Assembly (NCBI RefSeq): GCF_000262465.1
Contig: NZ_CM001489.1
Coordinates: forward strand, 909,772-973,771
Direction of reading: 5' to 3'
Source: Frankia sp. QA3
GTDB lineage: Bacteria > Actinomycetota > Actinomycetes > Frankiales > Frankiaceae
DNA: 64,000 nucleotides
Each line of letters begins with the position of its first letter. Within the stretch, counting starts at the first letter, position 1. The notes beneath the pieces were generated by a model. That model was not told the origin of the DNA. It did no database searches and worked only from the letters and a program-made list of their open reading frames with translations. A program made the position numbers and the translations under genes. Below, piece after piece: positions 1 through 64,000 of the stretch.

Positions 1-1
1 G

Positions 2-64
2 ACGCCGCCGGACAGCGGCCCGCACCCGGCCGAGGACCTACCCGCACCCGAATTGGAACTCTGA
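2..64 (+). CDS. C-terminal tail of a second tyrosine integrase (partial)
   Basis: Frame 2 is open from the window edge to TGA at 62-64 and ends in PAPELEL. The complete integrase at 50651-52282 ends in TGPDLEF, and the bases around the two stop codons are clearly alike. In both places the stop lies 28 bases before the 56-bp repeat. From this I infer that the fragment is the 3' end of a related integrase belonging to another element to the left. Only 20 codons are visible and no catalytic residue is included, so the call rests on end-sequence similarity and position. Confidence 0.6.
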   Translation, partial: TPPDSGPHPAEDLPAPELEL

Positions 65-91
65 CCAGCGAAAACGCCCTCTGATCAGCCT

Positions 92-147
92 CGGGCGAGG
101 TGGCGGCTGATCACCAGGCGCTGGATCTGGTTGGTTCCCTCGAAGAT
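92..147 (+). repeat. Left attachment site (56-bp direct repeat)
   Basis: These 56 bases are identical to 52310-52365, and similarity continues patchily to 159. Read on the minus strand they encode the acyl-CoA dehydrogenase C-terminus (IFEGTNQIQRLVISRHLAR), ending ARG-stop here and ARS-stop at the right copy. It is a copy of the dehydrogenase 3' end left by element integration, and serves as the junction between this element and the one to its left. Confidence 0.85.
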
Positions 148-226
148 CTGCATGAGCTTCGTCCCCGAAGATCAATGTTGGTCGTGAGCTGGGACGATGC
201 CTCGCGACCCGCCGGAGTCATGCCGC

Positions 227-728
227 TTAGCCACATCCTGTCCACGGCAACACGTCGGCGGGTGGCTCGGGAACGGGCACCTCTTCTGCTGGCGCTGCCG
301 GGCCACCGGGGAACCTGCCGGAGAGCCGGGCGGGCCAGGCCAGGCCGACCGCTTCCCGTAGCCGGCGCCGTGCGGTGGCCTCGTCGACGCCGTGCAGGTC
401 CCGGTAGCCGATCGTGGACAGCACCTTCAGCGGCGTGCAGTCGGCGACACGTAGCGGGACGATTTTCCTGTCGGTCGGGGCGCCGGCCCACTCATGGGGC
501 ACCAGCGCGAGGTGAAGTACACCGGTGATCTCCAGATCCTTGGCCCGGTTGTCCCAGTAGGAGGCCCAAGCAAGTCAGAGCCTTGGTGGGCACAGGACGC
601 CACCAAGCCACTCCGAGCCAGGCGAGCGCCGTGTCGGGCTTGAGCTTCCAGGCCAGCGCCGCCGTCACGCTGACGAACAGGACGAGCAGCAGAATCGCGG
701 CATTATCGGTGCGGGCCGTACGAGATCC
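227..728 (-). pseudogene. Decayed gene remnant with a membrane segment
   Basis: On the minus strand, coding-like sequence with GC-rich third positions is split between frames. One frame (about 728 to 590) contains a hydrophobic segment AAILLLVLFVSVTAALAW. A frame change near 570 is followed by a stretch containing YWDNRAKDLEITGVLHLAL and ATARRRLREAVGLAWPARL, ending at 227. A TGA sits at the join and no start codon or ribosome-binding site fits. I do not recognise the family. It reads as a membrane-anchored protein that has been frameshifted. Confidence 0.4.
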
Positions 729-740
729 CCCATGTTGGCA

Positions 741-1467
741 TCATCGTGACCACCTTGCCGCGGCTTGCATCGGCGCGGCGGAGACGAGCCGCGAAGGTTC
801 GGGGCGGTGCACGGCGGCTCCGCCACTCGCTGGGTGACCGTGCTCGTATCCCACGAGCGCCGCCAGGAACCCGAGCCCAGCCAGGGTCGTCGTGGCCCGT
901 GATACCACCCAACGTGAACGGCCCTCGGGCAATGGGCCGACGCCCGATGGCGGCCGGGTCGGCGGCCGTACGGTGCGCGGCGAGGTGGAGCTGTTCGACC
1001 TCGCAGTGGAACGCGGCCTGGCCGATTCGTGCCCGCTCGACGTCACGGTCGACATAGCCGGGGGCGAGGTCGAGGACCTCGCCGTCGAGGACGAGCTGCA
1101 CCCGGCTGGAGTCGAACGCACGCTCGACACGGGCATCGTCAGGAACGCGATATCTCGGCCGTGGGGCCTGGTAGCGCGGGCGGGTCCGCCAGTACCACCT
1201 CGACGGACGGACCCATCCGCTGCAAACGCTTGGCCCCCACCTCGACTTCGAGGATCGGACGGCCGACGAGCAGCGCCTGCGGCGCCTGTTTCGTCGCCGC
1301 GCAGAACTCCTTCGCCTGATCGCGTGTCAGGTCGGGACGGATCTCGCAGATCACATCCAACGTCACGCGGTGCGCCATTGCCCGCTTGACGATCATTGTC
1401 GCCAGGGGCGGTGGAGTGACAGTGGGCGGGCGGTCGACGACCTCGCATCGCAGCGTGGTACCTCTTA
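741..1467 (-). pseudogene. Frameshifted gene with an L7/L12-like segment
   Basis: Minus-strand coding is scattered over three frames. From 1467 to 1139 the frame encodes RPDLTRDQAKEFCAATKQ and RMGPSVEVVLADPPA, a pattern like the C-terminal domain of ribosomal protein L7/L12 (AK-E-x-x..., then a VEV strand). It then stops. The next frame continues with YRVPDDARVERAFDSSRVQL and LVLDGEVLDLAPGYVDRD. A third frame adds a hydrophobic stretch TTTLAGLGFLAALVGYEHG near 840-780. Together they suggest one gene with at least two frameshifts. The L7/L12 likeness is a reading by eye, and no ribosomal role is implied. Confidence 0.4.
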
Positions 1468-2334
1468 GACCTCGTTTCACAATGAGTGATCAGGCCTGCT
1501 CGGGGTAGGTCCTGTCTGTGTGACTGATGACGTGCTGACCGATGAACTGTGGGACCGGCTGGCCCCGCTGGTCCCGGTCCGACCGCGGCGGTTCCGCTAT
1601 CCGGGCCGTCGGCCGGTCGACGACCGGGCGGCGCTGGCGGGCATCCTGTGGGTCCTGCGCAACGACGTCCCCTGGAGGGAACTGCCTCCGGGCCTGTTCG
1701 GGGTGTCGGGGGTGACCTGCTGGCGCCGGCTGCGGGACTGGCACACGGCCGGGGTGTGGACAGCTCTGCACGAACACCTGCTCGCCGAGCTCAACGCCGC
1801 GGGACGGCTCGACCTGCACCGGGCTCTGGTGGACTCCTCCCACGTCCACGCGCTCAAAGGGGGGGCGCGACGGGTCCGAGCCCGGTCAACCGAGCCCATC
1901 CCGGCAGCAAACACCATGTGATCACCGACGCGTCCGGGGTGCCGCTGGCCGCGACCGTGACCGGCGGGAACCGCCACGACGTCACTCAGCTCATCCCGCT
2001 TGTCGAGGCGATCCCCCCGATCCGTGGACGCCGGGGACGGCCATGCCGCCGGCCCCGCTACCTGCTCGCGGACCGCGCCTATGATCACGATGCCTACCGT
2101 CGCAGGCTCACCGCCAGACAGATCACTCCGATCATCGCCCGTCGCGGAGCACCGCATGGCTCCGGCCTGGGCCGGCAACGCTGGCCTGTCGAGCGCACCC
2201 TCGGCTGGCTTCACCAGTTCCGCCGGCTGCGCACCCGCTGGGAACGCCGCGTCGACATCCACCAGGCATTCCTGAGCCTGGCCTGCTCGATCATCTGCCT
2301 ACGGAAACTCCAAGGATCATTCTGAAACGAGGTC
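1468..2334 (+). mobile_element. IS5-family insertion sequence
   Basis: The 867-bp element has terminal inverted repeats: GACCTCGTTTCACAATGA at the left end, and a right end whose reverse complement starts GACCTCGTTTCAGAATGA. It is flanked on both sides by TTA, a 3-bp target duplication (1465-1467 and 2335-2337). It carries a two-frame DDE transposase and splits the XRE gene on its right from coding remnants on its left. Confidence 0.9.
1520..2325 (+). CDS. IS5-family transposase, two frames joined by a probable -1 frameshift
   Basis: The first frame (GTG at 1520, stop at 1921) encodes a DUF4096-type N-terminus, including DELWDRLAPL, WRELPPGLFG and the first catalytic aspartate in LVDSSHVHA. 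The second frame carries the rest: KHHVITDASGVPLAATVTGG, the second aspartate in YLLADRAYD and the glutamate in WPVERTLGWLHQFRRLRTRW. The frames meet at AAAGGGGGGG (1856-1865), a likely slippery site for -1 frameshifting as in many IS5-family elements. All three DDE residues are present, so the element may be active. Confidence 0.88.
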
Positions 2335-3053
2335 TTACTGGGGCGTTGTCGATCTTCCAGCAGGGTGAAAGCGTGATTGCGTAGCTCGATGACGTCGGCG
2401 AACGACGGCGCGACGGGACAGTTGGGGTAGCGCTCGGCCAGCCGCGTCAGATCGGCGTGGAACTGCTCGACGGTCAGGGGACCCACGTTGCTCCTCTCGG
2501 CCCCTCGGCCGAAATCAGCGGACGCACGAGCGGCCACGATGACCATCCTCTCCACCGTCCACCCCGTCCGCGGCTCACGCGGACGACGCTCGCGGCGTTC
2601 GGCCGCAGCACACGGCCAGTTCGCGTCTTCCGTCGGCCCGGACGCAACCCGGCGCATCCTGTCCAGGAGAAGCATGTCGGCGGGGGCCATCTGCTCGCGG
2701 TCGGCCAGGTCCAGCAGGCTCTGAAGGTCGCACCCGTAGACGTCGGCGAGCAGCGCGAGGAGCTGCGGGGTCGGACGTCGGCGTGGCGGAACCGGCCAGT
2801 TCTCCACCTCGCTCAGCCGAGGGGCGGTCATCGTCGCCGTACCGTTCGGGTCGAGGCCGACGCGGGCGGCGTGAGCGTTGATGCGGATGGCGGCCTGCGT
2901 CTGGGTCCAGCCGTGCGCGATTCGGTGAGCGACGCGAGGTCGCAGGCGGAAGCGGCGGCCGAACTCGACGGCGATCTCCTCGTGCGTCATTCCCGCGGTG
3001 CGCATCCGTGCCCGCAGCTCGTTCTGTTCGGCTCGCAGGCCAGGCTTGCCCAT
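2335..3053 (-). pseudogene. XRE-type regulator truncated by the insertion sequence
   Basis: Starting at ATG 3053, the protein matches the N-terminal half of the regulator at 10617-12218: RAEQNELRARMRTAGMTHEE here against RAEQEELRIRMRAAGMTHEE there. The stretches AHGWTQTQAAIRINAHAA, LSEVENWPVP and RRRPTPQLLALLADVYG are also nearly the same. The helix-turn-helix is intact. The IS enters after LEDRQRP and removes the native C-terminus; the reading frame across the rejoined junction does not continue into a convincing tail. The gene is divergent from the lanthipeptide operon, a natural position for its regulator, but the C-terminal sensing part is lost. Confidence 0.75.
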
Positions 3054-3718
3054 GACGACGTCGCGCACCCCTTCCGGACTGGACACCGGACGGCGCTCCG
3101 GGGGAGGCCGCCCGGCGACCATCCCCAATCGGAACAGCGCAACAGTAACCGTCTCCTCACCCTCGGGGCAGGGGAGTACGAGCTCACCGGCACAGCTGCA
3201 GTCACCGCTGCCAGGTCGGTGCCAGTGCGGGCGGGCAGCTGTCGAACTCCGGCTACTCCGCGGGCGCGGTGGCGCTGGTCCGCCCGCCCGCAGCCAGGTC
3301 AAGATCAGACCCGCGACGTCCGCGCTCGGCCTCGAAACGCGAAAAAGTCGGCCCTGATTCCTGGCCCGCGAGCCGAAACGACAACGGGTGGCGGTCGCTG
3401 TTTCCGCAGCTCAGCGGCCCATGCGGGCCCGAAGTCGAATGTTCTCCTCGGGGGGAATGATTCGCACCTCCGGGTGCGGCATCGTGGGACCCGCTCACTC
3501 CAGAAAGATCATCAACACGGTGAGGCTGGTCGACAGACCGTTGTTCAAAGCCACCATCCGCGTTCGAGGAGAAGCCAGGTGCCCACCCCGGCGACCAGCG
3601 TCGCCCACGATCAGGAGCCGTGCAGCGACCAGAGCCCGTGGCTGGCCACCAGGCTGCAGGAATACCAGGGGCCACCCGACCCGCGGCGGGCCCGTACGTA
3701 TCGGGAGAGGACACCGTC
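3054..3718. other. Intergenic region before the lanthipeptide operon
   Basis: This stretch of about 665 bases separates the broken XRE gene from the divergent methyltransferase gene. No frame on either strand looks coding by codon pattern. It probably holds promoters for both directions, but I cannot mark a convincing -35/-10 pair. A purine-rich GGGAGAGG at about 3702-3709 is the likely ribosome-binding site of the methyltransferase. Confidence 0.4.
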
Positions 3719-4966
3719 ATGAGCGTCGGCACCATGGGCAGCGAGGGACTTCGCAACGCGATGGTCGACCGGCTGGCTGCCGATCATGCGGCGAAGGGCC
3801 TCACTTTGCGGCCGGAGGTGGAGGCGGCGATGCGGGCCGTTCCCCGTGAGCTGTTCACGCCGGGCCTTCCGCTGGAGCAGGCGTATGAGAACGAAGCGGT
3901 CCTGAAGAAGCTGCGCGGCGAGGAGGCCGTCAGTTCGGTGTCGGCGCCGTTCCTGATCGCGGAGATGCTCGGTCAGGCAGCGGACGCGCTCGGCTCTCTG
4001 GCGGGCCGTCACGCATTGGAGATCGGCAGCGGTGGCTATAACGCGTCACTGTTGCGGGAGCTCGTCGGCCCGTCGGGATCGGTCACGACCGTCGATATCG
4101 ACCCCGAGGTGACCGACCGGGCAGCCGCCTGCCTGGCGGCGGCGGGCTACAACGACGTCACCGTGGTGTGCGCGGACGCCGAGCATCCGATCGCGCCGGC
4201 CCGCCGCTACGACCTGATCATCGTTACGGCGGGGGCGTGGGACATCCCGCCCGCGTGGCGTGATCAGCTCACCGACGGCGGTGTGCTCGTCGTGCCGCTG
4301 CGCACGTTCGGGATTACCAAGTCGTGGGCGCTGCGCCGTCGCGGGGATCGGCTGGTCAGCGAAAGCAGTCGCCAGTGCGGGTTCGTCTCCGTGCAGGGCG
4401 ACGGAGCCCAGCAGGTGCGGTACGTCGACATCGCCGACGGTGTCCACCTGCGGCTGGATGAGGGCCAGCAGATCGACCCCACCGTTCTCGATGGCCTTCT
4501 GGCGCATCCCCGCGAGGAGGCGTGGGCCGGGGCGAGCCTGCCGCCCCGCACCGTCCTGATCGACCTGAACCTGTGGCTGGCGACCCGCCTCACCCGCGAG
4601 GCGGGGGAGTTCGTGGTGCTGACGGCGCAGAAGACGGCCATCGAGTCCGGCATCGTCGCGCCCTCCTGGCAGTTCGGCACCCCCGCCACCCTGCACGACG
4701 GCACGTTCGCCTACCGGTCGGCCCTGCGCTGGACCGACCGGCGGTTCGATCTCGGCGCCTACGCCCACGGAGCCGAGGCTGCCGCGGCGGCCGGGCGGAT
4801 GGTCGAGCACATGCGTGCGTGGGTGGACGCGGGCGGCCCGCCGCCGGTGCTGCACGTCCTTCCCACGCATGCCCCCGACGGCGACCTGCCGGACGGGGCG
4901 GTCCTGGACAAGCGGCACAGTCGCCTCGTCCTGGCCTTCACCTCCAAGGAGAAGGGAACCCCCTGA
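3719..4966 (+). CDS. Protein-L-isoaspartate-type methyltransferase of the FxLD lanthipeptide system
   Basis: This 415-residue protein has the PCMT arrangement: an N-terminal segment with AMRAVPRELFTPG, a nucleotide-binding loop LEIGSGGYNASLLRELVG (about residues 100-117), TTVDIDPEV and a DLIIVTAGAWDIP strand. A C-terminal extension follows, typical of the family named methyltransferase, FxLD system. Such enzymes methylate an aspartate in a modified lanthipeptide, and the ester collapses to aspartimide or isoaspartate (known for OlvS_A-type relatives). The ATG at 3719 follows GGGAGAGG. Its TGA overlaps the precursor ATG by one base (TGATG), so the two are translationally coupled. Function in this cluster is inferred from family and context. 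Confidence 0.88.
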   Translation: MSVGTMGSEGLRNAMVDRLAADHAAKGLTLRPEVEAAMRAVPRELFTPGLPLEQAYENEAVLKKLRGEEAVSSVSAPFLIAEMLGQAADALGSLAGRHALEIGSGGYNASLLRELVGPSGSVTTVDIDPEVTDRAAACLAAAGYNDVTVVCADAEHPIAPARRYDLIIVTAGAWDIPPAWRDQLTDGGVLVVPLRTFGITKSWALRRRGDRLVSESSRQCGFVSVQGDGAQQVRYVDIADGVHLRLDEGQQIDPTVLDGLLAHPREEAWAGASLPPRTVLIDLNLWLATRLTREAGEFVVLTAQKTAIESGIVAPSWQFGTPATLHDGTFAYRSALRWTDRRFDLGAYAHGAEAAAAAGRMVEHMRAWVDAGGPPPVLHVLPTHAPDGDLPDGAVLDKRHSRLVLAFTSKEKGTP

Positions 4967-5106
4967 TGGACAACGAGAACGAGTACGAGCTGAACCTGCG
5001 CCTGGTCGACGCCGGGCCCGTGAGTGGCCACGCCACCAGCACCGACGACAACTGCGGCTCGGGCGACACGGCCTCGGACGCCTGCTCGGGCGGCAGCGGT
5101 CGCTGA
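4966..5106 (+). CDS. FxLD-type lanthipeptide precursor
   Basis: A 46-residue peptide. The leader contains NEYELNLRLVDAGP, a variant of the FxLD leader motif with Tyr for Phe and Asn for Asp. The core is rich in Ser, Thr, Gly and Asp with two cysteines (Cys30 and Cys40): TSTDDNC and GDTASDAC. Thr24, Ser25, Thr26 and Ser32, Thr35, Ser37 are the upstream residues available for dehydration, so two lanthionine or methyllanthionine rings are likely. Asp27, Asp28, Asp34 and Asp38 lie within possible rings and are candidates for the methyltransferase. ATG overlaps the upstream TGA. Ring pattern and modified Asp are not determinable from sequence. Confidence 0.85.
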   Translation: MDNENEYELNLRLVDAGPVSGHATSTDDNCGSGDTASDACSGGSGR

Positions 5107-5121
5107 CCCCCGCGCACCCGA

Positions 5122-5149
5122 CGGGCCCGGCCTCAAGGGGCCGGGCCCG
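5122..5149 (+). terminator. GC-rich hairpin between precursor and LanB
   Basis: An 11-bp perfect stem (CGGGCCCGGCC paired with GGCCGGGCCCG) encloses a 6-base loop, starting 16 bases after the precursor stop codon. There is no long T-run. By position it should act as a partial terminator or RNA stabiliser, giving more precursor transcript than transcript for the modification enzymes; that is the usual logic of such clusters and is inferred here. Confidence 0.65.
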
Positions 5150-5187
5150 CCATCCTTTCCGCCTATCCCCGGAACGCGGAGTGAGAG

Positions 5188-7941
5188 ATGTTCCAAGCGG
5201 CGGACGCGGCGTTGATCAGAGCCGCCTCCTACCCTCAGGATCTGCGGCTGCCCGCGTGGCCCGACCTGATCGAGGACCGGCCCGACGCGTGGCTGGGGTG
5301 GCTGCGGGAGGCGTGGGCGCTGCCGGATTTTGCCGCCGCCGTCGGGCAGGCCGCGCCGGACCTGGCCGCCCAGATCACCCGCGCTGTTGCCGGTGAGCCG
5401 ATCCAGGCGCGCAGGCTACGGCGCCTGGTGGAGGCGACGGTTCGGTATCTGCTGCGGTGGACGACCCGCGCGACCCCCTTCGGCAGGTTCGCCGGTGTGG
5501 CTCCGGTCGCATTCGGCCCCCGCGTGGCGGTCCGCTGGGGGGAGCGGCATCACGAGGTGACCCGCCCTGACGATTGCTCCATCGCCGAGTGGACGGCGGT
5601 GGCCGAGCAGGACGTGGCGACACTGCGCACGGTCGCGGTCGTGACGAACTCCCTGGGATATCGGCGCGCCGGGATATGGGTGCTGCCCTGCATCCGCGTC
5701 GAGGGCGACCGGGTGTGGGATGTGGAGATCGATCTGACTGGCCCAGTGCGGGTGGCGGTCGAGGCGGCCCGTGCCCCGATCGCGTTCGGGGAGCTGGCCG
5801 CGACGATGGCCGACGAACTGGCCACCGAGATGGCGGCGGCTGAGAGGCTGCTGGTCGCGCTGGTGTGCGCGGGGGTGCTGCTGTCGGCGGTCCGGCCGGC
5901 GATGACCGTGACCGACCCGGCGGCGCACCTGGCCCGCCACCTCGCCCTGCCCGCCCCAGGCGGCAGGGTTGCGGTCGATCTGCGGGTCGACTGCGCGGTG
6001 ACGCTGCCCCCCGCCGTGGTCCGCGAGGCGCAGGAAGTTGCCGGCGCGCTCGTCGCCGTCGCGCCGCAGCTGCCCGGCTGGACCGCCTACCATCGCGCGT
6101 TTCTCGAACGGTGGGGTCCGGGCGCGGCCGTGCCCCTGCGCGATGTCCTGCGCGTCCTCGGGTTCCCTGCCGGGTACCGGGGCTCGCCCCGCCACGACCC
6201 GGCAACATTCACCACCCGCGACAGGCTGCTCGCGGCGCTCGCCCAGCAGTCGGCGCTGGACGGCGGCGCCGAGGTGGTCCTCGATGACGATCTGATCGGA
6301 TCGCTGCACGGCGACGACGACCGGCCGCCGATCCCGCACACCGAGCTGCGGTTCACCCTCGCCGCCGCAACACCACGCGACCTTGAACGCGGCGCGTTCA
6401 CGTTGACGGTGGTCAGCGGGGCCCGGCATGCGGGTGTTGCGGCGGCCCGCTTCCTGCACCTGCTCACCCCGGCCGAGCTGGAACGTTTCCGCGGCGTCTA
6501 CGCCGACCTGCCGACCGCCCTGCCCGGTGCGGACAGCGTGCATCTGTCCGGGCCGCCGCTGGACGCCCGACTGGCCACCGTCGCCCGCACACCCGAGCTT
6601 CTGCCGGTGCTGCCCGTCGGCGACTTCCACCCCGACCCGCCGTGGACGGTGGAGGACCTGGCGGTGGCCGGCGACGGCCAGCGGTTGTGGCTGGTGTCGC
6701 GCACTACCGGGCGGCCGGTCGAGCCGCTGCTGGTCAACTGTGTGCTCCTGCCAACCAGTCAGCAGCCGCTCATCCGGTTCCTCACCGAGATCTGGACGGC
6801 CTGGACGGCGCCGTGCGCCCGGTTCGACTGGGGGCACGCCCGCGTTCTGCCGTTCCTGCCCCGGGTCCGGCGGGGCCGCGCCATCCTGCACCCGGCCCGT
6901 TGGACCATCCCCGCGACCGCGCTCCCCGCCCGCACCGCGACGTGGCCGCAGTGGCAGGCCGCTTGGCACCGGCATCGCGAACGCCACCGGCTGCCGCGGC
7001 AGGTGCTGATCGGCGACGATGATGTGCGACTGCGTCTCGACCTGGACGAGAACGCCCATCTCGCGGTGCTGCGCAGCCACCTCGACCGGCACGCGACTGC
7101 TGTCCTCACCGAGGCCGGCGGGCCGGCGGCGTGGATCGATGGCAGACCCGCCGAATTCCTGCTCACCCTGACCCACACTCGCGCGGCACCGGCCCACCGC
7201 CGGGTCGCCCGGCCGGTCCGTCCCGCCAGCACCCTCGCCCACCGGCCTGGGCGGTCGCGCTGGCTGGACGCCCGCCTGTTCGGACACTCCGATCACATCC
7301 TCGCCCGCCTGGCCGAGTTTCCCGATCTTCCCGCGGGCTGGTGGTTCCTGCATTACCCGAACCCTGAACCTCACCTGCGGCTACGCATCCCGCTGCGGGA
7401 CGCTGCCCGGTTCGCCGACGCCGCCCACGACCTCGCGGCGTGGGCGCAGCGGCTGCACGACGACGGACTGCTGGCCGACTACACGTTGGCCACCTACCGG
7501 CCCGAAACCCGCTGGGGAGACGGCCCGGCCCTCGCCGCGGCCGAGGCGGTGTTCGCCGCCGACTCCCACGCCGCCCTCGGGCAGCTGTCCGGCGACCGGC
7601 AGGCCACCACTGCCGCAGGGATGATCACTATCGCCCACGGGTTCACCAGCGACGGCGCGCGCTGGCTCGTCGACCACGCGCCCCACCGCAGCGGCCCCCG
7701 CTTGGACGCTGCCCAGGTTGCCCGCGCCCACCTGCCCTACGGAGACGGCGCCCTGGCCGCGGCGCTGGCCGCCTATAGGACCCTCGCCGACCGGGACGGC
7801 CTGGACACCGACCAGGTGCTGGCCGACCTGCTGCACCTGCACCACGCCCGCATGATCGGAGTCGACACCGCCTCGGAGTGGCACTGCCTGCGTCTGGCCC
7901 GCGCCGTCGCCCGCACCGACCTCGCCGGGCGGGCATCGTGA
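5188..7941 (+). CDS. Lantibiotic dehydratase (LanB)
   Basis: This 917-residue protein has both LanB parts. The N-terminal glutamylation domain carries LLRWTTRATPFGRFAGVAPV near residue 85-105. The C-terminal elimination (SpaB_C-type) domain, from about residue 690, carries WWFLHYPNPEPHLRLRIPL and LATYRPETRWGDGPALAAAE with the family's ADSHA. Class I dehydratases use glutamyl-tRNA to activate Ser/Thr and then eliminate glutamate, giving Dha/Dhb. Length is typical for a full-length enzyme. ATG 5188 follows a GGAGTGAGAG region. The stop overlaps the LanC start. It should act on the peptide encoded at 4966. Confidence 0.92.
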   Translation: MFQAADAALIRAASYPQDLRLPAWPDLIEDRPDAWLGWLREAWALPDFAAAVGQAAPDLAAQITRAVAGEPIQARRLRRLVEATVRYLLRWTTRATPFGRFAGVAPVAFGPRVAVRWGERHHEVTRPDDCSIAEWTAVAEQDVATLRTVAVVTNSLGYRRAGIWVLPCIRVEGDRVWDVEIDLTGPVRVAVEAARAPIAFGELAATMADELATEMAAAERLLVALVCAGVLLSAVRPAMTVTDPAAHLARHLALPAPGGRVAVDLRVDCAVTLPPAVVREAQEVAGALVAVAPQLPGWTAYHRAFLERWGPGAAVPLRDVLRVLGFPAGYRGSPRHDPATFTTRDRLLAALAQQSALDGGAEVVLDDDLIGSLHGDDDRPPIPHTELRFTLAAATPRDLERGAFTLTVVSGARHAGVAAARFLHLLTPAELERFRGVYADLPTALPGADSVHLSGPPLDARLATVARTPELLPVLPVGDFHPDPPWTVEDLAVAGDGQRLWLVSRTTGRPVEPLLVNCVLLPTSQQPLIRFLTEIWTAWTAPCARFDWGHARVLPFLPRVRRGRAILHPARWTIPATALPARTATWPQWQAAWHRHRERHRLPRQVLIGDDDVRLRLDLDENAHLAVLRSHLDRHATAVLTEAGGPAAWIDGRPAEFLLTLTHTRAAPAHRRVARPVRPASTLAHRPGRSRWLDARLFGHSDHILARLAEFPDLPAGWWFLHYPNPEPHLRLRIPLRDAARFADAAHDLAAWAQRLHDDGLLADYTLATYRPETRWGDGPALAAAEAVFAADSHAALGQLSGDRQATTAAGMITIAHGFTSDGARWLVDHAPHRSGPRLDAAQVARAHLPYGDGALAAALAAYRTLADRDGLDTDQVLADLLHLHHARMIGVDTASEWHCLRLARAVARTDLAGRAS

Positions 7942-9011
7942 CGGCGGGACAGTCGCTCGCCGAGGGCGCGGCGGGCATCGCCCTGCTCCACCTGGAAACC
8001 GGTGACTGGCAGGCGGCCTACGCGGCGCTGGAACAGGCCGTCGCCGACGGCGTCAGCGCCGCCGAGCCCGCCAGCCTCTACTGGGGCGCTCCCGCCCTCG
8101 CGTTCGTCCTCGCCGCCTCCGACCAGCCCGGCCTCGCCCGCGCGAAAGCGACCGCCGCCGCCGGAACCGCGACGGTCACCCGCCACCGCCTGGACGCAGC
8201 CCACCGCCGCATCGACAGACGCCAGCGACCCCCGTACGCCGAATACGACCTGATCCGCGGGCTGACCGGACTCGGCGTGACTCTGCGCCGCACCGGCGAC
8301 CTCGACCTGCTCCGCGACGTGCTCACCTACCTGGTCCGCCTCACCGACCCGATCAACGGCCTGCCCGGCTGGTGGTGCCTGCACGGCCCCCACCGCAACC
8401 AGCCCCTTCCGGGCGGGCACGGAAACCACGGCGTCGCCCACGGCATCGCCGGCCCGCTCGCGCTCCTGGCCCTCACGCACCTCGACGGCGTTCACGTCGA
8501 CGGCCAGACGGAGGCGATCACGCGGATCGTCCGATGGTTGGACAGCTGGCAGCGGCATGCCCGTGAGGGCGCCGCATGGTGGCCACAGACCGTCACCCTC
8601 AGTGACCTCGAATGCGCCGAGCCCGCCCAGACCGGCCCGCTGCGCCCGTCCTGGTGTTACGGCACCCCCGGCATCGCCCGCGCCCAACAGCTCGCCGCCC
8701 GCGCCCTCGGTGACACCACCCGCCAGCACAACGCCGAAACCGCCTTCGTCGCCTGCATTACCGATCCAATGCAACTCGGCCGCCTCGTCGACCGCGGCCT
8801 CTGCCACGGAACCGCCGGGCTCCTCACGGCCGCACGCCGGATCACCGCCGACGCGCTCATTCCGATCTCAATCGGACCGCTGGCACACCTGCACCAGCAC
8901 ACCATGCCCGCAACCACCGAACCCGCCGGGTTCCTCGACGGCGCGGCCGGCGTCGACCTGGTCGCCGCCGGGACTGCGACCAGCTGGGACGCCTGCCTCC
9001 TGCTCTGCTGA
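7938..9011 (+). CDS. Lanthionine synthetase C-like cyclase (LanC)
   Basis: The GTG start at 7938 overlaps the LanB stop (GTGA), and the protein has 357 residues. It carries the LanC signature in order: a GNHGVAHGIAGPLALL helix near residue 165, WCYGTPGIARA near 239 and LCHGTAGLL near 288. The cysteine of WCYG and the CH pair are the three zinc ligands of the family. The enzyme would add Cys30 and Cys40 of the precursor to dehydrated residues. Length is slightly short for LanC but no signature is missing. An upstream in-frame GTG exists, but the overlapping start keeps translational coupling and I prefer it. Confidence 0.92.
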   Translation: MTAGQSLAEGAAGIALLHLETGDWQAAYAALEQAVADGVSAAEPASLYWGAPALAFVLAASDQPGLARAKATAAAGTATVTRHRLDAAHRRIDRRQRPPYAEYDLIRGLTGLGVTLRRTGDLDLLRDVLTYLVRLTDPINGLPGWWCLHGPHRNQPLPGGHGNHGVAHGIAGPLALLALTHLDGVHVDGQTEAITRIVRWLDSWQRHAREGAAWWPQTVTLSDLECAEPAQTGPLRPSWCYGTPGIARAQQLAARALGDTTRQHNAETAFVACITDPMQLGRLVDRGLCHGTAGLLTAARRITADALIPISIGPLAHLHQHTMPATTEPAGFLDGAAGVDLVAAGTATSWDACLLLC

Positions 9012-9043
9012 CCGAGCTGCTCTGCTGGCCGAAAGGCCCGACC

Positions 9044-9829
9044 ATGGACGCGACACCCTGGAAGCAGGTGAACATCACCTACCCCAGTTCCGATCCTCAC
9101 CAGCGTGAACGGCAAGCCGTCGACCATCTCGCCCGCGTCCTGCCCGCAGCCGAGGCCGACGGCCTCATCACCTCCTGGTTCTTCATCCGCAAGGGCCCCT
9201 GGCGTGTCCGCTACCTGATCGCGCAGGACACGAACGGCCACGACGGCAGGGACATCGACCCCCTACGCCCCCTGCTCACCGACGGGGTCGTCTGGACCGG
9301 CGACATCTACGAACCGGAAGTCCACGCCTTCGGCGGCCCCAGCAGCATGAACACCGCGCACACGCTGTTCCACCGCGACAGCCACCACCTGCTCGCCTTC
9401 CTCCACCACGGCCCCGCCGACCGGCGAGAACACTCACTCGTGCTGTGCACCGCCCTCATGCGAACCGCAGGACTGGACTTCAACGAACAAGGCGACGTCT
9501 GGGCACGAGTCACCGACCAGCGCCCCGGCCAGACCGACGCACCACCACCCGACCCACAGGTCTGGGCATCCTTCACCAGCAACGTCCGCCACCTCCTCCT
9601 CGGCGACGCCCGAGCAGACCTCATCGGCCGCGACTGGCTCACCGCCTTCGAGGAAACCGGCAGAACACTGCGAACCCTGCGCGAAAGCGGCACGCTCACC
9701 CGGGGAATACGCGAGGTCATCGCGCTACACGTGATCTTCCACTGGAACCGACTCGGCCTCACAGCAACCACCCAGGCCATACTCGCGCGGGCAGCCAAGG
9801 AGGCCGTATTCGGCAACGCGCCCGTATGA
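9044..9829 (+). CDS. Thiopeptide-type bacteriocin biosynthesis (SpaB_C-like) protein
   Basis: A 261-residue protein beginning WKQVNITYPSSDPHQRERQA, with SWFFIRKGPWRVRYL near residue 48 and EVHAFGGPSSMNTAHTLFHR near 90. These match the stand-alone SpaB_C/TIGR03891-type domain usual in FxLD clusters. LanB already carries its own elimination domain, so this is a second copy; in related systems the extra protein is thought to assist or extend dehydration. The ATG at 9044 lies 32 bases after the LanC stop. It is the last gene of the operon. No protease, transporter or immunity gene follows, so maturation and export must rely on genes elsewhere. Confidence 0.82.
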   Translation: MDATPWKQVNITYPSSDPHQRERQAVDHLARVLPAAEADGLITSWFFIRKGPWRVRYLIAQDTNGHDGRDIDPLRPLLTDGVVWTGDIYEPEVHAFGGPSSMNTAHTLFHRDSHHLLAFLHHGPADRREHSLVLCTALMRTAGLDFNEQGDVWARVTDQRPGQTDAPPPDPQVWASFTSNVRHLLLGDARADLIGRDWLTAFEETGRTLRTLRESGTLTRGIREVIALHVIFHWNRLGLTATTQAILARAAKEAVFGNAPV

Positions 9830-9835
9830 CCGATC

Positions 9836-9930
9836 AACCAGAGTTCGCCCCTTGCCTCCACGACCTCGGCGAGCAGCGCGGCGTTCAGCCCGCCGGCGCC
9901 GATCTCCAGCCCGCTCACAGTCTGTCGTCG
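9836..9930 (-). pseudogene. Fragment of a second FxLD-type methyltransferase
   Basis: The minus strand encodes SGLEIGAGGLNAALLAEVVE, close to the cofactor-binding loop of the cluster's own enzyme (LEIGSGGYNASLLRELVG). The match ends abruptly at the 3' end of the SpaB_C-like gene, and I could not find flanking parts of the enzyme upstream. It appears to be a leftover of another methyltransferase of the same family. From here to 10290 I see no other gene. Confidence 0.45.
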
Positions 9931-10290
9931 CCGGTCGGCGTAAGCCGGGCCGTCTCGGCCGGATCGCATCGGATACATCGGGCGTCGCGCAGCCCCCGGC
10001 GGCAACGGGGTGTAACCCTGCCCATCGCTGTGGCATGGCCATCCCCTCCGCAGGGAACCTCTGGTCCGCGCCCGATCAGACCCGTGACCTGCGAACATGG
10101 GCGACAGTGGGCCGTTTCGTTCGGCTCGACACGCGGATAGGGACGAGAAGACGTTCGCGTGCCACAACCCGCTCTCCGGCCTGCTGGTTTTCCGGCCGCG
10201 ACGGCGAAGTGCGGGACGGAGCCCCTCCGGCCCGGGGGGAGATCGTCGACCGAGCGAGCGCAGGCTGGCGTGGCACTAGGCTGTTCTGAC

Positions 10291-10620
10291 GTGACTGATT
10301 TTGTTCAGGTGTCGACGGCGACGGAGACCCGTGAGGCGGCCGTGGTGCTGGCTCAGTCCGCTGTGCGGGCACGCCTGGCCGCGGGTGCGCAGATCGTCGG
10401 CCCGGTGGTCTCGGTGTTCTGGCATCAGGGTGAGTTCGGGTCCGGCGAGGAGTGGCAGCTCCTCCTCAAGACGCGCGCCGACCGGTATCCTGATCTTCAG
10501 GCACACCTGCTGGCTCACCATCCGTGGAGCAATCCGGAAATCATCGCCTTACCGATTCTGGAGGGGTCGAAGTCGTATCTGGACTGGGTACGCCAGACGA
10601 CAGAGCCTGACCAGTCCTAG
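10291..10620 (+). CDS. cutA: CutA1-like divalent cation tolerance protein
   Basis: A 109-residue protein from GTG 10291. It matches CutA1 in full: FVQVSTATETREAAVVLAQS at the N-terminus, then GPVVSVFWHQGEF, EEWQLLLKT and the C-terminal HPWSNPEIIALPI and SYLDWV. CutA1 forms trimers resembling PII and is linked to metal tolerance and possibly signalling; its precise role is unsettled. The gene is convergent with the XRE/TPR gene and their stop codons overlap (TAG at 10618-10620 opposite TAG at 10619-10617). Its link to element biology is unknown. Confidence 0.85.
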   Translation: MTDFVQVSTATETREAAVVLAQSAVRARLAAGAQIVGPVVSVFWHQGEFGSGEEWQLLLKTRADRYPDLQAHLLAHHPWSNPEIIALPILEGSKSYLDWVRQTTEPDQS

Positions 10621-12218
10621 CTGAATCCGAGTGCTTTCGCCTGATCCAGCGTCTCCCGAACTCGGGGCAGCGAGCGGTGCAGGTCGAGGCGACGAAGAGC
10701 CGGCATGATCCGCTGGCGAGGTCGGGCCGATGCCACGCCGGCGGAGAGATCCAACACGCGGCCAGCGACGCTCGCGGCCTGCTCGATTTCGTCGGCAGTA
10801 AGGTAGGCGTCGGCGAGCCAGGAGAGGTACAGCGACTTGTCGCGGGCGTGGGCCTCATCGAAGCTGCCCAGAACCCGTTCTAGGACGGGCACAGCGCGCA
10901 GGGGTCGTCGCAGCTCGGCCCAGCAGCGTCCCGTCATGATCGAGACTTCGTTGTGGTCGACCCACGCGGCCCAGTCCGGTTGCGGCCTTTCGTCATCTTC
11001 GGCAAGGGCCGCCTCCGCGGCCGTGAGGGCTCGTTCGACCTCCCGGGCGTTCCCGACGTTCGCATGGGCCCACGCGAGACGCGTGCGGAGCAACGCCCTC
11101 ACCGTGCTGGGCGCGTCGGGACCCGCGACCTGGCAGGACTTGATAGCGAGCTTGACCGCCGCCCGCCTGTCGGTTTCGCCGGTCTGATAGGCAAGATACG
11201 CCAACGCATTTCCCGCCAGCGGCGAGTCGCCCGCCGCGACGGCACGCTCATGTGATTCCTTGTACAGTCGGCTGGCCTCGGCCTGATTACCCGCGTCAAA
11301 GGCTGCCCAACCCGCCTGCTGGGCCTGCTCGGCGAGTATGGACAGCAGGGCCCGGCCGGTGGCTTCGTCGTAGCCGGAGCTTTGAACGATGGCGCTCGTG
11401 GCTTCGTACTCGGCGCGATAAAGATCGTAGGTTTCGCCGCCGCCGAGAATGTCGTCAAGTCGGCGCAGGCGGGCGGTGCGGCGACGAAGATGATCCGGGA
11501 GATCCGCGCCAAGGTGGCTGCCTGACGGAGGCTTGATGAAGTCCAGTGGCCTGGTGATCCGCCGCGTACCCAGCGAGGACACCCCGCGATCCACCTCTGG
11601 GGTTGGTGTGGGAAGGGCCGTCTCGTGTCTCCATCGTTGTTCGTCGGGTCCGCCGGTTCCAACCACGGACCTCGAAGCGATCAACGCCGCAGCGGCAAGC
11701 CGCGCCGGCAGCTCAGATCCCGGTCCGGCGCTGCCGACCGGCGGTCCCACCTCCCCATGAGTCCTCGGGGAAATGCCAGTCCCGGTCGCGTCCGCTTCCC
11801 CCCGGCTGAGGTCGCGGCCGACATCGTTGATGAGGAGCGTGTCGGCAGGGGCGAGGTGTTCGCGGTCGTCGAGGTCGAGCAGGTCGTGGATGCTGGTGCC
11901 GTAGACATGGGCGAGCAGGGCGAGGGTCTGCGGGGTGGGCCGTCGTCGGAGGGGGACGGGCCAGTTCTCCAGCTCGCTGAGCCGGGGGGCGGACATCGCC
12001 GCGATGCCGTCGGGGTCGAGGCCCGCGCGGGCGGCGTGGGCGTTGATCCGGTCGGCGGCCTGCTGCTGGGTCCAGCCGTGCGCGACGCGGTAGGCGGCGC
12101 GGGGTCGGAGCCGGTAGCGGCGGGCGAACTCGACGGCGATCTCCTCGTGCGTCATCCCCGCGGCACGCATCCGGATCCGCAGTTCCTCCTGCTCGGCCCG
12201 CTGGCCTTGCTTGCCCAC
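10617..12218 (-). CDS. XRE-family regulator with TPR-like C-terminus
   Basis: A 533-residue protein from GTG 12218 (an upstream ATG at 12263 is possible). The N-terminal helix-turn-helix lies in AHGWTQQQAADRINAHAA with LSELENWPVPLRRRPTPQ following; the middle is a variable linker. The C-terminal 250 residues are helical repeats such as AGNALAYLAYQTGETDR and LYLSWLADAYLTADEIEQA, typical of TPR arrays. Actinobacterial proteins of this plan often act as regulators sensing a ligand or peptide through the repeats. It is a paralogue of the IS-broken gene at 2335-3053, on the other side of the lanthipeptide cluster, and could regulate that cluster; this is inference. Confidence 0.82.
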   Translation of the reverse strand: MGKQGQRAEQEELRIRMRAAGMTHEEIAVEFARRYRLRPRAAYRVAHGWTQQQAADRINAHAARAGLDPDGIAAMSAPRLSELENWPVPLRRRPTPQTLALLAHVYGTSIHDLLDLDDREHLAPADTLLINDVGRDLSRGEADATGTGISPRTHGEVGPPVGSAGPGSELPARLAAAALIASRSVVGTGGPDEQRWRHETALPTPTPEVDRGVSSLGTRRITRPLDFIKPPSGSHLGADLPDHLRRRTARLRRLDDILGGGETYDLYRAEYEATSAIVQSSGYDEATGRALLSILAEQAQQAGWAAFDAGNQAEASRLYKESHERAVAAGDSPLAGNALAYLAYQTGETDRRAAVKLAIKSCQVAGPDAPSTVRALLRTRLAWAHANVGNAREVERALTAAEAALAEDDERPQPDWAAWVDHNEVSIMTGRCWAELRRPLRAVPVLERVLGSFDEAHARDKSLYLSWLADAYLTADEIEQAASVAGRVLDLSAGVASARPRQRIMPALRRLDLHRSLPRVRETLDQAKALGFS

Positions 12219-12535
12219 GAAGACGCACCTCTTCCCGTCAGGGCGGACGCAGGACAGATTCACCGTAACGGATCGGTCACGCAGCCGGAAACAGGGGTTG
12301 GCGGTCCGAAATTACTCGCCCGGTGCGCCGGCTCGGCCCAGGTCAGGGCGGGTGGGATGGGGGGAACGAAGTCTTCACGGCGGTGGGAATGTCCTCGGTC
12401 TGTTTCACGGCGATCGTTGTACCGGTTCCCCTACCTCTGTCGGTGAGCGACCGCTCTGCTGGTCAACCACGCCTGTGCCGAGATCGGCTGGCACCCTCGC
12501 CTGGCCGCTAACCCCACCAGGACACCACGACGAGA

Positions 12536-13294
12536 TCACCGAGCATTCGCCTGCAGCGGCAGCTTGGCAACTGGCCGCCACACGTAGGCCCGCTCCTGTC
12601 GTTCCAGCCGCACGATCACCGCGGCCCTGACCATGGCCGTCGCGGACGGAAGCGCGCGAAGCTTCTCCACCGCGGCGGCGGCCTGTGCGGCCGGGATGCC
12701 GTCGGTGTTGCAGTAGGCGATCGACACGTGCGGCTCGAACTGCGGGCTCGTCGGGCTCACGCTGGGAACGGCCGTGCAGGTGGCCTCACGGAGCATGTCG
12801 CGTAGCTGGCGCAGCTGCTCGGCGGGGTCCACGGCGAACCCGAGAGCACCTGCTGTCCCACCCAAGACGCCGATCGTGATGACGAACGGCTCCAAGGCCG
12901 CGCAGGCCCGGCTCGCGGCTGTCGCGATTGCATTCACCTGCCCGGACGTGATCTCGTCCAAGGGCGCGATGCGGCCGAGGGTGAGGTGCAGCCCATCGAG
13001 GGGAACGAGATCGTAGTAGGGAAACGTGACCGCTGCCTGGCAGCGTCCGGCCAGCGCGTGCAGTTCCGGGCAGTCCTCGAAGGTCAGGTACCACTGCCAG
13101 GAGTGGCGTTCGCCCGGCCGTGCCCAGTGGTTGTGCAGCCGGTCAAGCTGCCGGAACCGGTCGGCCGCGCCGACGACGGCTGCGCCGCCGGCACCGGGAA
13201 CGTCAGCGGGGTCAGGCACTCGCCATCCAGTCGCCCAGTTGGAGACGGAGGGGAAGGCGACGCTCAGGTGCGCGGCGGAGGCCCGCACGCTCAT
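12536..13294 (-). CDS. 2'-5' RNA ligase-like 2H phosphoesterase
   Basis: A 252-residue protein with the two HxT/S motifs of the 2H phosphoesterase superfamily: HLTLGR near residue 104 and HVSIAY near 188. Family members act on 2',5' or cyclic phosphates of RNA and nucleotides; the substrate here is unknown. It also has WQWYLTFEDCPELHALAG in the N-terminal lobe. It lies 317 bases upstream of the XRE/TPR gene on the same strand and next to the primase gene. The gap 12219-12535 holds nothing I recognise. Confidence 0.8.
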   Translation of the reverse strand: MSVRASAAHLSVAFPSVSNWATGWRVPDPADVPGAGGAAVVGAADRFRQLDRLHNHWARPGERHSWQWYLTFEDCPELHALAGRCQAAVTFPYYDLVPLDGLHLTLGRIAPLDEITSGQVNAIATAASRACAALEPFVITIGVLGGTAGALGFAVDPAEQLRQLRDMLREATCTAVPSVSPTSPQFEPHVSIAYCNTDGIPAAQAAAAVEKLRALPSATAMVRAAVIVRLERQERAYVWRPVAKLPLQANAR

Positions 13295-13438
13295 CTGCCG
13301 CGCCTCGCGTAGAGCCTGGGTCTCCCGGCCCGATCACCTCACCACCGCCACCACCGAGGCACCTCCCTCAGCCGGCCGTCACCACCACCACCATCACTAT
13401 CATCACGTCTGCCGGGGCAGGGCAGCGGCTTCGGGCGG

Positions 13439-14605
13439 TCACGGGCCCTCGGACAGCCCCGGAAAGTCGGTGAGTTCAGGTCCATCAGGCGATGGAGTGA
13501 GAGTCGGGATCCCGAGCGCCTTGGGGAGATCTCGGAAGGCGGCGCGAACGGTGTCGGGGTCGTGCTGCGACCAGGCGTTGAGGTCCTTGATCCCGGCCGG
13601 GGGTTGGATGTTGAGGACGAGCTGTCCGTGCTGGGCGAGTTCGTCGGCGAGGCGGAGCGCGGCGTTCTGGCCGGAGGGAGCCTTGCCCGGGTTCGCCGCG
13701 GTGTCGTCATCGAAGCAGATCACGAACGCGGAGTGGGGGCGTTCGTCGGTGAGGCGGCGAGCGAGAGCAGGGGTACCCGTGGGGCTTGCGTGGCCGGTGC
13801 CGAGGAGCGCGACGGCGGCGAGCCCGCTGTGGGCGGCGGTCAGGGCGTCGGGGAATCCTTCGCAGATGACGGTGATGCCGGGGTGGGCGGGCCCGTCGGT
13901 GATCAGGTGGGCGAGTTTGGGGTTGGGGGCGAGGTCCTGGGCGGGTTGGTCGTAGCGGCGGCGGTGCGCAGGGTTGAGGTAGCGGAGCTGGTAGTAGACG
14001 GGCCGGCGCTCCTCAGTGTGCAGGACGGGGAAGACGATGCCGGGGCCTTGGTGGGGGAGTCCGTCCGGGCGGGGGAGCTGGCGGGGTCCTGGGTCGAAGC
14101 CGATGCGGTTCGCGGCGAGGAGCCGGTCGGTGAAGCCGCGGCTGTGCAGGTAGCGGAGCGCTCCGCTACCGACGGGTTGCCAGAGGAGATCAGCGGCGGC
14201 GGTGACGAGCTCGCCGATCGCCGGGTTGATCGAGGCGGGCCGTTCGGCCGCTGGTTTTGGTGCGGGCTGGGCGGTTCTGCGGGGACGAACCCCGGCGAGG
14301 TGCTGGGCTGCCGGGATACCGGCCCGGTCAGCAAGGTGCAGGAGCGCGTCCCGCACGCTCATGCCGGCGCCCGTCATGAGCAGGTCGACGGCGGTCCCAC
14401 CTTCGCCGCAAGCGTGGCATTTCCAGCGCCACCGGCCGTGGACTCCCTGGAAGATGCCCATCGAGGGGTGTTCGTCCGGGTGGTCGGCGTTCGGGCAGTG
14501 CCAGCGGGCACCTCGTCCACGGCCGTGGGGTTCGCCGCAGATCTCCGTGGCGAGGGCGGCAAGGTCGGTGGCGTCGAGGACGGCGTCGCGATCAATCGTC
14601 GGCAT
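13439..14605 (-). CDS. DnaG-like primase (CHC2 zinc finger plus Toprim)
   Basis: A 388-residue protein. The N-terminus has a zinc-binding module: HCPNADHPDEHPSMGIF followed by RWKCHACGEGGTAVDL. The centre has a primase-like core with YLHSRGF, and the C-terminal half is a Toprim fold with TVICEGFPDALTAAHSG (acidic EGFPDA motif) and VICFDDDTAANPGK. It lacks a helicase-binding C-terminal domain and is shorter than chromosomal DnaG, as is usual for mobile-element primases. It probably primes replication of the excised element or its transferred strand. Confidence 0.85.
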   Translation of the reverse strand: MPTIDRDAVLDATDLAALATEICGEPHGRGRGARWHCPNADHPDEHPSMGIFQGVHGRWRWKCHACGEGGTAVDLLMTGAGMSVRDALLHLADRAGIPAAQHLAGVRPRRTAQPAPKPAAERPASINPAIGELVTAAADLLWQPVGSGALRYLHSRGFTDRLLAANRIGFDPGPRQLPRPDGLPHQGPGIVFPVLHTEERRPVYYQLRYLNPAHRRRYDQPAQDLAPNPKLAHLITDGPAHPGITVICEGFPDALTAAHSGLAAVALLGTGHASPTGTPALARRLTDERPHSAFVICFDDDTAANPGKAPSGQNAALRLADELAQHGQLVLNIQPPAGIKDLNAWSQHDPDTVRAAFRDLPKALGIPTLTPSPDGPELTDFPGLSEGP

Positions 14606-15119
14606 CCCGCGGCTGCGTCCTCTCCGAAGCGGACGGGCTCACCTGCGCTGTGTGAACAAGCCTGCCAAATCCGGAACGCGGAAGCGGGACGTTTCTCGAG
14701 CCGGCGGGCTCCAAGGCGAGGGCCGGTCGGTGCGGTCGTCGTTGGTGTCGATGAAGACGCGATCAATCAGGTTGAGGTGGGGTGGCTGGAGTTCACCTCC
14801 ACGACAGCGACCCGATCGACCTGACTGCTTTGCCGGCCGACCTCGGCGATCGCAGGAAGGCGCGGATGGTGGACGAGGACACCCTGGCGCCACCAGGCCC
14901 CCGGTGACGACCATTCGGGCGGCCTGGCCAGCGAGCGGTTGCTGGCGCTGGAGCGGCCAGGAAATGTCCCGCGTGATCACGGAGACGTGGTTGGTGCCCG
15001 GCTGCCTACCACCGCCGCCACGACCTGATCTTGCCAATGGGCCGTCCCCTCGGACGAGGCGGCGCGGTCCAGACGAGCTTCGATCAGCCGCCACCAAGTC
15101 GATCTTAGTGGAGGTCGTG
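14606..15119. other. Region between primase and specificity genes
   Basis: About 514 bases without a convincing gene. A short plus-strand frame from GTG at about 14782 (HDSDPIDLTALPADLGDRRK) has coding-like codons but ends within some 41 residues and has no clear ribosome-binding site. No repeats or hairpins stood out. Confidence 0.35.
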
Positions 15120-15776
15120 TCAGTCGTCGGGCGTCGTTCCGTCTGGCGAGATGGCGCCGATGAGGAGTGCGGGCGTGAGGGTGTCGCGCATCTCCGTGGC
15201 GATCTGGGCGATCCTTCTGTGGGCTGTGATCTTTTTGTCGAGTGCTTCGAGGGTGTCAGCGACCGCGAGCTGTGTCTCGAAGGGGGGCAGGACGAGGGGG
15301 AGGTCGCGGAGGGTTTCGGCGGTGATGGTCGGGACGGCGGCTCCGGTGATGCGCTGGGTTATCCAGGTCTGGATGAGGGGGTGCCGTAGGTAGTGGTCGA
15401 GGTATCTGGGGAGTACCGCCTGCTGTGGGCGGATGAAGATGCAGGCGGCGCTGAGCAGGCAGCCGGTGTGGTCCTCGCCGGCGAGGGCGTGGCGTCGGGT
15501 CTCGCCGATGCGGGTGCAGATGATGTCACCGGCCCGCAGGGTGTAGCGGCTGAGTCTGCAGACGGTCTCGGGGCTGACAGTGTGACAGCTGTCGAAGATG
15601 ATCTGGTTGTCCCGGATGTCCTTCGGTGTGAGCACCGGGATTCCGGTGGGGGTTCGATCGGCGCGGCGGTAGGTGGTGCCGGAGGGGCCGGCCTGGACGA
15701 GACAGGTGTCGCCGATGGTGGTGGTGGTCCAGGTGTCGGGCACCGGGCCGAGGAGTGTGTTCACAGATTGATCCAC
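15120..15776 (-). CDS. Type I restriction specificity (S) subunit, single target-recognition domain
   Basis: A 218-residue protein with one HsdS half: an N-terminal segment WTTTTIGDTCLVQAG, then PVLTPKDIRDNQI, YTLRAGDIICTRIGE, YLDHYLRHPLIQTWI and PTITAETLRDLPLVLPPFE. It ends in a helical spacer ETQLAVADTLEALDKKITAH. Classical HsdS has two such domains, so this half-size form would have to dimerise or recognise a short site. The start overlaps the end of the methylase gene by 16 bases, marking one operon. No HsdR is next to it. Confidence 0.85.
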   Translation of the reverse strand: MDQSVNTLLGPVPDTWTTTTIGDTCLVQAGPSGTTYRRADRTPTGIPVLTPKDIRDNQIIFDSCHTVSPETVCRLSRYTLRAGDIICTRIGETRRHALAGEDHTGCLLSAACIFIRPQQAVLPRYLDHYLRHPLIQTWITQRITGAAVPTITAETLRDLPLVLPPFETQLAVADTLEALDKKITAHRRIAQIATEMRDTLTPALLIGAISPDGTTPDD

Positions 15777-17449
15777 CTGAGGTGTCGGGCGACCGCGCTG
15801 TCGGCGCAGGCGGCTTGTTCGTGCTGGTAGTCGAGTTCCTGTTGCAGGGCGCGCAGGGTGGCTGCGGTGTCGTGGAGGTCGATGACGGGCGGGTCGGTGG
15901 TGAGGTAGGTCGCTGGGTTGAGCTGGTAGCGGCGGTCGCGGATCTGGCTGGGGGTGGCGGTGGCGGCGAAGTCGGCCACTCCGGTGTAGGTGCCGGGGGG
16001 GCTGTGGAGCCAGTCCTGGTAGGCGCGGGTGATCTGGGCGTGGTCGGCGTCGGTGAGTACTCGGTGGGTGCGGTCGACGACGACGCCGGTTCGGTGGGCG
16101 TCAATGAACAGCACGTCGTGCTGGCTGCTGGTCGGTCTGCCGAGGATCCACAGGGCGACCGGTATGGAGGTCTCGCGGAACAGACGGTCGGGGAGCGCGA
16201 TGATGCAGCGCACGACCCCGCGGGTGATCATTGCTGCGCGGATCGCGCCTTCGCCGGCCTTGTCGATGGTCGCGGCGATGGTGGGCATCACGACCGCTGC
16301 GCGGCCGCCGTCGTCGAGGATCGAGACGGCGTACTGCAGCCAAGCGAAGTTGGCGTTGTGTCCGGGTGGCGGGCCGTACTCCCAGTAGGGCTGTTCGGCG
16401 GGGTCGCCGTCGCTCCAGCCGGACGTGTTGAACGGCGGATTCATCACGACGACGTCGTGGACGGCTGGTGAGTGCCGCAGCCAGAGCGGCTTGACGGGAT
16501 GACCGCCGAGATCGACGGACAGGCCGTGGATGGCCGCGTTGAGCGTGGCCAGCCGCCAGGACTGGTGATCGAGAGCATAGCCGCGCAGCTGGGGGTCGGG
16601 CGTGGCACGGTCTGCCTGCCGGGCGTGGATGCCCGCGGCCACGAGGAGTTCACCCGTGCCACAGCAGGGGTCGCAAATTCGTTCACCGGGCTGTGGATTG
16701 ATCAGTTCCATGATCATGCGTGTCGCGGGCGGTGGAGTGAAGTACTCCTTTCCTCGTCGGCCGTGGGTGGCGGCGACCTTTTCGAGGAGGAACCGGCAGG
16801 CGGCGGCCTCGAACGTGTCGCCGGTGATGGTGTCCGGGGATTCGCGCGGGGCAGCACGTTCGATGATGGTGATGAGCTGTGTCAGGTCCTCGTCAGGCCA
16901 TCGCTCCTGCCGGATCCCGGCGTAAACGCCGGAGAGGCCGGGTGAGCGTTCCACCTGCCTAGGCAGCGCCTTCCCGAGGAAATCCCCAATTCTTCCTTTT
17001 GTGCTGATTAGCTGCTTCCAGTGGATGGTGTCCGAGCCGCGTAGGTCGAGCAGGGACAGCACCAGTTCGAGGTTCGTTCCGAAGTCGACGGTGCCCCAGA
17101 TCTTTTCGAGCGGGTCCCAGAGGTTTTTCGCCAGTGCATCCTCGGTCTGCATCGCGCTGTGCCGTGGGACCCTTTCGGCCGGGGTGAGTGAGGGGAGGTT
17201 GAGGTTCTGCCGAAACCGCTGGCCGTAGGTCGTGCCGAGCGGCTCTTTGCTGTGCAGGGCGTTACGGGGAATGCGCCGTGAGTCGAGCCAAGTGGCGAGC
17301 GCGGAAACGGAGTAGAGGTCCTGTCCTGTCGTGTGCGACGGTGCCGGGAAATCCGCGTGTCGGCGGGCCCAGTTGTTCACCGCCGGCGGTTCCACCTCGG
17401 CCGCCCGGGCCGCCTCGATCCGGGATATCCGGTCGTCCGCTGTTGTCAT
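15761..17449 (-). CDS. HsdM-like N6-adenine DNA methylase
   Basis: A 562-residue protein. The N-terminus resembles a small DNA-binding segment (ISRIEAARAAEVEPPAVNNW). The catalytic core has motif X/I surroundings GKEYFTPPPATRMIMELI and ICDPCCGTGELLVAAG near residue 263, then the catalytic DVVVMNPPFNTSGWSDG (NPPF) near 330, and VRCIIALPDRLFRETSIPVA. It transfers methyl groups to adenine N6 with the S subunit giving specificity. Its ATG overlaps the TGA of the small membrane gene upstream (ATGA). Without an R subunit it may be a modification-only pair or part of an unrecognised system. Confidence 0.9.
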   Translation of the reverse strand: MTTADDRISRIEAARAAEVEPPAVNNWARRHADFPAPSHTTGQDLYSVSALATWLDSRRIPRNALHSKEPLGTTYGQRFRQNLNLPSLTPAERVPRHSAMQTEDALAKNLWDPLEKIWGTVDFGTNLELVLSLLDLRGSDTIHWKQLISTKGRIGDFLGKALPRQVERSPGLSGVYAGIRQERWPDEDLTQLITIIERAAPRESPDTITGDTFEAAACRFLLEKVAATHGRRGKEYFTPPPATRMIMELINPQPGERICDPCCGTGELLVAAGIHARQADRATPDPQLRGYALDHQSWRLATLNAAIHGLSVDLGGHPVKPLWLRHSPAVHDVVVMNPPFNTSGWSDGDPAEQPYWEYGPPPGHNANFAWLQYAVSILDDGGRAAVVMPTIAATIDKAGEGAIRAAMITRGVVRCIIALPDRLFRETSIPVALWILGRPTSSQHDVLFIDAHRTGVVVDRTHRVLTDADHAQITRAYQDWLHSPPGTYTGVADFAATATPSQIRDRRYQLNPATYLTTDPPVIDLHDTAATLRALQQELDYQHEQAACADSAVARHLRWINL

Positions 17450-17646
17450 CGCCGCGCGCCTGCACGTCGTGACCGGATCAGGCTGGACAGCCGCCGGGTA
17501 CGCGCATCACTGCTGACCACCCAGGCCAGAAAGAGGGTCACCACCGTAACCACCACCATGATCATGATTGCGCCGTCGGACAGACCGAGCGCGGCGAGCA
17601 TCGTCTGTCCCGCATCCTTCGTGCGCGTGAGCGCCCTGGACACCAC
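17446..17646 (-). CDS. Small single-span membrane protein
   Basis: A GTG start at 17646, preceded by AGGAAGG, gives 66 residues. One hydrophobic segment (AIMIMVVVTVVTLFLAWVVS) is followed by a basic tail SDARTRRLSSLIRSRRAGAR, predicting N-out/C-in topology. The stop overlaps the methylase start. I do not recognise the family. Coupling to the methylase suggests a shared transcript, not a known shared function. A longer form starting at 17712 is possible but lacks coding-like codons. Confidence 0.5.
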   Translation of the reverse strand: MVSRALTRTKDAGQTMLAALGLSDGAIMIMVVVTVVTLFLAWVVSSDARTRRLSSLIRSRRAGARR

Positions 17647-17884
17647 CGGATCCGCCTTCCTGCTTCCTGTTGTGGACGGGCACAGCCCGCTCGACCTCTC
17701 GCTGCCAGGCACTCTCCGTTCCTGGCGACAGAACCAAGGCTGGCAGTCGACCCCGCGCGCTCGCGACGCGCACCATCCGTGCGCGAAAAACTGTTACTGC
17801 TCGCCAGTCTAGGCGACGGGCGCCTGGCGGCCGGCGGTCGATCCGACGCCTCGTTTGGTGATCGCCATCTCGCGAAGGTGTCGA

Positions 17885-18091
17885 TCATGGTGGTGGGTGG
17901 GGCGAGTTGTCGGTGTGGGCGCGCAGGAGGCGCAGGAGCGCCATGGCGCGGCGGCTGCGTACGGGATTGCGGCTGAACAGGGCGATCAGGCCGGCGAGCA
18001 GGGTCAGAACCGCGTCGGGGAGGTAGCGCAGCAGCAGTCCGACGAGGACCGGGACCGTGGCCGTGGCCAGGATCGCGGCGACGGCGTTCAC
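17885..18091 (-). CDS. Small membrane protein with two hydrophobic stretches
   Basis: A GTG at 18091 with GGAGAA upstream gives 68 residues. Hydrophobic stretches AAILATATVPVLVGLLL and AVLTLLAGLIALFS are separated by RYLPD, followed by a basic NPVRSRRAMALLRLLRAH segment. Codon use is coding-like. No family is recognised. It lies upstream of the other small membrane gene on the same strand; the 238 bases between them hold nothing clear. Confidence 0.5.
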   Translation of the reverse strand: MNAVAAILATATVPVLVGLLLRYLPDAVLTLLAGLIALFSRNPVRSRRAMALLRLLRAHTDNSPHPPP

Positions 18092-18150
18092 TCCCGTTCT
18101 CCGTGCACGGCTACTGCTCCAGCCGGGCGGGCAGCGAATCCGCCGGGCCG

Positions 18151-18251
18151 ACGACAAATGTGGTTGTCGTGCACAGAACGACAAGTATGGTTGTCGTATG
18201 CAGGACGACAGGTGTGGTTGTCGCATGCGGGACGATGTTTCGACAATGATT
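18151..18251 (+). repeat. 27-bp tandem repeat array, each unit with an inverted repeat
   Basis: Units start at exactly 18151, 18178 and 18205, with a degenerate fourth at 18232. Unit 1 is ACGACAAATGTGGTTGTCGT plus 7 bases. In units 1 and 2 the 7-bp arms ACGACAA and TTGTCGT are perfect around a 6-base centre; unit 3 has changes in both arms. A spacing of 27 bp suggests a protein-binding array such as an operator, replication iteron or transfer-origin element. It lies between divergent gene sets. Confidence 0.75.
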
Positions 18252-18367
18252 GTTGCCGGAAACGCAGGTTGTCGCGTCTATAAGGAAGGAGCGGACACTG
18301 CCATCGATGGGGGTGTCCGGTCCCGGGGGGCTCAAAAACTGATGCAACGGATGTTGTCGGGGTGGTC

Positions 18368-18383
18368 GGCAACATCTGTTGCC
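18368..18383 (+). promoter_or_regulatory. Inverted repeat just upstream of the HTH gene
   Basis: GGCAACATCTGTTGCC has 7-bp arms with a TC centre and lies 23 bases before the GTG start at 18407. Its TTGCC/GGCAA arms resemble the TTGTCG/CGACAA arms of the 27-bp array, so the same or a related protein may bind both. It could be an autoregulatory operator. Confidence 0.5.
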
Positions 18384-18406
18384 GAAAGTGGCTAATCTGT
18401 TGGGGT

Positions 18407-18823
18407 GTGAGAACCTTTGACCCGGAATGGCTCCCATCGCGACACGCCAGCCCCCGCACCGTCGCGTTGGCCTATCTCGCCGTCCTGACACAACGTGAAG
18501 AGCGCCTGGACGCCGAACGCGACCAGGCGGTCGCCGACGCCGTCGCGGCCGGCGCCGACTGGGGCCAGATCGGTCGGGCCACCGGCCGTACCCGCCAGGG
18601 CGCTCGGCAACGCTGGAGCCGTCGGCTGCCTCCACCTCGCGTCGTCGCCCACGACGATCTCATCCCTGATGAGCCCGTCGACGTTCCCGCTGACCGCATT
18701 CCTCCCGGCCCCCACCTGATGCCGGAAGCGCCCGAGGACCCCCTTTTGATCGCCTGGATGTTCACCCAGCAGGCCCTGTATGACGGACCACCCGAGGACC
18801 CCTGGGCCACCCGTCGGGCGTAA
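18407..18823 (+). CDS. Small helix-turn-helix protein
   Basis: A GTG start at 18407 gives 138 residues. A helical segment HASPRTVALAYLAVLTQREE is followed by a probable helix-turn-helix ADWGQIGRATGRTRQGARQR near residue 49-68, in the manner of AsnC or sigma-region-4-like folds. The C-terminus is Pro/Asp-rich and ends in a conserved-looking LLIAWMFTQQALYDGPPEDP. It directly follows the palindrome array and is a candidate for the protein that binds it. No specific family name can be given. Confidence 0.6.
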   Translation: MRTFDPEWLPSRHASPRTVALAYLAVLTQREERLDAERDQAVADAVAAGADWGQIGRATGRTRQGARQRWSRRLPPPRVVAHDDLIPDEPVDVPADRIPPGPHLMPEAPEDPLLIAWMFTQQALYDGPPEDPWATRRA

Positions 18824-18990
18824 GACGGGCTGAGGGCGATCCGAGCCAGCCGTTTGCGCTGGTAACACCATTAGATCCCTGGGATGGCGTGTGCATGGAT
18901 GCAGCGTGGACCGCTAGACTGAGTGGCTTGTTGGGAGCTGCGCTTGGGAAGCAGCCGCCTATCTCGGCTCGCTCCTGCAAGGAGAGCGAC

Positions 18991-19134
18991 GTGAGGATCG
19001 GCACGAGTAAACCGTCAAGCGGGAGGACCGGGCGACAGTTGATCTCGAGTGGTGCATCCGCGTCCGTACCGTTGCCGATGTATGGCTCGATCTTCTTCGG
19101 TGCACCTATGAGGATATTTTCCGTCGGCGGATAA
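18991..19134 (+). CDS. Possible 47-residue peptide gene
   Basis: AAGGAGAGCGAC immediately precedes GTG 18991, an almost ideal ribosome-binding site. The peptide is Ser/Gly-rich (SGRTGRQLISSGASASVPLP) and ends MRIFSVGG. Base composition is lower in GC than the neighbours, so codon bias gives no support. It might be a small peptide or chance. Confidence 0.3.
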   Translation: MRIGTSKPSSGRTGRQLISSGASASVPLPMYGSIFFGAPMRIFSVGG

Positions 19135-19547
19135 ACCGCGAAGCTTTAGAAGTCGACAGTGCCGACACGCGGAAGAGCTGCGCCTGCGGATGGGATGGAG
19201 ATCGGCGGCGTGCTCGCCGGGGCCGCCATCGGTCCAGGGGACAGCTCAAGCAGGCGCTCCGGATCTCGTCATCTCTGGCCTGGTTCAGCTTGCTGAATGA
19301 CGTCGCCGTTGGTGTCCGTCGCGACGCCTGCAACACCGCCAGATTCGCATCTCCGAGCTGGTACGGCAGCCGGTGGCGTGCGCGGGCAGCCGTCTTGCCG
19401 CCCGGGGACGGTGGATGGGGTGGACCCCGCCCGGCGCTGGAATGACGGCAACGATGACGTTTCGGATGCGGGCGAATTCGGCGATGACCTCGGCGATGAC
19501 GGTGACGATGACGGTGTGGATGCTGCTGGTTCGGACCGTCGGGTGTC
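19135..19547. other. Non-annotated stretch before the transfer operon
   Basis: Coding-like but broken plus-strand sequence appears between 19190 and 19443 (SLAWFSLLNDVAVGVRRDAC, ending PRPALE-stop) without a start codon. From 19440 to 19540 there is a GATGAC-rich run that reads as Asp/Gly in one frame. I regard both as remnants or low-complexity sequence. Confidence 0.3.
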
Positions 19548-20444
19548 ATGTCGAACCACACAGATTCCGACGTCGATCGCCGGCGGTTCGAGCCGCGCAC
19601 GGCGACTCTTCAACGCTGGCAACGGGACTGGGAGCGCTGGTCCGCAGGGGCTGAGGCGGCGGATGGACTGCGTCGATGGGCGACCCATCCCCTGCTTGCC
19701 AAGCACTGCGAGTCGGTTGCCGAGCTGCTTGCCGCGTGCGGACGGGACCGGACGGTCGCAGTACCGGTTGCCGACGGGCGTCTGGCGGCACTGATCGCCT
19801 TTGCGCGGGCGGAGGATCGGGCGGCGGCGCGGGTCGTGCTGGAGCGGGTGATGCCCGCGTTGACGGTGCGCGCCGCGGAGAGGGCGCGGCGTGCGGGCGG
19901 CGCCGCGGTGACCGGCGCAGCGGTGGAAGGTTCGGCGTTCGGTGAGGTGCTGGCCGAGCTGGTCGGTGCGGCGTGGCTGGTGATCGGCACGTTTCCGTTG
20001 GACCGGCGTCCTCGGAAGATCGCGGTGAACGTGGTGTGGGACACGGTCTCTCGGGTGTTCGGGTATCGGCCGTTGACGGAGCGGTCCACCGTCTATCGGG
20101 ATCTCCTGCCGGACGTGGCGGTGGGGTTGGACGGGCGGCCGGCGGACGGATGGCCGCGGGGCGGGTCGTGCGCGGAGCTGCTCGCCGTACTGGCCGACGG
20201 CCGCGACGGCGGGGTCCGGCCGGCGCATCTGCGCCTGCTCGCGGAGCTGGCGATCGTCGGGCGTAGCCAGGCGCAGGTCGCCGCGCGGGCGGGGATCAGC
20301 GATCGCGGGGTGCGGCTGCGCCGGGACGCCGCCGTCCGTGCGCTCCAGGCTGCGGTCCTCCCCGTGCCTCGCCAGGCTCTTCCGGGGAGCACCGCCGGGC
20401 CCGCAGCGCCCGCCGCAGGCGTGTCCGAGGGAAGGTCGGCATGA
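19548..20444 (+). CDS. Unrecognised protein with C-terminal sigma-like HTH, first gene of transfer operon
   Basis: A 298-residue protein. The N-terminus is Arg/Trp-rich (TATLQRWQRDWERWSAGAEA). The middle has WLVIGTFPLDRRPRKIAVNV. The C-terminal part has RLLAELAIVGRSQAQVAARA followed by GISDRGVRLRRDAAVRALQ, which resembles a region-4-type helix-turn-helix. No family is recognised. ATG 19548 begins the run of overlapping plus-strand genes, and its TGA overlaps the coupling-protein ATG (ATGA). It may be a DNA-binding accessory or regulator of transfer. Confidence 0.65.
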   Translation: MSNHTDSDVDRRRFEPRTATLQRWQRDWERWSAGAEAADGLRRWATHPLLAKHCESVAELLAACGRDRTVAVPVADGRLAALIAFARAEDRAAARVVLERVMPALTVRAAERARRAGGAAVTGAAVEGSAFGEVLAELVGAAWLVIGTFPLDRRPRKIAVNVVWDTVSRVFGYRPLTERSTVYRDLLPDVAVGLDGRPADGWPRGGSCAELLAVLADGRDGGVRPAHLRLLAELAIVGRSQAQVAARAGISDRGVRLRRDAAVRALQAAVLPVPRQALPGSTAGPAAPAAGVSEGRSA

Positions 20445-22540
20445 TCGCGCCGAGTGAGCCGACCGGCGGGCTCCTGACGAATCCCAAGGTGCTGCTGCTC
20501 CTCGCCGCGATGCTGCCGCTGGCAGGCGGGGTGTGGGCGGGTGCGCAGGTCGCGGCGGTGCTGTTCGGCGCGCATGAGCCGATGTCGGTCGGGCTGGGTT
20601 CGGCGCTGGTGGCGGTGCCGCTTCTTGCCCTGCATCCGGGGGATCCGGCGCTGGCCTGGCCCGACGACCAGGCGTTTCTGCTACCGGGACCGACGGCGTA
20701 CTGGATCGCCACCGCGATTCCGATCACCGGGGCGCTACTGCTCGGCGCGGCGCTGTACTGGCTGTTGCAGGGCGAGGTCGGGGTCGCCCGTCGACGTCGG
20801 ATGGGCCTGAACCCCGAGGCGCGGTTCGCCCGGCTGTGGGAGATCGCCCCGATGTGGGTGCGCCAGCCGGTGGCCGGCCGGGTGATCCTCGGCCGGGCCC
20901 GCCGCGGTCGCATGAGCCGGCTGGTGGCGACCGAGGACGCCTCCCTGCCGGTGGACGAGGCGGTGCCGCGGCTGCTGCGCCGCTATGTCGACCGTCGGCG
21001 TGGTGATCGGGGCGCGGTGCTGGTCATCGGTCCGACCCGGTGCGGGAAGACCGCAGCGTTGGCGGTGCCGGCGATCCTGGAGTGGGACGGGCCGCTGATC
21101 GCGCTGTCGGTGAAGACCGACCTGCTGGGCGCGACGGTGCGCCGGCGGCGGGCGCTCGGGCAGGTGCGGGTCTTCGACCCGACGGGGATCACCGGCGAGC
21201 TGTCGGCGACATGGTCGCCGCTGGCGCAGGCGACCGATCTGGCGGGGGCGCGGCTGGCGGCCCGGTCGATCGCGAACAGCACCGACTGGACGTCGGCCGG
21301 ATCGGACATGGGTTTCTGGACCGCCGCTGGTGAGGATCTCCTCGGGTTGCTGTTCTGGGTCGCGGCCACCGCCGGGCTCGGGATGCACGCGGTGGTCGGG
21401 TGGACGACGAGCATGGACCGCGACGGCGTGCTGCGTTTCGCGCAGGCGTTCGCCCGCCACGACGATCCGGTGATCCGCGCCGACGGCGAGCAGGTGCTCG
21501 CCGGGCTGAGCGCGGTGTGGAAGACGGATCCCAAGCAGGTCTCGTCGGTGTTTCTCGTGGCCCGGCAGATGATCCGGCCGTGGCAGGAACCGTCGGTGCG
21601 CCATTCCGCCGACAGTTCTGAGATCGACCTGGACTGGCTCCTCGACGCCAATCCCAACACCGCCGTCGACCCCTTCTCCGACAATGACGACCCCTTCGCC
21701 GATGACGACGACGCCTTCGCTGACCTCGACACCGATCCGTTCGCGGATGGTGCGCCATCCCTTGACGACGGTTCGCTCGCCGAGGGCATCGGTGACGCCG
21801 CGCCGCCCGGCGAAAGGGCGCGGCAGCGTGCGAACACGGTCTACCTGTGCGCGGATCTCGACGGCGCGGAACGTCTGGCGCCGGTGCTCGGGGGACTGGT
21901 CGACGATCTGATCCGCTCGGTGTATGCCCGGGTCGGGGCGACGGGTAAGCCGCTGGACCCGCCGCTGCTCGTCGTCATCGACGAGGCCGGGAACTGGCCG
22001 ATGCAGAACCTGCCCGGCCGGATCTCGACGTGTGCGGGCATGGGCATTCAGCTGATGCTCGTCTATCAGAGCAAGGCGCAGATCGACGCGGCCTACGGCA
22101 ACAAGTCCGACGTGATCGTCTCCAACGCGCTCACGAAGGTGTTCTTCTCCGGGCTGTCGGACAAGTCGACCCTGGACTACGCGGCGTCGCTGCTGGGACA
22201 GGAGCATGTCGCCGCGCGCAGCGTGTCCAGTGACACCGCGCCGGGCGGGGGACGCCAGGGTGTCAGCGACGCCCCGACCAGGTTGGAACTGCTGCCGGCG
22301 CATCTGCTGCGCCAGGTTGCCCCGGGACAGGCTCTGCTGGTGCACAACACGCTGCCGCCGGTCCATCTGTATGGCCGCTACTGGTTCCGGGACCCGGCGC
22401 TGCGCGCTCTGGCCGCCGGCGACCCGAGGCCCGTCGTGCCCGCGGTTGACGCCGTACGCCCGGATGAGCGCCGCCGGTTCGGCCCGGTGGTTCGCCGGCT
22501 CTGGGGCCGGTGGCGTGATCCCGACGGAGCGGGCGAGTGA
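20441..22540 (+). CDS. VirD4/TraG-like conjugative coupling ATPase
   Basis: A 699-residue protein. Membrane segments lie near residues 16-43 (KVLLLLAAMLPLAGGVWAGA), 47-65 and 87-110. Walker A is LVIGPTRCGKTAALAVPAI near 194-212. The Walker B-like LLVVIDEAGNWPMQNLP lies near 507, followed by a TraG-type C-terminus with GIQLMLVYQSKAQIDAAYG. The domain plan matches type IV coupling proteins, which bring the relaxase-bound strand to the transfer channel. An acidic insert with DPF/DAF repeats lies between Walker A and B (about residues 405-450). No relaxase gene was found nearby. Confidence 0.85.
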   Translation: MIAPSEPTGGLLTNPKVLLLLAAMLPLAGGVWAGAQVAAVLFGAHEPMSVGLGSALVAVPLLALHPGDPALAWPDDQAFLLPGPTAYWIATAIPITGALLLGAALYWLLQGEVGVARRRRMGLNPEARFARLWEIAPMWVRQPVAGRVILGRARRGRMSRLVATEDASLPVDEAVPRLLRRYVDRRRGDRGAVLVIGPTRCGKTAALAVPAILEWDGPLIALSVKTDLLGATVRRRRALGQVRVFDPTGITGELSATWSPLAQATDLAGARLAARSIANSTDWTSAGSDMGFWTAAGEDLLGLLFWVAATAGLGMHAVVGWTTSMDRDGVLRFAQAFARHDDPVIRADGEQVLAGLSAVWKTDPKQVSSVFLVARQMIRPWQEPSVRHSADSSEIDLDWLLDANPNTAVDPFSDNDDPFADDDDAFADLDTDPFADGAPSLDDGSLAEGIGDAAPPGERARQRANTVYLCADLDGAERLAPVLGGLVDDLIRSVYARVGATGKPLDPPLLVVIDEAGNWPMQNLPGRISTCAGMGIQLMLVYQSKAQIDAAYGNKSDVIVSNALTKVFFSGLSDKSTLDYAASLLGQEHVAARSVSSDTAPGGGRQGVSDAPTRLELLPAHLLRQVAPGQALLVHNTLPPVHLYGRYWFRDPALRALAAGDPRPVVPAVDAVRPDERRRFGPVVRRLWGRWRDPDGAGE

Positions 22541-23751
22541 TTGCCATCGAGGACCCGCCCCAGAGGACCCCGCGAACCGTGACCGCCTCTCGGAGCAGGG
22601 CGTCCGTCGTCCGCCGCGGCGAACTCACCCGCCCCGAGCAGATCTCCGCCGCCCCGCGGATCCGAATCGGCGCCTCTGGGGTGTCGCAGACCGCCGGCGG
22701 CGGTGGCGCCGTCGATCAGCGGGTTGCTGTCCTCGAGACGCCGTCGGGGGAGTGGCTGATCGGAGTCGACCCGGCGACCCGGCTGTGCGTCGCCGTGCAT
22801 CGCCCGACCGGGCCGAACGCGGATGCACTGTTCTCCGTCCCGGCGTACACCGTGACCGCCTCGACAAGCTGGGAGTTGGAGCCGCTGGTCGGGGCGGCTC
22901 TCGGGGACGAGGTTCATGAGGCCCTGCGCCTGGCGGTCGTCACCGTGCCGTTGGGCGCGACGGTGGGAGGCGTTCTCGTCGCGGCGTGCGGAACCGACCG
23001 GCCGGATCTGGACGAGGGCCGGGTTCCCCGCGGCGCGGATCTGCTGCGGCTACCTGGCCGGCAGCCGGTCACCTACGCCGAGTCCCTGGCCCGGTCGCGG
23101 CCGCTGCTGCGCTGGGAGGAGGCAGGTCTCGAGGATCCTTCCGACGTCTACCGGCTGGATGCCCTCGCGCTCGGCCGGGACGTTCACGAGGGCCGCCGCG
23201 ACCTCACCTACCGGTTGTCGCTGAACAGCCGGGTGCTGGTGGCCGGGAACGACATCGAGGTGCCCGCGGACCTCGTGGTGCGCAGCAGCGACACGATCCG
23301 CGGCCTGATCACGATGCTGACCAGCCCCGGCATCGACGCGCCGCCGACCGCCGGTCAGCAGGTTCTCCTCCGGCGCCGTGACGAGCTGCTGAGCCTGGTC
23401 GCGGAGAATCCCGGGCCGTTCCGGGTCGACGAGCGCGTCGAGGTGCGCCTGCCCGACGGACGGACTCTCACCGGCACGGTCACCGCGGCCATTCGGGGCG
23501 CGGATCAGGATGTGCGGTCCTACCAGTGGAACCCTGACCGGACATCAATGCCCGGCAGCCTGTTCGGCCCGCGCGGTGTCCTGCGCGGCGGCATAGTCAG
23601 CCCCGCCGCGGCTGTGCGGGCCAGCCTTCTGCCCGATTCCACCGCCGACGTCAACCTGCCGGCACCGGCACCGGCGTTGCCGAGCGGGCCGTCCGAGGCG
23701 CCGCCGATCCAACTGGACCTCGGTGCCGGTCCGGCGGGGGCCGGCGGATGA
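22537..23751 (+). CDS. Unrecognised transfer-operon protein, paralogue of the next gene
   Basis: A 404-residue protein; GTG 22537 overlaps the coupling-protein TGA. No signal peptide is visible. The central part has YRLDALALGRDVHEG and LTYRLSLNSRVLVAGNDIEV. A later module has VRLPDGRTLTGTVTAAIRG and YQWNPDRTSMPG. Both modules recur in the next gene (LTYRVCLNGDVIFAGQ; VNLPGGLTATGVVRGP; YLWRPDVADLPG), so the pair arose by duplication. The C-terminus is Pro/Ala-rich. Function is unknown. Position in a chain of 4-base overlaps ties it to the coupling ATPase. Confidence 0.65.
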   Translation: MIAIEDPPQRTPRTVTASRSRASVVRRGELTRPEQISAAPRIRIGASGVSQTAGGGGAVDQRVAVLETPSGEWLIGVDPATRLCVAVHRPTGPNADALFSVPAYTVTASTSWELEPLVGAALGDEVHEALRLAVVTVPLGATVGGVLVAACGTDRPDLDEGRVPRGADLLRLPGRQPVTYAESLARSRPLLRWEEAGLEDPSDVYRLDALALGRDVHEGRRDLTYRLSLNSRVLVAGNDIEVPADLVVRSSDTIRGLITMLTSPGIDAPPTAGQQVLLRRRDELLSLVAENPGPFRVDERVEVRLPDGRTLTGTVTAAIRGADQDVRSYQWNPDRTSMPGSLFGPRGVLRGGIVSPAAAVRASLLPDSTADVNLPAPAPALPSGPSEAPPIQLDLGAGPAGAGG

Positions 23752-25280
23752 CCGCTCCCATCCCCGGGGACGGGGACCCGCGCGGCTCCTACCCGTACTT
23801 CATCGATCCGGCACCAATGCGCATCACCGTGTCGGCCGGCTGGTGGCGGTTCCTGGCGACGACCGGAGCCGACGACGCCCGGGCCGTCACGGCCCAGCTG
23901 CTGGGCTGGCCCGCTGAGGACGGCGAGCCTCCTCTCATCGTCAGCGTCGCCCGACCGAGTCTTGCCGACCTCGAGCAGACCCTGGGCTTCCCGCTCCCGC
24001 AGGCCGTCGGTGCGACGCTCGCCTCGTCACCACCTCGCAACGATCTGGTTCTCCCCGGGCCGTTCGGGGGCTGGCAGGTCGCGCAGGCACAGCTGCTCCT
24101 CGACATCGGCCTGGACTGGGACGAACGGCCGTGGCGGGCCAGCCGCGTCGACCTGGCCGGCCGCGAGCCGGCCACCTACGGTCGGCTGCTGCACGTCGAC
24201 CCGCCGCTGCGGACCTGGCAGCACGATCCCTACCGGGTCGACATCGTCAGCGCCACCCCCGGCGGCGACGGCCTCGCTGGCGGCGGGCATGCCCTGACCT
24301 ACCGGGTCTGCCTCAACGGGGACGTCATCTTCGCCGGCCAGGACGCCCTGATCCCGGCGGAGTCGGACCCCAGGTCGGACGACGCGGTCCGCAGGGTCAT
24401 CGACCGGGTCATCGACCAGCCGTGGGACCGCGGGGAGGCCTCCTTCGCGCAGCAGAGCTTCCTCGACGTCAACCGGGAACGTCTCGCGCTGCGCGCTCTG
24501 CGCCTGACCCCGCCCTATTCGGGGGGCACCCGGATCCTGGTCAACCTCCCAGGCGGGCTGACCGCGACCGGAGTCGTCCGCGGGCCGGTCGTGCGGGGCG
24601 GTCGGACGGCCGGCTATCTGTGGCGCCCGGACGTCGCCGACCTGCCCGGCCATCCCGGCCACCGACGCCCCGACTACGTGCTGCACGCCGACGCCGACCA
24701 GGTCCGCGACACGCTGGCCGCGAAGGACACCGCCGTCGACGGACCGGACGGCCCGGTGGTCCTCACCTTCGGCGCGACCATAGCCACCGTCGATGACCCC
24801 CGCTTCGATCGCGGAACAGTCCTGCGCGCCGTCGACGACGCCGGCCGACTCGCCTACGACGTCCAGCCGATCGACGATCCGCGGGTCTGCTACCGGCTGG
24901 ACGTCCACGACGTGATCCCGTTGACCGGCACCGCCTGGCCGACCATCGACCGGCTACTCCTCGCGCGTGACATCGACCGGGTGCCATTGATCCCCGGCGA
25001 GATCCTGGTCGCGGTCCGCGAAGTCGCGGTGATGCCCGACGTCGACCCGCCGGTAGCGGGCGCGCTCGTCCGGGAGGCATTGCTCTCCGCGGACCGGGTC
25101 CTGGATCCCGACGCCCCGTTCTGGCCCGCCCACCCGGCCTTCTCCGACGTTCCGCAGGCCGCGGACGTCTCCGGCCTGCCTCCCGTCGCGGGCGCCACGG
25201 GCCCGCCGGGCATCCCGTCTCCCCGCCTTCCGGAGCCGCCTGAGGGCCCGGGGTTCGGTGCGATGGGCCCGGACCTGTGA
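23748..25280 (+). CDS. Unrecognised transfer-operon protein, larger paralogue
   Basis: A 510-residue protein whose ATG overlaps the previous stop (ATGA). It shares the two modules described for the preceding gene and adds a further C-terminal region with TIATVDDPRFDRGTVLRAVD, VCYRLDVHDVIPLTG and PLIPGEILVAVREVAVMPD. The N-terminus has MRITVSAGWWRFLATTGADD. No catalytic motif, membrane span or signal peptide is obvious. The C-terminus is Pro-rich. It is probably a structural or accessory component of the element's transfer machinery. Confidence 0.65.
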   Translation: MTAPIPGDGDPRGSYPYFIDPAPMRITVSAGWWRFLATTGADDARAVTAQLLGWPAEDGEPPLIVSVARPSLADLEQTLGFPLPQAVGATLASSPPRNDLVLPGPFGGWQVAQAQLLLDIGLDWDERPWRASRVDLAGREPATYGRLLHVDPPLRTWQHDPYRVDIVSATPGGDGLAGGGHALTYRVCLNGDVIFAGQDALIPAESDPRSDDAVRRVIDRVIDQPWDRGEASFAQQSFLDVNRERLALRALRLTPPYSGGTRILVNLPGGLTATGVVRGPVVRGGRTAGYLWRPDVADLPGHPGHRRPDYVLHADADQVRDTLAAKDTAVDGPDGPVVLTFGATIATVDDPRFDRGTVLRAVDDAGRLAYDVQPIDDPRVCYRLDVHDVIPLTGTAWPTIDRLLLARDIDRVPLIPGEILVAVREVAVMPDVDPPVAGALVREALLSADRVLDPDAPFWPAHPAFSDVPQAADVSGLPPVAGATGPPGIPSPRLPEPPEGPGFGAMGPDL

Positions 25281-26314
25281 CCGGGCCTCCGCCGGGGCGT
25301 CCCTCGGACCCGGCGTCGCCGCCACCGCCCGACCCGGACCCCGGCCCCACTCCGGGTCCTGCATCGTCCGGCAAGGGACCCTCGGACGCCCCGGTCGATC
25401 CGCCGCCACCTACCTACCGGTCTCCCACCCCGGCCAGGCCCCGGACGACCGATCTCGCCGGGCCGCGGCTCAAGGTTGCCCGGCTGCACCCCAGCGGGCT
25501 GCTGCTGGACCTTCCGTTCACCCCGCCGCCGGGAGCCGCGGTCTACGTCGCCACCTTCTGGCCCGAGTCGACCGCACCCAACGGCTGGTCGTACCTGCAA
25601 TGGGAACGCGGCCCGCACGGCCGCGGCCTGCAGCTACCGCAGATCATCGACCTCGGCGACGTCCTCGGCTTCCGCGCCGTCACCCGCCCCCAGCTCGCCG
25701 GCGTCCCGCGGTCGACCGCCCGCCCGGGCTCGCCACCGCCGTCGCCCGCGGTCCATGTCATCGAGTGGTGGGGCTACCTGCATGCCGTCGAACGCGGCGC
25801 GCTGGTCCTGCACGGCCCGCACCCCACCCTGCCCGCCGCCTACGCCGCCGCCCAGCACGCCCTGGCCGCCCAGGTCTGGGCCCCCGACGCCGCCGACCGG
25901 TCCGGCCGCGGCCCGACGGCCGGCGGCCCAGGTGCCCATCCATCCCGGGAACCGGCCTGGCGCGAGCCCGCGCAGCCCCCGGCCTCGGTGTCGCTGACCT
26001 GGCACGGCGACACCGCCACCGTCAGCGACCCTCGCTTCGGTTGGCTGCACGTCGACGCCGACGACCTCGCCGCGGCACTCACGCTGCGCTCCGACGATCT
26101 CGTCCGCGCCCTGCGACCGCTGGTCCGCGGGATCGACGGCACCGAACCCCCCGTCACCCTCGCGGCCCTCGCCGCCCTGCACCTGCCCGACCTCCCGAAC
26201 ATCCACACCACCCCACCACCCCCCACCCCACCACCGCCCGAGCCACCGCCGCCAGTGCCGGACGCCGCGCAGCCGGAGGCACCGACCGGCCCTGACCTGG
26301 ACGGACCCTCATGA
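25277..26314 (+). CDS. Unrecognised Pro-rich transfer-operon protein
   Basis: A 345-residue protein, GTG 25277 overlapping the previous TGA. Long Pro-rich tails lie at both ends. The middle has YVATFWPESTAPNGWSYLQW and VHVIEWWGYLHAVERGALVL. The C-terminal module TATVSDPRFGWLHVDADDLA, with DDLVRALRPLVRGIDGTEPP and VTLAALAAL, recurs at the end of the protein at 29247 (LRLHDPRHGTLQVDNTTLST). The shared module suggests a common binding partner. Family and function are unknown. Confidence 0.62.
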   Translation: MTGPPPGRPSDPASPPPPDPDPGPTPGPASSGKGPSDAPVDPPPPTYRSPTPARPRTTDLAGPRLKVARLHPSGLLLDLPFTPPPGAAVYVATFWPESTAPNGWSYLQWERGPHGRGLQLPQIIDLGDVLGFRAVTRPQLAGVPRSTARPGSPPPSPAVHVIEWWGYLHAVERGALVLHGPHPTLPAAYAAAQHALAAQVWAPDAADRSGRGPTAGGPGAHPSREPAWREPAQPPASVSLTWHGDTATVSDPRFGWLHVDADDLAAALTLRSDDLVRALRPLVRGIDGTEPPVTLAALAALHLPDLPNIHTTPPPPTPPPPEPPPPVPDAAQPEAPTGPDLDGPS

Positions 26315-26682
26315 CCACACCCGAACCCGGCTGGGACATCCGCGTGCTCGGCCGGCCTGTCGTCCTCACGGTCCCCGACCGGCTCGGCGATGATCCCGAC
26401 GCGTTGCTCGCGTTGGCCGCCGTCGCGTTGGAACGCCACCTCGCCGGTGCCCCCACCGCGTCGCGGATCATCGGTCAGCTCGCGCACAGCGGGGTCGTGG
26501 CACTGCGGACGATCAGCACCGTCTTCGAACTCCGCGAGAGCCGCGACGGCTGGCTGCTCGTGCGCAGCTGGGGTGAACCCGAACCCGCCGAACTCGCCGC
26601 CGCCGCGTGGATCCGCGCCCACCGCCTCGCCCGCGAACGCTCCGACGCCGCCGCCCCCACCCGACCGGGCGAGCTGCCATGA
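26311..26682 (+). CDS. Small unrecognised transfer-operon protein
   Basis: A 123-residue protein, ATG overlapping the upstream stop. It starts EPGWDIRVLGRPVVLTVPDR and contains DALLALAAVALERHLAG and RDGWLLVRSWGEPEPAELAA. It looks like a compact alpha/beta protein without membrane spans. No family is recognised. Genes on both sides overlap it by 4 bases, so it is a true member of the operon. Confidence 0.6.
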   Translation: MTTPEPGWDIRVLGRPVVLTVPDRLGDDPDALLALAAVALERHLAGAPTASRIIGQLAHSGVVALRTISTVFELRESRDGWLLVRSWGEPEPAELAAAAWIRAHRLARERSDAAAPTRPGELP

Positions 26683-28373
26683 GCCGTGTCGACGACGACC
26701 TGCCCGGCCGCGGTGCGCCTGCGGACGCCGACAGCGTTGCGCTCGGCCGACGGGACCACGGCTTCTTCGACCGGGAGAGCAGCCCCCGCGGGCAGCGGGA
26801 CCTCGCCGGCGCCCGCGTTCCGTGGACAGGTACCAGGCCCCGGCGGGTCGGCGCCGCCGCAGCCCACGACCGCACCCTCGGCCTGTCCCGCACCGCGAGC
26901 ATGTGGCCCGCCCACACCCCACTCGCCGCCACCAACGAACGCGACCTCCGCCGCCGCGCCACCGACATCATCAATGAGCTACGCGCCATCCCTCGACCGG
27001 CCTCCGGGCTGCCGACCGTGCCCCCCTCCCGGCTGCTCGCCGCATTACACGAGACCGCCAGTCAGACCGGCGGCCGGGCGGCCCGCGCGCAGCTCGCGGC
27101 CGTCCGGCGCATCGCCGCCGCTCATCGGCTCGACCCGGAGCTGCTCCTCGGCGTCGCCCTCGGCTTTGGCACCCTCATCGCCCGCACTGACGCCACGGCC
27201 GGCGGCCACCGCGGCGCACGGCCCGGTCGTGCCGACGGAAAGCCCGCCCTCAACGCGCTGCACGGCGCGAACCTCCCGTTGGCACTGCACACCTTTCTCG
27301 CCCGCCTCCACCTACGGGAGAACGCGGCGTTCTCGGATCCCGACCTGCCCCGCCTGTGGATGGTCGCGAACGCGCTCACCCACGGCATCCCCGCCCAGGT
27401 GATCCTGACCGAACCCGCGACCGTGCCCGGACCCGACGCCGTCATCCGACCCCAGCGGACCGATCTCATCGGCTGGCTCGGCATCCAGCACGCCCTCGGC
27501 GACCTCGACGCCGCGGTACGCACCGCCGCCGAAGGCCGCCGCTGGCTCGCCGGCGCCGGTAACGCCCGCGGCCACAGCGACACCGTGCTCCTCGCCCTCG
27601 GCGTCCTGCACGCCTCCCACCCGACGGTGGCCGCGGAACTCGCCCTGCGCGGACCCGGCGCGCTCCGCCTCGCCGACCTGCGCAGCCTCGCCCGCCGATT
27701 CCCGCCCCCGGCCCATCCGGTGGATCTCACCGATACCGCGCTGAAAGCGGTCTGCGACCGCAACGGCTGGCTGCTGGGCACCCCCGACGAACGCCACCAC
27801 CGCGAACTCGTCGAACGCGCCCTGCCCACCGCGGTCACCGACGACATCCGCGCCCGCCTCGCCCACGGCGACACCACCGCCCTCGCCGACGCGCTGCACC
27901 GTGCCGCGCCCACCGACACCGACCTCGACGCCCGGACCTGGCGGTGGGATCCCGCCGCCACCGACGCCGTCCAGGTCCGCCAACTCCTCGACGAGGCCTC
28001 CCGCGAGGCGCACGCCCGGTTCGCCGACTGGCACATCACCCCGCACCCCAGCCGCGCCGTCGCCTTCCTCGCCCGCTTCCCCGAACGCGCCCTGCGACGC
28101 GCCCTCACCGTCGACCCGCAGCAGCTACACCCACCCGCCCCACCACCCGCAGCCCAACCATTCGCAGCCCCGCCCCACCAACCGCCGCAGGCAGCAACCG
28201 AGCCGGCGGCACTGCCGCCACCCCGGACCGAAACCACCCCCTCCGCCAGGCGGCCGGAGCCAGAACAGCGTCCAAGAGCCGGACCGGCAACCACGACGAC
28301 ACCACCGGCAGCTCCGGCTGTCCCGCCCCTTGGTCTCCCCGGCTGGCCGGGACCGCCAACTCCCGGCCTGTGA
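26679..28373 (+). CDS. Unrecognised large helical transfer-operon protein
   Basis: A 564-residue protein from ATG 26679, overlapping the preceding TGA. The body is helical, with AARAQLAAVRRIAAAHRLDP, LPLALHTFLARLHLRENAAF and LWMVANALTHGIPAQVILTE. The last 100 residues are Pro/Ala-rich. Parts resemble the protein at 29247 in composition and in repeated helices around AVRTAAEGRRWLAGAG, but I cannot align them confidently. No catalytic signature is visible. It might be a cytoplasmic scaffold. Confidence 0.6.
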   Translation: MSRVDDDLPGRGAPADADSVALGRRDHGFFDRESSPRGQRDLAGARVPWTGTRPRRVGAAAAHDRTLGLSRTASMWPAHTPLAATNERDLRRRATDIINELRAIPRPASGLPTVPPSRLLAALHETASQTGGRAARAQLAAVRRIAAAHRLDPELLLGVALGFGTLIARTDATAGGHRGARPGRADGKPALNALHGANLPLALHTFLARLHLRENAAFSDPDLPRLWMVANALTHGIPAQVILTEPATVPGPDAVIRPQRTDLIGWLGIQHALGDLDAAVRTAAEGRRWLAGAGNARGHSDTVLLALGVLHASHPTVAAELALRGPGALRLADLRSLARRFPPPAHPVDLTDTALKAVCDRNGWLLGTPDERHHRELVERALPTAVTDDIRARLAHGDTTALADALHRAAPTDTDLDARTWRWDPAATDAVQVRQLLDEASREAHARFADWHITPHPSRAVAFLARFPERALRRALTVDPQQLHPPAPPPAAQPFAAPPHQPPQAATEPAALPPPRTETTPSARRPEPEQRPRAGPATTTTPPAAPAVPPLGLPGWPGPPTPGL

Positions 28374-28445
28374 CCAGGACCAGCGGCTCACCGCGGCCTG
28401 CGGCCCCACCACGCCGAACCTCGACCCCGAGAGAAGCCCACCCAG

Positions 28446-29102
28446 ATGCCTGCGCCGCCATCACCGGAGAACCTCCGACGCCTACCCCTCGTCCTCGACC
28501 TGCCGACCGCGGCACCCCTGTTCGGGATCGGCCGCACCTTCGCCTACGAGCTGGCGCGCGCCGGCGAGTTTCCTTGCCCGGTCCGCCGCTACGGCCGGCT
28601 CTACCGGGTGCGCACCGCCGACCTCCTCCACGCCCTCGGCCTCGAGAGCAACGGATGGACCGACCGGCAGCTCACCCGACTGCGCCGCCTCCCACCCGTC
28701 ATCGACCTCCCCACCGCTGCAAAGCTGTTCGGGCTCGGCCGGACCCTCGCCTACAACCTCGCCCGCGACGACGAGTTCCCCTGCCCGGTCCGCCGCTACG
28801 GCCGCCTCTACCGCGTCCGCACCACCGACCTCCTCCACGCCCTCGGCCTGACCGGCCAGGAGGACCCGGCCGACCCGAACTCCCACCCGACCGCGTTAGC
28901 CGGTGCTCCTCATGCCCTGCCGGCAGCAACCGTCCAATCGGCCTCGGGTGTGCCTACGAGATCCGAACCGCGGCCGCCGGTGCCCCCACGCATACCGACG
29001 GCGAACCGGGGCCAGAGCGGCAGGCAGGACCGGCGGCAGCCTGAACTACCACTGAAAGACCGAACGCCAGGACGTCCCCCCAGCCGGGCGGCACACCCAT
29101 GA
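28446..29102 (+). CDS. Tandem helix-turn-helix (excisionase-like) DNA-binding protein
   Basis: A 218-residue protein made of two near-identical HTH_17/MerR-like units at residues 13-66 and 82-135. Unit 1 has DLPTAAPLFGIGRTFAYELA, unit 2 DLPTAAKLFGLGRTLAYNLA, and both go on with EFPCPVRRYGRLYRVRT and DLLHALGL. I count 45 of 54 identical positions. The remainder is Pro/Ala-rich and probably disordered. Two linked recognition heads suggest binding to a repeated DNA site. A 72-base gap separates it from the preceding gene. Confidence 0.75.
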   Translation: MPAPPSPENLRRLPLVLDLPTAAPLFGIGRTFAYELARAGEFPCPVRRYGRLYRVRTADLLHALGLESNGWTDRQLTRLRRLPPVIDLPTAAKLFGLGRTLAYNLARDDEFPCPVRRYGRLYRVRTTDLLHALGLTGQEDPADPNSHPTALAGAPHALPAATVQSASGVPTRSEPRPPVPPRIPTANRGQSGRQDRRQPELPLKDRTPGRPPSRAAHP

Positions 29103-29254
29103 ACCAGCCGAACGGCGCAGCCCCGGCAGGGCCGATCGCGCGGAACCGGGCCCGTCCCCGCCGCCGCGACGCTTACCCGCCGCGCGCCCGGCAGCCTCTC
29201 CCTCCACCGGCAGCGACACCACTGCCCGCACCCACCGCGCCGAGCGATGCGTGA
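29099..29254 (+). CDS. Small Pro/Arg-rich protein overlapping both neighbours
   Basis: ATG 29099 overlaps the previous stop (ATGA), and the TGA at 29252-29254 lies inside the next gene, whose ATG is 29247. It encodes 51 residues beginning MNQPNGAAPAGPIARNRAR and ending PAPTAPSDA. The basic, Pro-rich composition suggests a disordered nucleic-acid-binding or bridging peptide. Support is positional: the overlaps fit the operon pattern exactly. Confidence 0.45.
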   Translation: MNQPNGAAPAGPIARNRARPRRRDAYPPRARQPLPPPAATPLPAPTAPSDA

Positions 29255-30959
29255 CCCCCTCACCTACGGCAGCCTCGCCGACGCCGCCGCCCGCATCGCC
29301 ACCACTGCCGCCGCGAACCCGCCACGGCCCAGCGCCCGCGTCGGCGAAATCCTCGACCACGCCGCCGGCATCGGCCGGCTCCTCGCCACCGCCGGACGCC
29401 ACGCCAAGTTCCTCGACGCCCCCTTCGGCGGCTCCGGCCGGTCCACGACCTTCGTCAACCGCCTCGTCACCACAGCACTGATCGCCGACCAGCTCTACGC
29501 CCAACCCACCCCCGGCCACACCCCCTGGCATCGCGCCGCCGACAACCTCGGCGCCGCCCACGACCTCCTCGCCACCCACGTCGACCGCGCCGGACACCAC
29601 CGCAGCCTCGACGCCGTCATCCTCGGCGACCCCCTCGCCGTCCGCGGCGCGATGACCCGCCTCACCGACATCACCCTCGCCGCCGCACTCGCCGCCCGAG
29701 CCCTCCCGCCGCTGCTCGCACCGTTCCAGACCAATGTCCCCTCGGCCATCCCCGCCGCCCAGGTCCTCACCCGACTCGGCGCCCTGGCCGGCCCGATCCG
29801 CATGTCCCGAGAACGCCTTCATCCGACCGGCGACCACGCCCTCGACCCCATCGCCCCACTCCTCGGCGACCCCGCCGCACCGCCACTCGATCGCCACATC
29901 CACCAGGTCCGACGGATGCTGCACCAGCTCAGCCAACCCGACGCCCTCATCAGCCAGCAGGCCCTCCTGGGCTTCGCCAACCTCGCCATCGCCATCAGCG
30001 ACCGAACATCAGTCCTCACCCGCCGAGCCGCCACCCTGACCCGCGGCCCCAACCGCGCCCACCTCGACATCGCCAGCGAACAGGCCGCGGACACCGCCCG
30101 CTCCTGGCGCGACATCCGCCCCTTCCTCCTCGACACCACCTCCCGCGGAACCGACGGCCACCAGATACCCCACCTGGCCCACACCACCAGCCGCCTGCTC
30201 GGCGCGAACACCCGCACCGGCAAGAACCCCGACCGCCGCGACCTCGCCCGCGCCCTCGACGTGACACGCAACGCGGCCCTGCTCCTCCCGGAGATCGCCG
30301 AACGCAGCGGCCTCGCCGTCCAAACCCTCCTCGCCCACCAAGCCCTCCTCCGCCCCGCCGCCACACCCACCGGCTCCACGACACTCGGCGACAACGACCA
30401 GACCTGGATCGTCGACGCCTACCGCGCAGCCACCCGCCAGAGCGGATCCACCATCACCTACCTGCTCCGCCTCCCCGGCACCCACCCGCAGCTCGCCCGC
30501 GCCCTCTACCTCGTCCAACGCCACGCACCCGAAGGCGACCACGACCTCCTCGGCCTCCACGAGGCAGACCCCGCCGTCGACGAAACCTCGAGACCCAGCT
30601 GGCGCACCCCCGTCCTCAGCGAAGAAACCGACGGAACCCTCCGCCTCCACGACCCCCGCCACGGCACCCTGCAAGTCGACAACACCACCCTGTCCACCGC
30701 CGTCACCCGATCCCCGAACGCACTCCGCGGCATCCTCGCCGGCCACCCCTGGATCAACCTCGACGGCACCGAAACCCTCATCACCCTCGCCGCCCTCGTC
30801 ACCGCCTACGCCCCCGAGGCCCTCGAAACCCCTGCCACCGACTCGGAAACCGGCCCCCGCCGCGCGCCGTCCGCACCGGCGCTTGCCGGCCAGTCACCGA
30901 TGCCCGCCGCCATCCCGCAGCACCCCCGCGCCGTCGAGCCGCCGAATCTCACCCTTTGA
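29247..30959 (+). CDS. Unrecognised helical transfer-operon protein, last gene
   Basis: A 570-residue protein from ATG 29247. The first 450 residues look almost entirely helical (PSARVGEILDHAAGIGRLL, PWHRAADNLGAAHDLLATH, HQVRRMLHQLSQPDALISQQ). The end carries the module shared with the protein at 25277: LRLHDPRHGTLQVDNTTL, SPNALRGILAGHPWINLDGT and LITLAALVTAY. No membrane span, signal peptide or enzyme motif is visible. By position it closes the transfer operon; a role in recruiting or holding the DNA-processing complex is a guess. Confidence 0.62.
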   Translation: MRDPLTYGSLADAAARIATTAAANPPRPSARVGEILDHAAGIGRLLATAGRHAKFLDAPFGGSGRSTTFVNRLVTTALIADQLYAQPTPGHTPWHRAADNLGAAHDLLATHVDRAGHHRSLDAVILGDPLAVRGAMTRLTDITLAAALAARALPPLLAPFQTNVPSAIPAAQVLTRLGALAGPIRMSRERLHPTGDHALDPIAPLLGDPAAPPLDRHIHQVRRMLHQLSQPDALISQQALLGFANLAIAISDRTSVLTRRAATLTRGPNRAHLDIASEQAADTARSWRDIRPFLLDTTSRGTDGHQIPHLAHTTSRLLGANTRTGKNPDRRDLARALDVTRNAALLLPEIAERSGLAVQTLLAHQALLRPAATPTGSTTLGDNDQTWIVDAYRAATRQSGSTITYLLRLPGTHPQLARALYLVQRHAPEGDHDLLGLHEADPAVDETSRPSWRTPVLSEETDGTLRLHDPRHGTLQVDNTTLSTAVTRSPNALRGILAGHPWINLDGTETLITLAALVTAYAPEALETPATDSETGPRRAPSAPALAGQSPMPAAIPQHPRAVEPPNLTL

Positions 30960-31030
30960 TGCCACCGATCGCACGCGCCACGACCTCGCGTCCTCCGTCC
31001 CGGAAGCATGGCAGGGAACTGCGGTGAGGC

Positions 31031-31684
31031 ATGATCGTTACCATGGTCGATCTGATCTTGGTTCGTCACGCTGTCTCGGTTGCCCCGGTCCCTGGTGGTC
31101 ACGACGAGTTCCGGCGGCCGCTGACCGAGAGGGGCCGTGAACAGGCAGGCGCGCTCGTCGCGTTTCTCGGTGATTGCGGTGCGTCGATCGTCCTGTCGAG
31201 TCCGTATCTTCGCGCGATTCAGACGATTGAACCGACTGCCCGGGCCCTGGGACTGCCTGTCCAGCGCCGTGATGAGCTTCGCGAATGGCGGTCAGGTCTG
31301 GCCCCGCGGTCTGATTGGCAGGCCCACTACGAGCGGAGCTGGGCGGACCCCGAGACGGGCATAGGAACAGGTGAGACACTCGCCGAGCTCGCCACCCGCG
31401 CCAGGAACACGGTTCGTGATCTCGTGGCGTCGGGGGCGCCCGCATCGACGATCCTGGCCGCTACACACGGGACGTGGATCGCCCGAGCCCTCCTCGCAGT
31501 GGGCCTTCCGATCGACTGCGCCTTCTGGCTGTCGATGCCGACACCGGCGATCTACCGCCTCAACTTCGCCGGCGTTCACCTGCAGCGCGCGGCCGGCCCA
31601 GCTCTGCAGTACGAGCGTGACGCAAGTCCTTGCATGACCGAGGTCTTACTGGCTGTCAAGCGCTCCTGGGCGGTGTTGCCGTAG
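31031..31684 (+). CDS. Histidine phosphatase family protein
   Basis: A 217-residue protein; ATG at 31031, with 31043 (MVDLILVRHAVSV) as an alternative start. The phosphohistidine motif is LVRHA near residue 9, with the distant second histidine in ILAATHGTWIARALL near 147. RPLTERGREQAGALVAFLGD and VLSSPYLRAIQTIEPTARAL are also standard for the phosphoglycerate mutase-like superfamily. The substrate is unknown. The 3' end runs 39 bases into the convergent HTH gene. Confidence 0.85.
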   Translation: MIVTMVDLILVRHAVSVAPVPGGHDEFRRPLTERGREQAGALVAFLGDCGASIVLSSPYLRAIQTIEPTARALGLPVQRRDELREWRSGLAPRSDWQAHYERSWADPETGIGTGETLAELATRARNTVRDLVASGAPASTILAATHGTWIARALLAVGLPIDCAFWLSMPTPAIYRLNFAGVHLQRAAGPALQYERDASPCMTEVLLAVKRSWAVLP

Positions 31685-31843
31685 CCAGGTCTCGACCTCG
31701 GAACGGCGCCAGGCGCGGAAGTTCGGCCGCTCGACGATCGGTGCCGGGAAGCCGGACGCCTTTGAGATCATCTTGTTGACGGCGGTCTGGGAGATCCCGA
31801 GCAACGACGCGATGTCACTGCTGGTCATGGTCTCGTCCGTCAC
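31646..31843 (-). CDS. AlpA/excisionase-like small HTH protein
   Basis: A 65-residue protein with the HTH_17 pattern: TSSDIASLLGISQTAVNKMI, GFPAPIVERPNFRAWRRSEV and ETWLRQHRP. Proteins of this size act as excisionases or small regulators in integrative elements. Its start lies 17 bases from the first of two perfect 16-bp palindromes, so it may bind them and control itself and the rightward transcript. Confidence 0.8.
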   Translation of the reverse strand: MTDETMTSSDIASLLGISQTAVNKMISKASGFPAPIVERPNFRAWRRSEVETWLRQHRPGALDSQ

Positions 31844-31859
31844 GGCGCAACACTAGCTA

Positions 31860-31910
31860 GTTGCAGCGCTGCAACCGTCGGGCGCATACTGCCGGTTGCA
31901 GCGCTGCAAC
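31860..31910. promoter_or_regulatory. Pair of identical 16-bp palindromes (operator)
   Basis: GTTGCAGCGCTGCAAC occurs at 31860-31875 and again at 31895-31910, each perfectly self-complementary and spaced 35 bp apart. They lie between the leftward HTH gene (start 31843) and a rightward small gene (31996) with a strong ribosome-binding site. They look like a double operator in a divergent promoter. Confidence 0.7.
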
Positions 31911-31995
31911 CCGATGCGTCGACAGGCCGCATCGCTCCCGGTGCCGACGGCACGAGACCGAGCCGCCGCGACCGATCCGCAAGGAGGATCGCCTC

Positions 31996-32237
31996 ATGAT
32001 CGAAGCCCAGTCCGCTGAGCCGCCAAGCGGTGCACGGCGCTCCTCGGGGGCCGTCACGGTGACCCGCGTCGTGCACCCGCCGGTGGTCGACTTTGGCCTG
32101 GCGGTCTCGCCCGAGGCGACGTCGGTGAGGTGGCCGCCGTCCTCGCCTCGATGCCGTCCGGTGCCGTCTTCGTCGAACACTTCGGCGACGTCGACGTGAC
32201 TCTGGTGTTCCGAGAGTCGGCCCTGGGCGACGCCTGA
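31996..32237 (+). pseudogene. Small conserved-looking gene with a frameshift
   Basis: AAGGAGG at 31981-31987 precedes ATG 31996. The first frame reads through VTVTRVVHPPVVDFGLAVSP. From about 32113 coding sense moves to another frame, with GEVAAVLASMPSGAVFVEHF and GDVDVTLVFRESALGDA ending at 32235-32237. Both halves have coding-like codons, so one base appears lost or gained around GAGGCGACGTCGGTGAGG. It could be a real mutation or a sequencing error. The family is not recognised. Confidence 0.5.
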
Positions 32238-32496
32238 CTTCATCTCGTGAGAGGTCCATCGGAGACCGGGGTAGCGCTTGAAGAATCACGGTTTTGATCG
32301 ACCGCGGAGGGTGGTCGATCGAGACCGAGCTGTGGCAGCCGCGGCCGGCGCGGTACGTCGTCGTCGCGCCGATCTGCTCGGACTGGCCTTGCAGGCCATC
32401 GCGTTGCTCTGACGAGCCTTTCGTTCATCGAGGCGAAGACGATGTGGTCGGGACGGAAGGCGCCGCGTGTCCGGAAAGAGGCCGCGGCGGATGCGG

Positions 32497-32695
32497 CACT
32501 GTGGCCGTCTGATTCCGGATCTGTTTGATAGTTCGAACGTGACGCTGCTACCGACCGGGTAGGGCAAGACGACGGCCGCGTTCGTGCTGCGGCATGCGCT
32601 GCGCCGGGGCACAGGGGCGGCGGCTGACGCGCTGTCGTTGGCGGGCCGTTGCGGACGGCGGTGGGGCTGTCGCGGTCGGCGGCGGCGATCGCCGT
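32497..32695 (+). pseudogene. Helicase fragment with a stop inside Walker A
   Basis: The plus strand encodes CGRLIPDLFDSSNVTLLPTG, then TAG, then GKTTAAFVLRHALRRG: a P-loop LLPTGxGKT interrupted by an amber codon, with no remaining helicase motifs after it. It lies just upstream of the large helicase gene and seems to be debris of another DEAD-type helicase. The rest of 32238-32756 shows only scattered, unassignable coding-like pieces. Confidence 0.45.
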
Positions 32696-32756
32696 AGGGT
32701 GAAGATTTGGGGATGGTTGGGCCCGGACCGGCGGGTGCGCGACAGTAGGCGGGGGC

Positions 32757-35700
32757 ATGCGGGTCTTCGACATACATGCGGGGCTGATCAAGGACTATTC
32801 GGACTTCACGGACTCGCTGGTGCAGGTGCGGGACGGTCGGATTGCCGCGCACCTGGCCGACGAGCGGGAGCGGAAGGTCCGGTGGCCTGACCCGTGGATC
32901 TCGCTGAACCCCACCTTCGCGTCGGGTGGCTCGATTGACGATCTTGTGCGCGACGAGGTCCTGCATCCCAACTGCGGGCGATACTTCCGGGCGAAGCGTG
33001 CCGAGGACGATCCGGGCCGCCGGTCGCTGGCGCTCTACCAGCATCAGCGTGAGGCGGTTGAGGCGGCGCAGAACCGTGGCAGCTATGTGCTGACGACGGG
33101 TACCGGATCGGGCAAGAGCCTGGCGTACATCGTCCCGATCGTCGACGCGATCCTCCGCGCGCCGCGGGAGGACCGGATTTCGGCGATCGTCGTCTACCCG
33201 ATGAACGCGCTGGCGAATAGCCAGCTTCACGAGCTGACCAAGTACCTGTCGTGGGGCGTCCCTCAGGCGGATCGTAAGGTGACGTTCGCTCGGTACACCG
33301 GGCAGGAGTCGGCGGCGGACCGGGATCGGGTGTTCCAGCGGCGGCCGGACATCCTGCTGACGAACTACGTGATGCTGGAGTACCTGCTGACCCGGCCGCA
33401 CGAGCGGCAGGTGCTGATCGGCGCGGCTCGCGGCCTGCGTTTCCTGGTGCTCGATGAGCTGCACACCTACCGGGGGCGGCAGGGCGCGGATGTGGCGTTG
33501 CTGGTGCGCCGGCTGCGGGAGGCGTGCGCGGCGCCGGAGATGAAGTGCGTTGGAACGTCGGCGACGATGGCGACCGCGACGACGTTCACCGAGACGCAGG
33601 CGCAGGTGTCACAGGTCGCGAGCCGGCTGTTCGGGGTCGATGTCGAACCGTCCGCGGTCATTGGTGAGACGTTGCGGCGGGCGACCGAAGCGCGCACGCC
33701 GTCCGACTCCGAGCTGGACAAGGCCATCGCGACGGCCGTCGCCCTGGCCGCGGAACGCGGACAGGTCGGCGGGCTCGAGGCCGTCGGGGGACGGCCGTAC
33801 GGCGAGCTGGCGAGCGATCCGTTGGCGATCTGGGTCGAGGACATTTTCGGGCTCGAGACCGACGAGAACGACGGCCGGTTGAAGCGGCGCGCGCCGACGA
33901 CGCTGCCGAAGGCCGCGGCCGAACTCGCCCAGCGGACGGGGCGGGCCGAGCAGGAGTGCGCCGCCGCGATCAGCGCGATGCTCGCCGAGGGCGCCGCGGC
34001 GCGCGAGCCGGAGACGGAGCGGCCGCTGTTCGCCTTCCGGTTGCACCAGTTCCTGACGAAGGGCGACACGGCCTACGTCAGCCTTCAGCCGCCGCAGACA
34101 CGGCGGATCACAAGCCAGTACCAGGTGTCGGTGCCCGGCCAGCGGGACTGGCCGCTGCTGCCGCTCGCGTTCTGCCGGGAGTGCGGACACGAGTACCTGG
34201 AGGTCACCCGCGTCACCGACGCGGACGGCGTCCGCTACCTGGCCCGCACGGGTACGACGGCTGCCCAGGAGAACGCGGACCCGGGCTACCTCTACCTCGC
34301 CTCGGACGATGACCAGGACGCGGTCTGGCCGGACGATCCGGTGGCCGCGGGCCGGATCCCGGACACCTGGCTCGACCCGGCGAGCACCCGCGGTCCGAAG
34401 GTCCTCCCACGGCTTGTCGAGTATCTGCCGAAGACGGTCTGGGCGGGCACCGACGGCCGTGAGACACCGCCGGGCGAGGGCACTCAGGCATGGTTCGTCG
34501 CGGTCCCGTTCCGGTTCTGCCTGCGCTGCCGGGTCTCCTACGAGCAGCCGAGAATCAAGGACTTCGCGAAGCTGGCCACGTTCGCCGCCGAGGGCCGCAG
34601 CTCGGCGGTGTCGCTGCTGAGCGTGAGTGTGCTGCGCGGCCTGCAGGCTCAGGAGGACCTGAAGGAGTCGGCTCGCAAGCTGCTGACGTTCGTCGACAAC
34701 CGGCAGGACGCGAGCCTTCAGGCGGGCCATCTCAACGACTTCGTCCAGGTCACGCGGCTACGCGGCGCCCTGTGGAAGGCGGCGGCTGCGGCCGATGAGC
34801 GCGGTCTGCGCCATCACGAGGTGGCGGAGAAGGTCACCGACGCGCTCGACCTGCCGCTCCGGTCGTTCTCCAGGATCGAGGACCCGCGGTTCAGTCAGAA
34901 GGACAACGTGCTGCGGGCGCTGCGCGCCGCGGTCGCCTACCGGATCTACGCGGATCTGGAGCGCGGCTGGCGGGTGACGATGCCGAACCTGGAGCAGACC
35001 GGCCTGCTGCTGTTCGACTACGTCGACCTTGCCGAGATCGCGGCGGAGCAGGACCTGTGGGCCGATACGCATGGCCTGCTGCGCGATGACAGCGCGCGGC
35101 ACCGGGCGCAGCTGGGCCGGATCCTGCTGGACGAGATGCGCCGGGCGCTCGCGGTCGAAGCGGAGGTGCTGACCCAGGCGGGTCACGAGCGGCTGCTCAC
35201 CTCCAGCGACCAGCTCCTGAAGGGCGTGTGGGCGATTCCGTCCGGCGAGCCGCGGGTCAACGAGCGGACGATGTTCGCCTCGGCCGGCACGAAGGGCGGT
35301 CCCCGCGACGCGGTGCACATCACCGCCCGGGGCGCGTTCGGCCGCTATCTGCGCCGTGCGGGCGAATTCCCGCACGCACAGAGCAAGGTGACGATCGGCG
35401 ACGCCGACGGCATGATCGGCGATCTGGTCAAGGTACTCGTCCGGCACGGCCTGATCGCGGAGGTCGACGGACCGCGCGGGACGCGGGGTTACCAGATCCG
35501 TTCGTCGACGTTGATCTGGCGGGCCGGAGATGGGACGCGGGGCGCGCCGGACCCGCTGCGCAAGATGGTCGACGACGACACCGGCATGCGCGTCAACACG
35601 TTCTTCCGCGATCTCTACCGTTCCGGGGCGTCGGATCTGAACGGACTGCTGGCCGCCGAACACACCGCGCAGGTCCCGGCGAAACGTCGCCAGGAGCGGG

Positions 35701-38027
35701 AGGAGGCGTTCCGCCTGGGCGGTGACCCGGACAAGGGCGGGCTGCCGCTGCTGTACTGCTCGCCGACGATGGAACTCGGCGTCGACATCGCCGAGCTGAA
35801 CGCGGTGGCGATGCGCAACGTGCCGCCGACCCCGGCGAACTACGCGCAGCGCTCCGGCCGGGCGGGCCGATCGGGGCAGCCGGCGCTGGTCACGACGTAC
35901 TGCTCGACCGGCAGCGCGCACGACCAGTACTACTTCCGCCGCTCCCATCAGATGGTCGCCGGCAGCGTCACCCCGCCGCGGCTCGACCTGAAGAACGAGG
36001 ACCTGGTCCGCTCGCACGTTCACGCGATCTGGCTGGCCGAGACCGGCGCGAGTCTCGGCCGCAGCCTCACCGACATCCTCGCCGTCGAGGAAGGGCCCCG
36101 CGGCGCGCTGCCGCTCCCGGTCCACCTGCACCTCGCCGCGCAGCTCACCGACCCGGACGCGCGGCTGCGGGCCTCGGCAGCCGCGGCCGCCGTGCTCACC
36201 GGCGACGAGATCCATGCGGCGGGCTGGTGGCACGACGGCTGGATCGACGACGTCATCCAGGCCGCGCCCCGAGCATTCGACGCCGCCTGTGACCGGTGGC
36301 GCGACATGTACCGGGCCGCGGTCGAGGACCAGCGGGAACAGAACCTGCGCGTCCTCGACCGGTCGATGGCCTCGCCGAGCCGGGACCTGGCCCGCCGGCG
36401 CCGGTACGAGGCCGAGGAGCGGATCAAGCTGCTGACGAACGAGGCGGAGGAGACCCCGTTCTCCGACTTCTACTCGTACCGCTACTTCGCCTCCGAGGGT
36501 TTCCTGCCGGGTTACTCGTTCCCTCGCCTGCCGCTGGCGGCCTACATCCCCGGTGAGCGGGGCGGCCGGACGGGCGGCGACTACATCCAGCGGCCTCGCT
36601 TCATCGCGGTCGCCGAGTTCGGCCCGGGCGCGCTGATCTACCACGAGGGTGACCGCTATCAGGTGACCCGCGTCCAGATTCCCGGTGGGCTCAACGCCGC
36701 CGGCGACATCGCGACGACCGAGGCCCGGCTCTGCGGGGAATGCGGCTACTGGCACGACCGCGGCGTCGGGACGAACCGCTGCGAGGAATGCGACGCTCTG
36801 CTGAGCACGCCCATGCCGGGGCTGATGCACCTGCAGACCGTCACGACGCAGCGGCGCCGGCGGATCTCCTCGGACGAAGAGGAACGCCGTCGCGCGGGTT
36901 TCGACCTGCTGACGACTTACCGGTTCGCCACCCACGGCCAGCGCCCTGGCCGCCTCGCCGCGACGATCGAGCCAGCAGAAGGCGGCTCAGGAGCGCTCGC
37001 GAGCCTCGTGTTCGGGGATACCGCCACCGTTCGGGTGATCAACCAGGGGCTTCGTCGCCGCAGCCGCAAGGACCAGCTGGGGTTCTGGCTCGACCCGGTC
37101 AACGGCCGTTGGATCACGGAGAAGAAGGCGACGGGGGAGCCGGTCGCGGAGGAGTCCGAGCTGGCGGACTTCGCTGACGACCTGCGGGCCCGCAAGGTCG
37201 TCCCGTTCGTCGAGGACCGGCGCAACATCGCCGTGATCCGCCTCGCTACTCCGGTCGACGAAGCGACCGCGACGACGCTGCGCTACGCGCTGGAACGCGG
37301 GATCGAGACCATGTTCCAGCTGGAGGACTCCGAGCTGACCAGCGAGGCACTGCCCGACAACGCGGGCCAGGGCCGGTTCCTCCTGATCGAGAGTGCGGAG
37401 GGCGGCGCCGGCGTACTGCGTCGGCTGCACGACGAACCGACGGCTCTGGCCGAGGTCGCGGCCAAGGCGTTGGAGCTCATCCATTACGACCCGAAAACAG
37501 GTGAGGACCTGGGCCACGCCCCGGGGGCGCGGGAGCGGTGCGAGCGAGGCTGCTACGACTGCCTGCTGTCCTACACGAACCAGACCTTTCATCTGGGAAT
37601 CGACCGGCACCTCGTCGTCGACTTGCTCCGCCGGTTCGCCAGTGCCGAGACCGTCCGACACCAGGGCCATCCAGACGGACCGGACGGCCACGCCGGCGAA
37701 CTGGCCGAGCGGGCCGAGTCGGATCTGGAACGCAAACTGCTGACGTTTCTTCGAGACGGAGGCTTTCGGCTACCAGACGCCGCGCAGGCCATGGTCGACG
37801 GGGCGTTCGCCCGGCCGGATTTCGTGTATCACCTGAGTTCTGGCCCCGTCGCGGTGTTCGTGGACGGGCCGCACCATGACGCCGCTCCGGTCGCGGAGCG
37901 CGACGCGGCGGCCGAGGACCGACTGGCCGACCTGGGCTGGCTCGTGGTCCGGTTCCGCTATGACGAGGAGTGGGAACAGGTCGTGCACGCCAACGCGAAC
38001 GTCTTCGGCACCGGGCGGGCTTTCTGA
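32757..38027 (+). CDS. DEAD-box/DUF1998 helicase with C-terminal nuclease-like domain
   Basis: A 1,756-residue protein. Helicase lobe 1 has TTGTGSGKSLAYIVPIVDAI (Walker A near 114-121), VLDELHTYRGRQGADVALLV (DELH near 233) and CVGTSATMA. Lobe 2 has CSPTMELGVDIAELNAVAMR near 1001 and QRSGRAGRSGQ near 1033. Zinc-type pairs occur at FCRECGHEY, FCLRCRVSY, LCGECGYW and RCEECDALL (near 1325-1341), and CERGCYDCLLSYTNQ near 1594 marks DUF1998. The last 90 residues have a PD-(D/E)xK-like pattern: RPDFVYH, then AVFVDGPHHD near 1700. The plan resembles DruE of Druantia, MrfA/YprA, or fused DrmA and DrmB of DISARM. The next gene overlaps by one base. Confidence 0.85.
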   Translation: MRVFDIHAGLIKDYSDFTDSLVQVRDGRIAAHLADERERKVRWPDPWISLNPTFASGGSIDDLVRDEVLHPNCGRYFRAKRAEDDPGRRSLALYQHQREAVEAAQNRGSYVLTTGTGSGKSLAYIVPIVDAILRAPREDRISAIVVYPMNALANSQLHELTKYLSWGVPQADRKVTFARYTGQESAADRDRVFQRRPDILLTNYVMLEYLLTRPHERQVLIGAARGLRFLVLDELHTYRGRQGADVALLVRRLREACAAPEMKCVGTSATMATATTFTETQAQVSQVASRLFGVDVEPSAVIGETLRRATEARTPSDSELDKAIATAVALAAERGQVGGLEAVGGRPYGELASDPLAIWVEDIFGLETDENDGRLKRRAPTTLPKAAAELAQRTGRAEQECAAAISAMLAEGAAAREPETERPLFAFRLHQFLTKGDTAYVSLQPPQTRRITSQYQVSVPGQRDWPLLPLAFCRECGHEYLEVTRVTDADGVRYLARTGTTAAQENADPGYLYLASDDDQDAVWPDDPVAAGRIPDTWLDPASTRGPKVLPRLVEYLPKTVWAGTDGRETPPGEGTQAWFVAVPFRFCLRCRVSYEQPRIKDFAKLATFAAEGRSSAVSLLSVSVLRGLQAQEDLKESARKLLTFVDNRQDASLQAGHLNDFVQVTRLRGALWKAAAAADERGLRHHEVAEKVTDALDLPLRSFSRIEDPRFSQKDNVLRALRAAVAYRIYADLERGWRVTMPNLEQTGLLLFDYVDLAEIAAEQDLWADTHGLLRDDSARHRAQLGRILLDEMRRALAVEAEVLTQAGHERLLTSSDQLLKGVWAIPSGEPRVNERTMFASAGTKGGPRDAVHITARGAFGRYLRRAGEFPHAQSKVTIGDADGMIGDLVKVLVRHGLIAEVDGPRGTRGYQIRSSTLIWRAGDGTRGAPDPLRKMVDDDTGMRVNTFFRDLYRSGASDLNGLLAAEHTAQVPAKRRQEREEAFRLGGDPDKGGLPLLYCSPTMELGVDIAELNAVAMRNVPPTPANYAQRSGRAGRSGQPALVTTYCSTGSAHDQYYFRRSHQMVAGSVTPPRLDLKNEDLVRSHVHAIWLAETGASLGRSLTDILAVEEGPRGALPLPVHLHLAAQLTDPDARLRASAAAAAVLTGDEIHAAGWWHDGWIDDVIQAAPRAFDAACDRWRDMYRAAVEDQREQNLRVLDRSMASPSRDLARRRRYEAEERIKLLTNEAEETPFSDFYSYRYFASEGFLPGYSFPRLPLAAYIPGERGGRTGGDYIQRPRFIAVAEFGPGALIYHEGDRYQVTRVQIPGGLNAAGDIATTEARLCGECGYWHDRGVGTNRCEECDALLSTPMPGLMHLQTVTTQRRRRISSDEEERRRAGFDLLTTYRFATHGQRPGRLAATIEPAEGGSGALASLVFGDTATVRVINQGLRRRSRKDQLGFWLDPVNGRWITEKKATGEPVAEESELADFADDLRARKVVPFVEDRRNIAVIRLATPVDEATATTLRYALERGIETMFQLEDSELTSEALPDNAGQGRFLLIESAEGGAGVLRRLHDEPTALAEVAAKALELIHYDPKTGEDLGHAPGARERCERGCYDCLLSYTNQTFHLGIDRHLVVDLLRRFASAETVRHQGHPDGPDGHAGELAERAESDLERKLLTFLRDGGFRLPDAAQAMVDGAFARPDFVYHLSSGPVAVFVDGPHHDAAPVAERDAAAEDRLADLGWLVVRFRYDEEWEQVVHANANVFGTGRAF

Positions 38028-40945
38028 TGCCTCCGCAGACGGCAGCAGCCAGCAGTGCCATCGCCCCGGCGGGCGCGGCCACCTACCAGCCGGGCAGTGT
38101 CGTCGCGGCGCGCGGTCGGGACTGGGTCGTCCTCCCGGGTAGCGCCGCGGATCTGCTGATCGCCCGGCCGCTCAACGGCGACGAGGAGTTCATCGCCGCG
38201 CTGTTCCCGGATGAGATCAGCCCGGCCGCGTTCGCGCGACCGAAGGTCGGGCCAAATACGGTAGGTGATCACCAGTCCGCCCGGCTGCTGACGACCGCGT
38301 TGCGGCTCGGGTTCGACGCGGGCGCCGGGCCGCTGCGTTCGCTCGCCTCGGTGGCCGTCACGCCGCGCAACTACCAGCTGGTCCCGTTGCTGGTCGCACT
38401 GCGGCAGCCGACGGTGCGGATGCTCATCGGCGACGATGTGGGCATCGGTAAGACCGTGGAAGCTGGGCTGATCGCCAAGGAACTGCTCGCTCAGGGCGAC
38501 GCCACCGGTCTGACCGTGCTCTGCTCCCCGGCCTTGGCCGAGCAGTGGCAGCGGGAACTCGCGGAGAAGTTCGCGATCGAGGCCGAGCTGGTCCTTACTT
38601 CCACGGCGACCCGCCTGGAGCGGCTGTCCGGCGAAAAATCGATCTTCGAGAAGTTCCCGTTCACGGTCGTGTCGACCGACTTCGTCAAGGCCGATCGTCG
38701 GCGTGACATCGTTGCCCGTGGCTGCGCCGACCTGGTGATCGTCGATGAGGCCCATACCGTCGTCGGTGGCTCGTCGGTCGACCGCCACCAGCGCTTCGAC
38801 CTGGTCAGGCGGATCGCCGCCGACGAGAACCGCCATCTGCTGCTGGTCACCGCAACGCCGCACTCGGGCAACGACGAGGCGTTCCGCGCCCTTCTCGGCC
38901 TGGTCAAGCCGGATCTGGCGACGATCGACCTGGAAGACAGGATGAGCCGCGACCGGCTTGCGCGCTATTTCGTGCAGCGCCGCCGCAAGGACATCCGCAA
39001 GTTCATCGGCGAGGAGACGCCATTCCCCAGCGATCGTGACTACAAGGATCTGCCGTACGGGCTCGACGAGGACTACCAGACGCTCTACCGGGACACCCTC
39101 GCGTTCGCCCGGCAGATGGTCCGTACCGCCGATGGGGACCTGAAGAGGCGGATCCGCTGGTGGTCCTCGCTCGCACTGCTGCGCTCACTGGCCAGCTCCC
39201 CGGCGGCCGCCGTCGCGACCTTTGAATCGCGCTCCGGCCTCGACCTGAACATGTCCGACAAGGAGATCGAACAGCTGGGCCGGCAGGAGCATCTCGACCC
39301 GATGGACGATGACGCCGCCGATGGCGCCGACGTCCCACCGGGAGCAGACAACGAGACCCTTCCCGAGCCCGACCGGCAGCGGTTGCGCGAGCTCGGTAAG
39401 GCGGCGGCCAAGCTCGCGGGCAAGGACACCGACGCAAAACTCCGCCTACTGATCAAGACGGTAAAGGGATTGCTTGCCGACGGCTACAACCCGATCGTCT
39501 TCTGTCGGTACATCCCGACCGCGCACTACCTGCATGCCCAACTCGGCAAGGCCCTCGTCAGGAAAACGACCATCCGCTACGTCACCGGCGAGGACCCGCC
39601 CGCCGCGCGAGAGAAGGCCGTCGCCGAGTTCGGCGACGTGCCGGGCAAACGGGTCCTGATCGCCACCGACTGCCTCTCCGAGGGTGTCAACCTTCAGGAG
39701 AACTTCGACGCGGTGGTGCACTACGACCTGTCCTGGAACCCGACCCGCCATGAGCAGCGCGAAGGCCGCGTCGACCGGTTCGGCCAGCGCAGGGACATCG
39801 TCCGCGCCGTCACCCTCTACGGCCAGGACAACGGCATCGACGGCATCGTCCTCAACGTCCTGCTCTGCAAGCACCGTAAGATCGCGAAAAACACCGGGGT
39901 GGCCGTGCCCGTTCCCGAGGAGACCACCGGTGTCGTCAAGGCGCTGGTCAACCGGCTCTTCAGCGATGGCTCTGACGCCCTGCAAAGCCAGCAGCTCGCC
40001 CTCGACCTCGACCTGAACGACCTCGCACCGGACATAGACGAAGCCTGGAAGAGCGCGGCGGAACGGCAGAAGGGCGCCGCGACGAAGTTCGCTCACTCGG
40101 GCATCGCCGACGCCGACGTCGAACGGGTCCTCGCCGGTGTGCGGACCGCGATGGGCACCACCACCGAGGTTCGCAGCTTCGTCCGCGACAGCCTGGCCTC
40201 GATCGGCGCCCAGATCACCGCCGAGAACAACGGCTTTACTGTTTCGCTCGCCGGCCTGCGCCCCGCCGTCCGCGACGCCCTCGGCGTCCGTGACGACAAG
40301 GTCACGTCGGTCCGGTTCTGTGACGACCTGCCGGCCCGCCCCGGCCAGCGCCCGCTCGTCCGTACCGATTCCGCCGTGCGCGGGCTCGCCCGCATCATCG
40401 TCGAAGCCGCCCTCGACGACCAGCCGTCCGCGCTGCCCAGCGACGCCGAGGATGACCCGTGGGCCGGCACGGATCTCGGTACCCCGCCACCGGCGGCCCG
40501 ACTCGGCGTGTTCCGCGTCAGCACCGTGGCCACGCGCACCGTGCTCCTGCTGACCCGCTACCGCTTCCATCTGACCCTCCCGGGCACCGCCCGGGCGAAC
40601 ACCGTCGTCGCCGAGGACGCCCGGCTCGCCGGCTACCGCCGCGACCCCGACGGCAGCTTCAAGTGGCTCGACGACCAGGAGATCAAGGTGCTGCTGGCCG
40701 CGGAGCCGGACAACGCGCTGCCGCAACTCGTCCAGCGCCAGGCCGAACGCGCCGTCTCCGAACTCGCCGACGCCCAGCCGCACCTTGACGCCGAGGGCGC
40801 GGTGCTCGCCGCGGAGCTGCGCGCCGCGCACGCCGCTGCGCGCGAGATCGTCGGCGGGCGGACCCGCAGCCTCGACGTCCAACCTCATGAACACGCCGAC
40901 GTGCTCGGTGTCTACGTGTATCTGCCGGCCGGAGCCGCCCGATGA
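38027..40945 (+). CDS. SNF2-type helicase (DrmD-like)
   Basis: A 972-residue protein whose ATG 38027 overlaps the preceding stop (TGATG). It has the SNF2/RapA order of motifs: RMLIGDDVGIGKTVEAGLIA near residue 130, VIVDEAHTVVGGS near 237, LLVTATPHSGNDEAFRALLG near 275, and lobe 2 with VLIATDCLSEGVNLQENFDA and RHEQREGRVDRFGQRRDIV near 575. A long C-terminal region follows. Size and plan match DrmD of class 1 DISARM, where it is paired with DrmMI as here. It is predicted to move on DNA as part of phage restriction. Confidence 0.85.
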   Translation: MPPQTAAASSAIAPAGAATYQPGSVVAARGRDWVVLPGSAADLLIARPLNGDEEFIAALFPDEISPAAFARPKVGPNTVGDHQSARLLTTALRLGFDAGAGPLRSLASVAVTPRNYQLVPLLVALRQPTVRMLIGDDVGIGKTVEAGLIAKELLAQGDATGLTVLCSPALAEQWQRELAEKFAIEAELVLTSTATRLERLSGEKSIFEKFPFTVVSTDFVKADRRRDIVARGCADLVIVDEAHTVVGGSSVDRHQRFDLVRRIAADENRHLLLVTATPHSGNDEAFRALLGLVKPDLATIDLEDRMSRDRLARYFVQRRRKDIRKFIGEETPFPSDRDYKDLPYGLDEDYQTLYRDTLAFARQMVRTADGDLKRRIRWWSSLALLRSLASSPAAAVATFESRSGLDLNMSDKEIEQLGRQEHLDPMDDDAADGADVPPGADNETLPEPDRQRLRELGKAAAKLAGKDTDAKLRLLIKTVKGLLADGYNPIVFCRYIPTAHYLHAQLGKALVRKTTIRYVTGEDPPAAREKAVAEFGDVPGKRVLIATDCLSEGVNLQENFDAVVHYDLSWNPTRHEQREGRVDRFGQRRDIVRAVTLYGQDNGIDGIVLNVLLCKHRKIAKNTGVAVPVPEETTGVVKALVNRLFSDGSDALQSQQLALDLDLNDLAPDIDEAWKSAAERQKGAATKFAHSGIADADVERVLAGVRTAMGTTTEVRSFVRDSLASIGAQITAENNGFTVSLAGLRPAVRDALGVRDDKVTSVRFCDDLPARPGQRPLVRTDSAVRGLARIIVEAALDDQPSALPSDAEDDPWAGTDLGTPPPAARLGVFRVSTVATRTVLLLTRYRFHLTLPGTARANTVVAEDARLAGYRRDPDGSFKWLDDQEIKVLLAAEPDNALPQLVQRQAERAVSELADAQPHLDAEGAVLAAELRAAHAAAREIVGGRTRSLDVQPHEHADVLGVYVYLPAGAAR

Positions 40946-43900
40946 GCCGCCGCGACGACGAGAAGTTCACCGCCGTCACCCTCGAAGGCGGCTTCCTGCC
41001 GCCCCGCCTGCTGCGCCGCATCGTCGACGGCGACGTGGAACTCAAGGGCACCGACACGAAGACCTACGGCCTCGGCCTGAACGAGAACGTCAAACAGGCC
41101 GCCGCCCGGCACTGGACGCATCTGCGCGGCGTCTGGCTGAGTTTCCAGGAATGGCTCAAGGAGGAGTCTGCGAGCCATCAGGGCACCGCGTCGACCGAGG
41201 TCACCGCCGAACTCACCCGCACGCACTGGCTGCAGGCCCTCTTCTCGGTGCTCGACTACGGTTTGATCTCGCCGGCACCCCGCGACCGCACCCCGCAGGT
41301 CAGCCACCTCTGGCAGCACGTGCCGATACATCTCGTCAGCTGGAACCGTGGCCTCGATGAACGGTTCGGCAAGACCGGGCCAGGCTCCAAGGGCGAGCGC
41401 GCTCCGCAGGCGCTCCTCCAAGAGCATCTCAATGCCCGGCCCGAGCACCTCTGGGGAATTCTTTCCAACGGCCGAGACCTGCGGCTGCTGCGTGACTCTT
41501 CGGCGCTCGTCGGTGCTGCTTATCTGGAGTTCGACCTCCAGGCCATCTTCGATGGCGAGCTGTTCGACGAGTTCGCCCTTCTCTACGCCACGCTGCACGC
41601 CTCCCGCCTCACCGTCCAGCCACGCGACGATGGCACTCCAGGCACCCCGGCCGACTGCTGGCTCGAACGGTGGCGGACCTTCGCCCACCAGACCGGCATC
41701 GAAGCCAAGGACAAGCTGCGCGAGCAGGTCCGCAGGGCCCTCGAAGAACTCGGCACCGGTTTCCTCGAAACCAACCCGGCGCTGTGCGACAAGCTGAAAG
41801 CCGGCCGACACAACGGCGGGATCTCCGCGGCTGACTTCGAGCACGAGTTGCTCAGGCTCGCCTACCAGATTCTTTTCCTCTTTGTGTCCGAGGACCGCGA
41901 TGCTCTGCTCATCCCACTGCCGCCGGACCCAGACAGGCCCATCGGAGTAGGTGTCATCCCCGGGCCGAATTCCGCGCGTGGTCGAAGCCGCCGCGACCTG
42001 GAGCAGGCCCGGGACCGTTACCTTCAGTACTTCTCCACCAAGCGGCTGCGCCGCATCGCCGACGCCCGCCTCGGCGACCGGCACGGCGACCTCTGGCGCG
42101 GCCTCGTTGTCGTCCTCGATGCCCTCGGTACCGAAGGTGGCAGGCCCGAACTCGCCCTCCCCGAACTCGGCGGCCTCTATCTACGAGCCGACGACCCCGA
42201 CGCGCCCCGCAGCGCTGCCGATGACGCTCTCATCAGCCGGCCCGACGAACTGCGTGACTACCAGCTACCGAACAGCCGCCTCCTCGCCGCGGTCCGCCTG
42301 CTCAGTCACGTACCCGACGACCGCGGCCGCCTCCGCCGCGTCGACTTCGGGCACCTCGGCGCCGACGAACTCGGCAGCGTCTACGAATCCCTGCTCGAAC
42401 TCGTCCCGCGCCCCGACCTGCCCAGCCGCACGTTCACCCTCGTCGAGATCGCCGGCAACGACCGCAAGACCACCGGCTCGTACTACACCCCGACCGTCCT
42501 CATCGACTCCCTGCTCGAGTCGGCCCTCGACCCGGTCATCGATGACTACGCTCGTGGCGGCGCCGACAATCTGCTGAAGCTGACCGTCTGCGACCCGGCC
42601 TGTGGCTCCGGCCACTTCCTGGTCGCCGCGGCCCGGCGCATCGCCCTGCGCTATGCCCAGATGTACACGGGCGATGCGGAGCCGACCCCGGCCGCGTTCC
42701 GCTTCGCCCTCGACAAGGTCGTCCGTTCGTGCGTCTACGGCGTGGACCTCAACCCGCTGGCCGTCGAACTGACCAAGGTCTCCCTCTGGTTGGAATCCCT
42801 TGTCCCCGGCCGGCCACTTGCCTTCCTCGACGGCCACATTCGCGCCGGCAACGCCCTGCTGGGAGTGACGCCGCGGATGCTGCAGTCCGGGATCCCGGAC
42901 ACGGCCTACAAGTCGCTGGAGGGCGACGACTCGGCCTGGGCGACCCACCTTCGTAGCGAGAACCGGTCGAAACGTTCCCAGCAGATCGAAGCATTCGAGG
43001 TCGATCCCACCAGGCTGAACAACGCCAGCCTCGCCGAGAGCGTCGCACGGATCGACCAGATCGGCGCCCGGTACGACCTGACCCTCGCCGACATGCGCCA
43101 GCAGACCAGAGCGCAGCGCGAACTGGACGACTCGCCGGATCGGCGCCGCCAGGTCCTGGTCGCCGACGCCTGGTGCGCCGCGTTCTTCTGGCCCAAGCGG
43201 GAGAACGCCCCGCAGGCAATCACCAGCGAGACAGTCCAGCAGCTCAGCGACGGCACCCTGACTCCCGACCCGGTCCGCGACGACCTGCGGCGCAAGATCG
43301 CCCTGCGCAACCGCTTCTTCCACTGGCACCTCGAGTTTCCCCAGATCTTCCAGGTGGACGCCGCATCCGTACCGGGCGGTCAGGACCCGGGATGGAACGG
43401 CGGCTTCTCCTGCGTCCTTGGGAACCCGCCCTGGGACCGGGTGAAAATCCAGGACAAGGAGTTCTTCGCCGCTCGCCGGGTCGACATCGCCGCCGCTTCC
43501 AACAAGGCGGCCCGCGAGCGCCTGATCAAGGATCTGCTGGCTAGCAAGGATTCGGTCGACCTCGAACTGCACACGGAGTACAAAGCCGCGAAGCGTGCGG
43601 CGACGTGCGAGTCGGAGTTCCTCCGTGGCTCGGGCCGTTTTCCCCGTACGGGCCGCGGCGACGTCAACACCTACGCCGTCTTCGCGGAGACCGCCCGAAC
43701 GCTCCTTGCCCCGGCCGGCCGCTTCGGCCAGGTCCTGCCCACGGGCATCGCCACCGACGCGACCACCGCACAGTTCTTCGGTGATCTCGTCGATGAGCGG
43801 GCTCTCGTGTCGGTACTCGACTTCGAGAACGAGGAGAAGCTGTTCCCGGGTATCGACCACCGGCTCCGCTTCGCGCTCGTGACGGTGAGCGGATCCCGTA

Positions 43901-45177
43901 CCCAGAACGAACATATCCGGCTCGCCTTCCGTGCACGCAAGGTCCCGGACATCGCCCACATCGAGTTCACACTGACACGCGAGGACATTGCCCAGCTGAA
44001 TCCGAACACGAAAACCTCCCCAGTATGCGAGAGCCCGAGGCATGCGCAGATCATTAAGGGAATCTACAACCGCCTGCCCGTCATCTGGCGAGACGCGCCT
44101 CCGGAAAATCCGTGGATGATTAGTTTTTTGACCCTGTTCCACATGTCGAACGACTCGAAGATCTTCGAGTGCCGCGAGGATCTGCAGGCCGATGGCTGGC
44201 GGCTGGTCTCCTCGGTCTTCGTCCGTGGGCCGGTCGACGGTCCGGACCGGATGATTCCGCTGTACGAGGCCAAGATGGTGCACCACTTCGACCATCGGTA
44301 CGGCACGTATGACGGCCAGACCGAGGCCCAAGCCAAACAGAATATCCTGCCCCCACTGCTAGGGAAGGAACGGTTGGACGGCGCCAGCGTCGTGCCGATG
44401 CCTCGGTACTGGGTGCCCGAAGACGCGGTGGAGAAGAAGCTGGCCAGGTGGGACCGGGGATGGCTGGTGGGATTTCGCGATGTGGCACGCGGCTCCGATG
44501 TTCGGACGATGATCGCATCGGCGGTCCCGCGTCTCGCGGTCGGTCACAAGCTTCCGCTGATGCTGTTCGGCCAGCGCGGCCACCTGCTGCTCGCGAACCT
44601 CGGCTCGTTCGTCTTCGACTACGTCCTACGTCAGAAGATGTCCGGCGCCTCGGTGAGCTATTTCCTGGTCAAGCAGATACCGGTGCTCGAACCCGGACGA
44701 TACGACGACCAGGCCAGCTGGCGGCCCGATGTCTCCCTGGACTCGTGGGTCACGGCCAGGGTGCTTGAGCTGACCTACACGGCCTGGGACATGCAGCCAT
44801 TCGCCAAGGACCTCAACGACGGCGGGCCGCCTTTCGTTTGGGACCCCGATCGTAGGTTCGTGCTGCGAGCGGAACTCGACGCCGCCTACTTCCGGCTGTA
44901 CGGCGTGGAACGAGCCGATGTTGAGTACGCCCTGACCAGCTTCCGGGCCTTCCGGAACAAGGAGCCCGAACTCTTCGAGGCGACCAGGAAGAAGATCCTC
45001 GCGGTCTACGACGAGATGACCCGCGCGGAGGAGACGGGCGTGGCGTTCCGCTCCGAGCTGACGCCACCCCCTGGGGAGGGTCTGCGGCATCCGGCGTCGA
45101 CCAGGCCAAAGCATGTCCTGGCGTCACGCCCTCCGACCGACACCCTCTTCTCGACCCTGGAGACCGGCAGCCCATAG
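40942..45177 (+). CDS. Large Eco57I-type N6-adenine methylase (DrmMI/PglX-like)
   Basis: A 1,411-residue protein; ATG overlaps the SNF2 stop (ATGA). The methyltransferase core has [40 protein letters not shown] near 548 and the catalytic [20 protein letters not shown] near 826 (NPPW). The N-terminal 450 residues and the C-terminal part ([19 protein letters not shown]) are as in Eco57I, PglX and DISARM DrmMI enzymes. It probably marks host DNA at an adenine site so that the helicase/nuclease partners attack unmarked DNA. There is no sign of a nuclease in this protein. Confidence 0.87.
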
Positions 45178-45305
45178 CCCAGCACACTCCGTCACACTGT
45201 AGTCGTGCACAGACACAACGCTGGGCCACAGAGTCTCCAGGTAGCTGCCTTAGGTGAATAATCTGCCCAGGCTCGCGGCGCGGTGGGCCGCTGGCGGTAC
45301 TGGGG

Positions 45306-47552
45306 GTGGCTGGGGTGCCCGTACGGATACAGGTCATGTCGCGGGTGATGCAGCTCGCCGTACGCTACCTGGTCTCGGCAGAGGCGCCTGTCCACCCGAG
45401 TCTGGTCTGGTCGAAGGTCCGGCAGCAGTATCCGGTCACCGACGAGCGTTACCCGACGGTCGATGACGAGTGGGCGGCGGCGACCAACGGGAAGACGACC
45501 GCGGAGCAGACGCTGCGCTGGACAAGCAGCGAGCTGGTCCGGGCCGGCTGGCTCGCCAAGACTCCTGAGGGCTGGCTGGCGACCGGAGTCGGCGAGTGGT
45601 CGCTGCGTGAGTATCCAGACCCTGTCTCCTGGCGCAAGGAGGCCGGGCGCCGGTATGCCGACTACCGGCGTGACAGGGATCAGTTCGACCTGGTCGAGGC
45701 GGAGCTCGCGGCCGTGCCGGCGGGCTACTGGGTTCGGGCCGGCGACCTGGCCGAAAGCGCCGATCTGCCGGCCGAACGTATTGTGCATTACCTGGTTGGG
45801 AGCCGGCCTGAAGGCTGGTTCCGTGCTCTTGACGTCGGCGGGCGGCTACCGAGGGATGCTCACGCCACGGAGCGAGAGCGAGCGGTGTGGCTGGGGCTCT
45901 TGGAAGCAGACGGCATCGACATCGTCACGGGTCGGGCCGATGCGTTGCGCCAGCTCGCCGGGGCGGACCTACGCGCTGTCGTCGGCGAGGCGGACGGCGG
46001 GGACGACGACGTCGCGGGCGTGCTGGAGACGGAGCAGGCGCGGCGCGCCTGGCTGGTTCGACCGCCATCCCGGCGGGACGCGGTCCGCGGCGAGTGGCTT
46101 CCGGATGCGGTGTGCGCGTTGCCAGTCGACCTGCTTCCCCAACTGCGGCCGGGAACGGGACGCAGCGTGGTGGCCGACGCGGTCGAGGCGACCTACCCGA
46201 AGCGACGGTCCGACCAGCGGCTGCGGCTAGTCGACGACATCTACGCGTTCCTCAGCCGGATCTCCATCGGAGATCTGGTCCTGACCAACTTCGGCGCGGA
46301 TTTCTATGTTGGCGAGATCACCGGCTCGCCGTACTACTTCCGGAACCCGGAAAGTCCCGCCGGGGCCGTCCTCGAGCTACGGCGTACTGTCCGCTGGCGC
46401 AATCCGCGCGACCCGCTCGACTTCGCCGACGACCTCTCCGGCCCGCTCGCGGCCGCTGTCGCCGTTCCAGACCAGTCGGTCATCGATCTGAGCGATTTCC
46501 TGCCCGAGCTCGTCGGGCGTGTTCAGGGCGAGGCTCTCACCCTGAGCGGTTTGGCGGCGGGCGGCATAGTCAATGTCGGGGCAGGGGAAGCCCGAGGGCC
46601 ATCCGCAGACCCGACCATGGCGGCGGCCGGACTCCTGAACGTCGGCGACGACAGGCTGGAGGCGTTGGCGGCGCGCCTGCACGTCGACGATGACTGGTTG
46701 CGGCGCTGCCTGCGCCTCCTGCGGCTCAAGCCACAGATGATCTTCCAGGGTCCACCGGGTACCGGGAAGACCTTCGTCGCGCGCGAACTGGCCCTGCACC
46801 TCACCGGCCAGAAGCGGGAGAACATCGCGTTCGTCCAGTTCCATCCTGCGTACAGCTACGAGGACTTCATCCAGGGGTACCGGCCGCGTGGCGAGGCGGG
46901 TGGTGACGGGTCGATCCGGTTCGAGCTGGTCTCGGGACCGCTGGTCCGCCTGGCGCAGGCGGCGGAGGAGCATCCCGACGAGCCGTTCTTCGTCATCATC
47001 GACGAGATCAACCGGGGTAACCTGGCGAAGATCTTCGGGGAGCTGTACTTCCTGCTGGAGTACCGCGACGAGGTCGCCTACCTGCTCTACCGGCAGGAAG
47101 ACGGCCGTCCGTTCTCTCTTCCGAAGAACCTGTTCATCCTCGGCACGATGAACACCGCCGACCGGTCGATCTCCCGCCTGGACGCGGCCGTCCGCCGCCG
47201 GTTCCACTTCGTCACCCTCGACCCGGCGGAGGAGCCGACCCGGTCCCTGCTGCGCACCTGGCTCACGGCCCAGTCACTGTCTGCCCAGCCGGCGGATGTG
47301 CTCGACGAGCTGAACCGCCGTCTCGATGCGAAGGATGGCTTCACAGGCTCGCGCGTCGGCCCGGCGTACCTGATGAAAACCGAGTTGTACGCGGACGGCA
47401 TCGATGCCGGACTCGACCTGGTCTGGCTGACGCAGATCGAGCCACTGCTCGAGGAGTACTTCTACGGCGATGACGAGACCGACGTGCACCACGAGTTCGG
47501 CCTGGACGCGCTGCGGCAGACTGCCATACCGCCACAGTCCGCTGGCGCCTGA
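45306..47552 (+). CDS. mcrB: McrB-like AAA+ GTPase
   Basis: A 748-residue protein. GTG 45306 is used here; ATG 45336 is an alternative. The N-terminus has a winged-helix-like Mrr_N segment (MQLAVRYLVSAEAPVHPSLV). The middle contains EVE/PUA-like stretches such as LTNFGADFYVGEITGSPYYF. The McrB motor follows: IFQGPPGTGKTFVARELALH near 479, FVQFHPAYSYEDFIQGYRPR, FVIIDEINRGNLAKIFGELY near 562 and the guanine-specific GTMNTADRSISRLDAAVRRR near 613. McrB assembles on modified DNA through its N-terminus and drives McrC cutting. It follows the methylase after 128 bases and precedes McrC. Confidence 0.9.
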   Translation: MAGVPVRIQVMSRVMQLAVRYLVSAEAPVHPSLVWSKVRQQYPVTDERYPTVDDEWAAATNGKTTAEQTLRWTSSELVRAGWLAKTPEGWLATGVGEWSLREYPDPVSWRKEAGRRYADYRRDRDQFDLVEAELAAVPAGYWVRAGDLAESADLPAERIVHYLVGSRPEGWFRALDVGGRLPRDAHATERERAVWLGLLEADGIDIVTGRADALRQLAGADLRAVVGEADGGDDDVAGVLETEQARRAWLVRPPSRRDAVRGEWLPDAVCALPVDLLPQLRPGTGRSVVADAVEATYPKRRSDQRLRLVDDIYAFLSRISIGDLVLTNFGADFYVGEITGSPYYFRNPESPAGAVLELRRTVRWRNPRDPLDFADDLSGPLAAAVAVPDQSVIDLSDFLPELVGRVQGEALTLSGLAAGGIVNVGAGEARGPSADPTMAAAGLLNVGDDRLEALAARLHVDDDWLRRCLRLLRLKPQMIFQGPPGTGKTFVARELALHLTGQKRENIAFVQFHPAYSYEDFIQGYRPRGEAGGDGSIRFELVSGPLVRLAQAAEEHPDEPFFVIIDEINRGNLAKIFGELYFLLEYRDEVAYLLYRQEDGRPFSLPKNLFILGTMNTADRSISRLDAAVRRRFHFVTLDPAEEPTRSLLRTWLTAQSLSAQPADVLDELNRRLDAKDGFTGSRVGPAYLMKTELYADGIDAGLDLVWLTQIEPLLEEYFYGDDETDVHHEFGLDALRQTAIPPQSAGA

Positions 47553-48817
47553 TGTCCAGCCCCGCTGCGCCCACACCGACCGGACGTTTGGTGATCGACC
47601 TGGCGGAGTACGGCAGCAAGGAGCACCGGCTTAGCCCCGGGCAAGTCGCAGCACTGAAGGGAGCCGACGCCGTAGAAGTGACTCCTCTCGGTGCGGGTCG
47701 ATACAAGGTGAAGGCGAAGGCCGAGGTCGGCTCGGCGGCCTTCGGTACAGGTCCGGACACCGTGGTTGTGCGGATTCGCCCGAAGGTGACGATCGGTCGG
47801 CTGCTCTTCCTGCTCGGCTATGCCCAGGACAAAGGCACGTGGCAGAAGGAGGAGGTCGAGGTCGACGAGGCCGAGGACCTGCTGCCGGCCGTTGCGCGGT
47901 CCTTCACCCGTGCGATCCAGCAACGTGCCTTTGCCGGAGGTCTGCTCTACGGCTACCGGCCGGTCGAGGATGACCTGATGACGATCCGCGGCCGGGTCCG
48001 CTCCGACGAGATGCGCCGCCGCCACTGGTCCGGGCCCGCGATCCCCTGCGAGTACGACGAGTTCACCGTGGACATCGCGGAGAACCGGCTGCTCCTCGCC
48101 GCCGCCCGGCGGCTGCGTGCCCTCCCCGGCATCATTCGACCGACCAGGATGGCGCTTCGCGAGATCATCGACGAGCTCGTCGACGTCACCCCGCTTGGCC
48201 GTGGTGAGTCCCCACCGACGTGGACACCGAGCGCCCACAACGCTCGCTACTGGACGGCACTGGGCCTCGCCGAAATGATCCTGCGCGGTCACTCCTATGA
48301 GTATGGCGGCGGCGCAGGCCCGACGACCGTCCGGGTCGACGGTTTCCTGGTGACGATGTGGACGGTGTTCGAGGCCTTCGTCACGAAGGCTGTTCGCGAC
48401 GCGCTCCTGCAGCCGCCAACCGGCCGCGTGCCGGGCCGCCACGTCACCTTCCAGGACGAGACCCACCACTTGGACCGGGCAGGTCTGGTGAAACTGAAGC
48501 CCGACCTCATCTGCTATCAGCAGGCCTCGACCGGCCGACGGGTCCCTGTTGCCGTCCTCGATGCTAAATACAAGATCGAGAAGAAGGCTGACAACCCCGA
48601 CACGATCTACCAGTTGCTGGCGTACTGCACCGCCCTCGGCCTGCCCGCCGGTCACGTCGTCTATGCCGGCACCTCGACCGAAGTCCGCCGCACCTACACC
48701 CTCACCACCGGCACGACGATCACCTTTCACCCTCTGGATCTGACCGCCGAACTGTCCATCCTGCGCCGCCAGATCAACGAGATCGCCTCGCTCATGGCGC
48801 CAGCTCCAGGCGCGTAG
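47552..48817 (+). CDS. mcrC: McrC-like nuclease subunit
   Basis: A 421-residue protein; ATG 47552 overlaps the McrB stop (TGATG). The N-terminus includes VVVRIRPKVTIGRLLFLLGY and FTRAIQQRAFAGGLLYGYRP, as in McrBC 5-methylcytosine systems. The PD-(D/E)xK core is LKPDLICYQ near residue 315 and PVAVLDAKYKIEKKADNPDT near 332 (D...DxK), followed by DTIYQLLAYCTALGLPAGHV. McrC stimulates McrB GTPase activity and cuts DNA. This closes the five-gene defence run. Confidence 0.9.
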   Translation: MSSPAAPTPTGRLVIDLAEYGSKEHRLSPGQVAALKGADAVEVTPLGAGRYKVKAKAEVGSAAFGTGPDTVVVRIRPKVTIGRLLFLLGYAQDKGTWQKEEVEVDEAEDLLPAVARSFTRAIQQRAFAGGLLYGYRPVEDDLMTIRGRVRSDEMRRRHWSGPAIPCEYDEFTVDIAENRLLLAAARRLRALPGIIRPTRMALREIIDELVDVTPLGRGESPPTWTPSAHNARYWTALGLAEMILRGHSYEYGGGAGPTTVRVDGFLVTMWTVFEAFVTKAVRDALLQPPTGRVPGRHVTFQDETHHLDRAGLVKLKPDLICYQQASTGRRVPVAVLDAKYKIEKKADNPDTIYQLLAYCTALGLPAGHVVYAGTSTEVRRTYTLTTGTTITFHPLDLTAELSILRRQINEIASLMAPAPGA

Positions 48818-49602
48818 TTCGCAGGTGAGACTGTTCCAAGATTAATTTTTCTGGGACGGCACGGCAGATGGGCGGATTATCGCCGAGGAGTCGCTGCCGG
48901 CGATCGTGGGTGTCCGTGCTGGAATCGCCGCCAGTGATTTACGGCCTCCCGACCTGGCCTGGATGGCTGGGGAACGCGGGGAGCGCTACAAGCACGCCTT
49001 CGACGACGAGGAGGGCGACCCCGACCTGCCGGTACCCGCCGGGCTGGGCAGCCTGACCGCACCCAGCGAGCCCTGGCGGACTCCCTCGTCCCCGACCTGC
49101 TCGCGAGCGCGGCCCAGGCCAGTTCAGCCGCGCCACAGATCAGGAAGGATTACTGCTCTGGCTGTCCCCATGGGCGGCGGATCACTTATACGTCGGAGCG
49201 TTACCGCCCCCCAAGCTCGACTGCCATGTGCGGGTGAAGGGGCCATCCCAGTCGACCGGGCGCAGCGGCGGGCAGCCGGGCGCCCGCGGCGGTTCCGCGG
49301 AACCGCCCGGCGGCGGCTCTGTTGGTTCCGGACCGGTGTCGGGGCCTGGTCGGGCCGGGGTCGGTCGGAGAACTGGACACGGTCATCCTGATCCCACTGC
49401 GCCCGTTCGCCGGGCGCCCGAGGGTGAGCCCGTACGGGGCCTGCAGGACGCGCGCTGACAGAACAAGTGGCGCATCCCCGAAGTCAGCGAGCCCCCAGTG
49501 CTCGGCCGGGTGAACTTCGGGTGCTGCGGCGAACGGCTCTCAGCGGGCCTGAGCGCAGCTCGGTGACCATCGCAGCGACCTCTTCGAACCGGTCGTCGGG
49601 AA
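48818..49602. other. Decayed region after the defence operon
   Basis: No intact gene is seen. Plus-strand coding-like pieces occur in different frames: ADGRIIAEESLPAIVGVRAG and MAGERGERYKHAFDDEEGDP (48860-49020), then LLLWLSPWAADHLYVGALPP (about 49150). They suggest one frameshifted gene I cannot name. A short AT-rich patch ATTAATTTTTCT follows the mcrC stop at about 48841 and could help termination. Confidence 0.35.
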
Positions 49603-50238
49603 TCATCCGGGGACGGCCCGATCCGGCCGGCTTCGACCGCAGTCAGGTTTGCCGGCAGGAAGCAGGGATCGCGGGCCGCGGGCCCATAGAGGGCGCGGGG
49701 CAACGTCTACGGCGCGCCGCGGAACCGCGCTGCGGCTCCCGGCACCTTGACTTCCTCCCGCGCAACGGACCTGAACGGCCCGACTGTCCGATCGGTCAAG
49801 ATAGTCATTCATGTTGACCTGGTCCCTCGCCATCTTCTGGATCATAAAATGAGGGTGGTGCCCGCCTCCTCCCGGCCGTTGGGTAGAGCAGCTAACTGGC
49901 CCCGCGGATCTCTGCTGCCGACGCGATGTCCTCGACCGTGGGCTCGGTAGACAGCAGAACCCAGTTGTGTTTAGGACACGTCTTCCTCGGGACGCGGGCC
50001 CAGGCATACGCGGTGCCGATCGGTCCGCGGGCTGGCGACTTGCCGGCGCTGCATCGGCTTCTGCGGCGACCCCAAACCGTACGGCCTTTGTGTCTCTGAC
50101 CGTCACAGGAGCCGCGATGACGTCATTGGTGTCGATCAGATCGGGGCCGATCCTTGCGGTGCGGGGGGCGATGTCGGTTGTGGTGACAGCGGCGATGTCA
50201 TCGCTGCTGATGCTGTCGGGCCATGCAAAGTTCCTCAC
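49603..50238 (-). CDS. Hypothetical protein of uncertain extent
   Basis: From GTG 50238 the minus strand reads NFAWPDSISSDDIAAVTTTD, then DLIDTNDVIAAPVTVRDTKA, with coding-like third positions over roughly the first 80 codons. The later part is low-complexity and Arg/Ser-rich and may be out of frame. There is no known domain. Only the N-terminal third looks convincingly coding; the gene may be truncated or frameshifted. Confidence 0.35.
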   Translation of the reverse strand: MRNFAWPDSISSDDIAAVTTTDIAPRTARIGPDLIDTNDVIAAPVTVRDTKAVRFGVAAEADAAPASRQPADRSAPRMPGPASRGRRVLNTTGFCCLPSPRSRTSRRQQRSAGPVSCSTQRPGGGGHHPHFMIQKMARDQVNMNDYLDRSDSRAVQVRCAGGSQGAGSRSAVPRRAVDVAPRPLWARGPRSLLPAGKPDCGRSRPDRAVPG

Positions 50239-50399
50239 GCCGGGCCGGCAGTGCCTCCGGTCACGTGCCGTCCATTGGTCAATCCGCGAGACGCCGGGGC
50301 CGCCCTCCGCGCTCACTCTCGGTAAGCTCAGAGCCAAGCAGTCCTGTTCCCGGGGCTTCGAACGGATCCAAGGGCGGCGGCGGGGTCCATCAGGGTCCG

Positions 50400-50654
50400 A
50401 TGAGCCGGTCGGCGGGGTCCGGGCAGGGGAGGAAGTAGCCGGTTCGGGTCGATCAGCGGGTTCTGCTGACTCTCGAGCAGGTGCTTGTGGAGCTTGGCGG
50501 GCCGGACGGGCCGTTGCCGCGGTCGACTTGGTCTGACTGGCAGCGGAAGGGGACCGGGCCTAAGGTCATCAAGTTGCCGAACGGGCAGATCCGGGTCGCT
50601 CGTGACGATCTGAATGCCTGGCTTGACGGCCTGACCCGTGACCCGGCCCGATGA
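50400..50654 (+). pseudogene. Excisionase-like HTH frame interrupted by TAG
   Basis: The frame starting ATG 50400 reads 12 codons (MSRSAGSGQGRK), meets TAG at 50436-50438, then continues VLLTLEQVLVELGGPDGPLP, RSTWSDWQRKGTGPK and LPNGQIRVARDDLNAWLDGL to TGA at 50652-50654, overlapping the integrase ATG. The HTH part is the usual excisionase found before actinomycete integrases. Downstream of the amber codon no ATG or GTG lies ahead of the helix-turn-helix, so it is either broken, started from a non-standard codon, or read through. Confidence 0.6.
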
Positions 50655-52282
50655 GCACCGGTACCTCCGGAGGGTCCGCTGGGAGCGGCGGGCTTGACGG
50701 GGACGGGGAAGAGCGGCGGATCTCGTTCGATGTCCGGGTGTGGGCTGTTCGTGAGGTGAAGGGGAAGAAGCGGTCGGCGTGGCAGGCTCGTTGGTCGGTT
50801 GCCGGGCGGCCGACGGCGAATGCCCGCTCGTTTGCCACGAAGGGGGCGGCTGAGGCGCGCCGGGCGGAGATCTTCACTGCGGTGAAGAAGGGGGAGGCGT
50901 TCGACGTCGTCACTGGGTTGCCGGTGCGTGAGGTGCTCGCCCAGCGGGCGGCGAAGCCGCCTCCGGCGCCGCGTTCATGGCTTGAGGTGGCGCGGGGGTT
51001 TACCGATGCGAAGTGGGAGGAGCGTCAGGCTCCTGGTAGTCGGCGTTCGATTGCGCAGGGGCTCAGCTCGATCACGGTTGCCCTATTCGACGCTCCCGTG
51101 CCGGCGGAGTTCGAGGAACTTGTCCGTGAGGCCCTGGCGGGCTGGTCGTTCAATACCGGCGTGCGCACCACGCCAGGCCGGGATGGTCGTAGCCGCGAGG
51201 TGCCGCCGCCTGACGACTGGGCGGGGGTGCTGGAGTGGATGGAGCGGCACAGCCGGCCGGTCACGGACCTGGCGGACCCGGAGGTCGCCCGCGCAGCCCT
51301 CGGGGCGCTGTCCCGGCGGATGGACAGCCGGCCGGCTGCGGGGAACACCATCGTCCGTCGGCGGCAAGTCTTCGAGATGGCGATCAAGTACGCCATGGCT
51401 CGTGGTGACCTCGATGCCAATCCGCTCACGGGGCTCGATTGGAGGCCACCGCGCAAGCTCGTCGCGGTCGACCGGCGCGTCGTCGTCAACGCCGACCAGG
51501 CGCGCCGCCTGTTCGCTGCCGTCGCCGAGCATGCTCCCGATCTTGAGGCCTTCTACGCCAGGATCTACCATGCGGCACTGCGGCCTGGTGAACTTCAGGA
51601 ACTACGCCTCGACCAGCTGACCCTGCCCGAGTCTGGCTGGGGTGAGGCGTTGCTGGATGGCAACAACCCTGAGATCTCGCCTCGCTGGTCCGACGCTCCG
51701 GACGGGCCGCGTCAGCCTCGCGAGCTCAAGCACCGGGCGAAAGGGGAGACGCGGCCGGTGCCGTTGAACCCCCGACTGGTCGCGATCCTGCGCCGCCACG
51801 TCGACACGTTCGGCATTACCGCAGATGGGCGCCTTTTCCGGTCTGGAAAGGATGGACCGGTGAAGGCGATCCGGTACCTGGCGAGGTGGCGGCAGGCCCG
51901 CGAGATCGCGCTCACACCAGCCGAGCAGGCGTCGCCGCTGGCGCGCCGGCCGTACGACCTGCGGCACGCCGCCATATCGGGCTGGCTGAACGCCGGAGTC
52001 CCGGTCACCCAGGCCGCGGAATGGGCAGGCCATTCCGTCCGGGTATGCATGCTCGTCTACGCGAAGTGCATCGCCGGCCAGGACGAGGCCGCCCGGCGGC
52101 GAATCGACGCTGCCCTGGCCGCCGAGAGCGACACGCCCGTGGTCCCGGCGGCTCCGGAGGCGGCGGATTCTCATCCACGTCTCATCCACAGCCAGCCGGA
52201 AACGACCGGACTGGACCGGACACCGCCGGGCATCACCCCGGCAGTGCCCGAACCGCCGACCGGTCCCGACTTGGAGTTCTGA
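50651..52282 (+). CDS. int: Tyrosine integrase of the element
   Basis: A 543-residue protein. An N-terminal arm-binding-like region has KKRSAWQARWSVAGRPTANA, then a core-binding SAM-like domain, then the catalytic domain. The first arginine lies in LRPGELQELRLDQL near 308, the HxxR equivalents in RPYDLRHAAISGWL near 434 and GHSVRVCMLVYAK near 460, with the tyrosine near 468. It recombines attP with the 3' end of the acyl-CoA dehydrogenase gene; the right attachment repeat starts 28 bases after its stop. The C-terminal 60 residues are Pro-rich, as in the related fragment at 2-64. Confidence 0.92.
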   Translation: MSTGTSGGSAGSGGLDGDGEERRISFDVRVWAVREVKGKKRSAWQARWSVAGRPTANARSFATKGAAEARRAEIFTAVKKGEAFDVVTGLPVREVLAQRAAKPPPAPRSWLEVARGFTDAKWEERQAPGSRRSIAQGLSSITVALFDAPVPAEFEELVREALAGWSFNTGVRTTPGRDGRSREVPPPDDWAGVLEWMERHSRPVTDLADPEVARAALGALSRRMDSRPAAGNTIVRRRQVFEMAIKYAMARGDLDANPLTGLDWRPPRKLVAVDRRVVVNADQARRLFAAVAEHAPDLEAFYARIYHAALRPGELQELRLDQLTLPESGWGEALLDGNNPEISPRWSDAPDGPRQPRELKHRAKGETRPVPLNPRLVAILRRHVDTFGITADGRLFRSGKDGPVKAIRYLARWRQAREIALTPAEQASPLARRPYDLRHAAISGWLNAGVPVTQAAEWAGHSVRVCMLVYAKCIAGQDEAARRRIDAALAAESDTPVVPAAPEAADSHPRLIHSQPETTGLDRTPPGITPAVPEPPTGPDLEF

Positions 52283-52302
52283 CCTGCGAAAACAGCCTCT
52301 GA

Positions 52303-53451
52303 TCAGGAGCGGGCGAGGTGGCGGCTGATCACCAGGCGCTGGATCTGGTTGGTTCCCTCGAAGATTTGCATGATCTTGGCCTCGCGCATGTAGCGCTCGA
52401 CCGGGTAGTCCTTGGTGTAGCCGGCGCCGCCGAAGACCTGGACGGCGTCCTCGGTGACCTTCATGACCGCGTCGGTCGCGACGAGCTTCGCGATGCTCGC
52501 GGCCTTGCCGGCGGGCAGGCCGGCGTCGCGGCGCCGGGCCGCGGCCAGCGTCGTCGCCCGGGCCGACTCGACGGCCGCGGCCATGTCGGCGAGCAGGAAG
52601 CCGAGGCCCTGATGGTCGATGATCGCCTTGCCGAACGCCTGGCGCTCCTTGGCGTAGGCGACCGCGTCGTCGAGGGCGCGCTGGGCGAGGCCCACGGCGG
52701 CGGCGGCGATGCCGAGTCGCCCGGCGTCCAAGGCCGCCAGCGCGATCCGCAGGCCGTTGCCCTGCGTGCCGATGAGCCGGTCGGCGGGCACCGGTGCCTC
52801 GTCGAAGCCGATCTGGGTCGTCGGGGAGGCGGTCAGGCCCATCTTGCGCTCGGGGGGGTGCACGTCCATCCCGGCGGTGCCGGCGTCGACGAGGAAGCAG
52901 GAGATGCCGCCGGAGCGGTCCGTCGAGGTGCGGGCGAACACGGTGTAGAAGTCGGCGGCGCCGCCGTGCGTCACCCAGGCCTTCGTCCCGGACAGCCGGT
53001 AGCCGCTGTCGGGGTCGGGGCGGGCGGCCGTCGTCATCGCCGCCGGGTCGGAGCCGGCGTGCGGCTCGGACAGGCAGTAGGCGCCGAGCAGCTTGCCGGA
53101 CAGCAGCCGGGGGAGCAGGGCGGCGCGCTGGTCGTCGGTGCCGTGGTAGGCCAGCGGGAAGCAGCTCAGGCTGTGCACGCTCACCCCGACGGCGATCGAC
53201 GCCGAACGGTAGGCGATCTCCTCCAGCACCTGCAGGTAGACCTCGTAGGGCTGGCCGCCGCCGCCGAACTCCTCCGGGTAGGGCAGGGCGAGCAGCCCGG
53301 CGTCACCCAGGATGTGAAAGACCTCGCGGGGGAAGTGGGCCCTGGCCTCGTCGTCGACGACCCGGGGCTCGATCTCCTTCTCGCCGATGGTGCGGACGAG
53401 GTCGATCAGCTCGCCGGCCTCGGAGGAAGGGAGTAGGCGTTCGGCCGCCAT
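52303..53451 (-). CDS. Acyl-CoA dehydrogenase
   Basis: A 382-residue protein from ATG 53451 (MAAERLLPSSEAGELIDLVR); longer upstream reading is non-coding by context. It has the family's landmarks: YPEEFGGGGQPYEVYLQVLE, CLSEPHAGSDPAAMTTAA, GTKAWVTHGGAADFYTVFAR, and the C-terminal VFGGAGYTKDYPVERYMRE and FEGTNQIQRLVISRHLA. These enzymes oxidise acyl-CoA to enoyl-CoA with FAD, passing electrons to ETF. Substrate chain length cannot be told. Its 3' end is the element's integration target, with the C-terminus regenerated. A TetR regulator is transcribed divergently 124 bases away. Confidence 0.92.
   Translation of the reverse strand: MAAERLLPSSEAGELIDLVRTIGEKEIEPRVVDDEARAHFPREVFHILGDAGLLALPYPEEFGGGGQPYEVYLQVLEEIAYRSASIAVGVSVHSLSCFPLAYHGTDDQRAALLPRLLSGKLLGAYCLSEPHAGSDPAAMTTAARPDPDSGYRLSGTKAWVTHGGAADFYTVFARTSTDRSGGISCFLVDAGTAGMDVHPPERKMGLTASPTTQIGFDEAPVPADRLIGTQGNGLRIALAALDAGRLGIAAAAVGLAQRALDDAVAYAKERQAFGKAIIDHQGLGFLLADMAAAVESARATTLAAARRRDAGLPAGKAASIAKLVATDAVMKVTEDAVQVFGGAGYTKDYPVERYMREAKIMQIFEGTNQIQRLVISRHLARS
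52310..52365 (+). repeat. Right attachment site (56-bp direct repeat)
   Basis: Identical to 92-147. It lies within the last codons of the acyl-CoA dehydrogenase gene, whose stop is at 52303-52305, so integration leaves the gene's reading frame complete. Recombination between the two copies would excise a circle of 52,218 bp. Confidence 0.88.
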
Positions 53452-53532
53452 GGCGTGCCTCCAGGGATCGCACCGAGGAACGGGGAGTCGTCCGGCGCGT
53501 GCCGTGCGACGCAACGCCAACGGTACCGCACG

Positions 53533-53546
53533 GAGTACCTGGGTAC
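53533..53546. promoter_or_regulatory. Palindrome between acyl-CoA dehydrogenase and TetR genes
   Basis: AGTACCTGGGTACT has perfect 6-bp arms around a TG centre. It lies 30 bases before the tetR-type start and 82 bases before the dehydrogenase start in the other direction. By position it is the likely TetR operator controlling both genes. Confidence 0.55.
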
Positions 53547-53575
53547 TGTCCGGTGCTGGGGTAGATTGATCGATC

Positions 53576-54259
53576 ATGACGGTGAACTGGGACGTCGACA
53601 CCTGGTCGGCCGCGACGGCTGGTGGGCCGAGGACCAGCCGCCAGTCGGACCTGTTCGACGCCCTCGTGGAGATCTTCCTCGCGGAGGGGTTCGCCCGGTT
53701 CACCCTCGCGGACCTCGCCGGGCGGCTGCGATGCTCGAAGTCGACGCTGTACACGCTGGCCCACAGCAAGGAACAACTCGCCGTCGCCGTCGTGGTGCAC
53801 TTCTTCCGTACCGCCGCCGAGCGGATCGACGACAGCCTGTGCGGCGCGCCCGACCCGGCCGACCGGCTCCGCCGCTATCTCGACGGGGTCGCCGCCGAGC
53901 TGCGCCCCGCCTCCGCGGCGTTCCGCGCCGACCTCGCCGCGTTCCCGCCGGCCCGCGCCATCTACGAGCGCAACACCAGCTTCGCCGCGGCGAGGCTGCG
54001 CACCCTGGTCGCCGAGGGGGTGGCCGCGGGCGTCTTCCGGGAGGTCGACGCGCGCTTCGTCGGCCAGGTCGCCACGCTCGCGATGGTCGGCATCCAGCAG
54101 GGCACGATCGAACGCGAGACGGGCCTCGCCGACGCCGACGCCTACGCCCAGCTCGCCGGCCTGCTGCTGCACGGTCTGGCCCGCCGCGACGGCGACGCTG
54201 CGGCCGGGCCGCCGATCCAGCCCGCCTCGGTGTTCACCGCGCCCGAGACCGTCGAGTAG
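53576..54259 (+). CDS. TetR-family transcriptional regulator
   Basis: A 227-residue protein. The N-terminal TetR helix-turn-helix is SDLFDALVEIFLAEGFARF, TLADLAGRLRCSKSTLYTLA, HSKEQLAVAVVVHFF. The C-terminal domain is a TetR-type helical ligand pocket with FVGQVATLAMVGIQQGTI. It is divergent from the acyl-CoA dehydrogenase gene, with a palindrome between, so it probably represses that gene and itself in response to an acyl compound; the ligand is a guess. Confidence 0.88.
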   Translation: MTVNWDVDTWSAATAGGPRTSRQSDLFDALVEIFLAEGFARFTLADLAGRLRCSKSTLYTLAHSKEQLAVAVVVHFFRTAAERIDDSLCGAPDPADRLRRYLDGVAAELRPASAAFRADLAAFPPARAIYERNTSFAAARLRTLVAEGVAAGVFREVDARFVGQVATLAMVGIQQGTIERETGLADADAYAQLAGLLLHGLARRDGDAAAGPPIQPASVFTAPETVE

Positions 54260-54315
54260 GCGCCCACAGTTCTCCTGCTCGGCGGCCGCAGGCGACCGTC
54301 TGAGGGCGGGGATCC

Positions 54316-54358
54316 GACCGGCCCCCGCGAACTGCCGGTCGCGGGCGAGGGGCCGGTC
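54316..54358. terminator. Large hairpin between convergent genes
   Basis: GACCGGCCCC and GGGGCCGGTC (10-bp arms at 54316-54325 and 54349-54358) enclose a second stem CGCGA/TCGCG. It lies 57 bases after the tetR-type stop and 29 before the stop of the convergent gene, so it can serve both directions. No T-run is present, common in high-GC actinobacteria. Confidence 0.65.
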
Positions 54359-54386
54359 GGTTCCGGGCGCCGCCTGGGCGGCGCGG

Positions 54387-54818
54387 TCAGCTGGCCCGGT
54401 CGCCCTTGGCCAGGTGGTTCCAGGTGGTGGGGCCGACCTCCCCGTCGACGACGGCGTGGAGGGCTCCCTGGTAGTGCCGCACCCAGGCGACGGTGCGCGG
54501 CCCGAACTCGCCGTCCACCGCCAGCTTCGGCTGGTAGTGGGGGTCGAGCGTGTGGGAGGCGTCCTGCACGGCGTGGACGGCCTGGCCGCGCGAACCGGAC
54601 CGCACCGGCACGATCAGCACCGGCCAGGTCCGCTGGCCGACCTGCCCGTCGGGCGTCAGCCGGTGCCGGGTCTGGAAATCGCGCACGGCGGCCGCGGTCC
54701 GCGGTCCGTACGCGCCGTCAACCGGGACGCGCAGGTCGTGCGCGCCGAGAAGATACTGCACGAGCTGCACGGTGAGTCCGGCATCACCGGGCTTCTGAAT
54801 GGGCCAGACAAGTGCCAT
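54387..54818 (-). CDS. Peptidoglycan-binding domain protein
   Basis: A 143-residue protein from ATG 54818. It is two PG_binding_1 repeats: VQLVQYLLGAHDLRVPVDGA with YGPRTAAAVRDFQTRHRL, then AVDGEFGPRTVAWVRHYQGA with VVDGEVGPTTWNHL. There is no signal peptide or catalytic domain, so it is either cytoplasmic, exported another way, or a stand-alone binding module. Nothing in its neighbours explains its role. Confidence 0.85.
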   Translation of the reverse strand: MALVWPIQKPGDAGLTVQLVQYLLGAHDLRVPVDGAYGPRTAAAVRDFQTRHRLTPDGQVGQRTWPVLIVPVRSGSRGQAVHAVQDASHTLDPHYQPKLAVDGEFGPRTVAWVRHYQGALHAVVDGEVGPTTWNHLAKGDRAS

Positions 54819-55032
54819 GAGGAGGTCTCCCGCGTCGCGTGAGTGGAGGTGGATGGAGGTGGTTCGGAACACTTGTGAGACTGCGCTCAACCACCGGTTT
54901 CCGCCGCATTTCGTCGTGCTCGCGACACGCGGGAATCAGTCCGTGTTTCTCCTTTCTTGCGGCCGCCTCCGGCGCGGGAAAACGCCCCGACATGTCGGTC
55001 GGACGGCCGATGGTCCGCCGGTCGGGGGACGG

Positions 55033-55779
55033 TCAGCTCGGCTCGTACGCGGTGAGCGGCGGCGCGGGGTAGGGGTCGAATCCCGGGCGCCAGCCGGCGG
55101 CGAGTTTCCGCGTGGCGATGCCGTCGGGCGCCCAGATGTGGCAGCTTCCGGTGAGGGCGGCGGCCTGTCGCCCGCTCACCACGGGCGCCGAGGTTCCGGG
55201 CCCGTTCGGCGTTGCGCCGTCCGTCGAAGCAGGCCCGTCCGTCGATACGGGTCCCTCCGTCGATGCGGGTTCCTCCGGCGGGTGGACGTCCGTCGGGGGT
55301 CGGCGCCGGTCGTTCGTCTCGGCGTCCGTGGGGGACTGGCGCCGGTCCGGCGGCTCGGCGCCGGGGGTCAGGCCGCGGCGGCGGGCGTCGGCGGCGCTCA
55401 GCGTCGCCTGGATGATGGCGGGGCCGGCGGCGCGGGCGATCTCGTGCAGGTGCGAGCAGCCGTGCACGCCGGACACGGTCTCCCGCAGCGCGCGGGTGAA
55501 TCCGCGGCGCACCGACAACCCGACGAGGCGGTCGAAGCTCGGCCTGATCAGCGGGCACTCGGTGTGCGGGAAGGCGTTCATGCGCGACTCGACGGCGACG
55601 ATCGTCAGGTCCGCCGTCCGCACGTGCAGGGCGAGCTCCATGTCGTGCAGCAGCACCCGGGCCGGGTCGGGGTGCCAGGGCCGGGTGTCGCGCAGCCTCG
55701 CCTGGGCGACCAGCAGGTCGTCGACCTGGCAGACCTCGATGTCGATCGTCCTGCGGTGCACCGGCACGGCTGCTGTCAT
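55033..55779 (-). CDS. DUF2889 family protein
   Basis: A 248-residue protein from ATG 55779. The first 130 residues fit DUF2889: HRRTIDIEVCQVDDLLVAQA, DTRPWHPDPARVLLHDMELA, LVGLSVRRGFTRALRETVSG and GCSHLHEIARAAGPAIIQ. The central part is a low-complexity Ser/Thr/Pro/Asp linker (ASTEGPVSTDGPASTDGATP), and the end resumes with CHIWAPDGIATRKLAAGW. Function of the family is unknown. It is downstream of ureG on the same strand, separated by 104 bases. Confidence 0.8.
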   Translation of the reverse strand: MTAAVPVHRRTIDIEVCQVDDLLVAQARLRDTRPWHPDPARVLLHDMELALHVRTADLTIVAVESRMNAFPHTECPLIRPSFDRLVGLSVRRGFTRALRETVSGVHGCSHLHEIARAAGPAIIQATLSAADARRRGLTPGAEPPDRRQSPTDAETNDRRRPPTDVHPPEEPASTEGPVSTDGPASTDGATPNGPGTSAPVVSGRQAAALTGSCHIWAPDGIATRKLAAGWRPGFDPYPAPPLTAYEPS

Positions 55780-55883
55780 CGCGGCTCCCCTCGCGCTCGC
55801 CCCGCGGCCGGCGTCCGGCCACGCGAGCTGGTCCGGCGGTCGGACCGGGGCCGCTGCCGCGGGTCGTGACGCGGCCGCTCGGC

Positions 55884-56594
55884 TTACCCGGCGGCGGCCG
55901 GGGCGGCGCCTCGGGGGCCGTGCGGGGACAGGTCGGCGAGCTGGGCCCGCACCCAGGCTGTCACGTCGACGGCCGCGGGGTCGGCGCTCAGTGAGGTGAA
56001 CAGCACCGGACGGCTGCCGCGGGCCGCCGCCGCGTCGCGGGCCATCACCCCGAGATCCGCGCCGACCAGGGGCGCGAGATCCGTCTTGTTGATGACCAGC
56101 AGGTCGCTGAGGGTGACCCCCGGGCCGCCCTTGCGCGGCACCTTGTCGCCGCCGGCCACATCGACGACGAAGATCTGCCGGTCGATGAGGCCGTAGCTGA
56201 ACGTCGCGGTGAGGTTGTCGCCGCCGGATTCGACGAGGACGAGGTCGAGGGGGCCCGTGTCGGCCTCCAGATCCTCGACCGTGTCCAGGTTGGCCGTGAT
56301 GTCGTCGCGGATCGCCGTGTGCGGGCAGCAGCCGGTCTCCACCGCGCGGATCCGCCGCGGGTCCAGCACCCCGGCGCGGCGCAGGAAGTCGGCGTCCTCG
56401 GTCGTGTAGATGTCGTTCGTGACGACGCCGAGGCGCAGGCTCGGCGACAGGGAGCGGCACAGCGCGGCGACGAGCGCCGTCTTGCCGCTGCCCACCGGCC
56501 CGCCGACGCCGATGCGCGGCGCCCGCCCGAGCGGCACCGGGCCGCCGCCGCCGTGCGCGTGCGGCGGGTGCAGTTCGTCGTGACCGAGGTGCAT
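55884..56594 (-). CDS. ureG: Urease accessory GTPase UreG
   Basis: A 236-residue protein. A short His-rich N-terminus ([18 protein letters not shown]) may bind nickel. The SIMIBI GTPase core has [51 protein letters not shown] with the conserved CPH nickel/zinc site, [15 protein letters not shown] and [19 protein letters not shown]. UreG delivers nickel to urease with UreD and UreF. No urease structural or other accessory gene lies nearby in this window, so it is an isolated copy here. Confidence 0.9.
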
Positions 56595-56636
56595 CGTCGG
56601 AGGTCTCCCGGGTGCGGTCGGACGGGGCGGCGGGCG

Positions 56637-57707
56637 TCAGGCGGCGCGGCGCGCCGGGTGCGCGACGCCGAGCTGGGCCTGGTCGAGGAAGGCGCCGGGC
56701 ATCGCCGCGAGGTCCGGCCGGGACGGCGCCGCCCCCGAGCGCACCAGCAGATCGCCGAGTGCGGCGATCATCACCCCGTTGTCGGTGCACCGCTTGCGGG
56801 CCGGGATCCGCAGCCGGATGCCGGCCCGTTCGCACCGCTGCGCTGCCAGGGCCCGCAGCCGGCTGTTCGCCGCGACGCCGCCGACGATGAGCAGGTCGCC
56901 GATCTCGTGGTCGCGGCAGGCGCGGATCGCCTTGGCGGTGAGCACGTCGACCACCGCCTCCTGGAACGACGCGATCACGTCCCCGGCAGGGACGGTGGAG
57001 TCGGGATGGGCCTCCACCCAGCGGGCGACGGCCGTCTTCAGCCCGGAGAAGGAGAAGGTGTACGGCGAGTCGGTGCGGCCGGTCAGCGGCCGCGGGAACG
57101 CCAGCGCCGCCGGGTCGTTGCCGACCGCCTCGCGGTCGACCGCCGGCCCGCCCGGGTAGGGCAGGCCGAGCACGCGGGCGACCTTGTCGAAGCACTCGCC
57201 GGCGGCGTCGTCGAGGGTGTCGCCCAGATGGACGATCGGGTCCCGGGCCAGGTCACCGACGCGCAGCAGCGACGTGTGCCCGCCGGAGACGATCAGCGCG
57301 ATGAGCGGGTCGGGCAGCGGCTCGCCGTCGACGAGGTCCGCGGCGAGGTGGCCGGCGAGGTGGTGCACGCCGTAGAGCGGCACGTCGAGGGCGGTGGCGT
57401 ACGCCTTGGCCGCGGACACCCCGACGTGCAGCGCGGTGGCGAGGCCGGGGCCCGCGGTGACGGCGACGGCGCCGATGTCGGCCGTGGTCAGCCCGGCCGA
57501 CGACAGCGCCGCGCGCACGCACGGGACCAGCGCCTGCACGTGTGCCCGCGCCGCGATCTCCGGCACCACGCCGCCGTAGCGGGCGTGCTGGTCCATGCTC
57601 GTCGACAGCGCCTCGCCGAGCAGGACGCCGTCGCGGACGAGGGCGACCCCGGTCTCGTCGCAGGACGTCTCGATGCCCATCACCACCGGGCTGGGCTGCA
57701 CCGGCAT
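56637..57707 (-). CDS. tsaD: tRNA N6-threonylcarbamoyladenosine transferase TsaD
   Basis: A 356-residue protein. It shows the ASKHA fold motifs: [20 protein letters not shown] at the N-terminus, [20 protein letters not shown], the metal-binding [24 protein letters not shown] and [15 protein letters not shown], and near the C-terminus [17 protein letters not shown]. TsaD transfers the threonylcarbamoyl group to A37 of ANN-decoding tRNAs with TsaB and TsaE. ATG 57707 is the first of the frame; the family core begins at the internal ATG of [10 protein letters not shown]. TsaB, TsaE and RimI are not in the window. Confidence 0.95.
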
Positions 57708-57830
57708 CGTTTGTGGCCTCCCTCGGGCGATGGCGGACCGCCACCGCCCCTACCAGCGCTGTCCCGAACGAAGGGACAGATGTCTCTTCGGTGAGACTAC
57801 GCCGGCCCCGGGCTGGCGAGTCAGCCCAGG

Positions 57831-58379
57831 TCAGCGTGGGTCGTCGACCGGGGGTTCCGCGGGCCCGGCCTGCGTGCTGTCGGCCGCGTCGGCGCAGGTC
57901 CGGCACAGGCCGGTGAGCGCGGCGTGATCGGGCTGGAGCCGGAAGCCGATCTGGCGGGCCAGCCGCGCGGCGACGTCGTCGAGCAGGTCGGCGGGAATGT
58001 CGCGGATCTCCCCGCAGCGGCGGCAGCGCACGTGCAGGTGGCCGCTGCCGGTCAGGGACGAGGCGAGATGGTAGACGGCGGGCCCGTGGTCGGGATGCAC
58101 GTGGGTGACCAGGCCGAGGTCCCCGAGGGTCTCCACCGCCCGGTAGACGGTGGTGCGGTGCAGCCCCGGGACGATCGCGTCGGCGCGGGCGAGGACGTCG
58201 TCGACGGAGAGGTGCTCGCTGGTCTCGGCGAGGACCCGCAGCACCGCCCGGCGCGCCGGGGTCACCCGCTCACCGAGCGCCCGCAGCTCGGCGATCCCGG
58301 CCGCGGCCAGGTCCTGCCGGCCGGCGACGGCGTCTCGCTCGGCGGCACCGGCGGCACCGGCGGGCCGGCGGTCCTGCAT
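57831..58379 (-). CDS. Fur-family metal regulator
   Basis: A 182-residue protein from ATG 58379. It has the Fur winged helix (LGERVTPARRAVLRVLAETS, LHRTTVYRAVETLGDLGLVT) and dimerisation/metal region (HVHPDHGPAVYHLA, HLHVRCRRCGEIRDIPADL), with a second cysteine pair in TGLCRTCAD. CxxC pairs hold the structural zinc. The HVHPDHG metal-site pattern resembles Zur-type actinobacterial Fur proteins, but which metal it senses cannot be set from sequence alone. It lies upstream of tsaD on the same strand with 123 bases between. Confidence 0.85.
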   Translation of the reverse strand: MQDRRPAGAAGAAERDAVAGRQDLAAAGIAELRALGERVTPARRAVLRVLAETSEHLSVDDVLARADAIVPGLHRTTVYRAVETLGDLGLVTHVHPDHGPAVYHLASSLTGSGHLHVRCRRCGEIRDIPADLLDDVAARLARQIGFRLQPDHAALTGLCRTCADAADSTQAGPAEPPVDDPR

Positions 58380-58593
58380 GACGTCCACCTCCGGACAACG
58401 ATCGGCCGGCCGGCGACGCTCCCGCCTGCCGCGGTGGCCCCGCCGGCCGCACCGAACCATCCCCTCACGTCCTACCCGGCCCTCCCGCGGTCCTCTCGCA
58501 CCGCACCGCACCGTGCCGTGCCGTGCCCGGCGCGCACCGCGACCGGCCTACGTCCGTGGTCGACGCTCTGGCGGTAGGCCGCGGTGAACAGGG

Positions 58594-59154
58594 CTAGCGG
58601 TAGGTCGCGGTGGACAGGGTCCAGCCCTGGCGGCACTTCGAGCCGCCGATGCCGCCGCCGTCGCAGCCCTCGATGATGAACCGGTAGCCGCCGGTGGTCT
58701 CCCTGACGACGCGGAACTGGCCGGAGGTCCCGCCCCGGACCTCCCGCTGCACGGTGCTGCCGTGGGCGGTGTAGCGCACGAGGAACCGGTCGTAGTGGTA
58801 GGGATCGGTCGGGCCCCAGTTCACGTGGGCGTAGCCGCCGCTCTCCCAGGCGGCGATCACCATGCGCGACCCCTGGCGGGGCGACCAGGTGATCTCCCCG
58901 CCCTGGAAGTACTGACGCTTGCCGGCCCATTCGCCGTTGGTGAGGTACACGTCGCGTTCGCCGGTCGTCGGACAGGCCAGGGCGCTGCCGGCGCCGCCGA
59001 GCTGGTGCCACCGCTCGCCGATCAGTCCGTAGGGTGCCAGCCGGGGATCACACGGGCCGGCCGCGGAGGCGGTGCCGGGGCCGATCGCGATCATCGAGAC
59101 CGCCGCGGCCACGGCCACGGCCAGCATGATCATCACTCGTCTGATGAGGGACAC
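58594..59154 (-). CDS. Secreted LGFP-repeat protein
   Basis: A 186-residue protein from GTG 59154, preceded by AGGAGGAG. The N-terminus is a signal peptide: basic SLIRRV, hydrophobic LAVAVAAAVSMIAIGPG, cleavage after TASA. The mature part has an LGFP-type repeat (YGLIGERWHQLGGAGSALAC, KRQYFQGGEITWSP) followed by a domain with cysteines in IEGCDGGGIGGSKCRQGWT. LGFP repeats occur in actinobacterial cell-wall and extracellular proteins. No partner gene is adjacent. Confidence 0.82.
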   Translation of the reverse strand: MSLIRRVMIMLAVAVAAAVSMIAIGPGTASAAGPCDPRLAPYGLIGERWHQLGGAGSALACPTTGERDVYLTNGEWAGKRQYFQGGEITWSPRQGSRMVIAAWESGGYAHVNWGPTDPYHYDRFLVRYTAHGSTVQREVRGGTSGQFRVVRETTGGYRFIIEGCDGGGIGGSKCRQGWTLSTATYR

Positions 59155-59720
59155 GCTTTCTCCTCCTGAAGTCGGTGGATGCGCGACCGAGGACCCGACC
59201 ATCGCCAACTTCGACCGCCGCAGGCCCGGTCGTCGGTGACCGCGATCGGGGAGCCTCGGTCCGGGAATCTGGTCTGGGAGCCCCGGTCTGGGAAGCTCGC
59301 TCTGGGAATCCGGTGGACGCCAATGCTCGAGACGCGGAAACGCGGGGCGCGTGCACGCCGGAATCCGGACGCGTCGCCGCCATGGTGAATCCGAACCGAC
59401 GGGTCCGCCGGCCGGCCGCGCCTGCGCCAGGCATTGATGGTGGGACACCGTCTGGTGGCCGGGAGCCCGTCACCCCGAAAGTAAGTTCTGAATCCGTGGG
59501 AGGTAAGGCGTCGGTCCGGTCACCGGAACGGTTATGAGAAAAACGCCTTCGTGATCGACCGGTGCGTGGGCCGCCCGTCGGGCCGGCCCCGCCCGGCCTG
59601 ACGGGTCCTGACGGGTACAGCTGCTCGAAGGGCTGGCGACCTGGCCACGCCGGGCGCCGGGTGACCGGTGCCCGGCGGTGGGCTCACGGCGGTGGGCCGC
59701 CTTATGACACAGTGTCCGCC
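59155..59720. other. Intergenic region between the LGFP gene and def
   Basis: About 566 bases between divergent genes. Between 59250 and 59320 there are four imperfect copies of a roughly 15-base unit around GGTCTGGGA. Otherwise I see no gene; it presumably holds the promoters for both sides. Confidence 0.4.
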
Positions 59721-60299
59721 ATGGCCGTGCTCCCCATCCGTACCGTCGGCGACCCCGTGCTGCGCACCCCGACCGCGCTCGTGACGACGTTCGACGCCGC
59801 CCTGGCGCGGCTCGTCGCAGACATGATCGACACCATGTACGACGCGCCCGGCGTGGGGTTGGCCGCCCCGCAGATCGGCGTCGGCCTACGGGTGTTCGTC
59901 TTCGACGTCGGCTACGACCCGCGCGACGCAGAAGTGCCCCGCGTGCCGCGCGTGGTGGTGAACCCGGTGCTGGAGCTGGACGCCGACGGCGAGCGCCAGC
60001 ACGGCCCGGAGGGCTGCCTGTCCGTGCCGGGCCTGCACTTCCCGACGACGCGGGCGCTGCGGGCGAGCGTCCGCGGGGTGGATGCCACGGGGGAAGCCGT
60101 GGAGTACGCCGGCGAGGGTCTGCTGGCCCGCTGCTTCCAGCACGAGGTCGACCATCTCGACGGCACCCTGTATCTCGACCGGCTGACCGGCGAGGACCGC
60201 AGGGCGGCCGTGCAGGCGTTGCGCGAGCCGCCGCCGAGTCCGGAGCAGGTGCGCGCGGCCGGCGAGGAGCTGCGCGCTCTGCGCCGCGCGGACCAGTGA
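59721..60299 (+). CDS. def: Peptide deformylase
   Basis: A 192-residue protein from ATG 59721. All three motifs are present: GVGLAAPQIGVGLRVFVFD, EGCLSVPGLHFPTTR (metal-binding Cys) and CFQHEVDHLDGTLYLDRL (HExxH-type metal-binding histidines and catalytic Glu). It removes formyl groups from new N-termini. The C-terminal extension is helical. The stop lies at the first unit of a 17-bp tandem repeat. A longer start at 59562 adds non-coding-like sequence and is rejected. Confidence 0.95.
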   Translation: MAVLPIRTVGDPVLRTPTALVTTFDAALARLVADMIDTMYDAPGVGLAAPQIGVGLRVFVFDVGYDPRDAEVPRVPRVVVNPVLELDADGERQHGPEGCLSVPGLHFPTTRALRASVRGVDATGEAVEYAGEGLLARCFQHEVDHLDGTLYLDRLTGEDRRAAVQALREPPPSPEQVRAAGEELRALRRADQ

Positions 60300-60347
60300 C
60301 GCGGGCGGACGGGTGACGCGGGCGGACGGGTGACGCGGGCGGACGGG
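60297..60347 (+). repeat. Three perfect 17-bp tandem repeats
   Basis: TGACGCGGGCGGACGGG occurs three times without interruption, beginning with the stop codon of def, then degenerates to TGAAGCCGGG. Since 17 is not a multiple of three, stops fall in every frame. Slightly downstream, CGCCGCCCGGGAGAG is repeated twice (about 60434-60463). Confidence 0.85.
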
Positions 60348-60508
60348 TGAAGCCGGGCGCGCCGGTGACGGCGGCGCACCAGACGCGGGGCGGGCTATCT
60401 TGGCATCCTCCCGCCCGCGAGAATCGCGAGAACGCCGCCCGGGAGAGCGCCGCCCGGGAGAGCGCCGGTGCGTCGACGATGTCGGCGAGTGATGTCGGGG
60501 AGTGAGGA

Positions 60509-61480
60509 GTGGCCGCGGTGACGGAGTTCTCCGGCGGGCCGTACAAACGGCCGTTCCGGTTCAACATCCAGTGTTCCTCGCCCGCGCAGGTCGACGCCCG
60601 TTCGTGGGCGGACCTCGCCCGGCAGGTCGAGGACCTGGGGTACGCGACGCTGACCGTCTCCGACCACCTCGACGAGCAGGTCGCCCCGATCGCGGCGCTG
60701 ATGGCCGCGGCCGACGCCACGACCACGTTGCGTATCGGCGCGATGGTTTTCAGCAACGACTATCGGCATCCGGTCGTGCTCGCGAAGGAGGCGGCCACCC
60801 TCGACGCGCTGTCCGGGGGCCGGTTCGAGCTCGGCCTGGGCGCCGGCTGGATGACCTCGGACTACGAGCGCGCCGGCCTGCCGCTGGACCCACCGGGGGT
60901 GCGGATCAGCCGCCTCGCCGAGTCCCTCGCCGTCATCAAGGGCATGTTCGCCGACGGCCCGCTCACCTACCACGGCACGCATTACCAGGTGGCGGGGCTC
61001 AGCGGCACGCCGAAGCCGGTGCAGCGTCCCCACCCGCCGATCGTCATCGGCGGCGGCGGGCGGCGGCTGCTGTCGCTGGCCGCGCGGGAGGCCGACATCA
61101 TCGGGCTGAACATGAACATGGTCGGCGGGGTGATCGACGCCTCCCTCGGCCCGAACGCGACGACGGCCGCCACCGAGGAGAAGATCGGCTGGATCCGCGA
61201 GGCCGCCGGCGCCCGGTGGGATGAGCTCACCCTGCAGGTGCGCATCCACCTGGCGATCGTCACCGACAACCGCCACGAGATCGTCGAGCAGCTTGCCGCC
61301 GGGTTCGGGCTGACCACCGAACAGGCATACGCCACCCCGCACGCGCTGTGCGGCTCGGTCGACCAGATCGTCGACGATCTCGTCGAACGCCGGGAGCGGT
61401 TCGGGATCAGCACCATCGGCGTCGCCCTCGACTCGCTGACCGCGCTGGCACCCGTCGTGGCGCGGCTCGCGGGTACCTGA
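60509..61480 (+). CDS. F420-dependent LLM-class oxidoreductase
   Basis: A 323-residue protein from GTG 60509. It matches the TIGR03621-type (MSMEG_2516-like) luciferase-like family: PFRFNIQCSSPAQVDARSWA, ARQVEDLGYATLTVSDHLDE, LRIGAMVFSNDYRHPVVLAK, FELGLGAGWMTSDYERAGLP and PIVIGGGGRRLLSLAAREAD. Such enzymes use F420 as cofactor to reduce or oxidise unknown substrates and are abundant in actinobacteria. The substrate cannot be predicted. It reads in the same direction as the next gene, 88 bases apart. Confidence 0.9.
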   Translation: MAAVTEFSGGPYKRPFRFNIQCSSPAQVDARSWADLARQVEDLGYATLTVSDHLDEQVAPIAALMAAADATTTLRIGAMVFSNDYRHPVVLAKEAATLDALSGGRFELGLGAGWMTSDYERAGLPLDPPGVRISRLAESLAVIKGMFADGPLTYHGTHYQVAGLSGTPKPVQRPHPPIVIGGGGRRLLSLAAREADIIGLNMNMVGGVIDASLGPNATTAATEEKIGWIREAAGARWDELTLQVRIHLAIVTDNRHEIVEQLAAGFGLTTEQAYATPHALCGSVDQIVDDLVERRERFGISTIGVALDSLTALAPVVARLAGT

Positions 61481-61568
61481 CCCGGCCGCCGGGCTGCGCC
61501 CCGTCCCTGCCGGTCCGCCGGTACGTCCCGAATCCGTCCGAACGTCCGTCGTCGTCGAGGAGCCAGCG

Positions 61569-63281
61569 TTGGTCGAGCACATGAAGTGGTGGGGTTGGGG
61601 CCAGGAGAGCGTCTCCTTCAGCCACGGCGACAAGCCCGACCTGGCGCCGTTCGTGCGCACGCACATCGGTCTCGACATCACCCGTCCGCCCGCGCAGCCG
61701 CCGGCCTTCGCGGACCTGAAGATCCCCGAGCCGACGCTGCCGCAGCCGCTGCGCGCCGCGCTCGTCGCTGCCGTCGGCGCGCAGCACGTCCACACCGACG
61801 CCCACGCCCGGGTGGTGCACGCCTACGGCAAGAGCCTGCGTGACCTGGTCCGGATCCGTAACGCCGACCTCGGCCGGCTGCCCGACGCCGTCGTCTACCC
61901 GGACGGGGAACAGGCGGTGCTCGCCGTGCTCGCCGCGGCGCTCGACGCCGACGCCGTGGTGATCCCGTTCGGCGGCGGCACCAACATCTCCGGCAGCCTG
62001 GAGGCGCCGCGCGCGGAGACCCGGCCGGTGATCTCCGTGGACCTGGGGCGCCTCGACCGCGTCCTGGAGATCGACACCGACGCCCGGCTCGCCCGCATCC
62101 AGGCCGGGGCTCTCGGCCCGCACCTGGAGGAGCAGCTCAACGCCCAGGGCTGGACGCTGGGCCACTTCCCGGACAGCTTCTCCCACTCCACCCTGGGCGG
62201 GTGGATCGCCACCCGCTCGTCGGGCATGCAGTCCGACAAGTACGGAGACATCGCCGAGATCACCCGGGCGGTGCGCGTCGTCACCCCCGCGGGCGTCCTC
62301 GCGACCCGTCCCGTGCCGAGCCAGTCGACCGGGCCGAGCGTGCGGGAGATGATCCTCGGCAGCGAGGGTCGGCTCGGCATCATCACCGAGGCGACGGTGC
62401 AGGTCCACCGGGTGCCCGAGGAACGTGTCATCCTCGGCTACTTCTTCCCCACCTGGGACGACGCGCTCGTCGCCATGCGCCAGATCGCCGAAAGCGAGGC
62501 CAGCCCGACCGTCACCCGGGTGTCCGACGCGAACGAGACCCGGTTCTCCTTCGCCACGCGTAAGAAGGGCTCGCTCGCCTCGGGGCTGGTCTCCGCCGGG
62601 CTGAAGCAGTACCTGCGCCGGGTCCGCAACTACGACCTGGACCAGATGTGCCTGTCGTTCATCGGGTTCGAGGGGACGCCGGCGCACGTCAAGGCCCAGC
62701 GCAAGCTCGTCGGCGAGATCGTCGGGCGCCACGGTGGCATCTGCGTCGGCACCGGTCCCGGGCAGCTCTACGACCAGAAGAAGTTCGACACCCCCTACAT
62801 CCGCGACTTCCTGCTCGGCCAGGGCGCGGTCGCGGACGTGTCGGAGACGTCGGCGTCCTGGTCCCAGCTCGGCCCGCTCTACCGGGGTGTGGTCGCCCGG
62901 GCCAACAAGGCGTTCGCCGAGATCGGCGTCGACGGCTGGATCATGTGCCACCTGTCGCACTCGTACCATTCCGGCGCCTGCCTGTACTTCACGTTCGCCT
63001 ACGAATCCCCGGTCACCCTCGCGGCGATCGAGGGCTACGACACGGTGAAGTCCGCGATCCAGCAGGGCTTCCTCGACCTCGCGGGCACCCTGTCGCACCA
63101 CCACGCGGTCGGCGTCGAGCACGCCTCCTGGCTCGGCGACGACATCTCGCCGGCCGGCGTGCGCCTGCTGTCGGCCCTGTTCGACGGCATCGACCCCGGC
63201 CGCAACCTCAACCCCGGCAAGATCATCCCGGACGGCGCGGACGCGGGTGCGGCCGTCGGCGGCGGGCCGGCGGGGGACTAG
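61569..63281 (+). CDS. FAD-linked oxidase, alkyldihydroxyacetonephosphate synthase-like
   Basis: A 570-residue protein. The start is TTG 61569, six or so bases after GGAG, or ATG 61581 (MKWWGWG). The FAD-binding PCMH domain has VVIPFGGGTNISGSLEAP, LGHFPDSFSHSTLGGWIATR and SSGMQSDKYGDI. The C-terminal domain has CHLSHSYHSGACLYFTF, the active LSHHHAVGVEHASWLGDDI and NLNPGKIIPDG. In eukaryotes this family makes ether lipids; the bacterial members act on unknown substrates. The FAD-contacting and HHH residues are all present. Confidence 0.9.
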   Translation: MVEHMKWWGWGQESVSFSHGDKPDLAPFVRTHIGLDITRPPAQPPAFADLKIPEPTLPQPLRAALVAAVGAQHVHTDAHARVVHAYGKSLRDLVRIRNADLGRLPDAVVYPDGEQAVLAVLAAALDADAVVIPFGGGTNISGSLEAPRAETRPVISVDLGRLDRVLEIDTDARLARIQAGALGPHLEEQLNAQGWTLGHFPDSFSHSTLGGWIATRSSGMQSDKYGDIAEITRAVRVVTPAGVLATRPVPSQSTGPSVREMILGSEGRLGIITEATVQVHRVPEERVILGYFFPTWDDALVAMRQIAESEASPTVTRVSDANETRFSFATRKKGSLASGLVSAGLKQYLRRVRNYDLDQMCLSFIGFEGTPAHVKAQRKLVGEIVGRHGGICVGTGPGQLYDQKKFDTPYIRDFLLGQGAVADVSETSASWSQLGPLYRGVVARANKAFAEIGVDGWIMCHLSHSYHSGACLYFTFAYESPVTLAAIEGYDTVKSAIQQGFLDLAGTLSHHHAVGVEHASWLGDDISPAGVRLLSALFDGIDPGRNLNPGKIIPDGADAGAAVGGGPAGD

Positions 63282-63337
63282 CCCCCGGCTTCGGGACCGG
63301 CCGCGCGGCGAACCGCTGGAGCGGCACGACCGTTTAT

Positions 63338-63385
63338 GGCGGCCAGGCGGCCAGGCGGGCAGGCGGGCAGGCGGGCAGGCGGAAG
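63338..63385 (+). repeat. 8-bp tandem repeats upstream of cobF
   Basis: Six consecutive octamers: GGCGGCCA twice, GGCGGGCA three times, then GGCGGAAG. The last unit supplies part of the purine-rich ribosome-binding region (GGAAGG) before ATG 63396, so copy-number change would alter the leader but not the site itself. Confidence 0.8.
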
Positions 63386-63395
63386 GACGGTGGCC

Positions 63396-64000
63396 ATGCG
63401 CACGATCCTGGTGGTCGGGATCGGGGCCGGGGATCCCGACCAGCTCACGATCCAGGCGGTCAAGGCACTGGGCCGCGCCGACGTGTTCTTCGTGCTCGAC
63501 AAGGGCCCGGCCAAGGACGACCTGGTCAGGCTGCGTCGGGAGATCCTCGACCGACACGTCGGCGCGGGCGGCTACCGGATCGTCGAGGCCCGCGACCCAC
63601 GCCGCGACCGCAATCCCGCGGACTCGGCCGCCTACGCCGCCGCGGTCGAGGACTGGCATGACCGCCGCGCCGAGCTGTACGAGCGGATGATCATAGACGA
63701 GCTGCCCGGGGACGGCTGCGGTGCGTTCCTCGTCTGGGGCGACCCGTCGCTGTACGACAGCACGCTGCGCATCATCGAGCGGGTCGCCGCGCGCGGCCGG
63801 GTGGCGTTCGACTACGAGGTGATCCCCGGGATCACCAGCGTGCAGGCGCTGGCCGCGAGCCACCGGCTGGTGCTCAACCGCATCGGCGGCCCCGTCGAGA
63901 TCACCACCGGCCGGCGCCTGGCCGAGGGGTTCCCGTCCGGGGTCGACGACGTCGTCGTCATGCTCGACGCGGACACCACCTTCCGCACCCTCGACGACCC
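63396..64000 (+). CDS. cobF: Precorrin-6A synthase CobF (partial, runs off the window)
   Basis: The first 201 residues from ATG 63396 match CobF: TILVVGIGAGDPDQLTIQAV at the SAM-binding N-terminus, ADVFFVLDKGPAKDDLVRLR, AAYAAAVEDWHDRRAELYER, AFLVWGDPSLYDSTLRIIER and YEVIPGITSVQALAASHRLV, then GGPVEITTGRRLAEGFP. The enzyme removes the C1 acetyl and methylates in aerobic cobalamin synthesis. The coding sequence continues past the window edge. No other cobalamin gene is present here. Confidence 0.9.
   Translation, partial: MRTILVVGIGAGDPDQLTIQAVKALGRADVFFVLDKGPAKDDLVRLRREILDRHVGAGGYRIVEARDPRRDRNPADSAAYAAAVEDWHDRRAELYERMIIDELPGDGCGAFLVWGDPSLYDSTLRIIERVAARGRVAFDYEVIPGITSVQALAASHRLVLNRIGGPVEITTGRRLAEGFPSGVDDVVVMLDADTTFRTLDD

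Follow-up and report, generated by a model that had tools for sequence, protein, structure and literature searches.

The locus considered here raises the question of whether five adjacent genes of the soil bacterium Frankia sp. QA3, encoding two helicases, a methylase and an McrBC pair, form a defence system of a new kind, and whether McrBC is part of that system or only its neighbour. We analysed a window of 64,000 nucleotides of contig NZ_CM001489.1, in which the five near-contiguous reading frames lie on the same (plus) strand. They are genuine genes according to the ORF calls, and their GC content at the third codon position (0.83-0.89 for all five) matches that of real genes of this 7.59-Mb genome. 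The ORF calls and domain matches bear out the preliminary description of this DNA, which had seen five consecutive plus-strand genes joining DISARM/Druantia-like parts to McrBC. The genes are the following:

32757-38027, plus strand: gene 1, YprA-family helicase (ArmC-like) of 1756 aa with OB-CON-DUF1998(MZB) and a C-terminal Vsr-like nuclease
38027-40945, plus strand: gene 2, BrxHII/RapA-like SNF2 helicase (ArmA-like)
40942-45177, plus strand: gene 3, PglX-like N6-adenine methylase of 1411 aa (ArmB-like)
45306-47552, plus strand: gene 4, McrB GTPase of 748 aa, AAA core at aa 478-633, NTAD signature
47552-48817, plus strand: gene 5, McrC nuclease of 421 aa, PD..DxK site intact

The reading frame of gene 2 is open from a GTG at 37970 (37970-40945, listed as 991 aa), and its start is likely the ATG at 38027, giving a protein of about 972 aa. 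This ATG lies on the stop codon of gene 1, a 1-base overlap. Genes 2 and 3 overlap by 4 bases and McrB and McrC by 1 base, in agreement with the overlaps of 1-4 bases and of one base described earlier, and gene 3 is separated from McrB by a 128-base gap, with no overlap. A scan for promoters and terminators across the operon gave nothing above chance.

Gene 1 matches the Pfam families DEAD, Helicase_C and MZB/DUF1998, and its parts can be placed as follows:

33039-33572, plus strand: RecA1 domain (DEAD, aa 95-272), from Pfam, with Walker A SGKS and a DELH box
35013-35516, plus strand: candidate winged-helix (MarR-like) domain, about aa 753-920, from a predicted fold that is only suggestive
35643-35876, plus strand: RecA2 domain (Helicase_C, aa 963-1040), from Pfam
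36732-36794, plus strand: single CxxC...CxxC zinc-binding insert in the OB region, aa 1326-1346, cysteines conserved among homologues
37278-37565, plus strand: MZB/DUF1998 zinc domain, aa 1508-1603, Pfam MZB at 35.1 bits
37713-38009, plus strand: Vsr-like nuclease domain, aa 1653-1751, from Pfam DUF559, a fold match and the motif survey

In the motif survey, the RecA1 motifs were kept in nearly all homologues. The top PDB matches for the region at about aa 753-920 were MarR/Fur/ArsR-type winged helices (Z about 5-6), and a helical domain predicted at about aa 317-414 is without a PDB match. CxxC pairs occur at about aa 473-476 and 587-590, and the beta-barrel part of the predicted model is of low confidence. 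Profile and fold comparison for a BrxA-like domain gave no match, which is not evidence of its absence. The predicted C-terminal fold resembles MrfA (6znp, Z 10.3) and DrmB (7s9v_B, Z 8.0). The nuclease-like tail proposed earlier for this protein holds up: it scores above the Pfam cut-off for DUF559 (23.8 vs 20.6 bits), its predicted fold resembles the Vsr endonuclease 1cw0 (Z 6.5 over 93 residues, 25% identity), and the predicted catalytic residues E1658, D1688, D1703 and H1707 are all present.

Gene 3 matches the Pfam families Eco57I/N6_Mtase/MmeI and has intact NPPW and GxG motifs. Its earlier designation as DrmMI-like stands for the methylase core, which matches the PADLOC DrmMI models, but not for the rest of the protein. 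Genes 4 and 5 carry the canonical features of type IV McrBC, namely the NxxD motif of McrB (here NTAD) and a PD-(D/E)xK site in McrC, while both score under the full-length NCBIfam cut-offs. For gene 4, the NCBIfam McrB match (168.7 bits) covers the AAA core, which matches PDB McrB 6hz4 (E 3e-51) and is the sole part of the protein with a PDB match; in the N-terminal region (aa 1-461), where a reader domain was sought, no Pfam family exceeded its cut-off. Gene 5 matches PF10117 at 140.4 bits and retains the D..DxK site residues (D-D-K).

Considering these features, the operon matches a published description. Very probably it is a complete restriction system of ARMADA Type I with McrBC as an accessory module, the whole residing on an integrated mobile element. 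ARMADA Type I was defined by Bell et al. 2025 (PMC12458937) by a YprA helicase followed by a BrxHII-like helicase and a PglX-like methylase, with a Vsr-type C-terminal nuclease. The same order is found here on one strand, as also in the homologous loci. Gene 1 combines the helicase with OB-CON-DUF1998 in one protein, judging from the MZB and fold matches, and ends in a Vsr-type nuclease that is predicted to be active. By sequence reading, its one OB-region zinc insert corresponds to the Type I state (two in Type II), and carriage on a mobile element is a further likeness. The Type I description also has a BrxA-like helical domain behind RecA1 and, within RecA2, a CxxC beta-barrel and a MarR-like insert; what gene 1 shows in these regions is given above. 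The difference lies in McrBC, which makes up genes 4 and 5 here and is not described as a component in the main text of PMC12458937. The experimentally tested ARMADA Type II of E. coli (ArmA-D) shares the three homologous protein types ArmA, ArmB and ArmC, but has the order BrxHII-PglX-YprA-ArmD, where ArmD is a GajB-like helicase with a RelE domain; in the Frankia operon the YprA-type gene comes first, and profile searches of the operon for ArmD (GajB/RelE-type) found none.

The combination is therefore not a new kind, since genes 1-3 are ARMADA Type I and a DISARM-like cassette was already reported by Bell et al. 2024 (PMC11090510, Fig. 2, green branch) as frequently standing beside canonical McrBC, a statement repeated in PMC12458937. 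That cassette likewise has YprA/DUF1998, SWI2/SNF2 and PglX genes next to an NxxD-type McrB. That paper went no further than noting the association and left it for later study; here it is quantified and tested. The preliminary description had known no named system with this combination, and both papers overturn that view: PMC12458937 for the order of genes 1-3 and PMC11090510 for the adjacency of McrBC. It had also taken an end-to-end match of gene 1 to a known protein with the same partners as evidence against its own reading, and for genes 1-3 this is what was found. Homologues in loci with the same partners share 36-52% identity with gene 1 across 97-100% of its length.

The names first suggested for the locus fit less well. 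Its classification as a variant of DISARM class 1 or Druantia draws on PADLOC DruE models that match separate stretches of gene 1 (up to 307 bits) and on DrmD and DrmMI matches to genes 2 and 3, and DISARM class 1 does share the logic of an SNF2 helicase, an N6 methylase and a YprA-type helicase. Nevertheless, gene 2, called DrmD-like in the preliminary description, falls short of a true DrmD, reaching 288 bits against an NCBIfam equivalog cut-off of 610. The DrmA and DrmB functions are fused, and profile searches of the operon confirmed the earlier statement that separate DrmA, DrmB and the PLD nuclease DrmC are absent. Druantia DruE belongs to the same YprA branch, and DruE III works as a helicase-nuclease on DNA with 3' tails (PMC13192584), but neither DruH nor other Druantia partners were recognised here and the tail is of the Vsr rather than the PLD type. 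With gene order and tail fitting ARMADA Type I instead, we regard a DISARM or Druantia variant as very unlikely. A Dpd-type (7-deazapurine) system, to which the top PADLOC match of gene 2 points (model PDLC02853 'DpdE', end to end, 899 bits, E 7e-271), is hardly credible: on the NCBI DpdE model gene 2 scores only 195 bits against a 500-bit cut-off, and no further Dpd biosynthetic gene was found among the genes scanned, which are part of the element. All three labels were thus rejected on the curated cut-offs and the missing partners.

The integrated element that carries the operon measures 52.2 kb and is bounded by perfect 56-bp end repeats:

92-147, no strand: left end repeat (att-like), 56 bp, perfect match to 52310-52365
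50651-52282, plus strand: tyrosine integrase adjoining the right end repeat, Pfam Phage_integrase at 24.7 bits, just below the 27.1 cut-off
52310-52365, no strand: right end repeat, 56 bp, within the 3' end of the acyl-CoA dehydrogenase gene
52303-53769, minus strand: acyl-CoA dehydrogenase gene, holding the right end repeat in its 3' end

DNA similar to the tyrosine integrase occurs in other genomes of the genus. A contig search with gene 2 as query returned one locus only.

Of the 74 actinomycete loci where this could be determined, 52 (about 70%) have McrBC downstream of the core and on its strand. The order of genes 1-3 is conserved in practically every actinomycete locus of sufficient length for a judgement. 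One locus (G860a) was coded as McrBC-bearing, since a search of its whole genome located McrB about 10 kb further downstream. The same five-gene order, which the preliminary description had proposed to look for in other genomes, is present on the annotated plasmid of Nocardioides sp. JS614, where all four junctions overlap, including that of gene 3 and McrB. In partial Mantel tests controlled for rpoB, the distances of McrB and McrC correlated with those of genes 1-3 at r 0.76-0.92, and those of genes 1-3 among themselves at r 0.81-0.92. McrBC is co-inherited with the core as closely as the core genes are with one another once host phylogeny is removed. Linkage frequency and distance tests rule out McrBC as an unrelated chance neighbour, an outcome that had been considered earlier. 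In Streptomyces-family loci, McrBC is often 4-25 kb off with other genes between. McrBC also occurs without the core, and linked and unlinked copies intermingle in the McrB tree, which requires several changes, so that linkage as one inherited event was rejected. We prefer the distance tests to this tree because some of its unlinked rows are mis-extracted ORFs (G095, G171).

The nuclease tail was compared among about 95 loci with relatives of gene 1, a survey that leaves out several loci of family f17 (such as G873, G838, G848 and G821). Predicted catalytic residues of the Vsr tail are missing in 46 of 61 loci with another downstream nuclease (McrC, or HNH in Pseudomonadota) and in none of the 26 loci lacking one. 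Pagel-type tests of correlated evolution gave p = 3.4e-5 (worst case 2.9e-4), and p = 0.0017 for Actinomycetes alone. The nuclease state changes at least 8 times on the gene-1 tree, and independent-pair contrasts gave about 4 for and 0 against, too few for significance. Under a rule fixed in advance, six new loci were opened, of which four had a second nuclease gene (HNH) and two were disrupted. The active sites of helicase, methylase and McrC are intact both with and without Vsr decay, and that of McrC is so in all of the tested loci with a decayed tail. Replacement is not obligatory, because about a quarter of the loci bearing McrBC or HNH, the window included, retain an intact Vsr motif; Vsr and McrC both look intact in the window. 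Loss of Vsr where McrC or HNH is present is not described in the main text of PMC12458937, nor in the other main texts compared.

According to a 2026 review (PMC12904381), the way in which foreign DNA is restricted by ARMADA and by DISARM-like systems is unknown. Gene content and order, the Vsr fold, McrBC linkage and co-inheritance, and nuclease decay were computed here, and the biochemistry is what we infer beyond them. Judging from its motif, gene 3 would methylate host DNA at adenines. By analogy with ARMADA II genetics, DrmAB and DruE, the gene-2 translocase and the gene-1 helicase would load on unmethylated or single-strand-containing phage DNA, which the Vsr-like tail would then cut. 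McrBC, long co-inherited with the core, may contribute a second nuclease, driven by GTP, either for cleaving phage DNA with modified bases or for doing the cutting in place of the core.

There is close to an even chance that two independent, layered systems are involved, with ARMADA Type I acting against unmethylated phage and McrBC against cytosine-modified phage, transferred together and sharing no parts, the decay of Vsr reflecting redundancy. The existence of McrBC on its own, the mixed McrB tree, the intervening genes in Streptomyces-family loci and the 128-bp gap in the window agree with this. Co-inheritance as tight as within the core, the overlapping gene-3/McrB junction of JS614 and a Vsr decay limited to loci with another nuclease, repeated with the unrelated HNH enzyme, speak against it. 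We consider it possible, more tentatively, that McrC or HNH serves as a substitute effector, which the ARMADA helicase complex recruits for the cutting done elsewhere by the Vsr tail. The nuclease trade-off and the persistently intact McrC site favour such recruitment, but the interaction is putative, McrC normally requires McrB and GTP, and a minority of loci have the two nucleases intact together. As Vsr decay is confined to second-nuclease loci while the other motifs stay intact, there seems to be an exchangeable slot that McrC can fill. Equally tentative is the broader proposal that Vsr, McrC and HNH each serve as the cutter of one helicase-methylase machine, making McrBC an ARMADA effector and not an independent type IV system.

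Our results suggest that McrBC is able to take over cutting from the system's own nuclease. The loci fall into three natural classes, those with Vsr alone, those with Vsr and McrBC, and those with a decayed Vsr beside McrBC or HNH, and each class yields a prediction of the single mutation that would abolish defence. The Rhodococcus qingshengii plasmid carries a locus of the first class, and the second copy in the genome of Frankia sp. QA3 is one of the third. The pattern also suggests that loci of this sort can be misnamed DISARM, Druantia or Dpd by present detection models. Overall, the nuclease pattern suggests that a methylation-based system can take in a type IV restriction pair.

The plus-strand operon at 32757-48817 fits what Bell et al. 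(2025; PMC12458937) define as ARMADA, a YprA helicase combined with a BrxHII-like helicase and a methylase of the PglX type. More specifically, it fits their Type I, in which the YprA gene is usually in first position and encodes a C-terminal Vsr nuclease predicted to be active (PMC12458937). The same group had earlier noted that a DISARM-like cassette often lies beside canonical McrBC (PMC11090510). The composite of a three-gene core (genes 1-3) with McrB and McrC (genes 4 and 5) thus belongs to a described kind, and the preliminary description, which knew no named system for it, has to be revised.

All five genes reported there are present as open reading frames with third-position GC at the level of real genes, and the junction overlaps also hold: one base between genes 1 and 2 (gene 2 likely starting at ATG 38027, on the gene 1 stop), four between genes 2 and 3, and one between genes 4 and 5, with 128 bases separating gene 3 from McrB. 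Gene 1 contains DEAD, Helicase_C and MZB domains (Pfam). The nuclease-like tail first noted in the sequence is supported by the last 140 residues of gene 1, which exceed the Pfam DUF559 cut-off, and by an AlphaFold model of residues 1190-1756 (mean pLDDT 70), in which the predicted tail resembles the Vsr endonuclease 1cw0 (Z 6.5 over 93 residues, 25% identity) and the predicted OB-CON-DUF1998 canopy resembles MrfA (Z 10.3) and DrmB (Z 8.0). Part of this modelled canopy is also similar to LuxS structures (Z 7-8.5, on par with DrmB), which may be a mere common arrangement. Many actinomycete loci (L045, L048, L052-L057 and others) carry an N-terminal open extension of roughly 260-420 residues on gene 1, counted from a putative translation start.

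Gene 2 encodes a helicase of the SNF2/RapA type and gene 3 an N6-adenine methylase carrying NPPW, followed by McrB with an NTAD signature (gene 4) and McrC with an intact D..DxK site (gene 5). The NCBIfam equivalog models DrmD, DpdE, DpdJ and PglX all score far below their cut-offs against genes 1-3, and the initial DrmD label for gene 2 is therefore dropped. The best PADLOC 2.0 model for gene 2 (37970-40945), PDLC02853, matches end to end with 899 bits; despite its name, DpdE, this model appears to represent the helicase of ARMADA and would give such loci a wrong label.

The operon is cargo of a 52.2-kb element whose insertion site in the 7.59-Mb chromosome is the 3' end of an acyl-CoA dehydrogenase gene, and lies close to the end that carries the integrase. 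ARMADA systems have been reported on mobile carriers, and the present one agrees with this. The other features of the element are:

92-147 and 52310-52365: perfect 56-bp end repeats bracketing the element (window 92-52365)
13439-14605, minus strand: Toprim/primase-like gene
15761-17449, minus strand: N6 methylase gene
20441-22540: TraD/TraG-type coupling protein gene

A class-wide sample of 394 genomes contains 33 with gene 1 homologues (E <= 1e-50); in three families, such homologues are present in 15/251, 29/200 and 31/151 genomes (E <= 1e-150). McrB per se was found in only 59 of the 394 (E <= 1e-30). The core gene order is preserved at every locus where the contig permits judging. Of the first 28 loci, a dozen have McrBC directly after the core, and others have a few genes in between; in many loci of the Streptomyces family, McrBC is found downstream at a distance of up to 25 kb. 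The same five-gene order, a point raised for checking, is annotated on the Nocardioides sp. JS614 plasmid pNOCA01, with overlaps at every junction. In Streptomyces-family islands L048/L103, L053/L105, L052/L104, L059/L110 and L056/L108, 10-25 kb of other genes separate core and McrBC, and a conserved gene of ~711 aa often lies 3' of McrC; in islands L055/L107 and L057/L109, which are without McrBC, a further PglX-like methylase gene lies ~11-13 kb 3' of the core. At a locus from the same genus as the window (L066, genome G088), a gene 1 remnant (aa 1-216) adjoins intact McrBC and genes 2 and 3 are gone, the core having been lost and McrBC retained.

Over 21 McrBC-linked loci, pairwise distances of McrB/McrC correlate with those of genes 1-3 (r 0.81-0.94) to an extent similar to that among genes 1-3 (0.84-0.94), and after rpoB control the values are 0.76-0.92 and 0.81-0.92, respectively. 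The host tree explains little of this match (r 0.40-0.49). Simple vertical descent also does not account for it, since the genome of the window harbors a second complete ARMADA-McrBC operon (G000:C1:1517276-1533100; L006, L007) with only 45-49% identity in gene 1. The Vsr site of this second operon is broken, making the two a natural comparison pair.

The Vsr site (E1658, D1688, D1703, H1707 in the window) is broken in many homologues in the gene 1 tail alignment. In the 87 loci whose downstream region could be read, it is broken in 46 of the 61 that encode a second nuclease there and in 0 of the 26 that do not, the latter having been searched only for McrB (genome-wide for most), McrC and the HNH family described below (Fisher p 6e-12, relatedness ignored). 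Counting only E or D losses and not H alone gives 33/60 vs 0/27, one locus then being classed as without. The site changed state at least eight times on a gene 1 tree built without the tail, and a Pagel-type test supports correlated evolution (p 3.4e-5; 2.9e-4 with a single IS-disrupted locus counted against; 0.0017 within Actinomycetes alone). Independent-pair contrasts all point in the same direction, in numbers too small for significance. Because correlated-evolution tests may overstate few independent events, we regard the association as strong but not final. The active sites of helicase, methylase and McrC are intact in both classes, and the decay is thus confined to the Vsr tail.

Three Pseudomonadota loci with a broken Vsr site have no McrBC and carry an HNH_2 endonuclease gene 3' of the methylase. 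For six additional plasmid loci whose tail alignments were truncated, we predicted a second nuclease beforehand, and four had one, in all cases a homologous HNH gene (the locus from Acinetobacter, one of these four, has a frame-broken gene 1). Of the remaining two, the Mesorhizobium locus is a relic lacking genes 2-3, and the Kozakia locus is interrupted by IS21 immediately behind the methylase. Loci of Hydrogenimonas (annotated HNH) and Chlorohelix (EVE-McrB with a DUF2357/PD-DExK McrC) also fit. The HNH homologue was absent from all intact-site loci searched. Such genes, of ~240-265 aa, lie 3' of ARMADA-I-like cores on Pseudomonadota and Campylobacterota plasmids (L138, L139, L141, L239, L240, L242, L246, L248), an arrangement not mentioned in the main text of Bell et al. 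2025 (PMC12458937).

Beside the observed anatomy, fold, linkage, co-inheritance and decay pattern, we propose a mechanism in which gene 3 would methylate self DNA and genes 1-2 would engage DNA, with ARMADA II, which requires both helicases and the methylase (PMC12458937), and DruE, which engages 3'-tailed DNA (PMC13192584), as models. The Vsr tail of gene 1 would then cut, and McrBC would act as a second or substitute cutter. As judged from their sequences, both nucleases are apparently intact in the window, and McrBC has thus more likely been added here than substituted.
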